Source: Paenibacillus sp. FSL K6-3182 (GTDB lineage: Bacteria; Bacillota; Bacilli; Paenibacillales; Paenibacillaceae). Taken from it: a DNA stretch of 64,000 nt. The DNA is taken from contig NZ_CP150265.1 of assembly GCF_037976325.1 (NCBI RefSeq), positions 5,841,001-5,905,000 of the forward strand, in the 5' to 3' direction. How positions within the stretch are numbered: position 1 is the stretch's first letter; each line of letters starts with the position of its first letter. The notes under the pieces were generated by a model. The model searched no databases. It was not told the origin of the DNA and saw only the letters and a list, made by a program, of their open reading frames with translations. Shown here in pieces: positions 1-64,000 of this stretch. The position numbers and the translations under genes were made by a program.

Positions 1-755
1 CACCACAAAATAGTGCTGTTGTCCTCACCCTTATAGTAAGTCCAGCTTGCTACAAGCGTGCCGATTGCACCGCTCTTCATACGAAGCAAGCATGATGCGT
101 TATCATCAACATCGGTATCCTTATCAAGCGTGCCAACAAATCCAGCTACTTCTGAAACTTCGTCGTCAAGCATCCAGCGAATAAGATCGGATTTATGAAC
201 GCCAAGATCGCCCATTGCGCCCATAATAGCTTCTGGCTTACGGAAGAACCAGCTTTCTGCGCCATCGATGCTCCAGCCATCTGGACCAGGGTGACCAAAT
301 GATGTGCGGAATGTAAGTACTTTGCCTAGAATGCCGGATTGCAACACTTGCTTCGCTTTAACATGCGGCGGCATGAAGCGTTGGTTATGACCAACCATCA
401 AGTGAACGCCGTTTTTCTTAGCTGCTTCAATCATCGCTTCCGCTTCTTCATCTGTTACAGCCATTGGTTTCTCAACTAGAACATGAGCGCCCGCATTAGC
501 TGCAGTAATTGACATTGAAGCATGCAATGCATTTGGCGTACATACGCTTACTGCATCAGGTTTGATTTCTGCAAGCATCGTTTCGAAATCAGCAAACGCT
601 TTGCCGCCATGCAAATTTGCATAGTGTTCTGCGCGCTCGATAATTGGATCTACGAATGCAACAAGCTCAACATTCTCATGAGCTGCATATTCCGGGATAT
701 GACGGTATTTCGAAATCGATCCGCAACCTATAACTGCTACACGTACTTTAGACAT
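1..755 (-). CDS. Gfo/Idh/MocA family oxidoreductase (C-terminus beyond window)
   Basis: Partial gene with 251 codons visible. The start is the ATG at 755, preceded by AGGGGAAA. Seen: an N-terminal Rossmann fold with the nucleotide-binding turn VIGCGSIS (residues 8-15), the family signature EKPMAVT at about 95-101 (its Lys is normally catalytic) and GHNQRF at about 122. These are typical of NAD(P)-dependent sugar dehydrogenases of 340-390 aa, so roughly the last third of the protein is missing. It lies 34 nt downstream of a sugar isomerase/epimerase on the same strand, so the two are probably one transcript. Such pairs usually oxidise and isomerise sugars or inositol derivatives in the cytoplasm. 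The substrate cannot be read from the sequence. Confidence 0.9.
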   Translation of the reverse strand, partial: MSKVRVAVIGCGSISKYRHIPEYAAHENVELVAFVDPIIERAEHYANLHGGKAFADFETMLAEIKPDAVSVCTPNALHASMSITAANAGAHVLVEKPMAVTDEEAEAMIEAAKKNGVHLMVGHNQRFMPPHVKAKQVLQSGILGKVLTFRTSFGHPGPDGWSIDGAESWFFRKPEAIMGAMGDLGVHKSDLIRWMLDDEVSEVAGFVGTLDKDTDVDDNASCLLRMKSGAIGTLVASWTYYKGEDNSTILW

Positions 756-789
756 GAATATTTTCCCCTATCTATGATTAATTAGATTA

Positions 790-1560
790 TTATTTGTTCA
801 AAAAATTTGTTTTCAACCATTCCATGCTTTCTGCAACAGCTTCAATCGGAGGATTCGCACAAGTGTCCTGCTCAACAATAATCCATTCTACAGATGCTTT
901 CGAGGCAGCATCAATAATAGGAAGAAGCGGCAAATCGCCACGTCCAAGCTCTACTGTATCGATTTGTTGGCCCTTCTCACCAGCGCGGAAGTCCTTCAAA
1001 TGAAGAAGCGGCAGACGTCCTGCGTATTTTGCAATGTAAGCAAGCGGGTCAACACCGGAGTATTGTACCCAACCGATATCCATTTCAACTTGTAGATATT
1101 GCGGATCAATCCGCTCATACAATGCGTCAAATACGATTTGGCCGTCGATTTCAACTTCAAATTCAAATTCATGGTTGTGATAAGCAAAAGAAATGCCTGC
1201 TTCACGGAAACGCTTACCATACTCTTCAAATTTTACGAGATGTCCGCGCCATGCTTCTGTATCACGAGCATCTACCGGCAACCAAGGACAAATGGCATAT
1301 TTAGCTCCAATGGTTTGAAGATAAGCAATTTCCTCATCAAGATTGCCTTCAAGCAGATGCAAGCCAACGTGGCTGCCGATTGCTTTCAGATTCAATTCTT
1401 GAAGCAGATCGCGCATGTCTTCAGCTTTGATATCACCGTATCCTGCAAATTCTACGCCCTCATAGCCCATTGCTGCAACCTTGCGAAGCGTGCCTTCAAA
1501 ATCTTGTGCGGTAGCGTCTCTTAACGTGTACAATTGCAAACCAATATTCATTCGTGACAT
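790..1560 (-). CDS. sugar phosphate isomerase/epimerase (xylose isomerase-like TIM barrel)
   Basis: The protein has 256 aa, the usual length for AP-endonuclease family 2 TIM-barrel sugar isomerases/epimerases (IolE/IolI/YcjR relatives). Visible metal-site motifs are HNHEFEFE at about 148, MDIGW at about 180, LHLKDF at about 206 and VEQD near 236, which together provide the Glu/Asp/His ligands of the divalent metal site. The ATG at 1560 follows AAGGGAG with good spacing. It is first in an operon with the Gfo/Idh/MocA gene and is separated from the upstream GH31 gene by a terminator, so it probably has its own promoter within 1561-1700. Substrate unknown; a keto-sugar or inositol intermediate is most likely. 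Confidence 0.88.
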   Translation of the reverse strand: MSRMNIGLQLYTLRDATAQDFEGTLRKVAAMGYEGVEFAGYGDIKAEDMRDLLQELNLKAIGSHVGLHLLEGNLDEEIAYLQTIGAKYAICPWLPVDARDTEAWRGHLVKFEEYGKRFREAGISFAYHNHEFEFEVEIDGQIVFDALYERIDPQYLQVEMDIGWVQYSGVDPLAYIAKYAGRLPLLHLKDFRAGEKGQQIDTVELGRGDLPLLPIIDAASKASVEWIIVEQDTCANPPIEAVAESMEWLKTNFLNK

Positions 1561-1705
1561 GTGAGCTGCACTCCCTTATATTTATTATTTGATGTATTTG
1601 ATTTTGTTTTCTGATCTTTATTATATCGACAGTCCTATGCGAAAACCAGTTGTATTATTAGTCTTTTCTTATGCGATTTTGGTCAATGCTCGTACAATGG
1701 CACTA

Positions 1706-1757
1706 TAAAAGGGGCAGCTTCGGCCTAGCCTGCATACGGCTGTGACGAAGCTGCCTC
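1706..1757 (-). terminator. rho-independent terminator after GH31 gene
   Basis: Arms at 1712-1722 and 1746-1756 pair over about 11 bp (GGCAGCTTCG against CGAAGCTGCC). On the minus strand the stem is followed by CCCCTTTTAT. It lies just past the GH31 stop codon and separates that gene from the isomerase operon. Confidence 0.85.
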
Positions 1758-1765
1758 TTAATTGT

Positions 1766-4087
1766 TTAGATATGAATAGTAAACGCCAGCTGCTTCGAGC
1801 CAGCTGCAATGTGCAGAACTGTATCCTTCACATCAGCTTTTACCCCTTCGACTGAACGAATTGGACCTAGCCCTTTCAGTTCCAACGAGAATGCTTTGCC
1901 GCTGCCCTCTAATTGAACAGTGATCGCCTCGCCTTGGCGTGTTGCCGAGATCGTCAATTCTGTATCGCCTTTGGTATTGCGCACAGCCGTTGCAGCTGTT
2001 TTTCCGTCTTCCAGATTATGAAGCTCAAACTGGACGCCATCCGCATAATCATAATCTGGTTTAACCTCATTCGCTCCAAGCGCAATAATGGAATTAGGGC
2101 GAACGAATAGTGGAAGGCTAAAGAAGTCATATTTCTCTTTACGCCATGAGCCTCCTTCTACAATTTCTCCAGATAACAGATGAGTCCATTTTCCAGCTGG
2201 CAAATAATAAGTGACATGGCCCTGCTCGTTGAAAATAGGAGCTACCAGGATAGAGTCGCCCAGCATGTATTGGCGGTCCAGCATTTCGCTGGTCGGATCT
2301 TCTGGGAACTCAAGCACCATGGCACGCATCGAAGGCAAGCCCAGCTCAGTTGCTTGAACAGCTGTATTAAATAAGTAAGGCATGATCCGGCATTTCAGCT
2401 TCGTGAAGAAGCGAGTAACATCTACCGCTTCCGTATCGTATGCCCAAGGCACTCTATACGATTTGCTTCCGTGCAAGCGGCTATGGCTGGACAGCAGTCC
2501 AAAGGCTAACCAACGTTTGAATACATGCTCTGGCGCAGTATTCTCGAATCCGCCAATATCGTGGCTCCAGAAACCAAAGCCCGACATCCCGAGCGACAAG
2601 CCGCCGCGCAAGCTCTCCGCCATGGACTCATAGTCCGCATAACAGTCACCGCCCCAATGTACGGGGAATTTCTGGCCGCCTGCCGTAGCTGAACGGGCAA
2701 ACAAAGCGGCTTCGTTTCGGCCAAGCTTCTCTTCCAGCACTTCAAATACGACTTTGTTATAAAGCTGAGTATAGTAATTGTGCATTTTCATCGGATCGGA
2801 GCCGTCAAAATAAGCGACATCGGTCGGAATACGCTCACCGAAGTCGGTTTTAAAGCTGTCCACACCCATGTCGACCAGCTCACGCAAATAACTTGCGTAC
2901 CACTCGCATGCTGCTGGGTTAGTGAAATCAACGAGCGCCATGCCTGGCTGCCACAAATCCCATTGCCACACATCGCCGTTTGGCTTTTTCACCAAATAGC
3001 CATTTTGTTTGCCTTCCTCGAACAAACGCGAACGCTGAGCGATATAAGGATTGATCCATACGCAAATTTTAAGCCCTTTTTCTTTAAGGCGTGACAGCAT
3101 ACCGACAGGGTCTGGGAATACCCGCTCATCCCATTTGAAATCCGTCCAATGAAACTCACGCATCCAGAAACAGTCGAAGTGGAACACATGCAATGGAAGA
3201 TCACGTTCTGCCATGCCATCGACGAATGAATTAACTGTTGCTTCATCATAGTTAGTCGTAAATGAAGTGGTAAGCCATAATCCAAATGTCCATGCCGGCG
3301 GCAGCGCTGGCTTGCCAGTCAAATCTGTATATTTATGAAGAACATCCTTCATGCTCGGACCATCGATAATGAAATATTCGAGTGATTCTCCTGATACACT
3401 GAATTGTACCTTTTTCACTTTTTCCGAAGCAATCTCGAATGATACCAGCTCTGGATGATTGACGAATACACCATATCCCTTATTGGTCATGTAGAAAGGA
3501 ATATTTTTGTACGATTGCTCCGAGCTTGTGCCCCCGTCTTTGTTCCAGAGATCTACTACTTGTCCGTTTCTTACGAAAGGCGTGAAGCGCTCGCCAAGGC
3601 CATATACCCACTCACCAACACCAACATCCAATTCTTCGCGCATAAACGTATTGCCGTTGTCTTCTTTAATGTAGGCCATCGATTTTTGCGTACTTCCCGT
3701 AATCCGCTCGCCCGCGCGATAGAAATCCACCGCCCATACGGCTCCTTTACGGATATGAACGCTAAGGCTGCCGCTAGTTAGAACAGCCCGCTCATCGTTT
3801 TCTTCGATGACAACATGGTCGCCAGTTTGCGAGGACAGCTCGAATACTGGGCCACGCTCCCGAACACCTGCATGATGCACAAGCTTAACGCCAATAATGC
3901 CTGGCAGCGGAGAATGAAAATGGACCGTTAATAACATCGTATCCAGCATATTAGAGCGATTATAGATAGGTTGTGGCGAAGCATAAGCAGTTAGTTTGCC
4001 ATCCTTTTGCTCGAAATCATGGACTTGTACAGCCCCTAATACTTTGTATTCATCACGAATGAGCCAGTTGCCGTCTGTAAATTTCAT
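1766..4087 (-). CDS. yicI: GH31 alpha-xylosidase (YicI/XylS type)
   Basis: The protein has 773 aa from the ATG at 4087; a TTG four codons upstream is abutted by the GGAAGG ribosome site and is less likely. Seen: an N-terminal beta-sandwich, then the GH31 barrel with the nucleophile motif KTDFGERIP (Asp near residue 414) and an acid/base Asp in WGGDCYADYES near 480. KTDFGE is characteristic of the YicI alpha-xylosidase branch rather than alpha-glucosidases. No signal peptide is visible, so it should act in the cytoplasm on imported xylosyl-oligosaccharides such as isoprimeverose-type units. It is transcribed divergently from an AraC regulator that probably controls it. Family certain; xylosidase specificity likely. 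Confidence 0.92.
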   Translation of the reverse strand: MKFTDGNWLIRDEYKVLGAVQVHDFEQKDGKLTAYASPQPIYNRSNMLDTMLLTVHFHSPLPGIIGVKLVHHAGVRERGPVFELSSQTGDHVVIEENDERAVLTSGSLSVHIRKGAVWAVDFYRAGERITGSTQKSMAYIKEDNGNTFMREELDVGVGEWVYGLGERFTPFVRNGQVVDLWNKDGGTSSEQSYKNIPFYMTNKGYGVFVNHPELVSFEIASEKVKKVQFSVSGESLEYFIIDGPSMKDVLHKYTDLTGKPALPPAWTFGLWLTTSFTTNYDEATVNSFVDGMAERDLPLHVFHFDCFWMREFHWTDFKWDERVFPDPVGMLSRLKEKGLKICVWINPYIAQRSRLFEEGKQNGYLVKKPNGDVWQWDLWQPGMALVDFTNPAACEWYASYLRELVDMGVDSFKTDFGERIPTDVAYFDGSDPMKMHNYYTQLYNKVVFEVLEEKLGRNEAALFARSATAGGQKFPVHWGGDCYADYESMAESLRGGLSLGMSGFGFWSHDIGGFENTAPEHVFKRWLAFGLLSSHSRLHGSKSYRVPWAYDTEAVDVTRFFTKLKCRIMPYLFNTAVQATELGLPSMRAMVLEFPEDPTSEMLDRQYMLGDSILVAPIFNEQGHVTYYLPAGKWTHLLSGEIVEGGSWRKEKYDFFSLPLFVRPNSIIALGANEVKPDYDYADGVQFELHNLEDGKTAATAVRNTKGDTELTISATRQGEAITVQLEGSGKAFSLELKGLGPIRSVEGVKADVKDTVLHIAAGSKQLAFTIHI

Positions 4088-4258
4088 CGACTGAACCAAC
4101 CTTCCTGTTTAGTTTTATTTGCAATCCTATATATTTGCATTATACTGATAATTAATCGAATAATTCTAACAGAATACTGCTCATCTATAGCACTATTTTG
4201 ACGATATGCCTCTATGGAATGGCAACTAACTCGCATCAAGCACAGGAGGCCTCTCAAA

Positions 4259-5170
4259 ATGGATCAAACAACTAGGCACGCCTTAAAAGAAGACCGGCTG
4301 CATGGCGACAATATGTTCCCGCTTGCCGCCTACTGGATTGAACATGAAGAGGCTGGCGTCCCCGTTCTGGATTGTCATTGGCATGCTGAAGCGGAGTTTT
4401 TTTATGTACTTGAAGGTGAAGTGCTGTTCCAGGTTGATACCGATTATTTCATTGTAAAAGCAGGCGAAGCTGTTTTTATAGACGGTGGCGACATTCATGC
4501 TGGTCATGCACAAGGTGATAATGCCTGTTCTTTTTGCGCCATCGTGTTCGACACTCATTTGCTCGCCAGTGCCAGCTATGATGCCGTACAGGAACGATTT
4601 ATTTCACCGCTTCAGGACAAGAAAAAGACGTTTCCTAGACATATTCAGCCAAAAACAGAATGGGAAATCGCGCTGCTTCAGCATTTGCAATGCATTATGA
4701 ACGTATGCCAAAGTCAGAAGCCTGGTCATGAGACCGCGGTGAAGGGTCACTTTTATTTAATGCTTCATGAAATTGCCGCGCAAAGCAAATTTTGCAACAG
4801 AAGTGAAACAAGCAATGCCGACTCTACAAAAATTGACAGACTGAAGACCGCTATTATTTATATGCAAAATCATTTCCAGCGCCCTATACGGATCGCAGAA
4901 ATTGCTGATCAAATTCCGATGAGCGAAGGTCAGTTTTGCCGCTTCTTCAAGACGATGACCAGACAAACGCCAATTGAGTATTTGAATGCTTATCGAATTA
5001 GACAAGCAACGGAGCTGCTTCTGAAGCCAGAGCTCAAAATAGCAGCTGTAGCGCTTGATGTAGGATTCGATCATATTAGTTATTTCGTCAAAGTTTTTCG
5101 CAAAATGATGAAATGCACGCCTTCCCAGTTTCGCAAAAAACAGCTTGAATCGTCGGATCGTCGTCCATAA
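4259..5170 (+). CDS. AraC-family regulator with N-terminal cupin domain
   Basis: The protein has 303 aa. The start is the ATG at 4259, because AGGAGG at 4244-4249 lies 9 nt upstream; an in-frame ATG at 4214 has no such site. The N-terminal sugar-sensing cupin (about residues 40-100) carries DCHWHAEAEFFYVLEGE. The C-terminal double helix-turn-helix (about 195-295) has IAEIADQIPMSEGQFCRFFK and ALDVGFDHISYFVKVFRK. It is divergent from the GH31 alpha-xylosidase with a 171-nt intergenic region, so it is probably that gene's activator responding to a xylose-containing sugar. The effector is inferred, not seen. Confidence 0.9.
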   Translation: MDQTTRHALKEDRLHGDNMFPLAAYWIEHEEAGVPVLDCHWHAEAEFFYVLEGEVLFQVDTDYFIVKAGEAVFIDGGDIHAGHAQGDNACSFCAIVFDTHLLASASYDAVQERFISPLQDKKKTFPRHIQPKTEWEIALLQHLQCIMNVCQSQKPGHETAVKGHFYLMLHEIAAQSKFCNRSETSNADSTKIDRLKTAIIYMQNHFQRPIRIAEIADQIPMSEGQFCRFFKTMTRQTPIEYLNAYRIRQATELLLKPELKIAAVALDVGFDHISYFVKVFRKMMKCTPSQFRKKQLESSDRRP

Positions 5171-5310
5171 TAAGAAAAAACGTGTATGATTTGGTCATTT
5201 ACTCAAAAGTTACAGCTTTGTAACCAAATACTCACCGAATTTTAAGAATTATTTAATAATTGTACGTTACACTATAAAAAAAAATCCTTCGCGGGATGGA
5301 GGTCCATACT

Positions 5311-5538
5311 ATGAAAACGATGCTGATGTTCCAAAATAAAACGATACCTGTCTATTTAACAGATACAAATAAGCAAGCCATTGAGAAATTGACCGCAGTA
5401 CTTAACCGTAAACTGACAACAGGCAAAAACGCACTTAAAACATGTATCAAATCGCTAATTAGCGTAGAAATTGTAGGCAGTGAGGCAACGCTTCATTCTT
5501 ATTTCGAACGTGACACTCTAACCATTTCCCTATATTAA
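5311..5538 (+). CDS. small hypothetical protein, 75 aa
   Basis: The start is the ATG at 5311, with GGAGG at 5298-5302 and 8-nt spacing; an earlier in-frame ATG at 5296 overlaps the ribosome site. The 75-aa product begins MKTMLMFQNKTIPVYLTDTN, has a central basic segment and ends with short beta-strand-like stretches (SLISVEIVGSEATLHSYF, DTLTISLY). No signal peptide, membrane segment or known motif is recognised. A strong terminator follows, so it is probably a free-standing transcription unit. Good translation signals and its own terminator support a real gene. Function unknown. Confidence 0.7.
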   Translation: MKTMLMFQNKTIPVYLTDTNKQAIEKLTAVLNRKLTTGKNALKTCIKSLISVEIVGSEATLHSYFERDTLTISLY

Positions 5539-5564
5539 TCTAGACTTCCCATATACCGAAATAC

Positions 5565-5620
5565 GAAGAGGGTGATCCTTTTGGTCTATACAGGCCATTA
5601 GGACACCCTCTTCTTTTGTT
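5565..5620 (+). terminator. rho-independent terminator
   Basis: GAAGAGGGTG (5565-5574) pairs with CACCCTCTTC (5604-5613), followed by TTTTGTTT. It ends the 75-aa gene and insulates the downstream regulator. Confidence 0.88.
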
Positions 5621-5629
5621 TACAACGTT

Positions 5630-5686
5630 CAAACGTTTTAATTAGTAAACATTTGAGTTGTGTAATTAACTTTCGAATTATATAAT
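5630..5686 (+). promoter_or_regulatory. sigma-A promoter with inverted-repeat operator for ArsR-type gene
   Basis: A TTGTGT -35 box at 5658-5663 and a perfect TATAAT at 5681-5686 are separated by 17 bp. Immediately upstream, CAAACGTTT (5630-5638) and AAACATTTG (5647-5655) form an imperfect inverted repeat ending just before the -35. A third related half, GCAAACATAA, follows the -10. The layout suits autoregulation by the downstream winged-helix regulator; that link is inferred. Confidence 0.65.
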
Positions 5687-5718
5687 GTTAGCAAACATAA
5701 CGGAATGAGGATCAATCG

Positions 5719-6618
5719 ATGAACATAGAGGTTAACAGCCGCAATATCAAATTTCTTGAATGCTTTGCATCGGACACAAGAGTGAAGATTATTGAATTAT
5801 TAAATATTAAACCAATGAACATTAAAGAAATAGCTGAAGCGCTAGGCATTTCGTCAGCCATTGTGACTAAACATATTCAGAAGCTAGAAGAAGCATCCAT
5901 TATTACGACAGAAAGTGTGCCCAGCACGAGAGGCCGCCAGAAGGTGTGCCATCTCACACTCGATTCTGCTACGCTGCAATTTCGTGTGAAGGAGCAAACC
6001 ATTCAAAATAGGTATGCCGTATCCATTCCAATTGGTCAATATTCCTCTTATGAAGTAAAACCTACTTGCGGACTGACATCGGACACCAAAATTATCGGCA
6101 TGGTGGATGACCCGCGCTACTTCTCCGATCCTGAGCATGTGAAGGCATGCCATCTGTGGTTCGGAAGCGGCTATATTGAATATCGCATTCCTAATTATTT
6201 AGTAGGAAAACAATCGGCAAAAAGCATTTCCATATCGCTTGAAATATGCTCGGAAGCACCGCATTACAACGAGAACTGGCCTTCCGATCTTTCCTTTTAT
6301 ATTAATGACATCTTGCTCGGAGTATGGACTTGTCCAGGAGACTTCGGTGCAGTAAAGGGTGTGTATACGCCTAGCTGGTGGGATTTGGGGACTCAGCATG
6401 GCTTGCTGAAACAAATAACCATCGACTCAGGTGGCTCCTTCATCGATGGCATTCGGATGTCTGATCGGACGATAACGGATCTTGATGTTGGCTTTGGCGA
6501 CGACATCAGATTCCGTATATGTGCGCCGGAGACGGCAACCCACAGCGGAGGATTAAGCATGTTCGGCAAACAATTCGGAAATTATGATCAGGACATTCAA
6601 GTTTACGTCGCCTACTAG
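5719..6618 (+). CDS. ArsR-type winged-helix regulator with large beta-rich C-terminal domain
   Basis: The protein has 299 aa; ATG at 5719 after GAGG. Residues 10-85 form a winged helix of ArsR type (LECFASDTRVKIIELL, then IKEIAEALGISSAIVTKHIQ). Residues about 95-299 form a beta-rich domain with WFGSGYIEYRIP, LSFYINDILLGVW and GDDIRFRI, unlike the short classic ArsR metal sensors, and there is no metal-binding Cys cluster in the HTH helix. This domain probably binds a ligand, perhaps a carbohydrate given the surroundings. The gene converges on the response regulator with only 3 nt between the two stop codons and no terminator between them, so antisense read-through is possible. Effector and target unknown. 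Confidence 0.8.
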   Translation: MNIEVNSRNIKFLECFASDTRVKIIELLNIKPMNIKEIAEALGISSAIVTKHIQKLEEASIITTESVPSTRGRQKVCHLTLDSATLQFRVKEQTIQNRYAVSIPIGQYSSYEVKPTCGLTSDTKIIGMVDDPRYFSDPEHVKACHLWFGSGYIEYRIPNYLVGKQSAKSISISLEICSEAPHYNENWPSDLSFYINDILLGVWTCPGDFGAVKGVYTPSWWDLGTQHGLLKQITIDSGGSFIDGIRMSDRTITDLDVGFGDDIRFRICAPETATHSGGLSMFGKQFGNYDQDIQVYVAY

Positions 6619-6621
6619 CAG

Positions 6622-8247
6622 CTAGTTCTGCATAACATTCGGCTTGATATGGATATCTTCACGGTATTCTTTTGGCGACATACCGGTTTCATTGCGAAAC
6701 ACACGGTTAAAATGACGGATATTCGTGAAGCCCGTGTGTTCAGCTATCGTAGCAATTTTATTATCGGTTTGAACCATTTGCCGCTTCGCTTCAAAGATTC
6801 GAATCTCAGTAAGCCGCTCAACGAATGATTTCCCGGTTTGCTTCTTGAACAAGGTGCTGAAATATGCTGCATTTAAATAGACGGAATCGGCTACCTCTTT
6901 AAGCGTCAGCGCCTTGGAATAATGCTGTTCAATATATCGAATCGATTTTTCAATGGGATCATGCTCAGGCTGCGCCGTACTCTCAGCGATACATAAGGCT
7001 AAACGAACGAGCAGCTGTGAGCATGCATCCATAAGCTCTTCTCTGGAAGAGATCGAGCAAATATCAAAAAGAACGGTTTTCATATCCTTCATACCCAGCC
7101 ACTGCTTCGTTAGCCGCAGCCGCCCTGCTGCTTCATAATAATGAATGAGCAGCTTGCACAGCTGCTGATGCACGGTTTCCGGCGTTTTGGCATCAAGGCA
7201 AAGCTCACTTACGAAAGCATGGGCTGCCGCCGCGACCTGTTCCAGCTTCCCCTCATTCATGGCCAGATCCAGCTTCTCCCACGACCATGTTTTCAGCTCA
7301 CCTTTGAAACGGTCATCCGTGCCTAAATCACCGTAGACTAACACTTTATCTCCGCCAACGATGAGCCTGTGAAGCAAAGCAATTTCCGCTTCGTTGTACG
7401 CATCGGATATCGATTTAAAGCCTTTTGCCACCTGGCCTATGCCGATCGTAACCGTCATATTCGATAAGCTTGTAATTTGTCTGCGAATCGTCTCGCCTAT
7501 TTCCCGCACGGCAGCCATCGCTAGGTCGCTGTCCTCAATATTTAGCAGCGCCGCTACTTCTGTCTCCGACATGATGAAACAAAAGCCATTTGTTCTCCTG
7601 CTCAGCACTTCTTGCACGAGCTGTTGAATATATAATTGAAACAAAGAAGGATCAGCTTGATTATACCGCTCACTGCCGATTGAATTTTTGTCTAATTTCA
7701 CAACCATGCATGTGAAGAAAGGTTGATGAAAGTCAATCCCAATGGTCCGAAGCAGCTCCAAATCTGCTTCATTTACGCTGCCCTTCAGAAGGCCGGTTAA
7801 CAGATGTTCACTGACATGCTGCCTAATCCGGTGCTCATCACGATGGGGGTTGCTGACGGGAATCGCTTGGCTAAGCTGCACTTTCTCTTTAAGCATTTTA
7901 AGCACCTTATCCAGCTCTTCGCGCTCAATCGGCTTCATCATATAATCCTTCGCGCCTTGCCTCATCGATTGCTGAATATAGACAAAATCATCAAAACCGC
8001 TGATTACGACGCATAACACATGCGGAAAACGCTCCTTCATCATCTGCTGCAATTGAATGCCATCCATGCGAGGCATCCGAATATCCGTCAGAATAGCTTC
8101 TGGCTCAAGCTCCTCCACCAGCTGCAATGCTTCATAACCATCCCGCGCTTCACCAACGACCTCCCATTCCGGGTCGAGTTCTATTATCATTTTGCGCAAG
8201 CCTTTTCGAAATATCGATTCATCATCTACAATAACGATTCTAGGCAT
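6622..8247 (-). CDS. YesN-type response regulator (REC + AraC HTH), locus 1
   Basis: The protein has about 541 aa. The ATG at 8247 is preferred because GGGG ends 6 nt upstream, whereas the ATG at 8253 overlaps the ribosome site. The N-terminal receiver has VDDES, phospho-acceptor Asp in LTDIRMP (about residue 54), SGFDDF and KPIERE. A long middle region follows, then a C-terminal AraC double HTH (about 440-535) with LKEVADSVYLNAAYFSTLFK and IAEHTGFTNIRHFNRVF. It overlaps the upstream kinase by 8 nt, so the two are translationally coupled. It is the last gene of the seven-gene operon and very probably activates it and perhaps the GH31 module. Confidence 0.93.
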   Translation of the reverse strand: MPRIVIVDDESIFRKGLRKMIIELDPEWEVVGEARDGYEALQLVEELEPEAILTDIRMPRMDGIQLQQMMKERFPHVLCVVISGFDDFVYIQQSMRQGAKDYMMKPIEREELDKVLKMLKEKVQLSQAIPVSNPHRDEHRIRQHVSEHLLTGLLKGSVNEADLELLRTIGIDFHQPFFTCMVVKLDKNSIGSERYNQADPSLFQLYIQQLVQEVLSRRTNGFCFIMSETEVAALLNIEDSDLAMAAVREIGETIRRQITSLSNMTVTIGIGQVAKGFKSISDAYNEAEIALLHRLIVGGDKVLVYGDLGTDDRFKGELKTWSWEKLDLAMNEGKLEQVAAAAHAFVSELCLDAKTPETVHQQLCKLLIHYYEAAGRLRLTKQWLGMKDMKTVLFDICSISSREELMDACSQLLVRLALCIAESTAQPEHDPIEKSIRYIEQHYSKALTLKEVADSVYLNAAYFSTLFKKQTGKSFVERLTEIRIFEAKRQMVQTDNKIATIAEHTGFTNIRHFNRVFRNETGMSPKEYREDIHIKPNVMQN

Positions 8248-10063
8248 GAGCATCCCCTTTCATTTGATCAGGCTTCTCAAATACAGCAGGAAAAGTCATC
8301 GTAACTTTCAAGCCTTGATATGGCATGCTCTCCAGCATTAAACCATACGATTCACCATAATGAAGAACAATTCTGCGATGGACATTTAATAATCCATTGC
8401 CGGAGCTGCCTCCTAAATCCTTCGAATGCTGCAGCCGACGGCGAATATCCGCGAGCTGCTCCTCCGTCATTCCAATGCCATCGTCTTCAATGACAATACG
8501 CAGCACGTTTTCTTCAATTTTGCAGGTTAATGTAATTCGCCCATTGCCCACACCCTGATCGATGCCATGGTTAATGGCGTTCTCGACAATCGGTTGAATA
8601 ATTAAGGGAATGACCGTACAGGTCAAAGAAGCTTCGTCTCGGTCTAATCGAAAATCGATCCGATCCTCATAGCGCATTTTTTGAATCGTCATGTAACCCA
8701 AGACATGTCCCAGCTCATCCTCAAGGTTGACATGTTCTTTCTGGCTGCTCAAGCTGTAACGCAGCAGCCTGCTTAAATTATTCGTCATTTTGACAACCTC
8801 TTGATTGCCGTCGACTTCTGCATACATACTGATCGATCCAAGCGTATTATACAAAAAATGCGGATTGATTTTGCTTTGCAAAGCCGCAATCTGCGCATCC
8901 TTCTCGCGAATCTCTGTCTCATAAAGCAAGTAACCAAGCTCGCTTAGCTTGGATACCATCGTATTGAACGCTTTGCCCAAATGGCCAACTTCATCCCATT
9001 GCTTGACGGGAAAAGATACGAGAAGATCGCCGCGTTCCACCTTGCGCATGAGCCTAATCAAACCCCGCAGCGGCTCTGTTATTCGAAACGCAAGGAATAC
9101 CGACATAAGCATAGCAAGGCCCATACAGATGACACCAAACAGAATAATAGAATTCCGCATAATTAAACTGTCCTTCATCAGCTCCGACACCGGAACGATT
9201 CCAACTGTCGTCCAATTGGTGATCGATGACGTCACGTAAGAAACGAGCTGCCGCTCTCCGTTAAGTGCAGCATGTGTAACCCCTTCCGGCGCTTTATCCT
9301 TATAAAGGCCTCCCAAAGCCTCTTGCGGCATCGTTCGATTTTTACCGACAACGACTCCACCGTCTTGATCCATAATATATAAAGCTTCCTTCGTTCCGAG
9401 CGTAACCTGCGATATCATCTTATGAATAACCGTTGGATCTACATCAATAACGATATAACCAAGCTTTTTCCCGCTATCAAAGCTGCGCAGCTCCCTTGCA
9501 ATAGAGAACACGGGGTATACCGTTCCGCTGGTAGAATGAATATTGTGGGTTGTAATAAAAATGGATTGTCCGTTGCCGCCCTTCTCGTTTTGGAGCCACT
9601 GCGCATTCTCATCTAATCGATACGTCGTGACATATTGGCTTTCCGGCAGTACAACATAGGATGCACCGCTTTCCCCAAATAACGAGACGCCTACAATATC
9701 AATACGGCCGTTCAGAAATACTTGGGAGACAAAGCTGTTTAATTGCTTAATCTCTTCCAGTGATAAAGCCTGACCCTGCTCTCGCTTGCTCTCTAGAAAA
9801 GCTGTAATTTGCTCATATTGATAGGGCATAAGCGTCAAACGATCTAATTCTGCCATATAAGTATCCAGATTTAGCGTCAGCTGCTTCATGGTCTGCAGTT
9901 GATAGTCGCCGACCTTCTGCTCAAGCGTCGAAGCAAACCGAGTGAAGGCGAAATACCCCATAACGCTGAGTGGAAGCACGATGAGTATAAAGTTTATGAG
10001 GATGAGCTTTCGTGCCAGCTCCTGATTTTTGAACCACCCAATCACCGAGAGTACCCGCTTCAT
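8240..10063 (-). CDS. YesM-type sensor histidine kinase, locus 1
   Basis: The protein has 607 aa; AAGGAG lies 6 nt before the ATG. Order: membrane segment about 18-40, extracellular Cache-like sensor domain to about 285, second membrane segment about 285-310, HAMP, then a His_kinase domain with QSKINPHFLYNTL (His near 400) and a HATPase domain with ENAINHGID and DDGIGM. It partners the overlapping response regulator. Its start lies 10 nt after the stop of a solute-binding protein gene, suggesting that this binding protein, rather than the kinase alone, may present the sugar, as described for AraP-AraS-AraT of Geobacillus stearothermophilus. Confidence 0.93.
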   Translation of the reverse strand: MKRVLSVIGWFKNQELARKLILINFILIVLPLSVMGYFAFTRFASTLEQKVGDYQLQTMKQLTLNLDTYMAELDRLTLMPYQYEQITAFLESKREQGQALSLEEIKQLNSFVSQVFLNGRIDIVGVSLFGESGASYVVLPESQYVTTYRLDENAQWLQNEKGGNGQSIFITTHNIHSTSGTVYPVFSIARELRSFDSGKKLGYIVIDVDPTVIHKMISQVTLGTKEALYIMDQDGGVVVGKNRTMPQEALGGLYKDKAPEGVTHAALNGERQLVSYVTSSITNWTTVGIVPVSELMKDSLIMRNSIILFGVICMGLAMLMSVFLAFRITEPLRGLIRLMRKVERGDLLVSFPVKQWDEVGHLGKAFNTMVSKLSELGYLLYETEIREKDAQIAALQSKINPHFLYNTLGSISMYAEVDGNQEVVKMTNNLSRLLRYSLSSQKEHVNLEDELGHVLGYMTIQKMRYEDRIDFRLDRDEASLTCTVIPLIIQPIVENAINHGIDQGVGNGRITLTCKIEENVLRIVIEDDGIGMTEEQLADIRRRLQHSKDLGGSSGNGLLNVHRRIVLHYGESYGLMLESMPYQGLKVTMTFPAVFEKPDQMKGDAHA

Positions 10064-10073
10064 AGCTATCTCC

Positions 10074-11378
10074 TTACTTCCTCAGCTCGATGTTCACCCT
10101 TTTCACGGCTGCTTGCAGCGTTTCCTCAGGCGTTTGCTCCGAATAATTCATTTTTTCAAATTCTTGAATTAAAATTTCAACGATCGACCATTGCCGGACA
10201 TGGCGCGGCCAATAAGCTACATAGTTTGCGGAAGCTGCATAGGAGCTTCTGTAATTCAAGCTGTTAAACGGTTCGCTGGCAACGACCTTTGTCATGCTTG
10301 GCACATGGCCCGCTTCCGCCCACATCGCACCATTTTCTACACACCATTTAACAAAAGTAAGCGCCGCTCGCTTCTTCTCATCCGTCATCCCATGCTTGGT
10401 CGGTATGGCAATGGTGTGCGAATCCCCCCATACCGCAGCGCGGTCGAACAGCGCAGGCATTGGAATTACACCAAAGTCCAAATTTTTTGCTTTCTCAAAT
10501 GCACCCGTTCCCCACATCCCTGTAATTAGCACCGCAGCTTTTCCATCATAAAAAAGCTTGAATGCATCATTAATATCAGGCGGAATAAGCTCTTTCTTGT
10601 ACAAATCATTCAAATAGCTTAGTGCTTGCAGCGCTTGCGGATTGTTGAATACGGCAGCACTTGCATCCTCATTATAGAAGCTGCCCCCGCCGTCTATTTG
10701 GTTATAAAGGCTCCACCAAAGCCAAACGGAATCAATCCGAGTACTCGGCTGAGCCATCGGCGCAATGTCGGCTGGTATCGAAGACTTAAGCTTCTGCAGG
10801 AAGGCTTCAAATCCCGCAGCTCCTGCTCCGATCAATGGCTTATCCGCCTCATCAATTAGACCCGCTTTACGCAAATAGGTTTTATTGTAAAACATAACAA
10901 GCGCATGCGTATCAAGCGGCACGGCGTAAGGGATTCCGTCATACATGGTAGAATCGAGAATATTGCGATTAAAGCCCGACCAGTCAAGTCCGATCTGCTT
11001 AGCAGGCTCTGTCAGATTCTCAATATAGCCGTTCTGAACGAACTGCGGCAAACTTGTCTGATGCAAAATCGCAAGCTCCGGCGCGTTGCCAGACATTATC
11101 GCCGTTTTTAGCCTCGTGTAATAGTCATCCAATCGAGAGTTTACTTGCACAACGTTAATCGTCGGATTCTCTTCATTAAATCGTGTGACCATTTCCGTCA
11201 TAAACTGATTGTCGCCGCCGCTAAACGGCGTCCAGTACTCAAGCCTTATAGCCTCAGGCTTCGTCTCTTCATTCTTCTGATCTGCTTCTTGCTCGGAGGC
11301 GCAGCTTGTCAAGGCAATGACCAGGAGACCGATTAGTGTATAGGAGACCCACTGCGCGCTCCATTTTTTTATATTCAT
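10074..11378 (-). CDS. sugar-binding lipoprotein, probable sensor component
   Basis: The protein has 434 aa with a lipoprotein signal peptide (lipobox LTSCAS near residue 24) and the family 1 extracellular solute-binding fold. It is clearly a paralogue of the operon's first binding protein: EYWTPFSGGDNQFM against LFWSPFSGSDGPFM, and PLDTHALVMFYNK against PLDIHPLVMYYNK. GGAGG precedes the ATG. It sits at the far end of the operon from the permeases, 10 nt from the kinase, and has no stem-loop after it. This supports a role in signal input rather than bulk transport, as for AraP. A simple second transport receptor sharing the same permeases cannot be excluded. Confidence 0.88.
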   Translation of the reverse strand: MNIKKWSAQWVSYTLIGLLVIALTSCASEQEADQKNEETKPEAIRLEYWTPFSGGDNQFMTEMVTRFNEENPTINVVQVNSRLDDYYTRLKTAIMSGNAPELAILHQTSLPQFVQNGYIENLTEPAKQIGLDWSGFNRNILDSTMYDGIPYAVPLDTHALVMFYNKTYLRKAGLIDEADKPLIGAGAAGFEAFLQKLKSSIPADIAPMAQPSTRIDSVWLWWSLYNQIDGGGSFYNEDASAAVFNNPQALQALSYLNDLYKKELIPPDINDAFKLFYDGKAAVLITGMWGTGAFEKAKNLDFGVIPMPALFDRAAVWGDSHTIAIPTKHGMTDEKKRAALTFVKWCVENGAMWAEAGHVPSMTKVVASEPFNSLNYRSSYAASANYVAYWPRHVRQWSIVEILIQEFEKMNYSEQTPEETLQAAVKRVNIELRK

Positions 11379-11408
11379 GTCTAGCGCCTCCGTTGCCTGA
11401 GTTGTTAG

Positions 11409-13157
11409 TTAGTTTCTATCGGATACAATATCGATATAATCGATTTCAAGCTGCCCAGTCGCATTTCCAAATTGCAAAGCATTGTCATCCATCTTCAGCT
11501 TTACGCTTACGGTTATCTGCTGCACTGCATCTGCCTCGCTTGCGGGAATGCTTATCTTTTGGACACGTCCGCCATTTACCTTCAGCTCCAGCATCTGCTT
11601 GCTTCCAGTCCCATTAGCCACACTTAAATGTAAAGCATATTTCCCATCCATCGGAACTCTAACATGATCAAATCGAATCGCGTCCTTATCACTCGCTGCC
11701 AATTGAACAGAACGGCCATTCGATTTTGTCGAGCTTTCAATAAGCTCACTGTCTGATGAAAACTGCGCGTACTCCGCTTCAAAACGTGGAATTTCAATCG
11801 CCGAGATCAGATTAGCTGCCTGGTTTCCTATAAAAGAAAGGTTGTTTTGCCCTTCGTTCAGCGCAATTGAAGCATATACATATCCCACTTCATTTGGCTT
11901 AGTAGGTGGAAGTAAAATTTCTGCACCAGCCGCATCATTCACATTAACCTGAATACGCTGCTCTGTTTCCGCATCGTTTGTGTAATGGACTAATAATGGG
12001 GCATCCGTATCAAGTGACGAGGATATCCCGCTGAAAGCTAAGCTATCTTTATCAGCTGCTGCATGCTCTGCGCGGATTAATCCTGTGCCCGCTGGTACTT
12101 CAATTGGTGTAGCAAGCGATAATGGAGAACCAAAGACTGGCAAACCATCCTTCTGCCATTCAATCCGCTGGGCACGCGCCTTCCGATTATTCCAGCCGTC
12201 CCCTTGACCGCTTGTCGCATGATAGACGATCCAATCCTCAGTTCCGTCTGGCGAGGAAACAAACGTATTGTGTCCAGGACCGTAAACCTCAGCGTCTCCA
12301 TCCATTTGCATAAGCGGCTGCTCAGCTTTTGTCCATTTCGCCGGATCAAGTGGATCTGCTCCCAGCTCTAGTGACAATAAACCGATGCTATAGAACGGTG
12401 TCCAGCTGCCCGCACCAGAATAAGCAATCCATACACGGCCGTCTTTTTTCAAAATCGCTTGGCCCTCATTAATGAACGGAGGTCCGCCTGCTCTCTCCCA
12501 TTCCAAATCCGGCTCGCTAAGCAATACTCGCGGTCCACTTATCGTGTAAGGATTGCTCATCGGTGCAATGTACGTATTTTGTTGTACATTTAAATCGCCT
12601 TCCCAGCCCGACCATACAAAATACAGCTGGCCCTCATGCTCAAGCGCGAGGCCGTCAATAGCCCATTTGTTTGTCGAATCCGTCACTTGACCTTTAAACG
12701 CATAGCTGCCCATCGGATCGCTGGCCTCCGCTTCGAGAGCATACATGCGATGGTTTTCATTTTCACCGTTATCTGCTGCAAAATAGATATAAAACTTTCC
12801 TTGAATATATTGAATTTCCGGTGCCCACAAATTTGCCGAATACATCGTATCTACAGGCGGGTACCATACCACCTTCCGCCCTGCCTGATTGAAGTCGAGC
12901 GATCGCGATTTCATAATCATAATATCCGTTCCGTTATGCGTAAACGTCATATAATAAAATCCATTGACATAAATGATGCTCGGATCTGGTGTGTCCATAG
13001 ATGCTAACGTATTTTTGAACGTTCCACCATGCCCATTATAAGCTCCCGCAGCCGTAGTGTCATGATTCGTTTTATTCAAGATCCAAGCCCCCAAAATAAT
13101 AATAATTACCGCAATCATAGAAGTGATCAGAGTTATACGCTTACGATTAAGTTTCAT
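11409..13157 (-). CDS. membrane-anchored GH43 glycosidase with C-terminal CBM6-like domain
   Basis: The protein has 582 aa from the ATG at 13157, which GGAGGGAATGGC precedes; 27 further in-frame codons upstream have no ribosome site. An N-terminal basic stretch and hydrophobic helix (about 5-27) form a signal anchor or signal peptide. The five-bladed GH43 domain shows the catalytic base in DTPDPSII, the pKa-modulating Asp in WAIDGLAL and the general acid in INEGQAIL. After about residue 330 come a linker domain and a C-terminal beta-sandwich (RFEAEYAQF through IDYIDIV) like CBM6/35. Likely an alpha-L-arabinofuranosidase or beta-xylosidase acting outside the membrane. It lies between the permease and sensor genes, fitting a xylan/arabinan operon. 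Confidence 0.9.
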   Translation of the reverse strand: MKLNRKRITLITSMIAVIIIILGAWILNKTNHDTTAAGAYNGHGGTFKNTLASMDTPDPSIIYVNGFYYMTFTHNGTDIMIMKSRSLDFNQAGRKVVWYPPVDTMYSANLWAPEIQYIQGKFYIYFAADNGENENHRMYALEAEASDPMGSYAFKGQVTDSTNKWAIDGLALEHEGQLYFVWSGWEGDLNVQQNTYIAPMSNPYTISGPRVLLSEPDLEWERAGGPPFINEGQAILKKDGRVWIAYSGAGSWTPFYSIGLLSLELGADPLDPAKWTKAEQPLMQMDGDAEVYGPGHNTFVSSPDGTEDWIVYHATSGQGDGWNNRKARAQRIEWQKDGLPVFGSPLSLATPIEVPAGTGLIRAEHAAADKDSLAFSGISSSLDTDAPLLVHYTNDAETEQRIQVNVNDAAGAEILLPPTKPNEVGYVYASIALNEGQNNLSFIGNQAANLISAIEIPRFEAEYAQFSSDSELIESSTKSNGRSVQLAASDKDAIRFDHVRVPMDGKYALHLSVANGTGSKQMLELKVNGGRVQKISIPASEADAVQQITVSVKLKMDDNALQFGNATGQLEIDYIDIVSDRN

Positions 13158-13241
13158 GCCATTCCCTCCGCTTACTCGCCAACATGGACAGAAAGAGACC
13201 TTATCGGTCTCCTCTCCTTGCCATATCGGTGTAATCATTGA

Positions 13242-14075
13242 TTATTTCACTGCCGATTGTGTGATAGCTCTCACAAAGGAACGCTGTCCAAGAATGAACA
13301 CAATAACGACTGGCAGCGTTGCGACTGTCGTCATCGCCATAAGCTTGCCGTAGCTTTGGGTATAGCTTCCTGTTGCCATCATCGCTATGCCCGCTGTGAT
13401 CGTGCGCATCTCTGGTGATGTTGTCGCATAAAGCGGCCATACAAAATCGTTATAGATCCCCATAAAAGTGAAGATGGCTAATGTCACCATAATAGAAACG
13501 GCGGATGGCAATAAAATACGAGCATAAATTTGCCACTTGTTCGCTCCGTCAATTCGCGCCGCTTCTTCGATTTCCTTTGGAAAGGAAGCGAAAAACTGAT
13601 AGAGCAAAAAGACGCCAAACGCTCCCGCTGTTGCCGGCAAAATCAGTGCGGGATACGTATTGATTAAATTGAGGGCATTAAATTCCAAATACATGGGCAG
13701 AAACGTGAGCACGCCAGGAATCATAAGTGAAGCGATAAATAAGGAAAGCATAATTCTGCGAAGCGGCAAATCGTTTAATCTCGCCAATGCGTAAGCCGCC
13801 ATAGAATCGATAATGAGTACGAGAATGGTGCCAATGAGCCCAACCGACAAGGAGTTAACAATCCAGCGCGTAATGGGTACGTTCATTAATTCACCGGTCA
13901 AGCCTAGTACGAAGTTATCGATCGTTGGTTTTATCGGAAAAAAGTTCATTTTCCCAGACAATGCTTCGAAATCATTTTTAAACGATGTTGAAATCATCCA
14001 AACGAGCGGGAGGAGGAAAAATACCGCAATGATTATGGCAAGCACGATAAGCCATAACTTTCTAGTCTTTACCAT
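13242..14075 (-). CDS. carbohydrate ABC transporter permease, MalG type
   Basis: The protein has 277 aa with six predicted membrane segments and the EAA loop EEAARIDGANKWQIYARILLP that contacts the ATPase (about residues 180-200). The ATG directly follows the stop of the MalF-type gene. No ATPase gene is present in this operon, as usual for such importers in Bacillales, which share an MsmX-type ATPase encoded elsewhere. It is followed by the GH43 gene. Confidence 0.93.
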   Translation of the reverse strand: MVKTRKLWLIVLAIIIAVFFLLPLVWMISTSFKNDFEALSGKMNFFPIKPTIDNFVLGLTGELMNVPITRWIVNSLSVGLIGTILVLIIDSMAAYALARLNDLPLRRIMLSLFIASLMIPGVLTFLPMYLEFNALNLINTYPALILPATAGAFGVFLLYQFFASFPKEIEEAARIDGANKWQIYARILLPSAVSIMVTLAIFTFMGIYNDFVWPLYATTSPEMRTITAGIAMMATGSYTQSYGKLMAMTTVATLPVVIVFILGQRSFVRAITQSAVK

Positions 14076-14972
14076 TTAAACCTCTCCCTTTCTGCCGCTC
14101 GTCAGCTTGAACTGTACGATGGATATAAAAATAATGAGCAGTGCCATAACGATCGCCATCGCTGAAGCTGAACCTACTTCTTTGCGTAAAAAGGCTTGAT
14201 CCAGCACATTGATGAGCAGCACCTTCGTCGTATCGCCGGGTCCGCCCCGTGTTAATAAATAAGGCTGCGCATAAATATTAAAGGAAGCAATCGTCGATGT
14301 AATCATAATGAACAGCATAACCGGACGAATCGACGGTAGCGTTATTTTCGTAAATTTATTCCATGCATTTGCCCCATCTATCGAAGCAGCTTCATAGAAA
14401 TCCTCTGGCACTTCATTCAGTGCATTAATAAAAATAATCATATTGAAGCCAATTGTCCACCAAAGCGTCGTCACAATAAGTGAAATCCACGCCCATGGCG
14501 TATCCGTTAGCCAAGGAATGCTGTTGATGCCAAGCTTCGCAAGCATACTATTGAGAAAACCGGCATTCGTATCGAACATCATCAGCCAAATGACCGCCAT
14601 AACGGAAGCTGACAACGCGTACGGAAGAAAATAAAAGGTACGAAACAAACCGCGTATTTTGGCAGGCAGCGCATTAACCAGCATCGCTAATGACAAGCCA
14701 ACAATAATTAAGAGTGGAACGGAAAATAAGACAAACTGAGCGGTTACCCACAACCCTCTAAAAAAAATATCGTTGAGATACGTGCCTGGCGTGAAAATTT
14801 TGATGTAGTTGGCAAGTCCAACAAATTCATGTTCCTTCGATAGCAGCTCGAAATTTTGAAGGCTTATATATACGCCGTACAGAATCGGGAACAGCAAAAA
14901 AATACTGAACGCTGCTAAGTATGGCAGTACGAATAAAAAAGAAGTGAATCGTGATGCAAATGTCGTTTTCAA
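14076..14972 (-). CDS. carbohydrate ABC transporter permease, MalF type
   Basis: The protein has 298 aa. The start is the TTG at 14972, preceded by GGGGG 7 nt upstream; no ATG fits. Six membrane segments are predicted and the EAA motif is YEAASIDGANAWNKFTKI (about residues 195-212). It pairs with the MalG-type permease that begins at the next nucleotide after its stop codon. The substrate is probably a xylo- or arabino-oligosaccharide, by association with the GH43 gene in the operon. Confidence 0.93.
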   Translation of the reverse strand: MKTTFASRFTSFLFVLPYLAAFSIFLLFPILYGVYISLQNFELLSKEHEFVGLANYIKIFTPGTYLNDIFFRGLWVTAQFVLFSVPLLIIVGLSLAMLVNALPAKIRGLFRTFYFLPYALSASVMAVIWLMMFDTNAGFLNSMLAKLGINSIPWLTDTPWAWISLIVTTLWWTIGFNMIIFINALNEVPEDFYEAASIDGANAWNKFTKITLPSIRPVMLFIMITSTIASFNIYAQPYLLTRGGPGDTTKVLLINVLDQAFLRKEVGSASAMAIVMALLIIFISIVQFKLTSGRKGEV

Positions 14973-15025
14973 TCGGAGTCCCCCTGACGCTTTCCATATT
15001 TTCTAGCACAAGCAATCGCAGCTTA

Positions 15026-15059
15026 GAAGATGGGAACGGACTCTGCTATTCCCATCCTC
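15026..15059 (-). other. intercistronic stem-loop after solute-binding protein gene
   Basis: GATGGGAA and TTCCCATC arms with a 12-nt loop lie between the binding-protein stop and the MalF-type start. Only a weak T stretch follows on the minus strand, so it looks like a partial terminator or an RNA 3'-end stabiliser that lets the binding protein exceed the permeases. Confidence 0.6.
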
Positions 15060-15077
15060 CTCGCTGCTTACGATTAT

Positions 15078-16364
15078 TTATTTTTTCATTGCTTGCTTCG
15101 ATTTGGCTGCCGCATCATCAAGAGCCTTTTGTGCATCTTTTTTGCCAAGCAATGCATTGTTCAGCTCGCCCCAGATTGGCTCAGAGATCGTGCCCCAGTT
15201 CAATACATTTGGCGCAAATTGCACATAAGAAAATGCCGATGCTACATTGTTTTGGAACGTTAGCGCTTTAAACGCGTCACTCTCAAGCATTGGTTTCGAT
15301 GCCAGCGCTTGACCGGATTCCGCCCAGTCCATGGAATTTGTGGATACGTATTTCAAGAAATCGCCGATACCTGCTGTTTTGGCTGCATCCGTTACGCTTT
15401 TTGGAATAACGAAGCCATGGGAGCCTGCGAATACCGCTTGCTTCGCTTTACCGATTTGTGGAACAGGCGCAACGCCATAATTTAATCCTGCTTCATCAAA
15501 TTGTGATTTCATCCACGGGCCGTTGAATTGGATCGCATTTTTTCCTTGCAGGAACAATGTATTTTCGCCGTCTTGTTGAACATTCCCAGGCGAAACGCCG
15601 TTATCCACCATGCCGCGCAGCCATTGAACCATTTCAACCGCTTCCGGAGAGTTGTAGGCTACGTCTGTTCCGTTCCAAAGCTCGCCGCCATTTTGCCATA
15701 CTAGTGTTGGGAAAATGAACTGCTGCGGCCACAAGGTTGGAACAACATAACCGTAAACGCCTTTTTCTTTGTCCGTCAGCTTCTGAACGGCATCATCAAA
15801 CTCTGTACGGTTCGTTGGAGCCGCAGAAATGCCCGCTTTATCGAACAAATCCTTGTTGTAATACATCACAAGCGGATGGATATCAAGCGGAATGGAAAAC
15901 CACTTGCCATCGAGCGTCGAATACGTCGTTGCTGCATCTGCAAAGTCCGCTTTATTGATGCCTGCACCCGATGCAATCTCATCGATCGGCTGCAATTGAT
16001 CTTTGCTGGCGTAAGTTGGTACTTGGTCAACGTGCATAATCATCATGTCCGGGCTTTCTTTGCCTGTGCTTAGCGCTACGTCCAATTGCTTGTAATATTC
16101 GCCGTTTGGCTGAATAACGAAATTCACTTTATATTGATCTTGCGAGCCGTTATATTTGTCTACGATTTTTTTCATGAACGGGCCATCCGAACCAGAGAAT
16201 GGTGACCAGAACAAAATTTCTGTCTTTTTGCCGCTGCCGGCGCTTTTACCGCCGTCTGCTGGCTTCTCTCCGCCATCCTTATTGCCGCTGCAGCCAGCTG
16301 CAACCAGCGCAATGATTGTGACCATCAGAAGCAGCATTGAAAACTTATTGCGTGCTTTACTCAT
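15078..16364 (-). CDS. carbohydrate ABC transporter substrate-binding lipoprotein, locus 1
   Basis: The protein has 428 aa with signal peptide and lipobox (VAAGCSGN, Cys near residue 25), then a Gly/Lys-rich linker and a family 1 solute-binding fold (PLDIHPLVMYYNK, then NGPWMKSQFDEAGLNYG). The ATG follows GGGGG. It is first in the seven-gene minus-strand operon, so the promoter should lie within 16365-16510. A stem-loop follows it. Role: high-affinity capture of an oligosaccharide for the two downstream permeases; xylose- or arabinose-based substrate inferred from the GH43 gene. Confidence 0.93.
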   Translation of the reverse strand: MSKARNKFSMLLLMVTIIALVAAGCSGNKDGGEKPADGGKSAGSGKKTEILFWSPFSGSDGPFMKKIVDKYNGSQDQYKVNFVIQPNGEYYKQLDVALSTGKESPDMMIMHVDQVPTYASKDQLQPIDEIASGAGINKADFADAATTYSTLDGKWFSIPLDIHPLVMYYNKDLFDKAGISAAPTNRTEFDDAVQKLTDKEKGVYGYVVPTLWPQQFIFPTLVWQNGGELWNGTDVAYNSPEAVEMVQWLRGMVDNGVSPGNVQQDGENTLFLQGKNAIQFNGPWMKSQFDEAGLNYGVAPVPQIGKAKQAVFAGSHGFVIPKSVTDAAKTAGIGDFLKYVSTNSMDWAESGQALASKPMLESDAFKALTFQNNVASAFSYVQFAPNVLNWGTISEPIWGELNNALLGKKDAQKALDDAAAKSKQAMKK

Positions 16365-16512
16365 TTTTTTGTCCCCCTAAAAATGATATTGGATAGACTT
16401 GGTGTCTTCCGTGGTTTCATCATAAGCGGAGGGGCAGAGCAAACATATGCCGCATTTATAGATGATATGGACATATTTTTGGATAGCTGCAGCTACCGAA
16501 TGTGTGTACACA

Positions 16513-16546
16513 GCAAAAAAAGGCCAACCAGTAAGCTCTGGTTGAC
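16513..16546 (-). terminator. rho-independent terminator
   Basis: GGCCAACCAG (16520-16529) pairs with CTGGTTGACC (16536-16545). On the minus strand the stem is followed by TTTTTTTGC. It terminates transcripts coming from the 16956-17615 lipoprotein gene before the transporter operon begins. Confidence 0.85.
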
Positions 16547-16605
16547 CTAATAATAGGAAGGGACTTAGGAAGAACGATGATGTCCTCCCCTTATTATACT
16601 TATAG

Positions 16606-16803
16606 CTTATGAACCGAATAAGCCTTATTTAAAGCATTCTTAATGGATTAACATTCTAATGAACTCCAGAATCGTTATTTCGAAGAAAGCAGCTCATGAT
16701 ACCCTGTAAACCATAATATAACGTTACTACGGTTCGTTAAAATGAAAGAAAAGCCCTTTTCTGCATCATAAGCATAATACAGTTCGTTAGAGAAACCAGC
16801 GAG
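16606..16803 (-). repeat. dispersed repeat, copy A (about 200 bp)
   Basis: Read on the minus strand, this stretch aligns along almost its whole length with 38624-38826 on the plus strand. Shared blocks include CGAACTGTATTATGCTTAT against GGAACTGTATGATGCTTAT and a conserved GAAATAACGAT, CTGG, GTTC, TTAGA, TGTTAATC series. It appears to be open in one frame, but the match to a non-coding copy shows that this is not a gene. See the findings for the two-copy comparison. Confidence 0.75.
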
Positions 16804-16846
16804 CAGACTAGTTTTGAGATCGCCTACTTCTAATGTTGGTGGAACG

Positions 16847-16955
16847 ACTAAATTAGCATTAACGCTGCAGGTGCTTCGCTTTCGGAGGGTGCATTAGTTG
16901 CTGCATTGCTATTTGTGTTATTCGTACCGCCGCAGGCGGATACGAGGACAGATAG
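16847..16955 (-). pseudogene. remnant of a lipoprotein N-terminus
   Basis: Directly after the TAG of the 16956-17615 gene and in the same frame, the minus strand reads LSVLVSACGGTNNTNSN followed by a Ser/Ala/Glu-rich stretch and a stop. This is the end of a signal peptide, a lipobox (VSAC) and a typical low-complexity lipoprotein linker, without any start codon or ribosome site. It looks like the stump of a second lipoprotein gene fused to its neighbour by deletion, with a repeat element just beyond it. Parent family unknown. Confidence 0.6.
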
Positions 16956-17615
16956 CTATTGCGTTGTTGTCTGCTGCTCCTGCTGCCTTGGCTGTCTTCC
17001 GCCGCCAGCGCCTCCGCCAAAACCACCAATACCTCCCGTGCGAACAGTAATGGATTCTGCAATCTGCGTATCGTCAGTTAGCATAATAGACAAAATATCA
17101 TCGGCTTTTAGATCTGCCAGCGCTATTTCTTTCTCTACCATTTGTTCATTCTCGAAGGTGACTGTCATAATTTTAGTCGTATCAGTCACCTGAATGTCCA
17201 CCGTCTCCTCTGAGAACATAGCGTCCATATTCATCCTGCCGCCACCCTCTGAAGCCGTTCCATCACCAGCAGGTGGTTGCGGAGCCTCACCTTCTGCTGG
17301 AAGTTCAGCGCCTTCTGGAGGCTGCTGCCCCTCGCCCGCTCCAGGCATATTGCCCGTTCCATCCCCTTGCGGCGGACCGCCTTGTCCCATAGCCGATTTG
17401 TAGAGGGTGATCGTTTGGCCATCCACCGATTTCACTTTACCCATCAAATCCGCTTGAGCCCCCATCTGCCCCATGCCCGCTCTGGCTCCATTCCGCTGTA
17501 CTTTGCCCTGAGCATCCACTTGCTGATCGGATGATACCTGTTCGTCCTGAGCTCCGCAGCCTGCCAAAGCAGCAGCGATAACAACAGCGCTAAGCATCAC
17601 TTTCCATTTGTTCAT
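16956..17615 (-). CDS. predicted lipoprotein, Gly/Pro/Gln-rich, unknown function
   Basis: The protein has 219 aa. The start is the second ATG at 17615, with AGGAG 9 nt upstream; the first (17624) abuts the ribosome site. The signal peptide has lipobox ALAGCGAQ (Cys near 20). A short conserved-looking strand region (LMGKVKSVDGQTITLYK) is followed by a low-complexity segment rich in Gly, Pro, Gln and Glu (about 85-130), then a second beta region (VDIQVTDTTKIMTVTFEN) and a Gly/Gln-rich tail. No enzymatic motif. Similar architecture is seen in small exported proteins of Paenibacillus whose role is not known. Probably attached to the outer face of the membrane. Confidence 0.75.
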   Translation of the reverse strand: MNKWKVMLSAVVIAAALAGCGAQDEQVSSDQQVDAQGKVQRNGARAGMGQMGAQADLMGKVKSVDGQTITLYKSAMGQGGPPQGDGTGNMPGAGEGQQPPEGAELPAEGEAPQPPAGDGTASEGGGRMNMDAMFSEETVDIQVTDTTKIMTVTFENEQMVEKEIALADLKADDILSIMLTDDTQIAESITVRTGGIGGFGGGAGGGRQPRQQEQQTTTQ

Positions 17616-17712
17616 ATCGTTCATCTCCTACGAATATGTAATGAATAGCTTCTATTCAAAACATTCTAGCATTCGATTATGAACATGAGATGAACGGAAA
17701 CTGAAGCGAAAA

Positions 17713-18963
17713 TTAACCTTTTTGAGTAAGCGGATTCCGCTTCCAATTGCCTGATATAAATAGAAACGTACCAATCCATCCACATATAGAAGCAATAACC
17801 AGCAGCAGCGACAGAGATACACTATGCGAAAGCGATGTGCTTAAAGTCGGCCCAATCGTTCCTCGAATGCCAAAAAGCATCAAATGCAGTCCGAAAACCA
17901 TTGCTTCCCGGCCAGGCGCCAGTCGGAAGACAAATGCTAATATGCCGATATCCCAAATCGCTTCCCCGATTCCTTGTATCGCATTGCCGGTTATGACCGC
18001 AGCATAGCTGCCCCAAAGTCCATATAACATCGGCACTATAGCGTAAGCTGCAATGCCGCATAACAGCGTATATTTAATATCGATGCGATCGATCATCCAG
18101 CCCGCTATCCAGAACGTAAGCAGCAGCGCTGTAAAATAAGCGACACGAGCATAACCAATTTGCAAATTGGAAAGCTGAAGCACATCTACCTGTATAATTT
18201 GATACAACGGATTTGCAAACATATTGCCAAACCCGGTAAGTGTAGTCGCAGCTAAAAAAACAGCTAACGTTCGATTTTCTTTAATAAGCTTCCACTGCTC
18301 CTGAAGCGGGAACCGGCTCGTTTTTTTCAGAGAAGCAGGTTTATCAGGAGCTTTCTGTACAGGCAGCTTCAGTGTATTAAATAGACTTATAGAGAGAAAA
18401 CCCGCAATGGAAGCTGCAATGAGTGGACCTGACGGCCCAAAGGCATCCGACCAGCTGCCAACAAAGTAAGCAAGCGGGATCATAATAATCCCCATTGCCA
18501 CCCGCACATACCCCATTAGTCTTCCGCGCAAATCAGAAGGATACATACGCGATACTAATGCCGCATACGCAGGAGCCTGAACGCCCATTAACAGCTGAAA
18601 TACAAGCGCAGCCACTACATACAAGGATGGATAAGCGAAAAAAGCCGGCAACAGCAGCAGTAATCTGCCGATGGCATTAGGAATGACGACGAACGGTTTT
18701 GGGTTATTCGCTTTCTCAATCCAAGACGCCCAAAATGGTGAAAACAATAAACCAACGGCAGGTGCTGCTGACAATAATCCAACTTGAAAATTGCTTGCTC
18801 CTTGTTGAATCGCGAATGCTACATAGAACTGGTTCATTACGACATTAAATAAGCTAAAAAGACAGGACGCACCTAAATCGATGCGGGCATTTCTCCATAC
18901 ATTTGCAGTCATTGGCATACCGAACTTCATGATTCGCGAACTTTCCTTGGCCTCGGATTCCAT
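17713..18963 (-). CDS. MFS transporter
   Basis: The protein has 416 aa from the ATG at 18963 (AAGG 11 nt upstream). An in-frame GTG at 19044 would add 27 residues but has no spaced ribosome site. About 11-12 hydrophobic segments and the MFS loop DLRGRLMGYVRV (after the fourth/fifth helix) are visible, with a soluble central loop rich in Lys/Pro (about residues 180-215). It is divergent from a ROK sugar kinase. The family includes sugar and drug exporters; the substrate is unknown, although the neighbouring kinase hints at a sugar. Confidence 0.85.
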   Translation of the reverse strand: MESEAKESSRIMKFGMPMTANVWRNARIDLGASCLFSLFNVVMNQFYVAFAIQQGASNFQVGLLSAAPAVGLLFSPFWASWIEKANNPKPFVVIPNAIGRLLLLLPAFFAYPSLYVVAALVFQLLMGVQAPAYAALVSRMYPSDLRGRLMGYVRVAMGIIMIPLAYFVGSWSDAFGPSGPLIAASIAGFLSISLFNTLKLPVQKAPDKPASLKKTSRFPLQEQWKLIKENRTLAVFLAATTLTGFGNMFANPLYQIIQVDVLQLSNLQIGYARVAYFTALLLTFWIAGWMIDRIDIKYTLLCGIAAYAIVPMLYGLWGSYAAVITGNAIQGIGEAIWDIGILAFVFRLAPGREAMVFGLHLMLFGIRGTIGPTLSTSLSHSVSLSLLLVIASICGWIGTFLFISGNWKRNPLTQKG

Positions 18964-19217
18964 TTGGGCAGCTACCTTCTTCTCTAGGTTGATGATATAC
19001 GCACGGAGGACCCCTTGCGCTGCAAAGGATCCTCTCTCAAGCACTTCATTCGATTGGATATTACTACACTCCTCACTTTTTGTACAGCATTAGTTGATCA
19101 AAAAAGCATGCGCTTCCAAATGGCACTGATACGTTCGGTTCTTTCTAATATTCCTGTAGTATGATAGACTTTTTCTCAAAGGTTCACAGTCATTTTCATA
19201 TCATTGGAGGGTATTAC

Positions 19218-20108
19218 GTGAGTATTGCAGTAGGAATTGATATTGGTGGAACAAAAATAGCATTTGGCTTCGTAGACGAGCAAGGAAACGTTATAGCGAA
19301 AGGTTCATTAAAAACTAATCTGCAGATCACGCCCGCAGACATGCTTGCGCAGGTTGCAGACGCGGTAAAGCAGCTGGCCGAGCAAAATGGGCTATCACTA
19401 GAGACGCTTAAAGGAGTCGGCGTAGGCGCGCCCGGCCCGCTTAATACGATCAAGGGTGAGCTGACTTGTCCTCCAAACTTAAAAAGCTGGTGGGGTTTCC
19501 CCGTTGTAGAGGCATTGCAAGCCCATCTGCCGCTTCCGATTAAGATGGAGAATGATGCAACCGCTGCTGCCCTTGCTGAGAAATGGGTCGGCGCTGCACA
19601 GGATTCCGAGCATTTCATCTTTATTACGATAAGCACAGGCATTGGCGCCGGCATCTTTATGCATGGCAAGCTGCTTACTGGATCAACAGGAAATGCCGGC
19701 GATGCTGGCTTTATGATTATGGATCAAGCCGGTACGCCATGGGAAGTCGTTGCTTCCGGTACAGCCGTTGCCCGTCAAGCGACGGAGCTGCTCGGCCGAG
19801 ACGTTTCTTCCAAAGAAGCATTTGAGCTGGCGGCGCAAGGCGACCCCCAAATGTCCGAGCTGGTTAACCGTGTATTCAAAACAATCGGTATGGGCTGTGT
19901 ATCGCTAATCAATATTCTTGATCCGAACAAAATCGTTATCGGCGGCGGCGTATCACAAGTAGGCGAACCACTTTTTGCAGCCGTTAGAGACTATGTTTCC
20001 AAAAACGCGCTTAACCCATCAGGCAGGGAAACGGCTATCGTACCCGCGAAGCTTCAGCAGGACGCTGGACTAATCGGCGCTGCCGCATTAATTCAACAAG
20101 CTTACTAA
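19218..20108 (+). CDS. ROK-family sugar kinase lacking the usual zinc motif
   Basis: The protein has 296 aa. The start is the GTG at 19218, with GGAGGG 6 nt upstream; an in-frame ATG at 19161 has no site. The phosphate-binding motif is IDIGGTKIAFG (residues about 6-16), with a second site around GVGVGAPGPL and the catalytic Asp in MENDATAAALAE. At GNAGDAGFMIMDQAGTPWEV the family normally has a GH pair and a CxCGxxGC zinc cluster; here the His is Phe and the cysteines are absent. It is probably a glucokinase or related hexose kinase, cytoplasmic, ATP-dependent. A strong terminator follows. Divergent from an MFS transporter. Confidence 0.88.
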   Translation: MSIAVGIDIGGTKIAFGFVDEQGNVIAKGSLKTNLQITPADMLAQVADAVKQLAEQNGLSLETLKGVGVGAPGPLNTIKGELTCPPNLKSWWGFPVVEALQAHLPLPIKMENDATAAALAEKWVGAAQDSEHFIFITISTGIGAGIFMHGKLLTGSTGNAGDAGFMIMDQAGTPWEVVASGTAVARQATELLGRDVSSKEAFELAAQGDPQMSELVNRVFKTIGMGCVSLINILDPNKIVIGGGVSQVGEPLFAAVRDYVSKNALNPSGRETAIVPAKLQQDAGLIGAAALIQQAY

Positions 20109-20124
20109 GCGGTTGAAAATAGAG

Positions 20125-20174
20125 AAGGAGCTGCTGTTCGAGGCTATAAGCCTTGTACAGCAGCTCCTTTTTTG
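20125..20174 (+). terminator. rho-independent terminator after ROK kinase
   Basis: AAGGAGCTGCTGT (20125-20137) pairs with ACAGCAGCTCCTT (20157-20169) and is followed by a T run. Confidence 0.92.
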
Positions 20175-20297
20175 CGTGATGAATGAATAGAGTTATATTT
20201 GAACTTTTGGTTACTCCGTTACCTATTTTCATTAAAATAGTTTACAGCCTAATTGTAATGGACGTTTAGTCCATACCGCAGTTCGATAGCGTCATAT

Positions 20298-20306
20298 CAT
20301 ACCCTA
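20298..20306 (+). promoter_or_regulatory. possible sigma-K-type -10 box (CATACCCTA)
   Basis: It matches CATANNNTA, the -10 consensus of the late mother-cell sigma factor, 28 nt before the collagen-repeat gene. No well-spaced -35 AC was found, so this is tentative. Confidence 0.35.
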
Positions 20307-20333
20307 TATAGTTTAATAATTAGGGAGGTATGA

Positions 20334-20936
20334 ATGAGCTTGGGAAATCCACTCGCAACAAAGAAGAAAACAATTCGTATATGCCCAATAAAAAGAAAGA
20401 AAAAGCACAAAAAGATCATTAATTTCAAGAAGAAACCTCATGCTGCTTATCAACATGACTCACAAGAATTTCGAGGGTCACAAGGTTCGCAAGGGCCTTC
20501 TGGACCTCAAGGCAGACAAGGTCTTCAAGGTCTTCAAGGTGCTCAAGGACCTCAGGGACCTCAGGGACCTCAAGGTCTTCAAGGTGCCCAAGGACCTCAA
20601 GGGCCTCAAGGAGAATCGGGATCTATTATCGTCCCTTCTATTCTCATTTTACCAGCTGCCCAAAGATTTTTTTATAAGATGACCTCAGATGCCGAATCCC
20701 CATTCACTATTCCAGCTGATGATTTTACAAACGATGAGGGAGTTTTCATAACTGCTTTTGTAGGCAATGGTCCAAATAGCTATAGCAACCTCTATATTAA
20801 TGGGATACTGCAAGCAAGCGGTTTGTATATCATTAATGATAATAATTTGAACATTAGTCTCGATAATCAAACTATTTATTCGGGTACACCAATCATTCTC
20901 GAAACCGTTACATTCTCGGCTATAGTTGTTCCTTAG
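20334..20936 (+). CDS. collagen-like spore-surface protein with DUF4183 domain
   Basis: The protein has 200 aa; GGGAGG lies 5 nt before the ATG. Three parts: a Lys/Arg-rich head (residues 9-36, [18 protein letters not shown]), 16 or so uninterrupted Gly-X-Y triplets (about 47-97, mostly GPQ, GLQ, GAQ and ending GESG), and a C-terminal DUF4183-like beta domain (about 110-200) with [15 protein letters not shown] and GTPIILETV. Collagen-like triplets before a compact globular domain are typical of exosporium hair proteins in Bacillales. It is probably expressed late in sporulation and displayed on the spore. It heads a set of three surface genes. Confidence 0.85.
20480..20624 (+). repeat. collagen-like Gly-X-Gln coding repeats
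   Basis: A tandem array of 9-nt units such as CAAGGTCTT, CAAGGACCT and CAGGGACCT encodes the Gly-X-Y triplets. Near-identical units make copy-number change by slippage likely. It is coding, not a CRISPR array. Confidence 0.85.
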
Positions 20937-20986
20937 TTCAATCTATTAAACTCCGCGATTCAGACCTTCCCTTTTTCGATTACTAG

Positions 20987-20995
20987 CATAAGTTA
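20987..20995 (+). promoter_or_regulatory. possible sigma-K-type -10 box (CATAAGTTA)
   Basis: A second CATANNNTA match, 24 nt before the next surface gene. In both copies an ACC triplet ends 20 nt upstream, which is longer than the usual sigma-K spacer. Tentative. Confidence 0.3.
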
Positions 20996-21019
20996 GTAGA
21001 GAGAAGAGAGGTGATATAA

Positions 21020-21304
21020 GTGCCAATCACAAAACCATTCATGGCTGCCAGAAGATTTAGTGCCACAGCAGGGGACGGAACTGGAGTCGGTGCTGCGTAT
21101 AATATTCTTGCAACAGCAACAACGAATGACACCGGTACAGCTGCAACAGCATTTCCAACTGCTCCCGCCTACTACAATCTTTATATTAATGCACAGATTC
21201 AAACTGCAGACACATCAACAGTTACGACTACTGCTATTACCATACCAGACGGTGATACACTCGATCCTTTGACTCCAATTGTAATCGAATTTGTTGTAAA
21301 CTAA
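21020..21304 (+). CDS. DUF4183-family small surface protein
   Basis: The protein has 94 aa. The start is the GTG at 21020, just after AGAGGTGAT. The second half carries the DUF4183 pattern (YYNLYINAQIQTADTS, then TPIVIEFVVN), matching the C-terminal domain of the preceding collagen-like protein ([17 protein letters not shown]). The N-terminal half is Ala/Thr-rich. No signal peptide, as expected for proteins assembled onto the spore by the mother cell. It lies between the collagen-like gene and a BclA-type beta protein. Confidence 0.75.
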   Translation: MPITKPFMAARRFSATAGDGTGVGAAYNILATATTNDTGTAATAFPTAPAYYNLYINAQIQTADTSTVTTTAITIPDGDTLDPLTPIVIEFVVN

Positions 21305-21322
21305 CCTAATTTGTTGACTTGG

Positions 21323-21362
21323 TGCCGACAATACTTTTTTTATATTGTCGGCATTATTTTTC
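21323..21362 (+). terminator. rho-independent terminator
   Basis: TGCCGACAATA (21323-21333) pairs with TATTGTCGGCA (21343-21353), followed by TTATTTTT. Confidence 0.85.
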
Positions 21363-21420
21363 ATTAGAGGTTATTAATTCCTTACATAGCTTCTAATCAT
21401 AAATAAGGAGTTGAATATGA

Positions 21421-21855
21421 ATGCCGATCATTTACCCTATTTCTCCCCCAATAGGTTCCGGATATATTTATAATATCAGCGCTCAAACTGTTCCTGTGGA
21501 GGCAGATATTATTTTTGATACAAGTGTTATTTTCACACCCGTTATTACGCATTCCCCTGGAACCAGTCAGATTACCGTTTCCACCCCTGGAAATTATGAA
21601 GTTACTTTTTCAGTGCCGGGAGTAGAACCGAATCAATTCGCCTTATTCTCAAATGGTACGCTAGTTACAGGATCCATATATGGTTCAGGAGCTGGTACTC
21701 AGCAAAATAATGGGCAGTCTATTATGGCTCTAGCGGCTGGAAGTATTCTCACACTGCGAAATCATAGTTCAACTGCTGCCGTTACGCTGCAAACTCTGAC
21801 CGGTGGCACTCAAACAAATGTAAATGCTTCTGTTATAATCAAAAAATTAAGTTGA
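21421..21855 (+). CDS. BclA C-terminal-like (TNF/C1q fold) surface protein
   Basis: The protein has 144 aa; AAGGAG lies 10 nt before the ATG. Beta-rich throughout, with ISAQTVPVEADIIFD, STPGNYEVTFSVPG, QFALFSNGTLVTGSIYG and SIMALAAGSILTLRNHSS. This pattern resembles the trimeric C1q/TNF-like domain at the end of BclA-type exosporium glycoproteins, here without a collagen stalk. It probably belongs with the two preceding surface genes and may cap or bind the collagen-like protein. Assignment rests on pattern recognition rather than a search. Confidence 0.7.
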   Translation: MPIIYPISPPIGSGYIYNISAQTVPVEADIIFDTSVIFTPVITHSPGTSQITVSTPGNYEVTFSVPGVEPNQFALFSNGTLVTGSIYGSGAGTQQNNGQSIMALAAGSILTLRNHSSTAAVTLQTLTGGTQTNVNASVIIKKLS

Positions 21856-21860
21856 TTTCT

Positions 21861-21895
21861 AATCCACAACCTCACGAGGATGTGGATTTTTCTTT
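21861..21895 (+). terminator. rho-independent terminator
   Basis: AATCCACA and TGTGGATT arms around an ACCTC/GAGGA stem, followed by TTTTTC. It ends the spore-surface set. Confidence 0.8.
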
Positions 21896-22092
21896 CCTGC
21901 AAAATAAATTAACTTTATAATTTTTGCTAATGGCATCGACTATTTATAGCATTTGCCTATAACGCTTATTTTCTTTATATATTAGACCAATAAAATATTT
22001 GGCTATATGATAGATTGAATCATACAAATGGTTTCCATATTACGCAGTTATTGAGGAAAAAATAAATCAGTAACACAGGGGAGGTTAACCAC

Positions 22093-22644
22093 ATGTCGAT
22101 TTATAATTTTCAAGCGATCTCCATTTTCGGAGAAACAGTAAAGCTGTCATCCTACCGTGGAAAAGTTATCTTGATCGTCAACACGGCAAGCAAATGCAGT
22201 TATTCACGTCAATTCAATGATCTGCAGGTGTTATACGAAAAATATCAGGAACAAGGATTCGAAATTCTCGCTTTTCCTAGCAACCAATTCAACGAGAAAG
22301 AGCCAGGCAGCAATTCGGAAGTGAAGCAATTTTGCGAGGTCAACTACAAAGTTACGTTCCCGCTGTTTGAGAAAACGAATGTGAGAGGAGCATCAGCTCT
22401 TCCATTATTTCAATATCTGACGCAGCAAGCTCCGTTCCAAGGCTTCGACACAGAGACTGCGAGCGGACAATGGATGCAGCAGTTCCTGCAGGAGAAATAC
22501 CCAGAAATATATGCTGGGGACGGGATCAAGTGGAATTTTTCCAAGTTTTTAATTAATCGCGACGGATTTGTTCAAGAAAGATTCGAATCCACGATAGAGC
22601 CCATCGCTATTGAGCCTGCCATCATATCGCTTCTATGTACCTAA
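22093..22644 (+). CDS. bsaA: glutathione peroxidase-family thiol peroxidase
   Basis: The protein has 183 aa; GGGAGG lies 8 nt before the ATG. The GPx family is recognised from NTASKCSYSRQFNDLQ (peroxidatic Cys near residue 36), AFPSNQF (catalytic Gln) and KWNFSKFLI (catalytic Trp). The active residue is an ordinary Cys codon, so it is not a selenoprotein. It reduces hydrogen or organic peroxides in the cytoplasm, probably using thioredoxin or bacillithiol. The family sequence is usually SKCGFTPQ; SYSR here is a mild variation. A methyltransferase gene follows after 48 nt and may be co-transcribed. Confidence 0.93.
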   Translation: MSIYNFQAISIFGETVKLSSYRGKVILIVNTASKCSYSRQFNDLQVLYEKYQEQGFEILAFPSNQFNEKEPGSNSEVKQFCEVNYKVTFPLFEKTNVRGASALPLFQYLTQQAPFQGFDTETASGQWMQQFLQEKYPEIYAGDGIKWNFSKFLINRDGFVQERFESTIEPIAIEPAIISLLCT

Positions 22645-22692
22645 GGAGTAAGCCAGTGAGAACATATTCGGAAAGTCTAGGAGGATAAACGG

Positions 22693-23373
22693 ATGGGGAT
22701 AGAATGGTACGATCGAATTGCACGAAAAAATGGCGGATATCGAAGCAATGCGGTATTTACGATCGAAGGCATTTCAGCTGAGCAATTATTTGAAGAAAGA
22801 TTGGTTGAAATGCTGCCTGCATTTGATACGGTTCTTGATGCGGGTTGCGGACACGGAGATTTTACACTAAAAATGTCACGTCATGCTAAGTCGATTGTTG
22901 GATTTGATAATTCAATTGAAATGATTAAGATTGCCAACTCCATGAAAGATGAGAGCCAAGCTCATAATATATCATTTATTTACGCGACTACAAAAACCGA
23001 TTTGCCATTCACCGACGGGCAATTTGATTTTATTTACGATAGGCGCGGACCAACGTCCATTTTGAATCATAGCAGAATACTACGCTCGGGAGGTACGATA
23101 TTTGGTATACACTCAGGCGCGCTAGAAATGGTCAAAGAAAGATTACACAGTAATGGATTTATAAATATTCAAATTGAAGAGTTTGATCAAGCTGTTTTCT
23201 ATTTTCCAGACACAATTGAATTTGCTAAGTTTCTCACAGGCATTCCCGGGAATCCTGACTATACCGATCCTTCATTAAGCAAGGATTTCGACGCCAAAGT
23301 TGCAGAGAATCAAATTAATGGAAAACTAGGCGTAAAAGAATACAAATATATTTGGAAAGCTAACAAACCTTAA
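22693..23373 (+). CDS. class I SAM-dependent methyltransferase
   Basis: The protein has 226 aa; AGGAGG lies 8 nt before the ATG. Motif I LDAGCGHGDFTLKMS (about 48-62), an acidic motif II end VGFDNSIEM and post-motif LPFTDGQFDFIYDRRGP are those of a Rossmann-fold methyltransferase (methyltransferase type 11/25 group). Soluble; the acceptor substrate is unknown. RRGPTS in place of the usual hydrophobic motif resembles the branch that includes SAM-dependent enzymes related to rRNA and small-molecule methylation, but this does not settle the substrate. Terminator downstream. Confidence 0.88.
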   Translation: MGIEWYDRIARKNGGYRSNAVFTIEGISAEQLFEERLVEMLPAFDTVLDAGCGHGDFTLKMSRHAKSIVGFDNSIEMIKIANSMKDESQAHNISFIYATTKTDLPFTDGQFDFIYDRRGPTSILNHSRILRSGGTIFGIHSGALEMVKERLHSNGFINIQIEEFDQAVFYFPDTIEFAKFLTGIPGNPDYTDPSLSKDFDAKVAENQINGKLGVKEYKYIWKANKP

Positions 23374-23384
23374 ATTACTATCGT

Positions 23385-23435
23385 AGCGGGAGCCAAGGCA
23401 CTCCATTAAGCATCTCTGGCTCCTGCTTCTTTTCT
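23385..23435 (+). terminator. rho-independent terminator between converging genes
   Basis: AGCGGGAGCCA (23385-23395) pairs with TGGCTCCTGCT (23417-23427), followed by TCTTTTC on the plus strand. It may also slow the converging TetR transcript. Confidence 0.8.
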
Positions 23436-23436
23436 A

Positions 23437-24003
23437 TCATGATTTAACACGGAGACCGTTCAAATACGTTTGGATGACAATTTTTAAGCTTTCGTCGATA
23501 GCCTGCGGCATGCCAAATCCATTCTTTTGTTCAATCGAAGCGAATCCGTGCAGCAAGCTGCGCAATCCCCGTACACTGTGAATGGCCTTCTCATACCCAA
23601 GTTCATAATAGCTTAGCGTCTTAACGAGCAAATCCACAAGCTGCTCTCCAATTGCTGCATATTCTGCTTCATCCGCATCTGGCGAGCGCAGCGTCAGCTC
23701 ATACACGCCTGGATGTTTTCTTGCAAAAGAAATGTAGGCAGAAGCAATGGCATGAACCGCTTCATCGCCTTCTTTATTTTGTAACGATTCATTTATCGCT
23801 GCAAGCAGCTTCTGTAAACCGTAGATAGCCAGCTGGATGCGCAAAGCGTTTAATCCATCCACATGGTTATATAATGAAGGAGAACGCACGCCAAGCTTCT
23901 TGGCAAGCGTCGCCAGCGTAACCTCTTCGATGCCTAGCTCATCTGCTATGGCAGCTGCTTCCTCTACAATAGTCGCCAAATCAAGCCCTCTTCTAGGTGA
24001 CAT
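23437..24003 (-). CDS. TetR-family transcriptional repressor
   Basis: The protein has 188 aa. The N-terminal HTH has VTLATLAKKLGVRSPSLYNHVDG (about 25-47), ending in the YNHV typical of the TetR subfamily with a WHG-type C-terminal domain. It follows the metallo-beta-lactamase-fold gene after 19 nt and is probably co-transcribed with it. Two near-identical palindromes upstream of that gene are the probable operators, so the repressor would control its own operon. Ligand unknown; possibly a substrate of the hydrolase. Confidence 0.9.
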   Translation of the reverse strand: MSPRRGLDLATIVEEAAAIADELGIEEVTLATLAKKLGVRSPSLYNHVDGLNALRIQLAIYGLQKLLAAINESLQNKEGDEAVHAIASAYISFARKHPGVYELTLRSPDADEAEYAAIGEQLVDLLVKTLSYYELGYEKAIHSVRGLRSLLHGFASIEQKNGFGMPQAIDESLKIVIQTYLNGLRVKS

Positions 24004-24022
24004 AGAATCCCCCCTCTCCTAT

Positions 24023-24733
24023 TTATTTAACCAAAGAGCGTTCCGCTGTGGCAATCGCCTTATCCAATAAACGTTTTGGCTGCAGCACCATGTTGCCATG
24101 GCCAGCAGCGAGCAACGATGGTTTCAAATCTCTTAATCTTCGAGCCGTCTCCAAGCTCGTTTGTTTATCCCAAGTAGCCATTGCTGGAAAAGGAAACAGC
24201 AGCTTTATCTGTCCTGATACTGCAACGCCTGCTCTAGTTTGAAAAGCATCCCCTACGATGAGAATGTCATTCCTCGTATCTAGAAATGCCATCGAACCAG
24301 GCGTGTGCCCCGGTGCAGCTACCGCAAGCAAAGAGCCCACGCGATCACCATCCACGAGCAAAACATCAGGTTTTGTTCGAACGTTTTTAGGCAAACCGCC
24401 ACGAATCGGCAAGCTGCTCTCATTAGGATCTAACGTATGGTCACCGCCAAGCAGTCTTGCATCTCTCTTGGATATAAACACCTGTGCATTTGGAAGCCTT
24501 TCTTTTAGCCCGTCGAGCGAACCGATGTGATCCGCATGAGCATGAGTCAAAACAATACGGGTAATCGGCTTGCCTAGCTGCTCCGCTGCCCTCAGAATGG
24601 CATTGACGTTGTTTGGAAGTGCGGCATCCACTAACGTCAATCCTTCCGCCTCCTCCACCAAGTAACAATTTACTGGAAATACCTTAGGTAAATAGGTCAG
24701 CTGTACAACCGTTTTCTCGCGTGTCATTCTCAT
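24023..24733 (-). CDS. metallo-beta-lactamase-fold hydrolase
   Basis: The protein has 236 aa from the ATG at 24733, which AGGAGG precedes by 9 nt; an upstream TTG in frame is inside the ribosome site. Metal-binding motifs: LTHAHADHIGSL (HxHxDH, near 75), GHTPGSMAF, VGDAF and AAGHG. This is the glyoxalase-II-like subgroup of the fold, with two zinc ions. The substrate could be a thioester, lactone or ester. Co-transcribed with a TetR repressor, which suggests induction by a specific small molecule, for example detoxification of a reactive compound. Confidence 0.9.
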   Translation of the reverse strand: MRMTREKTVVQLTYLPKVFPVNCYLVEEAEGLTLVDAALPNNVNAILRAAEQLGKPITRIVLTHAHADHIGSLDGLKERLPNAQVFISKRDARLLGGDHTLDPNESSLPIRGGLPKNVRTKPDVLLVDGDRVGSLLAVAAPGHTPGSMAFLDTRNDILIVGDAFQTRAGVAVSGQIKLLFPFPAMATWDKQTSLETARRLRDLKPSLLAAGHGNMVLQPKRLLDKAIATAERSLVK

Positions 24734-24756
24734 TCCAAATGGCCTCCTCAACAAAA

Positions 24757-24796
24757 ACTAATGATATTAGTTTCATAATAAACTAATACCATTAGT
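24757..24796 (-). promoter_or_regulatory. twin TetR operators
   Basis: Two 15-bp palindromes, ACTAATGATATTAGT (24757-24771) and ACTAATACCATTAGT (24782-24796), share the half-site ACTAAT and are centred 25 bp apart. They lie directly before the hydrolase-TetR operon and overlap the expected promoter. Repeated symmetric sites of this size are typical TetR targets. Confidence 0.75.
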
Positions 24797-24812
24797 TTTA
24801 GCAAGCCTATTT

Positions 24813-25739
24813 TTATTTTTTCTGTTCGCTTTGAAGAAAAGCTTCAATTTCTGCTTTAGTTGGGATCGATGCTTGGGCACCTTCCTTCGTAACGGCTAGT
24901 GCTGCTGCTGCTGCTGCAAAGATCAAAGCCTGCTCAGCCTGGCAGCCATCGGCGCTTGCAGCGGCGAATGCACCGAAGAAAGTATCGCCCGCTGCCGTCG
25001 TATCAACAGGTTTTACTTTGAATGCAGGAATCGTAGCTTTGTCGCCTTGCTTATTTTGATAGAAACAGCCTTTCTCCCCTAATGTAATAATGACGTTTTT
25101 TGTTCCTTTGCCCATGACTACTTCTGCTGCCGCTTGCGCTGAGGAAGCATCGTTTACCGTTAAGCCCGTAACAACAGCCGCCTCGGTTTCATTTATAATA
25201 AGAGTATCAATAAGCGGAAAAACATGCTCAGGAATAGCCCTTGCCGGGGCAGGGTTATAAAATACTTTACTGCCGCCGCTGCTAGCACTATTCATGACGG
25301 ATAGCGTCGTCTCCCACGGTATTTCATTTTGAAGCAGCACGGCATAAATATCCGACCACTCTCCATAACCCGCGGCTGCATCCTTGTCTGTCAGTTGACC
25401 ATTCGCACCTTCAGATAAAACAATATGATTCTCGCCTTCACCGTTCACGGTAATAATAGCGAAACCTGATGTTCCTTGCTTGCGTAATACTTGACTAGTG
25501 GAAATTCCATTATCTTGTAATGATGTGATCAATGTCTGAGCAAAAGGATCCTCGCCAACTGCGCCGATCATCACACATTCCGCACCTGCGCGAGCCGCTG
25601 CAACCGCTTGATTTGCCCCTTTGCCGCCCGGAAAAAACGAGGTGGCTGCACTAGAGATTGTTTCACCCGGGAGTGGGAATTTTTCGACCTGACTAACGAT
25701 ATCCATATTTATGCTTCCAACAACGAGTATTTTTTTCAT
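24813..25739 (-). CDS. rbsK: ribokinase
   Basis: The protein has 308 aa, the usual length of PfkB-family ribokinases. Motifs: the N-terminal GSINMDIV, the first PfkB signature GGKGANQAVAAARAG (about 40-54), the ATP-site region ITLGEKGCF and the catalytic second signature DTTAAGDTFFGAFA (Asp near 255). It phosphorylates D-ribose at O5 in the cytoplasm. No rbs transport genes are adjacent, so it may act on ribose from nucleoside breakdown. Related PfkB sugar kinases share much of this signature, but the order and length fit RbsK best. Confidence 0.9.
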   Translation of the reverse strand: MKKILVVGSINMDIVSQVEKFPLPGETISSAATSFFPGGKGANQAVAAARAGAECVMIGAVGEDPFAQTLITSLQDNGISTSQVLRKQGTSGFAIITVNGEGENHIVLSEGANGQLTDKDAAAGYGEWSDIYAVLLQNEIPWETTLSVMNSASSGGSKVFYNPAPARAIPEHVFPLIDTLIINETEAAVVTGLTVNDASSAQAAAEVVMGKGTKNVIITLGEKGCFYQNKQGDKATIPAFKVKPVDTTAAGDTFFGAFAAASADGCQAEQALIFAAAAAALAVTKEGAQASIPTKAEIEAFLQSEQKK

Positions 25740-25826
25740 AGTTTGTTCATACCCTTCCCTAATTAACGATTCAGTTCATTCTTTTGAATGCATGTACCTA
25801 TTTTAACAGAAGGAGTAGATCTTCAC

Positions 25827-26372
25827 ATGATTACCGCTTTTATTATCGGCTGCGAGATAGGATTTTGGTTATTTGTACTTATCGGCTTATTATGCCGCTA
25901 TATTTTCCGTTTAAAAAAGCTTGGCGCTATATTCTTGATTGCAACACCTCTCATCGATTTGGCATTGGTTATTGCTACTATTTATGATCTCCGCGGCGGC
26001 GCAACAGCTACCTTCGCACATAGCTTGGCTGCAATATATATCGGGGTTTCCATCGCTTGGGGTCATCGAATGATCAAATGGGCTGATGAAAGGTTCGCTC
26101 ATCGCTTTGCCGGCGGACCTGCTCCTGCTCGGAAGCCGAAATATGGCAAAGATCATGCTCGCTACGAGCGAAATGGCTGGCTGCATCACTTGCTCGCATG
26201 GGTGATAGGCGCTGCCATTTTGTATGGCATGATTTTAATGGTCGGCGATGCGTTGCGAACGGAGGTTTTATTTAACACGCTTCGTTTATGGTCGATCATA
26301 CTCGTCATTGATTTTGTTATCAGCTTTAGCTATAGCTTATGGCCACGCGCCAAAAAAGCAGAATCCAATTAG
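25827..26372 (+). CDS. integral membrane protein, unknown function
   Basis: The protein has 181 aa. The ATG at 25827 has AGGAG 11 nt upstream; an in-frame ATG at 25788 has no site. Four or five hydrophobic segments are visible: residues 2-22, 29-48, 60-80, 120-142 and 150-170. A basic cytoplasmic loop between the third and fourth carries Arg/Lys/His (HRMIKWADERFAHRF to KYGKDHARYERNGWLHH). No catalytic motif recognised. Divergent from ribokinase; its last codon lies in the terminator stem. Function unknown. Confidence 0.75.
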   Translation: MITAFIIGCEIGFWLFVLIGLLCRYIFRLKKLGAIFLIATPLIDLALVIATIYDLRGGATATFAHSLAAIYIGVSIAWGHRMIKWADERFAHRFAGGPAPARKPKYGKDHARYERNGWLHHLLAWVIGAAILYGMILMVGDALRTEVLFNTLRLWSIILVIDFVISFSYSLWPRAKKAESN

Positions 26373-26390
26373 GATTCTGCTTTTCTTTTA
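26352..26390. terminator. bidirectional terminator between converging genes
   Basis: AAAAGCAGAATCC pairs with GGATTCTGCTTTT around a 6-nt loop, with A-run before and T-run after. It serves the membrane protein on the plus strand and the adenylosuccinate synthetase gene on the minus strand. Confidence 0.92.
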
Positions 26391-26395
26391 CAAAA

Positions 26396-27676
26396 TTATC
26401 GTGTAATTAGCTGCTCACGACGCGGTCCTACCGATACGCTTGCAACTTTTACGCCAATGGCTTCTTCCACAAACTGAACGTATTGCTGAGCTGCTTCAGG
26501 CAACTGCTCAAAAGTTGTAGCTTGCGAAATATCGCAGTTCCAGCCTGGCAAGCGCTTAAGCACTGGCTTAGCAGAAGCAAGCGCTGCTGTCACTGGGAAT
26601 GAATCCTTAATGATTTGTCCACCCAATTCATAACCGATGCATACTGGAATTTCATCTAAGTATCCTAGAACATCAAGATTGGTCAGCGCAACCTCCGTAG
26701 CCCCTTGCAGCATGCAGCCATAACGCGTAGCCACCGCATCAAACCACCCCATTCGGCGCGGGCGCCCTGTATTCACGCCAAATTCTCCTGCGTCGCCTCC
26801 CAAACGGCGAAGCTCATCAGCCTCCGCACCTGTCAGTTCACTGACGAACGGTCCGGCTCCAACACAGCTGGAATACGCCTTAACTACCGCAATAATTCTC
26901 GTAATTGCATAAGGTGGAAGACCCGCGCCTACTGGTGCAAAACCCGCCAGCGTAGACGATGATGTAGAGTAAGGATAGATGCCGTGATCCGGATCACGCA
27001 GCGCCCCAAGCTGTCCTTCTAGCAATATCGACTTTCCAGCTCGATACGCATCATTTAACAGCTTCGTTGTATCACAAACGAAAGGCCGCAGCTTCTCCGC
27101 TTGCTCAAGCAGCACAGTCAGAAGCTCCTCCGCTTTGATCGGCTTTTTGTTGTACAACTGCTCAAGCAGTACATTCTTGGCTGCCAAGGATTGCTCTAAA
27201 CGCTGCAGCAATCGCTGCTCATCATACAGATCCGCAACTTGTACGCCAAGCTTTGCATATTTATCTGAATAAAATGGAGCAATGCCTCTTTTCGTCGATC
27301 CGAAGCCGTTTGAGCCAAGCCTTTCCTCCTCCAGCTCGTCAAATAAGCGGTGAATAGGCAGTACAACCTGTGCTCGTTCGGATATTCGAATTTGCGGCTC
27401 CGGTACTCCTCGTGCTATCAGCTCATTCCTCTCCCGCAGCAGCACTTCAATATCAAGAGCTGTGCCTGGGCCAATGACGTTCGTAATCTCTGGATAAAAG
27501 ACGCCAGACGGCAGCATATTCATCGCGAATTTACCGTAGCTGTTAATAATCGTATGCCCAGCATTGCTGCCTCCTTGATAACGTACGACAAATGAGGATT
27601 TGGCAGCTAACGCATCTGTCATTTTCCCCTTGCCTTCATCTCCCCAATTCGCTCCCACTATAGCGGTTACCGTCAA
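26396..27676 (-). CDS. purA: adenylosuccinate synthetase, divergent paralogue
   Basis: The protein has 426 aa, close to the normal 430. Present: GANWGDEGKGK (catalytic Asp and Lys), QGGSNAGHTI (catalytic His), STKRGIAPFYSDK and NTGRPRRMGWFD. Several usually strict blocks are altered: EGAQG becomes EGQLGALRDPDHG, SSNP becomes SSSTLAG, and the TRVG that precedes GPFPTE becomes SCVGAGPFVSE. It should ligate IMO-type purine substrates (normally IMP) with aspartate using GTP, but the changes near the IMP site suggest a diverged second copy. The divergent LysR regulator is also atypical for housekeeping purA. Probably a paralogue with an altered role. Confidence 0.85.
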   Translation of the reverse strand: MTVTAIVGANWGDEGKGKMTDALAAKSSFVVRYQGGSNAGHTIINSYGKFAMNMLPSGVFYPEITNVIGPGTALDIEVLLRERNELIARGVPEPQIRISERAQVVLPIHRLFDELEEERLGSNGFGSTKRGIAPFYSDKYAKLGVQVADLYDEQRLLQRLEQSLAAKNVLLEQLYNKKPIKAEELLTVLLEQAEKLRPFVCDTTKLLNDAYRAGKSILLEGQLGALRDPDHGIYPYSTSSSTLAGFAPVGAGLPPYAITRIIAVVKAYSSCVGAGPFVSELTGAEADELRRLGGDAGEFGVNTGRPRRMGWFDAVATRYGCMLQGATEVALTNLDVLGYLDEIPVCIGYELGGQIIKDSFPVTAALASAKPVLKRLPGWNCDISQATTFEQLPEAAQQYVQFVEEAIGVKVASVSVGPRREQLITR

Positions 27677-27753
27677 TTCAATCGCCTCCTAATGTTGTTA
27701 TTGCCCTTTAAGGTTTATTATAATGAATGATGTGACATTAAAATAATTGATAT

Positions 27754-27764
27754 AACTAATAGTT
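27754..27764. promoter_or_regulatory. palindrome in LysR/purA intergenic region
   Basis: AACTAATAGTT is a perfect 11-bp palindrome about 25 nt before the LysR start. It lies between divergent promoters, where LysR regulators normally bind, but it does not follow the classic T-N11-A layout. Tentative. Confidence 0.4.
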
Positions 27765-27786
27765 CATATTAGGTGGGATTATAGCT

Positions 27787-28665
27787 GTGATCGTAAACAT
27801 GGAGTGGTATCGCGTCTTTTATTGGACGGCTAAGACAGGAAGCTTATCGCGCGCTGCAGAACAGCTTTATATTACACAGCCAGCCGTCACGCATACGATT
27901 AAGCAATTAGAGGCAAAGCTAGGCGGCCAGCTTTTTTTCCGTATGGCCAAGGGGGTCAAGCTTACGACTGAAGGCGAGGTCCTCTTTCGATATATCGAGC
28001 AAGCGTATAGCTTTATTGAGACAGGGGAAAAAATGCTCGCAGAAATGCACAACCTGCAAAGCGGTGAAATTAGTATCGGTGCGAGCGACACGTTATGCAA
28101 GCATTATTTGATGCCGTATTTGGAGCAGTTTCATACGGAATATCCAGAGATTCGCATTCGTGTGACGAATCGAACAACCCCTGAAACTATCCAGCTTCTA
28201 AAGGAAGGAAAAATTGATTTTGGCATCGTACATATGCCTGCTTCAGACAGTCAGCTAGACTTTCGGTTAAGCGTGCCCTTGCAGGATATACTCGTCGGTG
28301 GTCCTGCTTATTCATCTCTTGGTGATACCGCCATCGAGCTTGAGGATATTAGCAAGTACCCGTTATTGCTTCTAGAAAAAGGGGCGGGCACAAGAGAGTT
28401 CCTTGACGAGTATGCCGCAGCGCATGGTACAAAGCTCACGCCAGAGCTTGAGCTTGGCAGCATGGATCTGCTTGCAAAGTTCGCACGAAGTGGCTTTGGG
28501 CTGGCCTTCCTCGTTCGCAGCTATGCTGCTGATGAGCTTGCTTCTGGCGAGCTCGTCGAAATTCCGCTGATCCCGCCCATCCCCGCACGCAGCATCGGTA
28601 TCGCAACGCTTCGCGGTGTGCCGCAATCCGCAGCATCCAAACGATTTTTGGAGCTGCTGCCTTAG
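27787..28665 (+). CDS. LysR-family transcriptional regulator
   Basis: The protein has 292 aa. The start is the GTG at 27787, with AGGTGGG 9 nt upstream; the ATG at 27799 is the alternative. N-terminal winged HTH: YRVFYWTAKTGSLSRAAEQL and ITQPAVTHTIKQLEAKLG (about 8-45). The C-terminal effector domain is of periplasmic-binding type II (about 90-290). Divergent from the adenylosuccinate synthetase paralogue with 110 nt between them, so that gene is the obvious target. LysR activators of this layout usually sense a pathway intermediate; which one is unknown. Confidence 0.92.
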   Translation: MIVNMEWYRVFYWTAKTGSLSRAAEQLYITQPAVTHTIKQLEAKLGGQLFFRMAKGVKLTTEGEVLFRYIEQAYSFIETGEKMLAEMHNLQSGEISIGASDTLCKHYLMPYLEQFHTEYPEIRIRVTNRTTPETIQLLKEGKIDFGIVHMPASDSQLDFRLSVPLQDILVGGPAYSSLGDTAIELEDISKYPLLLLEKGAGTREFLDEYAAAHGTKLTPELELGSMDLLAKFARSGFGLAFLVRSYAADELASGELVEIPLIPPIPARSIGIATLRGVPQSAASKRFLELLP

Positions 28666-28692
28666 CCGCTTGGCAAAAAACTAAATGCATAA

Positions 28693-28722
28693 AAAAAACG
28701 TCCTATTCTAAATAGGACGTTC
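28693..28722 (-). terminator. rho-independent terminator for locus 2 kinase
   Basis: AACGTCCTATT (28697-28707) pairs with AATAGGACGTT (28711-28721), with TTTTTTTT following on the minus strand. The stem overlaps the end of the kinase gene. Confidence 0.9.
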
Positions 28723-30486
28723 TGGTTCGATATCTTTTTTTCTAGCTGGAATCGTAATCGTAATGGATGTGCCCATTCCTCTTTTGCTCACGATCCGCAC
28801 GCCGTATTCCGCTCCAAAATGAAGCTTGATCCGCTCGTCCACATTCCGTACCCCGTAGCCCACATTCACTCTCTCAATAGGATCGGACATTTGGCGTAAA
28901 ATCTCAGGATTAATGCCAACACCGTCATCAATGACTTGGAAGGTTATTAAATCTCCCTCCATCTTGCCTACTATTCGAATGTTAATCTGTGCTCCATACC
29001 AAGCATGCTCAAGCGCATTTTCGATAAAGGGCTGTAAAATAAGCTTTACGGTCGTAAATCTTAAAATATCAGGATCAATGTCAAACCAGATTTGCATACC
29101 GTCTTCGAATTTCGTCTTCTGAATATTGATATATGCATTAATCTGCTCCAGCTCATTCCGAATCGGAATAACGGTTCTACCTTCATTCAGAGATAACCGG
29201 TAAAATTTCGCTAAATCAAGCACCATTCGCTGCAGCTTATCTACCTGTCCAAACTTAGCCAATCTACTGATCGAGGACAATGTGTTATATAAGAAATGCG
29301 GATTGATTTGCGCTTGCAGCGATTCCAGCTCCGCTTCCTTTTTCTTCATATTTGTCATATAGACTTCTTGAATTAATCCGTCAATATTATGACCCATATC
29401 GTTTAAAGCGAAGGAAATGCGCGTAAATTCATCCTTCCCTTTAAAATGAATCTTTTTCTTGAAATTCCCTTCTTGAAAGGCATCCAGCACACGAACGATT
29501 TTGATAACCTTACGGGAATAAAAGCGAGAAATATACAAGCCTGCAAGTGAAAATACAACAAAGCAAGCCAAGCAAATTAAGAAGGTCCAAAGCTTTACCT
29601 TGTCAGTAGCCTTCTCCATAATATCGGTTGGAACGAGTGCGAGCAGCTTCCAATTCAGCTGTGGAATCTTTTCCTCTACGGCCCAATAGTTCGCCATTTC
29701 CGCTTCACTCAGCGATTCACCAATTTTAAAATGGGTATCACCGGAGGAGAACATAATTCTTCCATTCTCGTTGAGTGCAAAAATTTTCGTTCCTTGACCG
29801 ATTTTCTCAGAATCAACGCTCTCGAGCAGATCGGTAAGTCTCAAGCTAATACGAACGAAACCAATTTCCTCAAGCGTAATGGGATCATTCATATTAACAA
29901 GTCTTCTGAGCAAGGAAATATGCCCGAATTTCGTATCCCCTTCGACCTGCTTCCACTGCATAGTCTCGCCATACCGCTCCACAGGGTAATCTATATACCA
30001 TGACCTGTCCTTAATTCTAGAAATATGGTACAAATCAAATAATGGCCCCTCCGCATTCAGCGGATCGGTATTATTATAATTGTGATAGATTTCCGGCAAT
30101 GTATTGTTATGTAGATAGACTGCAAGGCGCATTTTATTGCTTGCTGCCTCCACCGTTGTTTGCATTTTTGGAAGGAGCTGCTTCGTCGTGGCTTCGTAGC
30201 TAACCCAGCCTTCTTCATAATGACGCAAATAGGATGCAAGATTACTGTCAAAATAAAGCATGCCGGATATACGTGACACATCCTCCATTTTGTACATAAT
30301 ATTGTCCTTCATCTGAGCCAGCGTACCAAGATTAATCTCGCGGGTTCGCTCTTGAATGGAGCTTGTAAAAATAACATTCGCTGCATAGCCAATTAGGATC
30401 ACCGGCACCATGATAAACAAGCTGTAGGTGAGCATAATTTTAATCCCAAACGGAATATAACGATGCTCCTTCTTATGTTTGGTCAT
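28708..30486 (-). CDS. YesM-type sensor histidine kinase, locus 2
   Basis: The protein has 592 aa. Membrane segments at about 13-35 and 293-315 flank an extracellular sensor domain. HAMP follows, then QAQINPHFLYNTLSS (His near 394) and a HATPase region with PFIENALEHAW and DDGVGI. The start codon overlaps the stop of the response regulator gene (ATGA), giving translational coupling. Here the regulator gene comes first, opposite to locus 1. It senses the substrate of the upstream LplABC-type importer. Confidence 0.93.
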   Translation of the reverse strand: MTKHKKEHRYIPFGIKIMLTYSLFIMVPVILIGYAANVIFTSSIQERTREINLGTLAQMKDNIMYKMEDVSRISGMLYFDSNLASYLRHYEEGWVSYEATTKQLLPKMQTTVEAASNKMRLAVYLHNNTLPEIYHNYNNTDPLNAEGPLFDLYHISRIKDRSWYIDYPVERYGETMQWKQVEGDTKFGHISLLRRLVNMNDPITLEEIGFVRISLRLTDLLESVDSEKIGQGTKIFALNENGRIMFSSGDTHFKIGESLSEAEMANYWAVEEKIPQLNWKLLALVPTDIMEKATDKVKLWTFLICLACFVVFSLAGLYISRFYSRKVIKIVRVLDAFQEGNFKKKIHFKGKDEFTRISFALNDMGHNIDGLIQEVYMTNMKKKEAELESLQAQINPHFLYNTLSSISRLAKFGQVDKLQRMVLDLAKFYRLSLNEGRTVIPIRNELEQINAYINIQKTKFEDGMQIWFDIDPDILRFTTVKLILQPFIENALEHAWYGAQINIRIVGKMEGDLITFQVIDDGVGINPEILRQMSDPIERVNVGYGVRNVDERIKLHFGAEYGVRIVSKRGMGTSITITIPARKKDIEPERPI

Positions 30487-32024
30487 TTTCGTCTAAACTC
30501 CAACGGCGTCATACCGTACATTTCTTTAAATTGTTTGCTGAAATATGGCAAGTGACGATAGCCTACTTGATCTGCTATCTCATAAATTTTCATGTTTGTT
30601 GTTTTGAGCAGCTCGCACGATTTCTCCATGCGCAGCTGAATAAAATATTCGCTGAAGTTTTTACCTGTCTCCTCTTTAAAAATAAGGCCAAGGTAGTTCG
30701 GCGATAATGAAAATTGCTCCGCCAAATCACGTAATGTAATGTTATCATGTGTACGTTCTTTCATATAATCAATCATTTGTTTAATAAGCTTCCAATTTTT
30801 TTTGTGCTTGTTTGCCTGCAAAGTTTCGGATATTTCGTAAACCCTACGTCTCAGCCACACATGAATATCGTTGATCGTCTCAAACTGCATAATGATATCG
30901 TAATTATTCAGCTCCATGCCAAGCAGCTGAAAGACATTTTCATTCGTTCTTTGCAAATAATTATCAAGCTTCATTACGATATAAAGCGCATAGTTGCGCA
31001 GCGTAAACTTTGACTTTAAGTTTTTGGCAACCTGAAATAAGTCATCCAGCTCATCATGAATGCGAACGAGCTCATAACCCGACATCGCAACAAACAATGC
31101 TTCCAGCTTTGCATCGAGATGCTTAACATCCTCTTTCTCTGCCGGCCTAACCTCACCGTGACCAATGACCTTTCCTTTGCCGTAAAACATTTTCAAATCC
31201 AAAGCTTCAACGGCCTGACGATAGGAGGCCGAGAATACGTTGATTGAATCACATAATTCACCAACGCCTGCGGTAATGGAGAAGGTATGCTGTTCGTTGA
31301 CTCTATTAACGATCTTGAGTGGCAAAACATCTTTATCCGATTGCTCAATGAGAATCGCAACCCGGAATTTGCTAATTTTACAAATATGCGAAATGCCAAA
31401 CTCCTTACAGATCGATACCACTTGCTGAATCTCATCCTGCTCTGCCCGCGTCTCATCGTTCAGTTTCCAAGACAAATCATCCACTTCAATTACGGCTACT
31501 AAGCCAGGATAGAGAAAACGATTCATCTCATATTCTTGACTCAATACCTCAATGGTTTTGTCATCGCTGGTTCCTTCAAGCAATTGCAGCATATATTCAT
31601 TTTTTACGATCGGAACCATTTGGCCATATGTATTTTGCCGCTCTTGCTCATGGTCCAAGACATCTCGAACCTTAAGCAGAGAATCAATCAGCTCCTGATC
31701 ATCCATCGGCTTTAAAACATAATTGACAGCATTAAGCGACAATGCCTGCTTAACATAGCTAAAATCTTGATATCCGCTTACGAAAATAATTTTAATATCC
31801 TTCGACATCTCGAGCGCGCGTCTAGCCAGCTCAAGCCCCGTCATATTAGGCATACGGACATCTGTTACAAGAATATCTATTTTTTCCGTATCCAGCACTT
31901 TACAAGCATCAAATCCGTTCATCACACCCGCTACGATTTCCATACCGAGATCTGTCCAAGGAATAAAGGCACGCATACCTTCCAAATCTAGCTTTTCGTC
32001 GTCCGCCAGCAATACTTTATACAT
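30483..32024 (-). CDS. YesN-type response regulator, locus 2
   Basis: The protein has 513 aa; GGAG before the ATG. Receiver domain: LLADDEK, phospho-acceptor Asp in LVTDVRMP (about 55), FVSGYQDF, VLKPMDD. C-terminal AraC double HTH (about 415-512): LRDLAEQFSLSPNYLGLIFK and IADQVGYRHLPYFSKQF. Four-nt overlap with the kinase gene. It lies downstream of the binding-protein gene beyond a terminator and probably activates that importer. Confidence 0.93.
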   Translation of the reverse strand: MYKVLLADDEKLDLEGMRAFIPWTDLGMEIVAGVMNGFDACKVLDTEKIDILVTDVRMPNMTGLELARRALEMSKDIKIIFVSGYQDFSYVKQALSLNAVNYVLKPMDDQELIDSLLKVRDVLDHEQERQNTYGQMVPIVKNEYMLQLLEGTSDDKTIEVLSQEYEMNRFLYPGLVAVIEVDDLSWKLNDETRAEQDEIQQVVSICKEFGISHICKISKFRVAILIEQSDKDVLPLKIVNRVNEQHTFSITAGVGELCDSINVFSASYRQAVEALDLKMFYGKGKVIGHGEVRPAEKEDVKHLDAKLEALFVAMSGYELVRIHDELDDLFQVAKNLKSKFTLRNYALYIVMKLDNYLQRTNENVFQLLGMELNNYDIIMQFETINDIHVWLRRRVYEISETLQANKHKKNWKLIKQMIDYMKERTHDNITLRDLAEQFSLSPNYLGLIFKEETGKNFSEYFIQLRMEKSCELLKTTNMKIYEIADQVGYRHLPYFSKQFKEMYGMTPLEFRRK

Positions 32025-32091
32025 GATGTTATCAGCTCCAATTAGGCAAAGGCTTTACGTACATCGAACATCTCATCGTTCTATTAAAACG

Positions 32092-32136
32092 AAAAAACTC
32101 GGGTACACTAAATAACTTAGTATACCCGTCGTTTTT
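32092..32136 (-). terminator. terminator between binding protein and YesN, locus 2
   Basis: CGGGTACACTAA (32100-32111) pairs with TTAGTATACCCG (32117-32128). The minus strand continues AGTTTTTTCG. It follows the binding-protein gene and separates it from the regulator genes, so YesN/YesM depend on read-through or their own promoter. Confidence 0.85.
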
Positions 32137-32151
32137 AAGAAAAGCTATGGC

Positions 32152-33807
32152 TTATTCAGCTTTCATTTTTGCAAGGTTCGCTTGCCATTTTTCTGTTTTG
32201 AATGCCAGCAATTTATCATAACCAGCAGCTTGAGCATCTTTTTCGCCTTTATCAAGAACAGCTAGTACTTCAGCATCATTTTTCGCGAACAATGCTTTTG
32301 CTCTAACTTCTAGGAACAAGTCCTCAATACGTTGACGGATGATACCTTCTTCTGTATCCGGTTGTGGATCGATGTTAATGAATTCTGTTGCATTGGATTG
32401 CGTTTTCCACGTAATTTCACGTTGGTAACGAGTAGACCAGTTTTGTTGCTCAACTGGCAACGACTCTTCAAATTTAGCTTTTGTAGTATCTAGGAATACT
32501 GTGTTACCAACCCAGTTAAGGTTCGTTGTAATCGCTTGAAGCTTACCAAGACCGCCTGCATCAGAAGTGTATTTTTCTGTGAACTTCGGAGTTTCGCCGT
32601 CAGCTTCTACGCCATCCCAATAGATTCCTGGAGGTCCCCACATCAAAGCGCTTTGTCCTTCAGGACCAGTCAACCAGTCATAGAAAGCGAAGATTGCTTC
32701 TGGGTTTTTAGCGCTTTTCGTAATAACCGTTACGTTCCAGCCTAACATACCATACGTACCAGGGAATACTTTGTTTTTGTCAACGCCTTCTTTGTGAATC
32801 GGCCAGATCATGAAATATCCAGCTTCTGGATCGTTTTTCGTAAGCTCAGCATGTGCTTGCATTGCAATTTCAGTTGGGCTTGCTGATGCAAATACTGCTA
32901 CACGGCCAGTCATTACTTTTTCAGTAATTTGGTCAACCGTTTGTGTCATTGCATCTTGCGTAATCAATTTTTCACGGAACAGCTTGGAAGTGTATTGCAT
33001 TGCTTCACGGTACTCAGGGTCAAGGAAGATCGAAGTCAGCTTGTCGCCGTTAGGTACAGCACGCATACCTGGGAACTTCTGATCGTTTTCTTTGAATGCA
33101 GAGTACAATACGTCAAGTCCTTGTCCATCTTTTGCTAAATGCGGCTCGTAAGGAACAACATTCGGATATTTTTCTTTAACCAGCTTCAAGTAGCTGTACA
33201 GATCGTCTGTTGTTTCAAGCTTAGGTGAACCAAGCTCTGTGTAGATCTTTTTGTTTACAACATAACCAGAGTTGCCGTTAGGTTGTTTTGTATACCAGTT
33301 AGGGAATTGATAAAGCTTGCCATCTTCTGAACGAAGCATGTTGATGCCTTCATCGCCCAACCATTTTTTCAAGTTCGGATATTTATCAAGATAGTCGTCG
33401 AATGGAACAAGCAGATCAGCTGTGCGCAATTTCTCAACATCAACGCGCTCTAGCCAGATCGCATCAGGAAGCTCGCCAGTCGCGATCATCGTATTCAGCT
33501 TTTGTGGAGCCGCACCACCGGAGTGGATTGGTTTTACGTTTACTTTCTTTGTATCTCTAATCCAAGTACTCGTAATGTCGCCGCCCCATGCTGGCATAGT
33601 GTACCAGTCATAATGCCCATAAAGGGTGAAATCAAGCTGCTCCTTGCCAAGTTCATAAACCGATGCCGGCTTATTGCCGCTATTTTCCTCCGGCTTGCTT
33701 CCTGTTTCTCCGTTTTCTGTTTTACCGGAATTACCGCTACAGCCTGCCATTAAAGAAACGGCCATAAATGCAGAGACGATTGGGACGAGTAGTTTTCTTT
33801 TTTTCAT
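32152..33807 (-). CDS. LplA-type extracellular solute-binding lipoprotein, locus 2
   Basis: The protein has 551 aa. The ATG at 33807 has AGGGGAT about 12 nt upstream; an earlier in-frame ATG at 33834 does not. Lipobox SLMAGCSG (Cys near 23), Gly/Asn-rich linker, then a large family 1 binding fold (WLERVDVEKLRTADLLVPFD, GMLGWNVTVITKSAKNPEA). The 540-570 aa size and gene order match the LplA group, which takes up oligosaccharides such as pectin or rhamnogalacturonan fragments. No hydrolase lies nearby, so the substrate is open. Confidence 0.92.
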   Translation of the reverse strand: MKKRKLLVPIVSAFMAVSLMAGCSGNSGKTENGETGSKPEENSGNKPASVYELGKEQLDFTLYGHYDWYTMPAWGGDITSTWIRDTKKVNVKPIHSGGAAPQKLNTMIATGELPDAIWLERVDVEKLRTADLLVPFDDYLDKYPNLKKWLGDEGINMLRSEDGKLYQFPNWYTKQPNGNSGYVVNKKIYTELGSPKLETTDDLYSYLKLVKEKYPNVVPYEPHLAKDGQGLDVLYSAFKENDQKFPGMRAVPNGDKLTSIFLDPEYREAMQYTSKLFREKLITQDAMTQTVDQITEKVMTGRVAVFASASPTEIAMQAHAELTKNDPEAGYFMIWPIHKEGVDKNKVFPGTYGMLGWNVTVITKSAKNPEAIFAFYDWLTGPEGQSALMWGPPGIYWDGVEADGETPKFTEKYTSDAGGLGKLQAITTNLNWVGNTVFLDTTKAKFEESLPVEQQNWSTRYQREITWKTQSNATEFINIDPQPDTEEGIIRQRIEDLFLEVRAKALFAKNDAEVLAVLDKGEKDAQAAGYDKLLAFKTEKWQANLAKMKAE

Positions 33808-33884
33808 CTGTTTATTATCCCCTTTCAAGCTCATTTTTATATGTTCAAAGCTTTCGCTCTAAACCACATGTCTTAAACTGCCTG

Positions 33885-34781
33885 CTACTCTTTCAATGAT
33901 CCAACAAGAACACCTTTAACGAAATATTTCTGGACGAATGGATACACCATAATGATAGGAATCGTGGCAACCATCATCGTTGCCATAGACAACGATTTGC
34001 TCGTTACCGTTCTCATTTTGGCTAACTGCCCTTGCGCAGCAGAATCTAGCTGTGACATTTGATCCGATACGATATTAGAGTTCAAAATCTGCTTAAGCAT
34101 CGTTTGTATAGGAAGCAGCTTCTCATTGGTGATGTAGATACTTGGACCAAACCAATCATTCCAATGAAAAACAGCCGTGAAAAGCGACAACGTTGCAATA
34201 ACGGGACCAGAGAGCGGAACAACAATGCGGAAGAAGATACCCCAGTTGCCGCTTCCATCGATTTTCGCCGATTCCTCAAGCCCTGCAGGCAAGCCTTGGA
34301 AGAATGTTCGGAAGATGATCATGTTCCAAACGCTGACTAGTGTTGGAATAATGAATACCCAGAATGTATTCATGAGGTGAAGCTCACGAATGAGCAAGAA
34401 AGAAGGAATAAGTCCACCACTGAAGTACATCGTAATGATACACAAGATCATGTAAAACTTGCGGCCCATCAATTCTTTCTTCGAGAGGCCATAGGCGAAT
34501 AATGCCGTTATAAATATGGATGCGATTGTACCGACAACCGTCCGACTGATCGAAACCAGAAACGCAGTTACCAATCGTTCATCCTTGAATACGATACCAT
34601 AGTTTTCTAAAGTCCAATCACGCGGCCAAAAGGTTACGCCCCCCATGGAGGTGTCTATTCCGCTGTTGAAGGATATGACAAGTGCATTCCAGAATGGATA
34701 AAAGGTCATAAAAGCTAATAACGTTAGTAAGATGTAGATGGTCACCGTCATCACGCGGTCTCCAAAACTGAGCCTGATCAC
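33885..34781 (-). CDS. carbohydrate ABC permease, LplC type, locus 2
   Basis: The protein has 298 aa. The start is the GTG at 34781, preceded by GGCGGATGATGCA. Six membrane segments and the EAA loop LEESAKIDGSGNWGIFFRIV (about 170-190). The conserved end YPFVQKYFVKGVLVGSLKE is typical of LplC-type permeases and recurs in the other two LplC genes here. Pairs with the LplB gene 35 nt upstream. Confidence 0.93.
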   Translation of the reverse strand: MIRLSFGDRVMTVTIYILLTLLAFMTFYPFWNALVISFNSGIDTSMGGVTFWPRDWTLENYGIVFKDERLVTAFLVSISRTVVGTIASIFITALFAYGLSKKELMGRKFYMILCIITMYFSGGLIPSFLLIRELHLMNTFWVFIIPTLVSVWNMIIFRTFFQGLPAGLEESAKIDGSGNWGIFFRIVVPLSGPVIATLSLFTAVFHWNDWFGPSIYITNEKLLPIQTMLKQILNSNIVSDQMSQLDSAAQGQLAKMRTVTSKSLSMATMMVATIPIIMVYPFVQKYFVKGVLVGSLKE

Positions 34782-34815
34782 TGCATCATCCGCCTTTCCG
34801 GGCTAATTGTATAGT

Positions 34816-35778
34816 TTACCACAAGCTGCTGCCGGCCCTGCGTGCCAGAAAGTTCGCCATTGTCAAAAGTCCTACGCTGATAACGGCTTTGAACAATCCA
34901 ACCGCTGTTGCGTATGAGTATCTAGAGCTTTGTATCCCGACTCGATAAACGTACGTATCGATAACATCTGACACGTCCCTGAGTACAGGGTTTACAGCAA
35001 GCAATAGAATGTCTTCGAAACCTGCATTGAGTAGATTACCAATCGCCAGAATCATGAAGATAAGGACAACCGGCATGATCGAAGGCAATGTGATCAAAAA
35101 GATTTGTTTGAATTTACTCGCACCATCCATAGATGCTGCTTCATACATGCTTGGATCAATACTTGCTATTGCTGCTAGATAGACGATGGAGCCAAATCCA
35201 ATTTCCTTCCATACCCCAGTCGAAACGAGGATGGACCAGAATAATTCTGGAAGTGATAGAAAGTTGATCGGTTCATCGATAAAGTTCATTTTCTCAAGTA
35301 CGATGTTAATACTTCCATTGTCCGTGGACAGCATCGACATAATCAGACCCGCAACGATTACCCATGACATAAAGTGAGGCAGGTAACTTACCGTTTGAAC
35401 CAGCCGCTTAAACATTAGGTTTTTCACTTCGTTAAGCATAAGCGCCAGCAAAATCGGTGCCGGGAATCCAATGAAAAATTTCAACAAGCTGATAATAACC
35501 GTATTTCGCATGACCTTGAAAAACTCCGGGGAGCTGAAGAACATGTCAAAATGTTTTAATCCAACCCATTCGCTTGCCATAAAACCTTTGAAGATGCTGT
35601 AGTCTTGAAATGCCATCAATATACCGTACATTGGGATGTAACTAAACACGATGATTAGTAACAATGCCGGCAATACCATCATTTGAATGTCCCATTGTTT
35701 TGCGAAACGCAGAAACGCATTTTTAGTTTTAGGTTTTGGTTTTTTTAATAGTTCTTCATTAACCGATAGTTGCGCCAC
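34816..35778 (-). CDS. carbohydrate ABC permease, LplB type, locus 2
   Basis: The protein has 320 aa. The start is the GTG at 35778, with GGGGG 8 nt upstream. Six membrane segments, EAA loop YEAASMDGASKFKQIFLITL (about 215-235), and the LplB hallmark block YLPHFMSWVIVAG. First gene of the locus 2 operon; the promoter should be in 35779-35900. Confidence 0.93.
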   Translation of the reverse strand: MAQLSVNEELLKKPKPKTKNAFLRFAKQWDIQMMVLPALLLIIVFSYIPMYGILMAFQDYSIFKGFMASEWVGLKHFDMFFSSPEFFKVMRNTVIISLLKFFIGFPAPILLALMLNEVKNLMFKRLVQTVSYLPHFMSWVIVAGLIMSMLSTDNGSINIVLEKMNFIDEPINFLSLPELFWSILVSTGVWKEIGFGSIVYLAAIASIDPSMYEAASMDGASKFKQIFLITLPSIMPVVLIFMILAIGNLLNAGFEDILLLAVNPVLRDVSDVIDTYVYRVGIQSSRYSYATAVGLFKAVISVGLLTMANFLARRAGSSLW

Positions 35779-35904
35779 TACTCAATCCCCCTTGCTCTAG
35801 TTGTTCTACTAGTATTCTATCGCGATCATAAACGCACTAATAGCTATCTGAACAACTAAAAATGATACTTTTCAATCATTGGAGTAAGCGCAATCATTAA
35901 TAAG

Positions 35905-35942
35905 TATAAAAAAAGCAGATCGAGAAATCGTCTCGATCTGCT
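35905..35942 (-). terminator. rho-independent terminator after YheC/D-like gene
   Basis: AGCAGATCGAGA (35914-35925) pairs with TCTCGATCTGCT (35931-35942), followed by TTTTTTTAT on the minus strand. Confidence 0.92.
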
Positions 35943-35954
35943 TTACATTTTTTT

Positions 35955-36734
35955 TCATTTTGCATCGCGTCTTCCGTAGCTGGCAGCAAAATGTTTCATT
36001 TTTTTATAGGCCGAAGGATCAAGCTTTTTAAGGGGATGAAATTGCGGATGATTGGAATTCACCTCAAGAACCCATAACTGCTGCTTCTGATCATATGCAA
36101 AGTCGATGCCAAGCTCGTGCATACCCGATCGTTTTTTACTTAATGTCCGTGATATTCGCAGGGCCACCTTGCTTAGTCTGCTGATCCGCTTATCCGTTGC
36201 TTCAATAGAAAGTCCTTGCCTTTCTCCAAGTTTTTTCATCGAATAGATTGCTCCGTCTTGATAATAGTTCGTTACGATTTTATGGCGAGCTCCTACCTTT
36301 ACCATTAAACCCGTACAAACCCACTTACCTTCCGGCTTCCGCTGAACCATCGCTCGAATATCGTAGGGACATCCATCCACGCGATCTAATGATATTCCTT
36401 TTTGAATAATAAGCTTACTCGATTTCATTTTCTTTATTTGCGAATAAGCTTCGGAAACGGAATTATAAAAATTTTTTATTTGTTTTTTCTTAACGATTGA
36501 ATAAAGCTCATAACCCGAATTCACCCGTTTCAGCTTAAATATGCCCAAACCGAGTGAGCCAATATCTGGCTTGACATAAACGGTGTCATGACGGTTTAGC
36601 ATCATCTGCAAGTGCTCACGGCTGAATGATACCGTATTCGGTACATACCGCTTCAATTTTTTATTCGCACATAAGTATTTGCAGACCCGCAGTTTTCCTC
36701 TTATATTGCGACTTGCATACTTTTTCTTATACAC
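35955..36734 (-). CDS. YheC/YheD-family ATP-grasp protein
   Basis: The protein has 259 aa. The start is the GTG at 36734, with AGGTGA 6 nt upstream. The ATP-grasp fold is indicated by VYVKPDIGSLGLGIFKL (about 55-72), YDIRAMVQRK and the metal-binding ELGIDFAYD and LWVLEVNSNHP near 225-245. It is shorter than B. subtilis YheC/YheD (360-450 aa) and lacks most of their N-terminal region. This family is associated with the endospore coat; the ligation product is not known. It stands alone between two terminated units. Confidence 0.85.
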   Translation of the reverse strand: MYKKKYASRNIRGKLRVCKYLCANKKLKRYVPNTVSFSREHLQMMLNRHDTVYVKPDIGSLGLGIFKLKRVNSGYELYSIVKKKQIKNFYNSVSEAYSQIKKMKSSKLIIQKGISLDRVDGCPYDIRAMVQRKPEGKWVCTGLMVKVGARHKIVTNYYQDGAIYSMKKLGERQGLSIEATDKRISRLSKVALRISRTLSKKRSGMHELGIDFAYDQKQQLWVLEVNSNHPQFHPLKKLDPSAYKKMKHFAASYGRRDAK

Positions 36735-37033
36735 AAAAGTTCACCTCAGCTTACTTTATGACAGGATGAACAAGTGCAACTGTACGAACGTTTATAGACA
36801 GCAAATATACTAAATCCATTTTTCTTCCAACGGATTGGAACATTTTTCATATGATACACGTTATAATGGAGTTAATATAAGCGAAAGGTGAGCAGCAGAA
36901 TAAAAACTAGGAATGATAGGAATGGTTGTAACTTGAAAGAACTCGTTTAACCCAAATAGACCCATTAGACACAAAGCTTGAGGTCACATTATTATTTATA
37001 AGTGTTATAAATCATGAAAAGCGGGGCAATGAA
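36735..37033. other. divergent intergenic region
   Basis: AT-rich spacer between the YheC/D-like gene and the glycosyltransferase. It must hold both promoters, but no clear -35/-10 pair is convincing. TTATAAGTGTTATAAATC just before the glycosyltransferase is the best candidate region. No ORF with a ribosome site was seen. Confidence 0.4.
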
Positions 37034-38335
37034 ATGAAAATTTTTCAAAAAGTAGGCAATGAAGCACTTTTATACCGTATTATTTTAGCAGCTGTTGTTG
37101 TGTTTTTCATTGCAATAGGAACATTCATAACGTTTCAGCAAGGCAGCGATATGTATTTAGGCAATTTCGAAGAATATAATAACGATGATGTAAAATATAT
37201 ACGAAGTGCCGAGACATTGCTTAATGAAGGTACATTTACTTATCACAAAGTAGAAGATTCGACTGTATTTATTATGCCTGCCCTTACGATGGTGTTGGCA
37301 TTTTGTATGAAGATATTTGGATATTGGAACGGAATTACCGCATTCCGCATTCTTCAAGTTTTAATGATGGCAGGAACGATGATTCTTCTTTATCAAGTTT
37401 GTCGACGATTTTTCCATGAACGAATTGGTGTCATAGCAATCCTACTGTTCGCGCTATATGCACCTAACTATATGGCAGCAAATTTGATTTTAACGGAGGC
37501 CTTTGGGCAGTTATTTTTATGGCTGTTTATTTATACCGGAATTGTAGCTGTAGATAAAAAGAAGTTGAGTTGGTTCGCCATTGCAGCAGTATGTTTAAGT
37601 ATCGGGATATATGCAAGGCCAAACTTTGCACTCCTTCCGGTCGTATTTTTAATCTACATGCTAGTTAGAGGATATAAAATAAAAGAGATTATTAAACCTG
37701 CGATTGTAGTATCTGCTGTAATATTAATTTGCATTTCCCCTTGGTGGATAAGAAATGCTATCGTATTTGATAAGTTTATTCCGCTCACGCTCTCGTCCGG
37801 CAATCCATCTGTATTAGGAGCTATGATCGATTGGAGATATCCTGCTGGTGCAGAAGAGAAATTCAAAGAGGATTTTACGCGGTTAGGCGAGGCGAAAGAT
37901 GCCATCGAATCCAATGAAATTCAAGCTGAGCTTGCCAAAAAAATTAGAAATTATGGATTTGAAACGGATCGCAATCGTTATATTAAACATTACACCGTTG
38001 ATCGGGTAGTCGATATGGTCAAAGTACCTTATTATTGGAAGCCCGTACTTCATATTTCGAAACCCATCGTGGGCGTTTACCACTACGTGCTGCTATTGCT
38101 CGGAGTAATTGGATTGCTCATGACCGTTATTTTTAAAAGCAAACGCAAAGAACTATCTATATTGATAATAACCATTTTATATTTCATATTTACTTCGCTG
38201 CCATTTATTACATTTGAACGATACGGTTACTTCATTATGGCGTTTATCACGATATATGCAGCCTATCTCATTCATGAGCTAGTTGAAGCTGTGCGTTCGA
38301 AGAAGAGAAGTTCTTTGAGACAACCAAACCATTAG
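37034..38335 (+). CDS. GT39/ArnT-like membrane glycosyltransferase
   Basis: The protein has 433 aa; ATG at 37034 after a modest GGGGC site. About ten hydrophobic segments. The first extracytoplasmic loop has the acidic pair in NNDDVKYIRSAETLL (about 50-64), the catalytic feature of dolichyl-phosphate-mannose and ArnT-type transferases (PMT_2), which move a sugar from a lipid carrier to an acceptor outside the membrane. Moderately AT-rich compared with neighbours, suggesting it may be acquired. Lone gene; the acceptor could be a cell-wall polymer or surface protein. Confidence 0.82.
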   Translation: MKIFQKVGNEALLYRIILAAVVVFFIAIGTFITFQQGSDMYLGNFEEYNNDDVKYIRSAETLLNEGTFTYHKVEDSTVFIMPALTMVLAFCMKIFGYWNGITAFRILQVLMMAGTMILLYQVCRRFFHERIGVIAILLFALYAPNYMAANLILTEAFGQLFLWLFIYTGIVAVDKKKLSWFAIAAVCLSIGIYARPNFALLPVVFLIYMLVRGYKIKEIIKPAIVVSAVILICISPWWIRNAIVFDKFIPLTLSSGNPSVLGAMIDWRYPAGAEEKFKEDFTRLGEAKDAIESNEIQAELAKKIRNYGFETDRNRYIKHYTVDRVVDMVKVPYYWKPVLHISKPIVGVYHYVLLLLGVIGLLMTVIFKSKRKELSILIITILYFIFTSLPFITFERYGYFIMAFITIYAAYLIHELVEAVRSKKRSSLRQPNH

Positions 38336-38339
38336 AGGG

Positions 38340-38620
38340 AGGAACCAACCTTTAAAGGCTTCTACCAAACCTTCAAAGGCTTTTCCAGACCTTATAGGAT
38401 TAATACCGGACCTTCAAAGGACAAACACTTAAAGGATTACTACCAAACCTTCAAGGGCGTTTCGAACCCACCCAAACCCTCCCTTCCAAGGGAGGGCCCC
38501 AAGGGCTGCGCCCTCTGGACACCCGCAATTGGACTAACGTTAAAGCTAACCATGCGCTCGTTTGATCCATTTGTGTTGGAACGCTTTCGTCCCTTTGGGA
38601 CACGCTTTACTTTGGGTGCA
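38340..38620. repeat. palindrome-rich intergenic repeat region
   Basis: Six or so variants of the near-palindrome CCTTCAAAGG (CCTTTAAAGG, CCTTCAAAGG, CTTAAAGG, CCTTCAAGGG) occur within 38340-38455 at irregular spacing. They are followed by a perfect hairpin CCCTCCCTTCCAAGGGAGGG (38477-38496), AGGGCTGCGCCCT and GTCCCTTTGGGAC. No ORF with a ribosome site lies here. It looks like a composite of non-coding dispersed elements. Confidence 0.7.
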
Positions 38621-38623
38621 TAA

Positions 38624-38826
38624 TTCGCTGATTACTTCTATAAGGAACTGTATGATGCTTATTTTGCTGAAAACTACTTTGCTAAAGTTCTAACGAATCC
38701 TAGGGACGTTATCTCATGTTATTTGGGGTGATATGTGTTACTTTTCCCGAAATAACGATCCTGGGGTTCGTTAGATTGTTAATCTAATACGAAACGCTTG
38801 AATAAGAACTGCTCGGTTCGTTAGAG
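38624..38826 (+). repeat. dispersed repeat, copy B (about 200 bp)
   Basis: Same element as the minus strand of 16606-16803. It has an internal inverted repeat: TCTAACGAATCC near 38689 and the complement of GGGGTTCGTTAGA near 38763, extending to about 27 bp per arm with mismatches, each arm running into CGTTAT. This gives a long hairpin resembling REP or MITE-type non-autonomous elements. No coding capacity is conserved between copies. Confidence 0.75.
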
Positions 38827-38880
38827 TTGGCAATCGCGTCGCTCTGCCTAAACTTCATCCATAAAACACAGAAATACAGA

Positions 38881-38932
38881 AGGGGCTGTTCCTAGCGTAG
38901 ATAAATCTACGTTTGGAACAGCCCCTGTTTAT
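38881..38932 (-). terminator. terminator for locus 3 importer operon
   Basis: AGGGGCTGTTCC (38881-38892) pairs with GGAACAGCCCCT (38915-38926), with an inner CGTAGA/TCTACG stem. T-rich sequence follows on the minus strand. Confidence 0.88.
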
Positions 38933-38970
38933 TCGTTGGATATGAGTGAGTGCGTGCTGCGTTTACTCGA

Positions 38971-39849
38971 TTACTCTTTGACCGAACCCATTACCAAGCC
39001 TTTAACAAAAAACTTTTGGAGGAATGGATATACGATAAGTATCGGGAGAGCGCCGATGAAGATTTGGGCTGATTTTACTGTTTTTTGTGAGATTAGCGCT
39101 AAATCAGCTGGGTTCATGCTCATCGAGCTCATATCGCGCTGGATGATGACCGTTTGAAGGAATGTGGCCAGCGGATAACGCTTTGGATCTCCGATATAAA
39201 GCAAGCCGTCAAACCATGAATTCCAATGAAAGACCATGCTGAACAAAGCGAGCGTTGCAATGGCCGGTAAAGAAACGGGTAGATAGATGCTGAACAATGT
39301 ACGGAAATGTCCTGCTCCATCAATGAGCGCTGCTTCCTCCAGCTCCTTGGGTACTCCGCGGAAAAAGTTGAGCATGAGGATGGTTAAGAAGACATTAACC
39401 GCTCCTGGAAGCACGAGCACCCAAAAGTTGTCCATAAGGCCAATCTTTTGAATGACCATATAAAACGGGACAAGTCCCCCATTAAAGAGCATCGTGAATA
39501 CGAACAGCCATGCATAAATATTTCTCCCGCGGAATGCGGTGTTTTCTTTGGATAGCGGATAAGCAGCCAAGAAAGCTAACAATAAAGTCAACAGCGTACC
39601 GATTACCGTCCTCTGAACGGCGATCCACATCGAGTTTAGAAAGATTGGATTGCTTGTCGTTTTTCGGTAAGCATCCAACGTAAAATCGACCGGCCATAGA
39701 CCGACGATATTGGCATCCGCTGCCGCCTTTGCACTTAGCGAAACGGCAAGCACATGTAGCAGCGGAATCACACATAGCAGGGCAAGAACGATCAATAGGA
39801 TCGTATTAAACGTGTTGAAAACGCGATAGGATGGTGATTTATGATACAT
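38971..39849 (-). CDS. carbohydrate ABC permease, LplC type, locus 3
   Basis: The protein has 292 aa from the ATG at 39849, 9 nt after AGGAGG; an earlier in-frame ATG at 39885 lies upstream of that site. Six membrane segments; EAA loop LEEAALIDGAGHFRTLFSIYLP; conserved end YPFLQKFFVKGLVMGSVKE. Last gene of the locus 3 unit. Confidence 0.93.
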   Translation of the reverse strand: MYHKSPSYRVFNTFNTILLIVLALLCVIPLLHVLAVSLSAKAAADANIVGLWPVDFTLDAYRKTTSNPIFLNSMWIAVQRTVIGTLLTLLLAFLAAYPLSKENTAFRGRNIYAWLFVFTMLFNGGLVPFYMVIQKIGLMDNFWVLVLPGAVNVFLTILMLNFFRGVPKELEEAALIDGAGHFRTLFSIYLPVSLPAIATLALFSMVFHWNSWFDGLLYIGDPKRYPLATFLQTVIIQRDMSSMSMNPADLALISQKTVKSAQIFIGALPILIVYPFLQKFFVKGLVMGSVKE

Positions 39850-39931
39850 TCGGCAGGTCCTCCTTTGGCTAGCGTAAACGGCCATCGCGTCCTCAGACGG
39901 CTAACTCGTTTCGCGATCTTGCTTATATTTT

Positions 39932-40900
39932 TTAAAAAATTCTGTAATTGGCTAGTTTGTAAGCAAGGCGATAGGAGATAACGACTAAGACAAAGCTGAT
40001 CACCGATTTAAACAATCCGATTGCCGTACCAAAGCCCATTTCGCCGCTTAAAATAGCTGTGCGGTATACAAACGTATCAATAATATCGCCCTTCGCGTAA
40101 ACCAAGGAATTATAAAGGTTGAAAATTTGATCGAAGCCCGCATTCAGCACGTTTCCGAGCGCCAGTGTACCGACTACAATAGCAATCGGAATCATCGACG
40201 GAACCGTAATATGAAGCGTCTGCTTCCAGCGGCTTGCGCCATCCACCTCTGCCGCCTCATAAAGCGATGGGTTTACGTTGGCAAGCGCTGCAAGGAATAC
40301 AACGGTACCAAAACCAAACTCTTTCCACACATCAGAGAGGATAACGGTGAAGCGGAACCAGTCGCCATCGCCTAGGAAGAAGATCGGCTCAATTCCGAAT
40401 ATTCCTGTTAGGAGACGGTTCACCAGCCCGCCTTCCGTCGATAGAAGATCTGTAAGAATACCGCCCAAGATGACCCAAGATAAAAAATGCGGCAGATAGA
40501 CTAACGTCTGTACAAAACGTTTGACAAGCTGTTTTCTAATTTCATTTAAAAGAATAGCGAATACGAATGGAGCAAAAAGATTCAGTACCATTTTGAAAAT
40601 AGCGATGATTAGCGTGTTCCAGATCACCTGCAAGCTGTCTTGCCTCTCGAACAAATAGCGGAACTGATCCAGTCCAACCCATTCCGAGCCTGTCAGGCCT
40701 AGCCATGGTTTATAATCCTGAAAAGCCATTACAAGTCCACCCATTGGCAAGTATGCGAAGATGATTAGAAAGACGAGGGATGGAAGCACCATAAGATGGA
40801 ATGGCCATTGCTTTATGAGGTAATAAAACAGCGGTTTTCCTTTTGATTTGACAACAGATACCGAAATGTCATCTTGTTGAATTGTTTGCTGCTGAGACAT
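39932..40900 (-). CDS. carbohydrate ABC permease, LplB type, locus 3
   Basis: The protein has 322 aa; GGAGGAACAAAAC before the ATG. Six membrane segments; hallmark YLPHFLSWVILGG; EAA loop YEAAEVDGASRWKQTLHITV. A terminator-like hairpin and 227 nt separate it from the upstream binding-protein gene, so the permeases are probably made by limited read-through or from a second promoter. Confidence 0.93.
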   Translation of the reverse strand: MSQQQTIQQDDISVSVVKSKGKPLFYYLIKQWPFHLMVLPSLVFLIIFAYLPMGGLVMAFQDYKPWLGLTGSEWVGLDQFRYLFERQDSLQVIWNTLIIAIFKMVLNLFAPFVFAILLNEIRKQLVKRFVQTLVYLPHFLSWVILGGILTDLLSTEGGLVNRLLTGIFGIEPIFFLGDGDWFRFTVILSDVWKEFGFGTVVFLAALANVNPSLYEAAEVDGASRWKQTLHITVPSMIPIAIVVGTLALGNVLNAGFDQIFNLYNSLVYAKGDIIDTFVYRTAILSGEMGFGTAIGLFKSVISFVLVVISYRLAYKLANYRIF

Positions 40901-41087
40901 GTTTTGTTCCTCCCGCTGGATGAAATGCAGAACGCAATCAGCCTTTCACGGCACGTATGCATCGCGTTCCTTATATAAAAATTATATCAGCGACGGAAAA
41001 ATTGAAGTAGCTAACAAACCCAACATTCATGGCACAAATGCAACCACTTTTGCGATCCAACATGTGAATTTAGCTTGCTGCATAACA

Positions 41088-41119
41088 CAAAAAAATGCGG
41101 CCCCTCAGGGACCGCATTT
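41088..41119 (-). terminator. terminator-like stem-loop after locus 3 binding protein
   Basis: AAATGCGGCCCC pairs with GGGACCGCATTT around a short loop, with TTTTTTTGTG following on the minus strand. A strong-looking terminator inside the transport operon. Confidence 0.88.
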
Positions 41120-41127
41120 CGTCAAGC

Positions 41128-42825
41128 TTATTTCGTTAAACTAGCATACCACTCATTAACTTCTTTCGTCATATCGTCGCCGCCGGATGACTTCCAGCTT
41201 TTCACGAATTCATCGAAAGCTTCAGCCGGTTTAGCGCCATAAATGATTTCGTTAAACGTTTGAGCTTCAATTTTTTTCAAATAGTCCATGCGTGATTTCA
41301 TTGTTTTGGTAGGAGGTCCTACAAACATATCCTTCTTGGAAATCGCATCTTGCTCCATAACGACAGTTGCCGCAAGTGCCGTTTCCGGTCCATACTGTGC
41401 AACAACTTCCTTCTCGCGATAAGTTTTTGCTTCTTTACCGTCAGCTAGGTTAAGCAATGCTTTAAACTGTGCATCAGGAATACGCGCACCATCGCGTACA
41501 ATGAAATAACGTAGTGGAGCCGTAATGGCACCGCCTGGAACATCATCCAAGTACAGCGGTTTGCCGCTAGCATCAAGAGCGTAATCATAACCTTCAAAAG
41601 CGCCTAGCTCGAACGGGCTTCCTTCTTGCGGGTCCGCTAGGTTGTCGAATAGATAGTTCTCGTAAGTGAAGAAAGCTTCTGGATTTTTCATATCTTTATT
41701 GATCAGAATAACGCCATTTACAAAGGAAGTGCCGTGACGCATTGCTTTACCGTCTTCACCAGTTGGAATCGCATAAGGCTTCCATACTGCGCCTTCAGCA
41801 TTTTTTGCTGTATCCAGCAGCGGCCAGCCGCTCATCCAGTAAGGTCCAGGGATAATGCCTGCTGTTCCAGCTACAGCTGGTTCAGACGTTTTATTCTCAT
41901 CCCACAGTGCTGCTTCTTTCGGAATATAACCTTTGTCGCGCCATTCTTTAAGCTTAATTAGGCCTTGCTTCATTCCTGCGTTCGTAGAACCGTATTCCAA
42001 AGTTCCATCCGCTGCCACATTCCATTGTGCAGGAAGTGTGCCATATGCGCCAAATACCCATGATGGATCACCCATCCAAGTGTTCATCGACGTTTTAAAG
42101 CCAACGCTTAGTGGAACAACTTTTTCTGGCGACAATCCTTGTGGATTATTGTTTTTAAAAGCTTCCATTACCGTTTCCAGCTCAGCAATCGTTTTTGGAG
42201 CTTTCAAATTAAGCTTATCCATCCAGTCTTGACGAATCCAGAGCACATAGTCGTTGTTGTAAGCATAATCAAGTAAAGGGATACCGATTCGTTTTCCATC
42301 ACGCATGTAAGCATTCCATACGCTGGTATCAAGATTCATTGCCGCTTTCCATTTCTCGCCGGCATATTTATCGAACAGCTCGCCTGCGTCTTGGAACATG
42401 CCGGAGTCAATTAGATCTTGTGCCAGCAGCTTGTCGCCAACGACAGCAACATCCGGCATTTTTTGCCCTGAAGACATCGCAAGGCGCATTTTTGTTGCAA
42501 ATGCTCCATTTGTATCTGTCACAGACCAAAGGGAATCTACTTTAATACCAAGCGTATCGAGCGCCCATTTTGTTGCCACGTTGTTTTCAATCGTTTCTCC
42601 CTCACGGAAGGTTAGCGCAGGGTCGACTCCCCATACAGTGGAAATCGTAACCGGCGGATCGTATTTCTCTTTGTAAGGGTTTTCCTCATTGCCCGCGGTA
42701 GTGTTATCGCTTGGCTTATTCGACGGCTCTGCCTTGTTGCCGCTGTTCGAGCAGCCAATGATGGCTGATACGATTAGAAGCATACAAAGCATGAACGTGA
42801 ACCGTTTCTTTGTTTTCATATTCAT
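41128..42825 (-). CDS. extracellular solute-binding lipoprotein, locus 3
   Basis: The protein has 565 aa from the ATG at 42825 (GGGGG 6 nt upstream); the ATG at 42840 lies before that site. Lipobox SAIIGCSN (Cys near 24), Asn/Lys-rich linker, then LplA-like family 1 binding fold (PYWMSGWPLLDTAKNAEGAVWKP split by loops, FVNGVILINKDMKNPEAFF). It serves the two permeases downstream. The substrate may be a galactan fragment, inferred only from GH53 remnants upstream of its regulators. Confidence 0.92.
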   Translation of the reverse strand: MNMKTKKRFTFMLCMLLIVSAIIGCSNSGNKAEPSNKPSDNTTAGNEENPYKEKYDPPVTISTVWGVDPALTFREGETIENNVATKWALDTLGIKVDSLWSVTDTNGAFATKMRLAMSSGQKMPDVAVVGDKLLAQDLIDSGMFQDAGELFDKYAGEKWKAAMNLDTSVWNAYMRDGKRIGIPLLDYAYNNDYVLWIRQDWMDKLNLKAPKTIAELETVMEAFKNNNPQGLSPEKVVPLSVGFKTSMNTWMGDPSWVFGAYGTLPAQWNVAADGTLEYGSTNAGMKQGLIKLKEWRDKGYIPKEAALWDENKTSEPAVAGTAGIIPGPYWMSGWPLLDTAKNAEGAVWKPYAIPTGEDGKAMRHGTSFVNGVILINKDMKNPEAFFTYENYLFDNLADPQEGSPFELGAFEGYDYALDASGKPLYLDDVPGGAITAPLRYFIVRDGARIPDAQFKALLNLADGKEAKTYREKEVVAQYGPETALAATVVMEQDAISKKDMFVGPPTKTMKSRMDYLKKIEAQTFNEIIYGAKPAEAFDEFVKSWKSSGGDDMTKEVNEWYASLTK

Positions 42826-42928
42826 TGTAATCCCCCTCATGATTATGTTCTACATGCTTAATTATAGGCTTAGGGGCAATTTCAGCCTATGACACAAAGC
42901 GAACATATCAGCACCTTTTACAACCACT

Positions 42929-44569
42929 TTACTGTTCGCGAAACTCCTGAGGTGTCATACCATAATATTTTTTGAACGTTTTGCTAAAATATTGCGGATT
43001 CTGATAACCAAGCTCACTCGTTATTTCATATATTTTTTTGTTCGTATTTTTCAGCAAATAAAGCGCCCGCTCCATCTTCATTCCGATGATCCATTCACTT
43101 AAGCTTTCTCCCGTTTCCGCTTTAAATACTTTCGAGAGATAGACCGGATGAAGAAACACGCGATCAGCAATCGTTTTTACAGTCGTATCTAAGCTAAGGT
43201 TGTTCGCAACAATTTCCTGCACCTGCTTAACGATAAAGCTTTTGGAGCTCTCCTCTTTCACTGAGAGCACGCTTTGCAGCTTATGCAATACACCAATTGA
43301 CCAATCTTCCAGCCGATCAGGCGATAGTACAACCGTTTGATCCAAAATAAAATCGATACCCAGCTCATTGATTTGGGATACGTATTGGCCCTGTCTATGC
43401 GTAATATACATAAAAGCATTGGTAAGCGCTAAGTATACCTCGTATAGATGCTCTCTTGAGAATCTTGTATTTTTCAAATCGGCAAAAACATCTTTAATTT
43501 TCTGCTCTACCGCATCCCAGCGCTTCGACTCCAGCAAGGTTATCATCGTAGGCGGCTTATATAAGCTTTCCATCGATTTAACAAAAGTGTTGTCCTTGCC
43601 CGAGCGATCCTCCAAATAATGAATAGAGTGCTGTTCTTCATTTGCAATCATGAACATCGCCCCTAGACCTGAACGATACGCAGTCGTAATCGCACTTGGA
43701 AACTCGAACCAATCCGTAACGACAATGGAGATATCTCCTTTGAGATAGTTGCTCACATTTGTACGAAGCTTCTTGGTTGCTTCGGCAAGTATCGTTTTAC
43801 GTAAATTGCGGCTTTCCACACTATATTCTGACTTCTCGCCTGCTTCCGTTTTAGGCTGCGCCATAATAAGCAAATATTCATGTGGCGCTTTGCAATGCCA
43901 TACATGGAAATGCTGAGCAAACGACTCCTCCGCTATATTCCCTACGGCAAACTCCATAAGTGAGGAAGAGCTATAATCCAGATGTGAAAATTGTTTGCCC
44001 AGTTGGACGAGCATCATGACGGTTGGACGTTCTATCTCAAGAGAAATTTCGTATTGCGTCAGCTTCTCTTTAATCGTCTTTGGCGAAAGCTGTCTGCCTA
44101 ATACCAAGTCGACCATAAAATTGGCGCGCAGCACCTTGAAATCAGATTTGCGATCATACAGCAGCTGCTGATATTTCTCTGCCTGCTCCCATTCATCCTT
44201 TAACGCTTCGATTGCTCCCGATATCGTTTTCACAAATTCATCGTCATTTACCGGCTTTAATATATAATCAAATGCTTGAAGCTGAACGGCCTTTTTGGCG
44301 TATTGAAAATCAGAATGCCCTGTAAGCAAAATGCATTTGATGTTAGGCCAGCGCTGGCTGATCTCTTGAACAAGCTCAAGCCCGTTCATTTCCGGCATCG
44401 CAATATCGGTTACGACAATATCTATCGAGTTTTCTTCAAGAAGCTCCAACGCTTCAAAGGCAGATGTCGCTTGATACACGCTTTTCACGCCAATCGAGAG
44501 CCAGGGAATGGTCTTCTCCAAGCTTCCTGTAACATACGACTCATCATCAATCAATAAAATTTCAATCAT
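42929..44569 (-). CDS. YesN-type response regulator, locus 3
   Basis: The protein has 546 aa; AGGGG 8 nt before the ATG. Receiver: LLIDDES, phospho-acceptor Asp in VVTDIAMP (about 55), LLTGHSDF, ILKPVND. C-terminal AraC HTH (about 440-545): VKTIADRVFLHPVYLSKVFK and ITSELGYQNPQYFSKTFKK. It lies 21 nt after its kinase gene and upstream of the binding protein it probably activates. Confidence 0.93.
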   Translation of the reverse strand: MIEILLIDDESYVTGSLEKTIPWLSIGVKSVYQATSAFEALELLEENSIDIVVTDIAMPEMNGLELVQEISQRWPNIKCILLTGHSDFQYAKKAVQLQAFDYILKPVNDDEFVKTISGAIEALKDEWEQAEKYQQLLYDRKSDFKVLRANFMVDLVLGRQLSPKTIKEKLTQYEISLEIERPTVMMLVQLGKQFSHLDYSSSSLMEFAVGNIAEESFAQHFHVWHCKAPHEYLLIMAQPKTEAGEKSEYSVESRNLRKTILAEATKKLRTNVSNYLKGDISIVVTDWFEFPSAITTAYRSGLGAMFMIANEEQHSIHYLEDRSGKDNTFVKSMESLYKPPTMITLLESKRWDAVEQKIKDVFADLKNTRFSREHLYEVYLALTNAFMYITHRQGQYVSQINELGIDFILDQTVVLSPDRLEDWSIGVLHKLQSVLSVKEESSKSFIVKQVQEIVANNLSLDTTVKTIADRVFLHPVYLSKVFKAETGESLSEWIIGMKMERALYLLKNTNKKIYEITSELGYQNPQYFSKTFKKYYGMTPQEFREQ

Positions 44570-44590
44570 TTGAAAACCCCTTTTTTTTAT

Positions 44591-46306
44591 CTAGCTTGGT
44601 GACCAAGTAATCGTGACTTTTAGACCTCCAAGATTTGAGGATGAGAAGCTGACCCCTGCTGATCCGCGAAATCTTAAGTGCATGCGCTGATGAACATTCC
44701 ATAGCCCGCAGCCCATTTGCTCATCCATTTGATTTTGCATTTTGTGCTGAAGAATAAGAATATCCTCCATGCTCATCCCCTTGCCGTCATCCTCTACGAC
44801 AAGCCGTGCTCCTTCTTCATGCCACTCTCCCGTTATTTGAATAATAGATGCATCCGTCCATGCCTCAATACCATGAATAACTGCATTCTCAACGAGCGGC
44901 TGCAGCATCAGCGGCGGTATTTCAAGATGGCGCATATCCGCAGGCAAGCTGATCGAATACTGCAGTCGCGGCATGCGCATTTTTTGAATTTCCAAATAGC
45001 TGGTCACAAAATTAATTTCCTCTGACATCGCAACAAGATCGCGTTCCTGCCTTGTCGTATAACGGTAATAGTTGGACAAATGATGCGACATGGCAACGAC
45101 TGCTTCATTCTTTTCAAGCTTGGCCATACTCGAGATGAACGAGAAGCAATTATAGAAGAAATGCGGATTAATTTGTGATTGCAGCTGTTTTAAACGTGCT
45201 TCCCGCACATGAATTTTTTCCAAATATACCGTTTCAAACAGCTCTTGAATTTGAGCGACCATTAAGTTGAAGCGCGTATAAAGAAAACCAAACTCGCTCC
45301 TGCCGCGCGGCTTCATTCGAACCGAATAATCACCATTTTTCAGCTTCTGAAAACCAACGATGAGATGCTTAATAGGAACCTGTACCTGCGCATATAAAAG
45401 ATAAGCAGCGATGCAGCATAACAGCAATAAACCTGCCAAAGATACATAAAATAATTGATTAGTTTTTTGAATAGGCCGAATGATTTCGGAAATCGGAATA
45501 TAATCAATCAAATGCCAACCAATCGTTTCTGACTTCACGATATTGACCAAATATTTTTCCCCGCCCAAATCAATCGTACGGCTTTCCAAGTCCTGAAGCG
45601 GCTGTTGCTTCAACAAATGGATCACGTTGTTCGTCAGTTCCTTATCTGCCGAGCGATTATAAATAACGCCGACGCCTTCCAAATAATAAAATGGCTCTCG
45701 GCGGCCATCGCTCTTGAACTTGTCCAGCATATCTTTAATGTTCGAGCTGTCGAACTGCACCTCAATGACCAGGTTCGAGCTGCTTGGGTCCAAGTAACTG
45801 GAATACGGTGTTACCGCATAACGAGAGAAAACAAATTCATTATTTTCAGCAGCCTTCACTTGCCAGCCAGGCTTTAATCTTTTTTTCAAATCGGCGTCAT
45901 CATAAAGCACAACGTCATTATCCGAAATATCTCTATGGAGAATCGGTGAATAGATATGAAGGCTGCTTCGCCACTTCGATGAATTTTGCTGAATGGCCAG
46001 CTTCGTTTGAATTCGTTTGATCAAAGTAATCATGCCCAGACTCAGCTCCGGCATTTCCGTAAAAATATCGCGAAGCGACGAAATATCTGGGTCCTGTATC
46101 AATAAATCAGGCCAAAGGGCCATCGAATCGATGCTTGTATTGACTTGATTCTGAAAGAATAGGAGCTGATTCGTGTTCGACTTGTTAAGCTCCTCGCCAA
46201 GAATGTCGGTGCTGGTCTTATTAGAGTAGAAATAGAGCAGCATAATCGGAACCAGCATAATAATGATTAAAGCGACGATTTTAGTAAATAAATTAATTTT
46301 AGGCAT
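44591..46306 (-). CDS. YesM-type sensor histidine kinase, locus 3
   Basis: The protein has 571 aa from the ATG at 46306 (AGAGG 11 nt upstream); a GTG four codons earlier overlaps that site. Membrane segments at about 7-28 and 275-298, an extracellular sensor between them, HAMP, then QSQINPHFFYNCFS (His near 380) and HATPase motifs VENAVIHGIE and DDGKGM. The usual FLYN is FFYN here, a small but visible change beside the phospho-accepting His. Confidence 0.92.
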   Translation of the reverse strand: MPKINLFTKIVALIIIMLVPIMLLYFYSNKTSTDILGEELNKSNTNQLLFFQNQVNTSIDSMALWPDLLIQDPDISSLRDIFTEMPELSLGMITLIKRIQTKLAIQQNSSKWRSSLHIYSPILHRDISDNDVVLYDDADLKKRLKPGWQVKAAENNEFVFSRYAVTPYSSYLDPSSSNLVIEVQFDSSNIKDMLDKFKSDGRREPFYYLEGVGVIYNRSADKELTNNVIHLLKQQPLQDLESRTIDLGGEKYLVNIVKSETIGWHLIDYIPISEIIRPIQKTNQLFYVSLAGLLLLCCIAAYLLYAQVQVPIKHLIVGFQKLKNGDYSVRMKPRGRSEFGFLYTRFNLMVAQIQELFETVYLEKIHVREARLKQLQSQINPHFFYNCFSFISSMAKLEKNEAVVAMSHHLSNYYRYTTRQERDLVAMSEEINFVTSYLEIQKMRMPRLQYSISLPADMRHLEIPPLMLQPLVENAVIHGIEAWTDASIIQITGEWHEEGARLVVEDDGKGMSMEDILILQHKMQNQMDEQMGCGLWNVHQRMHLRFRGSAGVSFSSSNLGGLKVTITWSPS

Positions 46307-46521
46307 ATTGCTTTGCACCTCTGCTGGATGTCATTTGGGCTGCTGCTTAAAAATCATTTTCTTCCTCTTCACCATACGTGGACATTCCATTCAATTCAAC
46401 CCGTAAAATCGAAATGTATGTTATGTTTTTACAACCACTTTATTGCACAACATTTCTATTCTTTCAAAAAAAGAACCGGATTATCGGTTTTTACTCCGAC
46501 ATCCCAGTTCTTTCGTTTACG
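46307..46521. other. intergenic, upstream of locus 3 kinase
   Basis: No gene with a credible start was seen. ACCGATAATCCGG near 46470 resembles a weak hairpin. The region should contain the promoter of the kinase-regulator pair on the minus strand, but no clear boxes are visible. Confidence 0.35.
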
Positions 46522-47275
46522 TTAATTGTTATATTTGTACGCAAACATGGAGGGCAGCGCGTTTCCTTCAAAATCAAACAGCGTCGTGTTTATGCTGGGC
46601 TTATATACTCCTTAAATAGATTAGGTGCTAGCGAAATCGTTGTAATACCCGTATTGAAGATAATGGATTGCAGGTCCTCTTTGGCTAGATCGGCAATCTG
46701 TTTGCTTCAATATTGGCTACAATACCAGTAGCTCCCGCTGTCGGCAGCGCGTTAACCGTGATCGTGTGATCTTTATCGTTCATCGCTCCCTGCTTCAAAT
46801 CCACCTTTACAACCTGCGTTGTTGGCGTAGGTTGTGGCGTCACTGGCGTAGCCAGCGTCGTTGGTGTTGGCTCTGGCTCAACCTCTTCTGCCAGAACTAT
46901 CGTCACTCCCGATGTAGTCTGTTTATCGGTCACAACGATCCCAGCTGCTGTATTTGATTGATAACCTGCTTTGCTCGCTTCAATCGCATAACCTGTTCCT
47001 TGCGGCATATCTGATAAAGTGAATTCACCTGATGCATTGGTCACTGCCGCATATTTCACTCCGTTAACTACGGTTCTCACGACAGCATTCGCCAGCTTAT
47101 TGCCCCTTCGCCTTTTACCTCACCGCTAATCGCTCCGGTTCCTTCACCTAGGAATCCTAAGGCAACAGCATCAATTAATGCCCAGTTTACAGTATAGGCA
47201 TCAGCGTAGAAGCCAATAGTAAGCTCTCCATGCTCTGAGGTGAGCTCGTATCTGCTGAATATGGTCCATTATCGT
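46522..47275 (-). pseudogene. remnant of a multidomain secreted glycosidase (CBM C-half, CarboxypepD-reg domain, C-terminal tail)
   Basis: Read on the minus strand in three frames: the C-terminal half of a carbohydrate-binding module (GELTIGFYADAYTVNW) at about 47250-47170; after a frameshift near 47100, a carboxypeptidase-regulatory-like domain (TNASGEFTLSDMPQGTGYAI) and a Pro/Thr linker to about 46800; a surface-type domain that shifts frame again near 46700 (IADLAKEDLQSIIFNTGI); and finally NTTLFDFEGNALPSMFAYK with a stop at 46522, which resembles the end of GH53 enzymes. There is no start, signal peptide or catalytic domain. It appears to be the 3' half of a gene whose 5' part is at 52930-53600. 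Confidence 0.75.
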
Positions 47276-47351
47276 TCAGTTAACCGCACGCATTTGGTCG
47301 AGACGCTTACGTTCCTTCTCAGATAGTTCATTCATATTTTGAAAAGACCTG

Positions 47352-47903
47352 AATGTGGTATCGAATACGACATTGTTTGATTTTGAGGGTAAAGTATTGC
47401 CTGCTCATGATGCATACAAGCTGAATACTGAAGGATCTACCGTTAATTTTGAAGGAGCGACAGTCAAAGGTAACTGAAATATTGATTTGGCTGATAAAGC
47501 GAAAATGAGCGGTCAAGGTATAGTCGATATTAATGCCATTCAATCCGGAAATTCACAACAAGACGGACATACAAAAGATCAGATTATTTGAATGTTGCAG
47601 CAAACCCTGAAGCGACTTTCACGGTCAAATCCTTCGAGAATTTTCCTATGGAATGAAAAGAAGGAACGAAAGCAACCTATACGATGAATGGATCAATTAC
47701 TTTACGAGGAATATCGAAGTCGTGACTTTTGAAACAGAAGCATTATATAGCGATCACTTAAATTAGAAGGTAAAACGGTAGTGACCTTTAATGATTTCAA
47801 TATGAAAAATCCACATACCATCGTACTTGATACGGAGAATGATGTAACCGTTCAGTTCCAGCTCAATTTAAAGAATAGAATTTTGACTCCACGCCAGCTG
47901 TAA
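47352..47903 (+). pseudogene. degraded YceI-family protein
   Basis: Joined across frames, the plus strand gives a YceI-like lipocalin-type beta protein: YKLNTEGSTVNFEGATVKGN, MSGQGIVDINAIQSGN, ANPEATFTVKSFENFP, ATYTMNGSITLRGIS and GKTVVTFNDFNMKNPHTIVL. In-frame TGA stops occur at about 47484 and 47654, at places where Trp would fit, together with at least two frameshifts (near 47590 and 47720). No start codon with a ribosome site. YceI proteins bind isoprenoid-like lipids. The first codons (NTTLFDFEGKVLP) resemble the GH53 tail seen at 46522, so the 5' end is a chimera. Confidence 0.75.
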
Positions 47904-47920
47904 TCACAGCTGTTTTTTTG
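47894..47920 (+). terminator. short rho-independent terminator
   Basis: CAGCTG, a 6-nt loop and CAGCTG followed by TTTTTTT, overlapping the end of the YceI remnant. It probably also limits the converging AraC transcript. Confidence 0.7.
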
Positions 47921-47925
47921 TGTGA

Positions 47926-48777
47926 TTAAGTTTTCTCACTGGTTCGGCTCAATTTTCGATATTGAAGTGGTGAGATTCCAACCGTACATTTAAATATCCG
48001 TCCAAAATGAGTCAAGTTTTCAAATCCTACACGAGTAGCTATGTCTAACACAGATAATTTGGATTCCTGTAGAAGAGAACGAGCTTCTTTCATGCGAATG
48101 TTATTTAAGTACTCAATACATGTAAATCCAGTAACTTTCTTAAACGTTCGACTTAAATGAGAAGAACTTATACAAAAGCTTTGAGACAAATCAACTAATG
48201 ATAAACGCTTATCATAGTTAAGATTAATAAACTCCAAAATCCGATAAATTTTGTTATTTGCTCGATTCGACTCAATCTGGTAGTCGTTTAAACCCATATC
48301 TACTTTTCGTTTGAGAAACAGTAGAAGTTCCGTCAATAAGATTTTTTGGTAATAATCATAACCAGGTAATTTATTCTTATCTTCCTGAATCATTTTATTA
48401 AAATGATTTTCAATAAAGCTTTGGTCATATCCCCCTAGTTTAATTGCATTGGAATGGGAATGAAAATAGGAGAAAAGATTGCATCCTTCGTTTTCAATAA
48501 TAAAGGTACTAAGAAAGTCTTTTTTAAAAACTAAAGTTACTCTTTCGAAGGCAGCACCATTTAAATTAACCAGCTTGTGTAAGTCATTCATGTTGATAAA
48601 CAATAAAACTCCACTCACAATTTGGTAGGTTCTATTTTCGATATAATAGTAAATTTGACCTGAGATTAAATAGATAATTTCATAGGCATCGTGATAATGA
48701 GCAGAGGATATGCTGGAGTGAGTTTTCTTCTCACGGCTAATGTAAAACGGTAGAGATTCATAAAAATTGATTGCCAT
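47926..48777 (-). CDS. AraC-family regulator with cupin sensor
   Basis: The protein has 283 aa from the ATG at 48777, 9 nt after GGGAG. N-terminal cupin (about 20-100): SSAHYHDAYEIIYLISGQIYYYI, where the histidines may bind a ligand. C-terminal double HTH (about 190-280): LVDLSQSFCISSSHLSRTFK and IATRVGFENLTHFGRIFK. Noticeably AT-rich compared with flanking transport genes. It is divergent from the large metallophosphoesterase gene with about 245 nt between, so it probably controls it. Confidence 0.9.
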   Translation of the reverse strand: MAINFYESLPFYISREKKTHSSISSAHYHDAYEIIYLISGQIYYYIENRTYQIVSGVLLFINMNDLHKLVNLNGAAFERVTLVFKKDFLSTFIIENEGCNLFSYFHSHSNAIKLGGYDQSFIENHFNKMIQEDKNKLPGYDYYQKILLTELLLFLKRKVDMGLNDYQIESNRANNKIYRILEFINLNYDKRLSLVDLSQSFCISSSHLSRTFKKVTGFTCIEYLNNIRMKEARSLLQESKLSVLDIATRVGFENLTHFGRIFKCTVGISPLQYRKLSRTSEKT

Positions 48778-49022
48778 AGACAACCACTCCCTTTTTCAGT
48801 TGAGAGTAATATTCGAGGGGAAATCAAGTTTTGAAAACATTACATTTAGATCTACTGTTCATAGTATAACATCTTTCTCATTTCAAAAAAGGTTGTGCAA
48901 AGAAAATAGCAGTATACGTAGAAAATTAACTTTTTACGGAAAATAGGAAGAGATTGTATGTTCTATACTGCGATATATTGCAAATGAGACTTTCAAATAA
49001 AAATGGAAAAGAGGTAATACGG

Positions 49023-52000
49023 ATGAAAATTAAAATTTTTTTGAAAAGGAGATTACATTACGTCCTATCCGTTCTACTTGTTCTTGTTTTGATGCCATTC
49101 CATGCAATAGGAGCTGCAGTCGCATATGAACAACCAGTTGAGATGGGAATATCATCGCTTCCTGAAGTCATTGCGGAGTGGAACTTTACCAGCGCGGGAT
49201 CGCAAGGGATAATACCAGCATCGTCTGGTGTGAAACAACAAGTCTCTACCATTCAGGCAATTGGAGGTCCTACCTTCGAGGCACTTGTATCAACGGACAA
49301 TAGTATTAAATATCAAGGCTGGAACAATGGTGCAAACACGAAATATTGGTTAGCTACGCTATCTACGAAAGATTATGAGAACATTACTTTATCCTCTGAG
49401 CAAACGTCATCAGGGTCAGGCCCTCGTGATTTTAAAGTTCAAATGAGTACGGATAAACAATCATGGACGGATGTAACAGGTGGTGGGCTAACTTTAATAA
49501 CGAGCAGTTTTAACTGTACAACATGTAAACTACAGGATACACCTTTTCAGGCAAGCAATCAGAATTTATTATATATCCGCTGGCTGGTTACTTCTACTCA
49601 AGCCACGAACCCAAGTAATCCAGCTGTTGGTGCTTTCGGTTCAAGCTTACTAAAAGGTGTAATTGTTAAAGGTACTCGGATCGATGTCGGTACTGAAACA
49701 CCAACAAACGATGTAAACAGAACACCTGTAGAAAACGCTAGCGGTCAAACAGAAGATGCGCTCGTCTCAATTAAATTTAACAAAGGCATTAGCCTCAACA
49801 CAGGATATAACCCAACAATTATCGATAACCAAGGAACGGCATTAAATGGCCTAACGACAGCTGTGACTAATGATACTTTGATCATTAATCATCCTAATTT
49901 TGTGAATGGAATGACCTATACCGTAACGGTTCCTAAGGAACTTGTGAAAGGCGTTGATGGTGTAGCCCTTACATCCAACATTACGTGGAACTTTTCAATT
50001 AGAAATAATGCTACCAATGAGCCAATTGCTCTAGCAGAATGGATATTTGCAAACGGAGGGACCAACGGTAGTTTTCCAGCTACGAGTGGTCTAAACAAAT
50101 CAACATCCACATTTACAAACGTAGGTGGCGTATTTGAAGCTTACGATAGTGTCAATAAAGCGGTCAGCTATCAAGGCTGGAACGGCAGTGGAAGTAAATA
50201 TTGGCTTGCAGCCGTTTCTACATTGGGTTATGAGAACATCACTTTATCATCCATACAAAACTCTTCAGGAACGGGACCACGCGATTTCAAAGTCCAGACG
50301 AGTACAAACAATCAGACATGGCAGGATGTACCAAATGCAAATCTAAAGATGGTAATCTCAAGTTTTGATTGTGGCGGTAATACATGCAAACTATTAAACG
50401 TTCCGATTCCAAATGCAGCAAATCAGAATATGTTGTACATTCGTTGGTTAGTAAGTTCAAATGTAAATACCAAAGGTGAAGTGGGTTCTATAGGCAGCTT
50501 TGGTTCCAGCAGAATTAAAGATATTCGCGTAAAGGGGAGTCTAATCTCAGGAACTAATCCAGGGACTCCAACCATAGATGAAGTTGTCCAACCTGTAAAC
50601 GGTGCAGTAAATGTCCCAATTGGTAGTCCAGTTACTGTAAAATTCAATAAACCAATTAGCCTTGTTCAAGGGTACTCGGCAATAATTAAAGACAGTAGCA
50701 GCATCCCATTAAGCAACGTAACTTTTGAAATCACAAATAACAACACTCTAAAAATGAATCATCCCAACTTTGCAAGTGGTAAGACATATACAGTATCAGT
50801 ACCTAAAGAACTTATCAAAGGACAAGATAATTTACCTCTGATTCGAGATGTATCTTGGAGTTTTACCGTTCAGAGTTCGACTACTACACCAGTTATTCCG
50901 AAGTTAATCAATATGACATTTAATGGAGATCCGAAAACAAGTGTTGCACTTGCCTGGTATACGGATGTAATGACGGACACGGTCGTTCAAGTGATGCCAG
51001 CTTCTGCAGTACAGGGCGGTGTGTTCCCAGAGGTTGGTGCAACTACTTATCAAGGAAACTCGGAGAAAATTGAAACTTATGTGATCAAAGCAGACAGAAC
51101 TACAAAGAAGAAAACAAATTATTACGCTCATAAAGCTATCGCAAACAACTTAACCCCAGGAACTGCTTACAAATATCGTGTAGGTAATGGATCTTCGAAC
51201 AGCTGGAGTCAGATCGGCTCATTCACAACTGATACTTTAGCAAATCAACCCTATCATTTCATAGCAGGCTCAGATTCTCAAGCCTCTAGTCGATCCGGTT
51301 TTGAACCATGGGCAGATACTTTCAAGAAAGCGAAATTACAAATAGGCGATCCTAAATTTATTATTAACGCAGGTGATTTGGTAGACAATGGGGATTTGGA
51401 GGAGCAATGGCAATGGATGCTCGGTCTAGCACAGAATGAACTTACAACTGTGCCAATAGTTCCAGTGCTCGGAGGCCATGAAGTCGAGGATTATACTGGA
51501 GATGAGACCACACCAAACAATAACTTCTATAATCATTTTAACTTACCTAAACAGGTTATTACTGGTACTGACGATGGTTCTGTTTACTCTTTTGAATATG
51601 GAGATGCACTATATATCATATTTAATTCACAATATGAAGGAGGACTTAACAGTAACGGAACAGTGAAGTGGGTAGATCAACAATATTTGGATCAAGTGAA
51701 ATGGATGAAAAATGTCGTTGCAAAAAGTGATAAGAAGTGGAAATTCGTTACATTCCACAAAGGTCCTTATGGAGCAGGAGATAATTCTGGACAATATGAA
51801 GACGAAAGGGTTCAATTTTACAAGAAACATCTTGTACCTGCCTTTGATGAGATGGGAATTGATATGGTGTTTGAAGCTCACGATCATATGTATATGAGAT
51901 CTTTCCAAATGTATAATGATCTAGTTGTTCCACCATCACAAATTACAAAAGATAGTGAAGGAAATGCAATTAATCCTAAAGGCACAATCTATCTGATGTC

Positions 52001-52502
52001 GAATGCATTTGGAAATAAATTTTACACGAAGTATCCAGGTTATAATGATTATTTCGCAGCCAAAAATTTACAACCTAACAAAAAAATGTTCACCGATGTT
52101 TATGTATCCGATCAAGTGCTTAAATTTACAGCTTATACAGCTGCAGTAGCAGATGAAGGATCGGGCAATAATGGCGTAAAGGCATATGATAATTATGGGA
52201 TTAGAAGAACAGATGTTAAGCCAACGGTCGTTACGAATGCTAGTGTTGTACGAAATGATACTAACGCCGTTATTTCATGGAGCCCTCCTGTAGGAAGTAC
52301 AGAACCTGTTAGAGGTTTTAGAATCTATGAAAAAAATGACAAGGCGTCCAAACACTGGAGTGAGTATATCCCGGTAATAGCAGGTAGAACGCAGTACAGT
52401 TTTACTGTAAACAACGTGAATTCGACTACGAAATACGATTTTATCATTAAAGCAGTGGGTTCGAGATTAAATTCAGATCCTGTCGAGGTAAGCACAAATT
52501 AA
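49023..52502 (+). CDS. large secreted purple-acid-phosphatase-like metallophosphoesterase
   Basis: The protein has 1159 aa from the ATG at 49023 (AGAGG upstream). Signal peptide about 1-35. Two copies of a beta domain plus SbsA-type Ig-like domain: AEWNF near 48 and AEWIF near 335. A PAP-type Fn3 domain follows (about 625-735, SVALAWYTDVMTDTVV), then the metallophosphoesterase (about 740-1060) with GSDSQ, NAGDLVDNGD, VLGGHE, FHKGPYG and AHDHMYMRS, and a final Fn3 domain. The usual GNHE is GGHE, which changes a metal ligand. No LPXTG or S-layer anchor, so it is probably released. It may take phosphate from phosphorylated polymers or phytate-like compounds. AT-rich, likely transferred. Confidence 0.88.
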   Translation: MKIKIFLKRRLHYVLSVLLVLVLMPFHAIGAAVAYEQPVEMGISSLPEVIAEWNFTSAGSQGIIPASSGVKQQVSTIQAIGGPTFEALVSTDNSIKYQGWNNGANTKYWLATLSTKDYENITLSSEQTSSGSGPRDFKVQMSTDKQSWTDVTGGGLTLITSSFNCTTCKLQDTPFQASNQNLLYIRWLVTSTQATNPSNPAVGAFGSSLLKGVIVKGTRIDVGTETPTNDVNRTPVENASGQTEDALVSIKFNKGISLNTGYNPTIIDNQGTALNGLTTAVTNDTLIINHPNFVNGMTYTVTVPKELVKGVDGVALTSNITWNFSIRNNATNEPIALAEWIFANGGTNGSFPATSGLNKSTSTFTNVGGVFEAYDSVNKAVSYQGWNGSGSKYWLAAVSTLGYENITLSSIQNSSGTGPRDFKVQTSTNNQTWQDVPNANLKMVISSFDCGGNTCKLLNVPIPNAANQNMLYIRWLVSSNVNTKGEVGSIGSFGSSRIKDIRVKGSLISGTNPGTPTIDEVVQPVNGAVNVPIGSPVTVKFNKPISLVQGYSAIIKDSSSIPLSNVTFEITNNNTLKMNHPNFASGKTYTVSVPKELIKGQDNLPLIRDVSWSFTVQSSTTTPVIPKLINMTFNGDPKTSVALAWYTDVMTDTVVQVMPASAVQGGVFPEVGATTYQGNSEKIETYVIKADRTTKKKTNYYAHKAIANNLTPGTAYKYRVGNGSSNSWSQIGSFTTDTLANQPYHFIAGSDSQASSRSGFEPWADTFKKAKLQIGDPKFIINAGDLVDNGDLEEQWQWMLGLAQNELTTVPIVPVLGGHEVEDYTGDETTPNNNFYNHFNLPKQVITGTDDGSVYSFEYGDALYIIFNSQYEGGLNSNGTVKWVDQQYLDQVKWMKNVVAKSDKKWKFVTFHKGPYGAGDNSGQYEDERVQFYKKHLVPAFDEMGIDMVFEAHDHMYMRSFQMYNDLVVPPSQITKDSEGNAINPKGTIYLMSNAFGNKFYTKYPGYNDYFAAKNLQPNKKMFTDVYVSDQVLKFTAYTAAVADEGSGNNGVKAYDNYGIRRTDVKPTVVTNASVVRNDTNAVISWSPPVGSTEPVRGFRIYEKNDKASKHWSEYIPVIAGRTQYSFTVNNVNSTTKYDFIIKAVGSRLNSDPVEVSTN
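49150..50890 (+). repeat. tandem domain duplication inside the metallophosphoesterase gene
   Basis: Two roughly 860-bp units encode the same pair of domains. Matching points are AEWNF/AEWIF, YQGWNNG/YQGWNGS, GPRDFKVQMST/GPRDFKVQTST, NHPNFVNGMTYTVTVPKEL/NHPNFASGKTYTVSVPKEL. Protein identity is clearly higher than expected for unrelated Ig-like domains, so duplication within this gene is likely. Confidence 0.85.
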
Positions 52503-52619
52503 CGAAAGGCAAGGAAAGCTACGATGATTACTTCGAATCGAAATCATACTGATAAATAATTTCTCAAAAAATGGTCGATGGGAAGCATTAAAGCTTACTT
52601 TTAGTGAATAAGATTAACT

Positions 52620-52653
52620 GAGTCACTTTAATATTGAGTGGCTCTTTTTTTTG
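52620..52653 (+). terminator. rho-independent terminator of metallophosphoesterase gene
   Basis: GAGTCACT (52620-52627) pairs with AGTGGCTC (52637-52644, one G-T pair), followed by an eight-T run. Confidence 0.85.
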
Positions 52654-52778
52654 TATTATTCATTGATCCAGCAGATGATCAAAAGCTGCCAAAGCAAACT
52701 ACTATGGGCGAAAATGAGCGCCATGCGTGAAGCAAATTTCAAATAACTTTACTTCACAGAATACAGGTTCTATGAAGT

Positions 52779-52807
52779 GAAAAAAATAGACCGTAAAGAC
52801 AACGGTC
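52779..52807 (-). terminator. minus-strand terminator beyond the GH53 remnant
   Basis: GACCGT (52789-52794) pairs with ACGGTC (52802-52807), and TATTTTTTTC follows on the minus strand. It may be the original or a later terminator for the truncated glycosidase. Confidence 0.65.
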
Positions 52808-52929
52808 CTTGCATAACCAAGTATATATCGATGTAACAGAATGTTACAAATCAAATAAGATTCTCATTATTTCTTCATCACATTTTCGTTGCTTTATATC
52901 AGGAATATCTGATGTTCCTTCTCTATGTA

Positions 52930-53600
52930 CAAGGTATAAATATACTTTTGTATCATCCAAAGCTTAGCGCCATTCGTCCAGTAATCGCTATAGTGGAAGG
53001 ACAATTGAATTTGCAGACCTGCAGTTCTAGTGCGCTTCGCAAGCTTCAATATGTCCGATTGATCCATAATGCCTGCTGGGCGATAATAACTCCCGTCGCC
53101 GTGCCTTGCGATTCAACATAAGTAAGCTCTGAGACGTCGTCGCCCTTGCCTCTGAGGAACCCATATAACGGGCCAAAAATATAATTGGCATGCTGACCGC
53201 CGCTTTTTTTGCGACCATACTGTTAACGTGTAATAACCGTTCTCTAGTCCAGAAATCGTCTGTGAGCTTGTTACCTTATAATCTCGCTCAGAGGCAAGAG
53301 CCGATCTCCAGTGTTGGCCCTTCCGTTTGTAAGCTCCAATTGCCAATCGCTACTCCAACAGGCTGCAGCTCAACTAACTCCTCTTTAACAAGTGTAATCA
53401 GATCGATGCCGAGCCATTTGTCTGCCGCTCGATCTGCGTAGAAACCGATCGTTACCTGATTGTTTTCAATAACGACATGCATGCTAATTTTTGTCCACGA
53501 GGATGAGCTGACCGGAATATTAACCTTCGCTTCCGATCTTCCCGATCTTACTCTACTCAAAATCTTCGCCCCTTCATTCCAGTTATTGATCCTTGTGTCA
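52930..53600 (-). pseudogene. remnant of GH53 endo-beta-1,4-galactanase with tandem CBMs
   Basis: On the minus strand the frames join as follows: end of a first CBM (KVNIPVSSSSWTKISMHVV, VTIGFYADRAADKWLGIDL), start of a second CBM (SERDYKVTSSQTISGLENGY, YTLTVWSQ) after a shift near 53295, another shift near 53200 into SGGQHANYIFGPLYG, then a stretch like the start of a GH53 barrel (GDDVSELTYVESQG), and after a further shift DILKLAKRTRTAGLQIQ followed by LSFHYSDYWTNGAK. FHYSDYW is a strong GH53 signature (usually FHYSDFW). The reading frame is broken at least four times and stops before the catalytic glutamates. CBM type resembles those attached to GH53 enzymes. Confidence 0.78.
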
Positions 53601-53750
53601 TGTACAGCCTAAATAAGGCGCTGTCATTTTCTAAAAGAATTAATCGCTCTACTGAAGGTGCATCTATAACTTTAAAGCAAATGAATCTTTTTAGTAGCAA
53701 CACAAATGCAATATTTAAGCAGGTTTCATAGCCAATTCGGCATCTTCCAA

Positions 53751-53784
53751 CAAAAAAATCCCCCCTCGCTTCAACGAAGGGGGA
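53751..53784 (-). terminator. terminator of hflK-hflC operon
   Basis: ATCCCCC and GGGGGAT arms with an inner CTCG/CGA stem, followed by TTTTTTTG on the minus strand, directly after the hflC stop. Confidence 0.9.
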
Positions 53785-53790
53785 TAACTG

Positions 53791-54657
53791 CTATTGACCT
53801 AATAGTATTTTTGCATAAGGTGAATCGATAGGCATCATAATAACTGGCTCGTTTTTCAACGTCGTTGCATAGCTCTCCAACGTCCGATAGAAATTGTAGA
53901 ACTGCGGGTCGCTGCCGTATGCTTTATTATAAATCACGGCTGCTTCACGCTCGCCTTCAGCGACGATTTTTTTGGCATCAGCCTGCGCTTGCGCTAATAG
54001 TTCCGTAGCTGTACGATCCGCTTTGGAAGTAATCTTTCGCGACTCCTCATCACCTTCGGACAAGTAGCGTGCTGCGATCGATTGACGATCTGAAATCATC
54101 CGGTTGTAAACGCTTTGCTTGTTTTCTTCCGGCAAATCGGTACGTTTAATGCGAACATCGATAACTTCAATACCATAATTATCACGAGTCAACGCAGACA
54201 CAACATCCTTCGTAATCTCATCGTTTATATTGCCGCGCGCTGTGTTCTCACTAATGATATTATCGTAGTTGACCTCTGAGAGCTTACGGCGAACAGAGTT
54301 GTACACGGCCTCATCGATCCGCTGTATACCGCCGCTGACCGACTGCACCGTTCTTAAAAACTGTGATGCATTTGTAATGCGCCATACCGTATAGTTGTCT
54401 ACTACGATAGGCTTCTGATCCTTCGTTAGAATCGTCGTCGGCGTGCTTTCATATGTCATTTGATATTTCGGCAGCGTCGATACGTTCTCAATAAACGGAA
54501 GCTTAAATTTAAGGCCCGGCTCTGGCACAGCTCTCATCGCTTCACCAAATCGAAGCACAACCTTATATTCGCCTTCCTTCACGATATACATCGAGCCTGA
54601 GCCCAATATGACAACAATCAGTACAACTATAATTGTTAACCATTGGTTTCTTTTCAT
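53791..54657 (-). CDS. hflC: HflC, SPFH-domain membrane protease modulator
   Basis: The protein has 288 aa. One N-terminal membrane segment (about 5-25) followed by an SPFH/band-7 domain (YIVKEGEYKVVLRFGEAMR onwards) and a coiled-coil-rich region (SRKITSKADRTATELLAQAQ). With HflK it forms a large membrane cage that surrounds and modulates the FtsH protease. It overlaps hflK by 4 nt, giving coupled translation, and is followed by a terminator. Confidence 0.93.
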   Translation of the reverse strand: MKRNQWLTIIVVLIVVILGSGSMYIVKEGEYKVVLRFGEAMRAVPEPGLKFKLPFIENVSTLPKYQMTYESTPTTILTKDQKPIVVDNYTVWRITNASQFLRTVQSVSGGIQRIDEAVYNSVRRKLSEVNYDNIISENTARGNINDEITKDVVSALTRDNYGIEVIDVRIKRTDLPEENKQSVYNRMISDRQSIAARYLSEGDEESRKITSKADRTATELLAQAQADAKKIVAEGEREAAVIYNKAYGSDPQFYNFYRTLESYATTLKNEPVIMMPIDSPYAKILLGQ

Positions 54658-55724
54658 TGTGCGTCACCTCCTTGCGGAGCTTCTGTGACTGGCGGCGGCG
54701 TTGTTGCCGGCGGAGTCGTCGTGCTGCCGCTACCGCTGCGCAGCAATTCATTTAGTGGCAAATAATTTACGGTATCGCTGTTCGAATTCGTAATAAAGAT
54801 TTTCGCGTTCGGCAATATTTTTTCAAGCGTCTCCAGCACCAAACGACTTTGGGTAACATTCGGATTTTTTTTGTACTCGCCGAATATTGCATTAAACTTG
54901 GCAACGTCACCCTCGGCATTCAGAATCCGAGATTTCTTCTGTCCTTCGGCATTTTCAAGAAGCGCTTGCGCCTCGCCGCGCGCTTTCGGAATACGGTCAT
55001 TCTCATACTTCGCAGCGTTATTAATTTTGGTATTTTTCTCCTCGCGTGCATTCGTTACCTCACGGAAGGCCTCAGCCACTTGACCGCTTGGCGGCTCGAT
55101 ATCCTGGAACTTGATATCAATGATTTGTATGCCGGTTTTGTACTTGGACTGCAGCTCAATCAGCTTCTCCCGAACCTTGTCTTGGATCACTGTCTTACCG
55201 TCAGTAATGGCGTAATCAAGCTTCTCCGAGCCGATTACTGCACGAATCGAGGAGCTTGCTGCATTTCGCAGAAACTGCTCCGCATCGGAAATATTGTATA
55301 AGTAATCATGAATGTTGCTTATCTTCCATTGTACAACTGCATCCGCGGAAACAATGTTTTCATCACCCGTGATCATCATCGCTTCTTCATCATTTGGAAT
55401 GGCTTCTGAGCCCACTTGTCGATAACCGATATGAATCCGCTGTGTCAGCTCCGCTTTTACAATTTTGACATCTTGAATCGGATAAGGCCATTTAAAATGC
55501 AAACCTGCTGAAGTTTCATTCGAATACTTGCCAAAGGTTAAAATGGCTGCCCGTTCCTGCTCCTGTACTGTGTAAAAGGAGGTTGTTCCTAAATAAATGA
55601 CAATAACTGCGGCGACGATACCGAATACGATTTTTTTAACCGTACTTGGCTTTAGCTCTGGCGGCCTTCGACCGCTCATGCTGTGATTCTCGCCTAGGTT
55701 CTGATTTTGATCTGTAAAGCTCAA
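54654..55724 (-). CDS. hflK: HflK, SPFH-domain membrane protease modulator
   Basis: The protein has 356 aa. The start is the TTG at 55724, with AAGGGGAG 6 nt upstream; codons further upstream in frame lie inside that site. Polar N-terminus with Gly/Pro, membrane segment about 25-45, SPFH domain (YTVQEQERAAILTFGKYSN), helical coiled coil with EEKNTKINNAAKYEND and a Pro/Thr-rich tail (TTTPPATTPPPVTEAP). First gene of the two-gene operon. Confidence 0.93.
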   Translation of the reverse strand: MSFTDQNQNLGENHSMSGRRPPELKPSTVKKIVFGIVAAVIVIYLGTTSFYTVQEQERAAILTFGKYSNETSAGLHFKWPYPIQDVKIVKAELTQRIHIGYRQVGSEAIPNDEEAMMITGDENIVSADAVVQWKISNIHDYLYNISDAEQFLRNAASSSIRAVIGSEKLDYAITDGKTVIQDKVREKLIELQSKYKTGIQIIDIKFQDIEPPSGQVAEAFREVTNAREEKNTKINNAAKYENDRIPKARGEAQALLENAEGQKKSRILNAEGDVAKFNAIFGEYKKNPNVTQSRLVLETLEKILPNAKIFITNSNSDTVNYLPLNELLRSGSGSTTTPPATTPPPVTEAPQGGDAQ

Positions 55725-55876
55725 AGAAATCTCCCCTTCCAAGCATCTTTTATATGGCTATAGGGGATAATACGCGAAAACGATGAAAAAGTAACCGATT
55801 TTGTCATATTTTTCTTAGCTTTCGTATTAAATAGCTCATTTCCTGCATTTTACTTGCTATTAATCCATTTTAGTCG

Positions 55877-57940
55877 CTATTGCGCCTGTACATAGAGCAG
55901 CAGCTTAGACTCCGATGGTGCCAGCTCAATGCGATGTCCATCGCCCGCTGTCACGGCTTGCCCCTCCTGTCCACTCCACAAATCCCGAACGACTATCCCC
56001 TTAGAGGAATCTATGCCCATTCTTTCAAATGATGCGTGCAACAAGCTTTCCTTCTCTACTTCGAAATTAAAAGCAGCGACGTAAGTCCCTTCCACAGCAC
56101 GCAGCATGAACAGATTTTCACTTTTGTTCCCACTGCTGCACTCAACGGGACGGAAGGTTACACCTCGCTTAGCTAACGCCATGATTTCTGGATTTGTCAT
56201 CCATTCTTTGGCTCGCCGCGCTGCCTCCTCCATTCGGTAATCATCGCCGAGCAGTAGCGAGGTACCCGCAATCACTGCACTGTTCAAACGGCTTCTCCCT
56301 TCATGCTCGCTAATCGCACGCTGGTTGTCGCTTTTATAGAGGACAACATGATCGGGGTCGTTGAAACGATACAAGCTATCGTTAATCCACCAGCCATACG
56401 TTAACGCGTTAAGCATATATTCGGTATCATCGATCGTTCCGAATGCATCACAGGATACACGGCGGCTGTGTGCATAGCCATGCGGAAATAACGGAGCAAT
56501 AGACAGATTAATTAAGAACGGTCTGCCAATTTTCTCAGGATTCAGTGTCTCACGTACACAAGCCATACCTTTGTTGTACGCCTGTATTCCTGTTCTTATA
56601 TTGGGGTCATAGAAAACGCCTTCCATTGCGCCATGCGTCAGAAAATCCAGCTTAACATAATCAAAGCCCTGCTCTACAAAGCTCTCCAGCCTTTTTCTAA
56701 TTCGCTCCAGCGCGACTGGATGCGATGGATCTATCGCAAAAGCGCCATCCAGCTTCGGCAGCGGCTGTCCGGCTGCATCCTTGATCAGAATCTCACGGTA
56801 AAGCACTGTCCCATCTGTTCCTTCTACGGGCGTATCCGGATCGTTGCCCCAGAAAGCGAATGGCGTATAATAAGTGCCCGGCTTTTGACCGTTCGCCTTT
56901 ACCCGTCTTAGTGCGTCCTTTAGCTGCTCTTCCGATAAATTGTCCCAGAAGGAGTCGAAGTTGACGTAAAGGCTTCCCTGATCGTCAGCAAAGCTGTTTT
57001 GCTGCAAATGTTTGGAGAAAAAATCAGATGTATACGTATACACATCATAATCAAGCTTGCCCATGACGGCTGACCAGCTGTTCCAGCCCATCGGTACGCC
57101 GCCTTCCCAACGAAGTGCTGGTGTCAATACGGCATTCGCCTTGCCATACACTTCAAGCCCATCGCGGTAATCCGAGAACGCACCGACAAAAATCGTCGGA
57201 GAAACAATGCTTTTACCGCGAATTGTTCCGTGTGCAATTGTATCTCTTGTCTGCATATCAGCGGCTCCGCCATAAACGCGCAGCCTGCCCAGATCCTCAG
57301 GGAACGTCCCTTCCACAATAACGCCTGTTTTCCAAGTATCATGTGTGACTGATCCAATAACAAATCCGTTTCTGCTTTGCGCACGATAAATGGCGGTTGT
57401 CTCATAGCTGTGTACGCTGCAAGGAATAGCATGTGAGGCAAAACGAACCCATTTGTCATTATCGAATGGAACGAATAACGCCCTGATTTCCTCGCTGGCA
57501 CCTGCATCTGCTCCAAATTGTGCAATACTTCCATCATTTAAATATGCGGCTAGCGGCGTGATTTCATTCGTTTCCCATTCGAGCTCGCTTTCCACTTCAA
57601 GCTCCATCAACAAATAAGGCAGCTGCTCGTACATACGGAAATGCTGACGCATGAATGGCTTGCCAAGCTCTTCATGCTCAAAGCTCCAGTGCAGCCCTTT
57701 GCCAAATCCATCCTCAATGGCGTGGGTAGACGTTTCGTTTACAACATGCTTGCTGTAAAAAGTAGAGCGAAGCTGCTCCAAACCATAACGTGCTTCGGCA
57801 TAAAGGCCAACCAGCGCCGCGCCGCTGCTCCACTTCAGCGATACATGCCCATCCGTCAAATGTACGGTTGCCTGAATGACTCCGTTATCAACAACATATT
57901 CCTCCATGCGCTGCTCCAGCTCGAATTGCCCAATCTTCAT
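55877..57940 (-). CDS. GH36-like alpha-galactosidase
   Basis: The protein has 687 aa; AGGAG 10 nt before the ATG. Beta-rich N-terminal domain to about 280, then a barrel beginning PMGWNSWSAVMG (about 290) and with YVKLDFLTHG (putative nucleophile Asp near 430) and a likely acid/base region RVSCDAFG/IDDTEYM near 500. The family is GH36/GH27-like; the bacterial GH36 KWD motif is KLD here, so subgroup assignment is open. No signal peptide: cytoplasmic hydrolysis of imported alpha-galactosides (raffinose- or melibiose-type). Last gene of the locus 4 operon, after the binding protein. Confidence 0.88.
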   Translation of the reverse strand: MKIGQFELEQRMEEYVVDNGVIQATVHLTDGHVSLKWSSGAALVGLYAEARYGLEQLRSTFYSKHVVNETSTHAIEDGFGKGLHWSFEHEELGKPFMRQHFRMYEQLPYLLMELEVESELEWETNEITPLAAYLNDGSIAQFGADAGASEEIRALFVPFDNDKWVRFASHAIPCSVHSYETTAIYRAQSRNGFVIGSVTHDTWKTGVIVEGTFPEDLGRLRVYGGAADMQTRDTIAHGTIRGKSIVSPTIFVGAFSDYRDGLEVYGKANAVLTPALRWEGGVPMGWNSWSAVMGKLDYDVYTYTSDFFSKHLQQNSFADDQGSLYVNFDSFWDNLSEEQLKDALRRVKANGQKPGTYYTPFAFWGNDPDTPVEGTDGTVLYREILIKDAAGQPLPKLDGAFAIDPSHPVALERIRKRLESFVEQGFDYVKLDFLTHGAMEGVFYDPNIRTGIQAYNKGMACVRETLNPEKIGRPFLINLSIAPLFPHGYAHSRRVSCDAFGTIDDTEYMLNALTYGWWINDSLYRFNDPDHVVLYKSDNQRAISEHEGRSRLNSAVIAGTSLLLGDDYRMEEAARRAKEWMTNPEIMALAKRGVTFRPVECSSGNKSENLFMLRAVEGTYVAAFNFEVEKESLLHASFERMGIDSSKGIVVRDLWSGQEGQAVTAGDGHRIELAPSESKLLLYVQAQ

Positions 57941-57971
57941 CTCTCATCCGCTCCTCTTTTATAATGGAAGA

Positions 57972-57990
57972 AGGCCGGCAGCGCCGGCCT
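57972..57990 (-). other. intercistronic GC-rich stem-loop after locus 4 binding protein
   Basis: Perfect 8-bp stem AGGCCGGC/GCCGGCCT with a 3-nt loop, 20 nt past the binding-protein stop and before the GH36 gene. No strong T run follows, so it is probably an RNA stabiliser or weak attenuator. Confidence 0.7.
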
Positions 57991-58010
57991 CCTTTATGCT
58001 TGCATTATGT

Positions 58011-59627
58011 TTATTTCCAAAGCTCAACACGATTTTTGAAGTTGGTTGTATAAATCGCTTCAACCTTTGCATCTCCAGCAGCCTTCATGTCACTAAGCAT
58101 TTTATCAAAAATGCTGTTTGCTTCTTCAGGAGACTTCGCCATAATCGCTTTCGTCAGCCCCTGCTTCACAATATCATTAACCTTCTGCTCATTTAGTGCT
58201 TCAGGCGTTCCTCCCTGCGGTCCAAGACCATCGTAGAGTACGGAGTCATACACCGAGTCAGACAAGTTTTTGAGTGCCATCTTATCGACAGCGCCACGTT
58301 CGAAGCGGCCCGCTAAGTCATAAGGTGTACCGTCGGAACCATTTCCGTTTTTGATAAACCAAGTCCATTTGCGAATGCCAGATTCCTTGGTATAGGCATT
58401 CCAATCGTCTTTAAAGCTTTGCAGCACTTCTGGACGCGGCGTATGCTTGCCATCCTTCATATCCCAGTGCTGGCCTTCAATTCCCCACATCAACAAATAT
58501 TGTCCTTCTTCGCTCGCGAGGAAGTTCATAAATTTCATCGTGCGTTCCGGGTTTTTATTTTTCTTAGTAATCGTAATCGCATCCCAGCCCAGTGAGCTGC
58601 GTCCGCCGTATGTCGTTTTTGCAGGATCTATGCCATCTGCTACAACCTTGTAAGGAAACAGCTGTGATTCTTCACCACGATCCTTCTTCAGAATCGTGTT
58701 TGCTCCTCCAGCATCCCAATACGCGCCTGTTGAAGCAAATACAGAGCCTGTCGCTAGTTTTTGTTCCCAAGCTTGCTTCTTGTTAATCGCCCATTCCTTA
58801 TCGATCAGGCCTGTGCTGTACAAATCATTCATGTACATAATCATTTTGCGGTATTGCGGGTCTTTCACATCAAACTTCAGCTCACCATTCTCATCATAGA
58901 AAGGCAGCATGCCGAACATCCCTTTGAAAGTGCCTAGCGTACCGCCAAAGTTTTCTCCATCCATCGATAGAGCGATCGTTTCTTTACCGTCCATCGTAGG
59001 ATATTTCGCTTTAAAATCAAGCAATAGCTGCTTGAATTCCGTTTCCGTGAAAGGCACTCCGCCTTCTGCTTTATCAGGAGCCAGCTCCTTCAAAATATCT
59101 TTACGCATATTGAAGCCAAATACAGGCTCATTCTCAAACCCATACCAGTTGGAAAGGTAATAGTTTTTACCGTCTTTATAACGCGTTTTGTTAAGCACAT
59201 CGCCATACATTTTTGCTACATCTGGGCCGTTTTTTTCAATTAAATCATTTAGTGGAATGATAGCACCCGACTCAATGTATTTGTTAACCAAATCACTGCT
59301 TCTCTCAAACATGATGAGATCCGGCAGATCATCACTTGCAAGCATCAGATTCAGCTTTTCCGCAGGATTGCCGGTTGGCTGCTGAATTTCTACTGTGATT
59401 CCTGTCCGCTTCGTAATTTCTGCCGCTACCGCGTTGCTGAATTTATCTCCCGTATTTTTATCGAAAAAGGTTATGGTCAGCGGTTCGTTAGACTTGTCAT
59501 TTCCAGCGCTATTCTCGCCAGCACTTGAGTTGCCGTTTTCTTTAGCATTATTGGAGCCGCAAGCTGATAAAACGGAAATGACAACGATCATGCTTAAAAA
59601 TAATACGATCCATTTTTTAGTACGCAT
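58011..59627 (-). CDS. extracellular solute-binding lipoprotein, locus 4
   Basis: The protein has 538 aa; GGGGG before the ATG. Lipobox SVLSACGS (Cys near 23), Asn/Ser-rich linker, then LplA-like binding fold (LASDDLPDLIMFERSSDLV, SSLGWDAITITKKNKNPER). It serves the two permeases upstream. A TATAAT box at 59656-59661 (minus strand) lies about 30 nt before it, giving a possible internal promoter. Likely an alpha-galactoside, from the adjoining GH36 gene. Confidence 0.92.
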   Translation of the reverse strand: MRTKKWIVLFLSMIVVISVLSACGSNNAKENGNSSAGENSAGNDKSNEPLTITFFDKNTGDKFSNAVAAEITKRTGITVEIQQPTGNPAEKLNLMLASDDLPDLIMFERSSDLVNKYIESGAIIPLNDLIEKNGPDVAKMYGDVLNKTRYKDGKNYYLSNWYGFENEPVFGFNMRKDILKELAPDKAEGGVPFTETEFKQLLLDFKAKYPTMDGKETIALSMDGENFGGTLGTFKGMFGMLPFYDENGELKFDVKDPQYRKMIMYMNDLYSTGLIDKEWAINKKQAWEQKLATGSVFASTGAYWDAGGANTILKKDRGEESQLFPYKVVADGIDPAKTTYGGRSSLGWDAITITKKNKNPERTMKFMNFLASEEGQYLLMWGIEGQHWDMKDGKHTPRPEVLQSFKDDWNAYTKESGIRKWTWFIKNGNGSDGTPYDLAGRFERGAVDKMALKNLSDSVYDSVLYDGLGPQGGTPEALNEQKVNDIVKQGLTKAIMAKSPEEANSIFDKMLSDMKAAGDAKVEAIYTTNFKNRVELWK

Positions 59628-59655
59628 AGTATAAATCCCCCTCGTAAGTGATTCT

Positions 59656-59661
59656 ATTATA
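59656..59661 (-). promoter_or_regulatory. possible internal -10 box upstream of binding protein
   Basis: A perfect TATAAT on the minus strand in the 94-nt gap between permease and binding-protein genes, but the -35 position (CTTAAA) is poor. It could be an activator-dependent promoter that raises binding-protein and GH36 expression. Confidence 0.35.
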
Positions 59662-59721
59662 GTACATTTTCATCCCTATTTAAGCGTGATCGGCATCACC
59701 TCCAACAAAGTTCCCGCTTCA

Positions 59722-60609
59722 TTAGCTTTTTACTGCACCAAGGGTCATGCCTTTAACAAAATATTTTTGTAAAAATGGATAAACCATTAATATCGGAAGC
59801 GTTGCTACCATAGTTGCCGCCATCCGAATCGTATCCGGAGACACGGCCAGTCGTTTCGAAGCATCAGCGAGCTGCTGTGCATCGCCAACCATGGAGCTGG
59901 TTTGATACTGATTCAAGATTTTTACGAGCACGGCCTGAAGCGTCTTAAGATCAGAGTTATACGTGAACACATAGGAATCGAACCAAGCGTTCCAGTGGCC
60001 AATGGCCGTAAACATGCCGATCGTCGCGAGCACTGGTGTCGTTAGCGGCAATATAATTTTGAAGAAAATTTGCATGTAATTAGCGCCGTCTATTTTTGCT
60101 GATTCATCCAGCTCCTGCGGAAGCTGCTGCATGAAGGTTCGTACAATAATCATATAAAAGACATTCATCATGCCCGGTAAAATAAACACCATAAAGCTGT
60201 CAATGAGATGCAAGCTTTTGAGCACCATGTAATATGGAATGAGCCCGCCGCCAAAGTACATCGTGAACACAAAATACAGTGACCAGAACCGATTTCCAAC
60301 GAGCTCGCGTTTACTTAGTGAATAGGAAAGCATACTAATGACAATAACCGCGAGTGGCGTTCCGATTAGCGTCCGCAGCACCGTAACTTTAATGGCTGTC
60401 CAAATCTCGCTATCGGATAAAATTTGCTTGTAGCTGGCTAGGCTGAAATCTCTTGGCCACAAATACAGATTTCCTCGCAGCGTATCTTCAGCACTATTAA
60501 ACGAAATGATAAATATGTTCCAGAAAGGATAAAAGGTTACGATAAACACCGCGATGATGAATAAGTAGACAATCGACATAAACAGAAAATCATTTTTAAA
60601 TTTTGCCAT
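59722..60609 (-). CDS. carbohydrate ABC permease, LplC type, locus 4
   Basis: The protein has 295 aa; AAGGAGAACACTTC before the ATG. Six membrane segments; EAA loop LDESAKIDGANYMQIFFKII; conserved end YPFLQKYFVKGMTLGAVKS. Pairs with the upstream LplB-type permease. Confidence 0.93.
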   Translation of the reverse strand: MAKFKNDFLFMSIVYLFIIAVFIVTFYPFWNIFIISFNSAEDTLRGNLYLWPRDFSLASYKQILSDSEIWTAIKVTVLRTLIGTPLAVIVISMLSYSLSKRELVGNRFWSLYFVFTMYFGGGLIPYYMVLKSLHLIDSFMVFILPGMMNVFYMIIVRTFMQQLPQELDESAKIDGANYMQIFFKIILPLTTPVLATIGMFTAIGHWNAWFDSYVFTYNSDLKTLQAVLVKILNQYQTSSMVGDAQQLADASKRLAVSPDTIRMAATMVATLPILMVYPFLQKYFVKGMTLGAVKS

Positions 60610-60635
60610 GAAGTGTTCTCCTTTTCTTGTTTGTC

Positions 60636-61625
60636 CTAGAACAACGACTGTTCATTCATTTTTTTGGCCATCTTATTGACGCTTAGTACAAGGATAAACG
60701 CGACGACCGATTTGAATAATCCAACAGCTGCTCCGTAAGAGAACATTCCGTTTTGCAAACCATATTTGTACGTGTACGTGTCAATAACTTCCGAATATTG
60801 GAGCACCGTATTATTTTGCATCAAAAATTGCTGATCAAAACCTGCATTCAATATTCCGCCTACCGCTAAAATGGCAAGAATGATAATGGTCGGTTTAATA
60901 GACGGTAGCGTGATGTGCAGCATTTGCTTTAATCGGCTTGCCCCGTCTACCTTCGCCACCTCGTACAGCTCCGGGTTAATAGCTGAGATAGCGGCCAAAT
61001 ACATAATGGCGTTAAAGCCCATGTCCTTCCATGTGTTGGAGAAAGCGATAATCCACCAGAACAGCGGACCATTTTGCATAAACTGAATCGGCTCATCGAT
61101 AATTCCAAGCCCCGTCAACAAATTGTTGATGACACCGCTTGAAGAAAGTACCGTGATAATAATATTTGCGGCAATGACCCAAGAAATAAAATGAGGCATG
61201 TAAGATACCGTTTGAAACGTCCGTTTGAACCAGCCATTTCGCATTTCATTAATCATTAAGGCAAGAATAATCGGCATTGGGAAACCGAATAACAGAGATA
61301 GAAAGCTTTGTGCCAGCGTATTTCGCATTACTCTAACGAAATCGCCATTCGTAAAGAAGTAGTTAAACCACTCCAGCCCTACAAACTCTGTTGTAAAAAA
61401 CTGTCCGAAAAATGATCCTCCGCCTGGCGAGTAATTAATGAAAGCCATGTATAAGCCAAACATGGGAACGTATGAAAATATGAGTGTGACGATTAAAGCC
61501 GGAAGCATGAGTACAAATAACAGCCGCTGTTCCTTCAATCTCCCCCATACATTTGAATTTCCAATGCTGCGCTTCTTTTGGGGTGGAACAGATTTACTTG
61601 ATTCCGCTTTCATTATGGATTCCAT
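60636..61625 (-). CDS. carbohydrate ABC permease, LplB type, locus 4
   Basis: The protein has 329 aa; GGAGG 7 nt before the ATG. Basic N-terminus, six membrane segments, YMPHFISWVIAAN hallmark and EAA loop YEVAKVDGASRLKQMLHITL. First gene of the locus 4 operon; divergent from YesN. Confidence 0.93.
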   Translation of the reverse strand: MESIMKAESSKSVPPQKKRSIGNSNVWGRLKEQRLLFVLMLPALIVTLIFSYVPMFGLYMAFINYSPGGGSFFGQFFTTEFVGLEWFNYFFTNGDFVRVMRNTLAQSFLSLLFGFPMPIILALMINEMRNGWFKRTFQTVSYMPHFISWVIAANIIITVLSSSGVINNLLTGLGIIDEPIQFMQNGPLFWWIIAFSNTWKDMGFNAIMYLAAISAINPELYEVAKVDGASRLKQMLHITLPSIKPTIIILAILAVGGILNAGFDQQFLMQNNTVLQYSEVIDTYTYKYGLQNGMFSYGAAVGLFKSVVAFILVLSVNKMAKKMNEQSLF

Positions 61626-61665
61626 TTAATAACCTCCTGCCAATCTTGCGTTGCTTAGTGACTTC

Positions 61666-61694
61666 ATTATAGGTCGGCCGCCCTGCCCATTCTA
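61666..61694 (-). promoter_or_regulatory. candidate promoter of locus 4 operon
   Basis: TATAAT (minus strand, 61666-61671) with a 17-nt spacer to TAGAAT (61689-61694), a poor -35. A good -10 with a weak -35 fits activation by the divergently encoded YesN. Binding site not identified. Confidence 0.45.
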
Positions 61695-61821
61695 TACAAG
61701 CATTTACCGATTTGTAACGCAAAACGACACACTTCCATATGCTCCATTGTTGAAATGCGGTATTGCAGATAAACTAAATAAACATTCAAAAACAGATACA
61801 TGATAAAAGGTGGGAACAAGC

Positions 61822-63396
61822 ATGTACAGCATTTTGATAGTGGATGATGAAGCCATTGAGCTCGAAACGATGGAGCATTATGTGCCATGGGACAAAATCG
61901 GCATTACGGTCGTGGGGACGGCGCGAAATGGCAAGGAAGCGCTTAGCAAGCTGGCTGAATTAAAGCCTGACATTATTTTGACAGATGTCCGTATGCCCAT
62001 TATGGACGGGCTGGAATTCGGAAGAAGAGCAAAGCAAATCGATAAGAACGTAAAAATCATATTTTTGAGCGGACATAACGAGTTTCAGTATATTAAGGCA
62101 GCGCTGAACATTGAGGCGACTGGCTACTTGTTAAAACCGATAGATATGGAGGAGCTGATCGCGTTAATTGAGAAGGTTAAGAAAAAGTGCGAGGAGGAAC
62201 AGTTATCAGATCAGGGCGGAGAATGGCTGCGTGAAAAATGGATGACCCGTATTATACGCGAGCCAAATGAAGAGAAGCGAAAGGATTGGATTCGGAAATG
62301 GGAGCTTAGCTCATCTGATTTCAGTGCAAGCAGGGAGTTTACAGCCTTTTATGCAACGATAGATGCGCCGGCAGACTATCCGATTTCGGCGCAGCCAGCA
62401 AGCGAAGCCTCTCCCGATAGAGTGGAGCTATTGCGGACTATTGCCCGGCAGTACCTCGATTCCTTTATTGTTGTTGAAAGCGAGCCACATGCTTTATTCG
62501 TTCTCTTTCAATGGCGAAATGAGCAGAGAGCCGCAATAGCTACAATGGGTTTCTGGGAAAAGTTCCGAGAGGAGCTCTCCCTCTCCTTCGGCGCACAAAT
62601 TACGATAGGATTGTCCGCGCCGCATACCGGGTTTCATCTTATTTGGGATGCCTACTTGCAGGCGCGAGCTTGCAATGAGGAGAAGTTTTTCAAGCTCGGC
62701 GGAGCCGTCATAACGCCGGATGATTTATTGCCTACCAAACAAACGGATGATGATGGCGAGCAGCTTGCAGCTCGGCTTGCTTCCGCCTTGCAGTCAGGAG
62801 ACGCCAAGCAGGTAACCATGCAGTTAGAAGCGCTCTTCTCAACGATTCGCGTAGAACGTATCCATCGAAATTTTACTATTCGAGCCATTATTAGGCTAAT
62901 GGCTGCATTAGAGCAGCATTTCTCCATGCTGCTTGCAGGCTCGCTCAAGGACTTGCTGCTTGTGGACCATTGGAAGGAAATCTCGTCGATGAGCTCATCC
63001 TCACAGATTCAAGCTTATGTCATGCACTTCTGTGAAGAAATAAGAAAGGCTTTAAGCGAAAGAGATGTTGACCGCAATCAAGCCGTAGCCGACCAAATCG
63101 TTAAGCTTATTAGTGAACGGTATCATTTGCCGCTTACGGTCGAGGAGATTGCCAAGGAGGTCTACTTATCACCCAACTATATTCGAAGCATTTTTAAAGA
63201 AAAAATGGGTGAGACGATTCTTGATTATATAACGAAGGTTCGTATGAACCGGGCAGCTGACTTGTTAAAGGACAAATCCCTTAAGGTGCGTGAGGTCGCT
63301 CACAGCGTCGGGTATGAGAACGTCTCTTATTTTTGCTCCATCTTCCATAGGCACAAAGGCAGTACACCTAATGAGTTTCGGAAAATGTATCTATAG
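61822..63396 (+). CDS. YesN-type response regulator, locus 4
   Basis: The protein has 524 aa from the ATG at 61822; AAAGGTGGGA precedes it, and the GTG at 61810 lies within that site. Receiver: LIVDDEA, phospho-acceptor Asp in ILTDVRMP (about 55), FLSGHNEF, LLKPIDM. C-terminal AraC HTH (about 425-520): VEEIAKEVYLSPNYIRSIFK and VAHSVGYENVSYFCSIFHR. Divergent from the importer, and followed by its kinase gene after 16 nt. Confidence 0.93.
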   Translation: MYSILIVDDEAIELETMEHYVPWDKIGITVVGTARNGKEALSKLAELKPDIILTDVRMPIMDGLEFGRRAKQIDKNVKIIFLSGHNEFQYIKAALNIEATGYLLKPIDMEELIALIEKVKKKCEEEQLSDQGGEWLREKWMTRIIREPNEEKRKDWIRKWELSSSDFSASREFTAFYATIDAPADYPISAQPASEASPDRVELLRTIARQYLDSFIVVESEPHALFVLFQWRNEQRAAIATMGFWEKFREELSLSFGAQITIGLSAPHTGFHLIWDAYLQARACNEEKFFKLGGAVITPDDLLPTKQTDDDGEQLAARLASALQSGDAKQVTMQLEALFSTIRVERIHRNFTIRAIIRLMAALEQHFSMLLAGSLKDLLLVDHWKEISSMSSSSQIQAYVMHFCEEIRKALSERDVDRNQAVADQIVKLISERYHLPLTVEEIAKEVYLSPNYIRSIFKEKMGETILDYITKVRMNRAADLLKDKSLKVREVAHSVGYENVSYFCSIFHRHKGSTPNEFRKMYL

Positions 63397-63412
63397 GCTG
63401 GAGTGAGAGCGC

Positions 63413-64000
63413 ATGAAAAAGGTAACAGGCTGGCTGACGAGGCCTTTTAACAATTTGCGGCTAAGAGAAAAGCTGTTTGTCATGTTTTTACTCGGGGCCA
63501 TTATTCCTTTAGTGTTTTTTGTTCTATATTCTTATCAGACGATTAAGAGCGAGCTTTCTGACCAAATGTACACGAACTCCGTTGCGTCTGTTGCTCAAAT
63601 CAATTCAAATTTAGAAAATAAGCTGGATACGTACACAAAGCTTTCAGCAAATCTTTATTTAAACAATTCGCTGCGCGCTTACTTAACGAATAACTATACA
63701 GAGGAGCCCTCTCTGTTTGTTGATGCCTATCAATACATTAATAACACCTTTTCGAATATGCTGACTACAAATCCAGATATTCATTCCATGTCTATTTATA
63801 TTAATAACGATTCGCTACCAGCTGACGGCATTTACATTAAACGAATGGATGATGCGTTCAAACGGTCGACTACGTACCGCTCATTGCTTAACAGCTACGG
63901 AAATGTTCGGTTTGTAGCAACGCCCCCTGTTGTTGACCAGCCTTCCATGTTTACGCTGACACGCATGCTTAATATTAGCAATCTAGACAATGCCTATGGA
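63413..64000 (+). CDS. YesM-type sensor histidine kinase, locus 4 (C-terminus beyond window)
   Basis: Partial: 196 codons visible from the ATG at 63413 (TGGAG 9 nt upstream). Basic N-terminus (MKKVTGWLTRPF), one membrane segment (about 22-45) and the start of the extracellular sensor domain (KLDTYTKLSANLYLNNSLRA), as in the other YesM kinases here. The HAMP, His and ATPase domains fall outside the window. Partner of the preceding YesN. Confidence 0.88.
   Translation, partial: MKKVTGWLTRPFNNLRLREKLFVMFLLGAIIPLVFFVLYSYQTIKSELSDQMYTNSVASVAQINSNLENKLDTYTKLSANLYLNNSLRAYLTNNYTEEPSLFVDAYQYINNTFSNMLTTNPDIHSMSIYINNDSLPADGIYIKRMDDAFKRSTTYRSLLNSYGNVRFVATPPVVDQPSMFTLTRMLNISNLDNAYG

Follow-up and report, generated by a model that had tools for sequence, protein, structure and literature searches.

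Organization of the locus

Two remnants of GH53 endo-galactanase genes, both on the minus strand (52962..53544 and 46587..47279), enclose a block of other DNA in the window, the whole 64,000-nucleotide stretch of the soil bacterium Paenibacillus sp. FSL K6-3182 analysed here. The block holds two intact genes, for an AraC-family regulator (47926..48783, minus strand) and, divergent from it, a metallophosphoesterase (48954..52502, plus strand), together with a broken YceI gene (47440..47875, plus strand). This layout agrees with the initial annotation, as does the lower GC of the block (0.375 for the AraC/metallophosphoesterase pair vs 0.435-0.462 for the flanks). The right flank consists of intact hflC and hflK genes (53791..55742, minus strand; Band_7) and the left flank of an intact sensor kinase gene (44591..46318, minus strand; His_kinase).

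A related strain with the intact galactanase gene, which the initial annotation had proposed to seek, was found in the conspecific Paenibacillus sp. FSL A5-0031 (G033), whose flanks are about 96-98% identical to those of the window. The hflC/hflK region differs from that of G033 by 0.7-4.0% (150-base steps), and both genes have the same lengths there; third-position differences are 25/289 for hflC, 21/363 for hflK and 29/576 for the left-flank sensor kinase, and range from 5.0 to 8.7% over seven flanking genes. An assembly or sequencing artefact is extremely improbable: the strain is represented by one assembly, but that genome is a single contig, 99.99% complete, with long intact flanking genes in the order of G033 and with intact regulator and phosphoesterase genes.

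Between hflC and the sensor kinase gene, G033 carries two intact tandem GH53 genes, encoding an SLH-anchored protein of 1907 aa and a second protein of 491 aa. The large gene (L017:8495-14218, 5,724 bases, where L017 is the G033 locus) encodes CBM-like modules, the GH53 barrel, CarboxypepD_reg modules and three C-terminal SLH stretches (residues from about 1718). The name CBM, like any family number, is a tentative assignment by eye; only the last module of this region matches a solved chain, galactanase 9fli. A comparable GH53 galactanase of Paenibacillus sp. JDR-2 has the architecture GH53/BIG4/2CBM4,9/3SLH, according to PMC4765114. G029, 92% identical in the hflC region, has the small GH53 gene only and lacks the large one; the small stand-alone protein has 491 aa in G033 and 490 aa in G029 and G006. 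G033 serves below as a proxy for the sequence of the unbroken locus, so that breakpoints and microhomologies mapped against it are approximate.

Remnants of the large GH53 gene

The large gene survives in the window as seven pieces, in which 1,334 of 5,724 bases align to G033 (about 23%). Alignment in the leader region (53553..53790, minus strand) begins just after the hflC stop and shows several indels relative to G033; the BLAST piece at 53552-53900 is 69.7% identical. The right main remnant continues on the minus strand with parts of the second CBM-like module (53320..53544, 83.6% to L017:9531-9755) and the third (53142..53292, 76% to L017:9857-10005), the barrel start DVSELTYVESQG (53103..53148, 91% to L017:10168-10213) and a further barrel fragment (52962..53107, 84% to L017:10317-10463). 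It was correctly read as binding modules followed by the front of the GH53 barrel: the last fragment matches positions 59-96, and only those, of the 340 of PF07745 (1e-7; genome-wide E 2.8e-6), scoring 28.4 and 31.7 bits where the curated cut-off is 24, while Pfam gave no family for a 63-residue CBM-like stretch. The left main remnant, also on the minus strand, comprises a barrel scrap, LNDNGPYSADTSSPQ (47236..47279, 84% to L017:10988-11031), and a longer piece (46587..47236, 68.9% to L017:12640-13343) that bears out the reading of a C-terminal CBM-like half with further domains, here a CarboxypepD_reg module (PF13620, 1.9e-11), a linker and the following region. Chance is no explanation for the matches to the intact G033 gene, with E values of 2.8e-80 (left remnant) and 9.5e-63 (best right piece). 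The end of the barrel lies inverted, on the plus strand, at 47350..47440 (84.6% to L017:11181-11271).

Besides the block, five deletions interrupt the large gene (L017 breakpoints 8719|9531, 9755|9857, 10005|10168, 10213|10317 and 11031|12640), and about 520 bp of the barrel are missing between the two main remnants. The absent stretch, L017 10463-10988, includes the GNE and METG motifs of G033 (10616-10627 and from 10934), to which we assign the catalytic glutamates; a six-frame reading of 46300-53900 shows neither of them in the remnants. With both catalytic motifs missing, the window holds GH53 remnants and no GH53 enzyme. The C-terminal SLH part is missing too, since the window sequence passes directly from L017 13343 to 15824, beyond the SLH region. 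In module order the remnants agree with SLH-anchored Paenibacillus GH53 galactanases such as that of G033, but they are spread over seven pieces and have lost the catalytic core along with the SLH part. The only GNE in 46300-53900 falls inside the AraC gene, on the plus strand.

Loss of the second GH53 gene

The left end of the wreckage had been taken for a GH53-like tail of the same gene. Instead, 46522..46590 (minus strand) is the last 69 bases of the second, separate 491-aa GH53 gene, in a 98% match that continues into the left flank (99% over 71 bp to G033; 94% to G029). Its position before the kinase/regulator pair is that of the stand-alone GH53 endo-beta-1,4-galactanase of G033 and G029; compared with the G033 gene, about 95% has been deleted. 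The large and small genes are fused at L017 13343|15824, at the 4-bp microhomology AACA. Three breakpoints were measured for microhomology, and the other two gave 5 bp (AAGGC) and 2 bp.

The initial annotation had these remnants as two halves of one enzyme, broken by an insertion and then decayed. Both main remnants do belong to one large gene for a secreted GH53 galactanase, intact at the same place in G033 and destroyed here, but the five further deletions mean that they are not clean halves. That one intact gene was split by a single insertion of 5.7 kb and then decayed is quite unlikely: the main remnants stand in gene order on either side of a block of lower GC, as such an event would leave them, but they show no reciprocal ends, about 520 bp of barrel are lost between them, an inverted barrel piece and unrelated scraps lie at the block edges, and the left end joins the second GH53 gene. 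An insertion with clean ends is ruled out by the missing barrel, the inverted piece and the second-gene junction. Inspection by eye revealed no mobility gene in the open reading frames of at least 80 aa (of the block genes, the Pfam run covered the AraC regulator and the phosphoesterase) and no target duplication around the block, and the plasmid collection gave no match that would indicate a plasmid origin.

Divergence of the remnants

Decay of a single gene also fits poorly with the way the remnants differ from G033: by codon position, 64/452, 42/450 and 181/449 sites differ, that is, 40% of third positions against 5-9% in the flanks, and 9-14% of first and second positions. Over the remnant columns, identity is 78.6% between the window and G033, 68.3% between the window and G046 and 70.4% between G033 and G046. 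G033 is thus the nearest relative of the remnants, and the branch leading to the remnants exceeds the functional one in length by very little, which points to a recent break-up. As judged from these comparisons, the remnants come from a deeply diverged allele or a xenolog, functional until recently. That they derive from the conspecific G033 allele by fast decay would agree with the same place, the same domain order and the nearest relative; it is nonetheless very improbable, since decay would strike all codon positions alike and would not exceed the divergence of the flanks. Codon positions and branch lengths rule this candidate out. Alternatively, the odd large allele could have entered G033 and not the strain analysed here; G029 has the small gene only.

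The AraC/metallophosphoesterase pair

The AraC regulator (HTH_18, 1.2e-23) is 85-86% and the metallophosphoesterase 84-85% identical in amino acids to the proteins of G041 and G042. The metallophosphoesterase combines two stretches of Big_5 with Pur_ac_phosph_N, Metallophos and fn3, and was judged secreted from a signal peptide recognised by eye; domains and arrangement suggest that the pair supplies a secreted phosphatase under AraC control. It is present near full length in three of 51 genomes of the genus (that of the window, G000, and those of G041 and G042), with different neighbours in each, and pairs of lower identity in the same arrangement occur in G128, G207, G244, G250, G263 and G275. 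In the two other species the pair is about 83% identical and lies at unrelated sites, with sharp ends (matching 47936-52502 in G041 and 47936-52494 in G042), and neither genome has any GH53 gene; the pair is accordingly an independent unit. Its existence apart from a disturbed GH53 gene had been named as a refutation of the insertion; such cases are real, but they do not refute its arrival here.

Against G042, 34-36% of third positions differ in the pair, compared with 54-58% in hflC and hflK. Being less diverged from another species than these genes, the pair was probably acquired horizontally from another lineage, a call that leans on the thin basis of one yardstick gene pair and one genome. 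Its GC, 0.375, is close to the 0.39 of the G041/G042 loci.

Scraps of other genes

Short pieces of three unrelated genes border the pair. On the left, 62 bp (47284..47345, minus strand) come from a sensor histidine kinase gene, from just before HisKA and with an 18-bp internal gap; this piece is 97% identical over 33 bp to G275 and aligns to L072 and L073, whose open reading frames, of just 103 and 137 aa, match HisKA (2.2e-13 and 8.1e-15). The broken YceI gene, the 5' part of which was not found, is 68% identical to G013 (L049, where ORF 5063-5749 matches PF04264 at 4.4e-26) and 71% to G360. To the right of the pair, 52837..52961 (minus strand) preserves roughly the last 40 codons of an open reading frame 89% identical to G281 (L075), 76% to G193 (L077) and, over 64 bp, 88% to G040; a SEC-C label for it was dropped, as the related frames in L075 and L077 match no Pfam family. 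Within bases 52503-52836 the one likeness is to G040, at 76% over a terminator-like stretch. Deletions alone do not account for the three scraps and the inverted barrel piece. With 115 bases of the left edge as query and an E limit of 10, many chance matches came up and were discarded.

It may be suspected that the block was pieced together as a patchwork, with short outside DNA captured again and again through microhomology, for example during DNA uptake. In favour of this are the scraps themselves (kinase, 62 bp; the open reading frame, about 125 bp; YceI, about 440 bp), none of which has a second copy in the genome of the window among the candidates scored (5/25 and 2/43 in two of the searches), and mosaic transformation outcomes in B. 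subtilis, a subject treated in PMC13344027. We consider it unlikely, as its traces are no different from those of ordinary gene turnover at a variable spot, and no donor was found with two scraps side by side.

Evolutionary history of the locus

The locus is, with good probability, what is left of a GH53 endo-galactanase locus of two genes, with an acquired pair, at a variable spot just downstream of hflC. Among 64 loci, gene content downstream of hflC varies widely, as at known gene-exchange spots beside a conserved gene; different from these, the spot here shows scraps of several former occupants. By its sequence divergence, the large SLH-anchored galactanase gene that this strain carried beside an ordinary small GH53 gene was a deeply diverged allele or a xenolog, provided that it is not G033 that changed allele. 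Comparison with G033 shows that several short illegitimate deletions, two of them at 4-5 bp of microhomology, destroyed both genes, one fusing the large gene to the small, and that a small piece was inverted. The pair (about 4.6 kb) very probably came from another Paenibacillus lineage, before or after the breakage, together with the scraps or beside them. Nothing on this locus was found in the literature among the matches listed, and the case is essentially a new example of an already known kind, ordinary gene loss plus gain at a variable chromosomal spot.

The sole PF07745 match in the genome is the 38-position remnant, and no intact GH53 gene is present. The neighbouring kinase, the regulator, one binding-protein gene and one permease gene are retained and closely match G033, their role in galactan use being assigned by gene neighbourhood. 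These genes suggest a strain that would no longer cut galactan but would still use galacto-oligosaccharides that others release. The locus may be a case of the Black Queen type, in which a shared secreted enzyme is lost and uptake of its oligosaccharide products is kept. It is doubtful that the foreign-gene pieces and the regulator/phosphatase pair were captured by microhomology while a galactan degrader turned into a galacto-oligosaccharide scavenger.

The locus offers a readable case of a secreted-enzyme locus lost within one species while its sensing and transport neighbours stay, the broken copy being a distant allele of one in another genome of the species and the AraC/phosphoesterase pair a unit found at different sites across Paenibacillus genomes. 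The same-species genome with intact GH53 genes makes the functional prediction testable. G033 has a third GH53 gene (L157:6613-7698), absent at the matching place from the genome of the window and likewise from G029; in four other species the gene alone matches and its neighbours do not, and either a gain in G033 or a loss in the strain of the window may account for it.

Remnants of two tandem GH53 genes

In the same-species genome Paenibacillus sp. FSL A5-0031 (G033; NZ_MRTD01000005.1), two intact GH53 genes lie in tandem between hflC and a sensor-kinase gene: a large one of 5,724 bases (1907 aa; GH53, CarboxypepD_reg and SLH domains) and a small one encoding 491 aa. The window genome (G000), a single contig of 7.56 Mb in which the window spans C1:5841001-5905000, matches G033 closely on both sides (95.7% identity over 53552-60000 and 98.0% over 42413-46590), with seven flanking genes differing at 5.0-8.7% of third and 0-0.6% of second codon positions. 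Alignment to G033 recovers the large gene as minus-strand pieces at 53320-53544, 53142-53292, 53103-53148, 52962-53107, 47236-47279 and 46587-47236, plus one at 47350-47440 that is inverted relative to the others; combined, they cover 1,334 aligned positions of 5,724. Absent from these remnants are the SLH part and the G033 stretch carrying what we take to be the catalytic motifs.

Only the final 69 bases of the small gene are left, fused to the large gene at the common bases AACA, where divergence from G033 falls from about 31% to 2%. The initial annotation, largely right in recognizing galactanase remnants, had assigned this "GH53-like tail" to a single broken gene; because the divergence drops where the small gene's end is joined, the tail belongs to a second gene. 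Its reading of insertion followed by decay captures the destruction of a galactanase locus that now has foreign genes inside it, and misses that two genes were involved and that breakage was multiple. Two further deletions for which junctions were compared have AAGGC and two bases, respectively, common to both ends. G033 merely stands in for the sequence before breakage, and all these microhomology lengths are therefore approximate.

A diverged allele

The remnants differ from the G033 large gene at 64 of 452 first, 42 of 450 second and 181 of 449 third codon positions, the last (40%) exceeding the 5-9% of flanking genes roughly five- to eightfold; this third-position excess means that most divergence accrued while the large gene was functional. 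On sequence comparison, the broken allele is distinct from that of G033, and we conclude that a distant allele replaced the large-gene copy in either the window strain or G033, and that the break-up was recent. In the alignment columns that the remnants occupy, window identity is 78.6% to G033, 68.3% to G046, 67.5% to G032, 66.0% to G022 and 65.4% to G018 (P. luteus); G033 itself sits at 67.1-70.4% from the same four genomes, so the remnant branch is just slightly longer. The pieces are uneven: the longest (46591-47235) is 73.8% identical to G033 and the remaining ones 77-92%, one 44-base piece being slightly closer to G018 (86.4%) than to G033 (84.1%). In G029, whose hflC region is 92% identical, the small gene is present without the large one.

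The sole GH53 match in the window genome is a 38-position remnant; the strain should be unable to produce a GH53 galactanase, and may be a scavenger. Of 51 genus genomes, 40 have a GH53 match, the window genome among them, and 11 have none, so absence is not rare in the genus. A third G033 GH53 gene (361 aa) is missing near L164 5847-5849 (G000:C1:1394847-1394849), with sharp ends (G033 L157 6174 joins 7781); G029 also lacks it, and the difference may reflect either gain in G033 or loss in the window genome. Searching G033 L157 (5626-5964) against the window genome also revealed a dispersed repeat, at most about 300 bases long, at more than 20 places (about 69-92% alike), including 16579-16793 (plus strand) and 38618-38930 (minus strand) of the window.

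The AraC/metallophosphoesterase pair

Between the main remnants lie an intact AraC gene (47926-48783) and an intact secreted metallophosphoesterase gene (48954-52502). Besides the window genome, near-full-length matches (about 83%) occur among the 51 genus genomes in G041 and G042, beginning and stopping near the pair's two stop codons; the neighbours differ among all three genomes, and GH53 has no match in G041 or G042. Third-position differences to G042 number 102/285 (AraC) and 395/1173 (phosphoesterase), against 154/288 for hflC and 205/356 for hflK, and this lower divergence points to a probable gain of the pair by horizontal transfer. Its GC content (0.375) is close to that of the G041 and G042 loci (0.393, 0.395). 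Among 394 family genomes, both genes are adjacent in the same arrangement, at lower identity, in G128, G207, G244, G250, G263 and G275, and the phosphoesterase without AraC is matched in many more; with an E-value limit of 1e-20, a 47441-52502 query found some match in 72 of the 394. The block had no match among plasmids. A second metallophosphoesterase of the same kind in the window genome (L051:1416-6929, within G000:C1:5628001-5640000) belongs to a fusion protein of 1837 aa that also contains a GH8 domain and three SLH stretches and has a G033 counterpart of 1813 aa (L052).

Beside the pair are scraps of a YceI gene (68% to G013, 71% to G360) and of a histidine-kinase gene (97% to G275 across 33 bp), together with the end of an unassigned ORF (89% to G281). 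In G004 (L050:2717-5249), a YceI relative (PF04264, 7.7e-27) lies directly upstream of a His_kinase gene with the same domain make-up as the window kinase (44591-46318). The two closest relatives of the kinase scrap, L072:1469-1780 and L073:1422-1835, are HisKA ORFs of such small size (103 and 137 aa) that the kinase gene may be broken there too.

A variable spot downstream of hflC

Gene content 3' of hflC is highly variable across the 64 loci fetched, 11 of which contain GH53-like genes, contig ends shortening some loci. Several relatives also have DUF5107/TPR, GH2 and GH35 genes at the spot (domains tested in G026 only), neighbours that fit a galactan or galactoside locus, and the gene neighbourhood suggests a role in galactan uptake for the retained kinase, regulator and transporters. 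Variable spots are well known for both gene decay and horizontal exchange, and we therefore regard this locus as a good but ordinary case. A further gene gain at the spot is seen in P. luteus (G018), where an operon of three genes for a spore-germination receptor (Spore_permease, GerA, Spore_GerAC; L021:13088-16900) separates hflC from the large GH53 gene.
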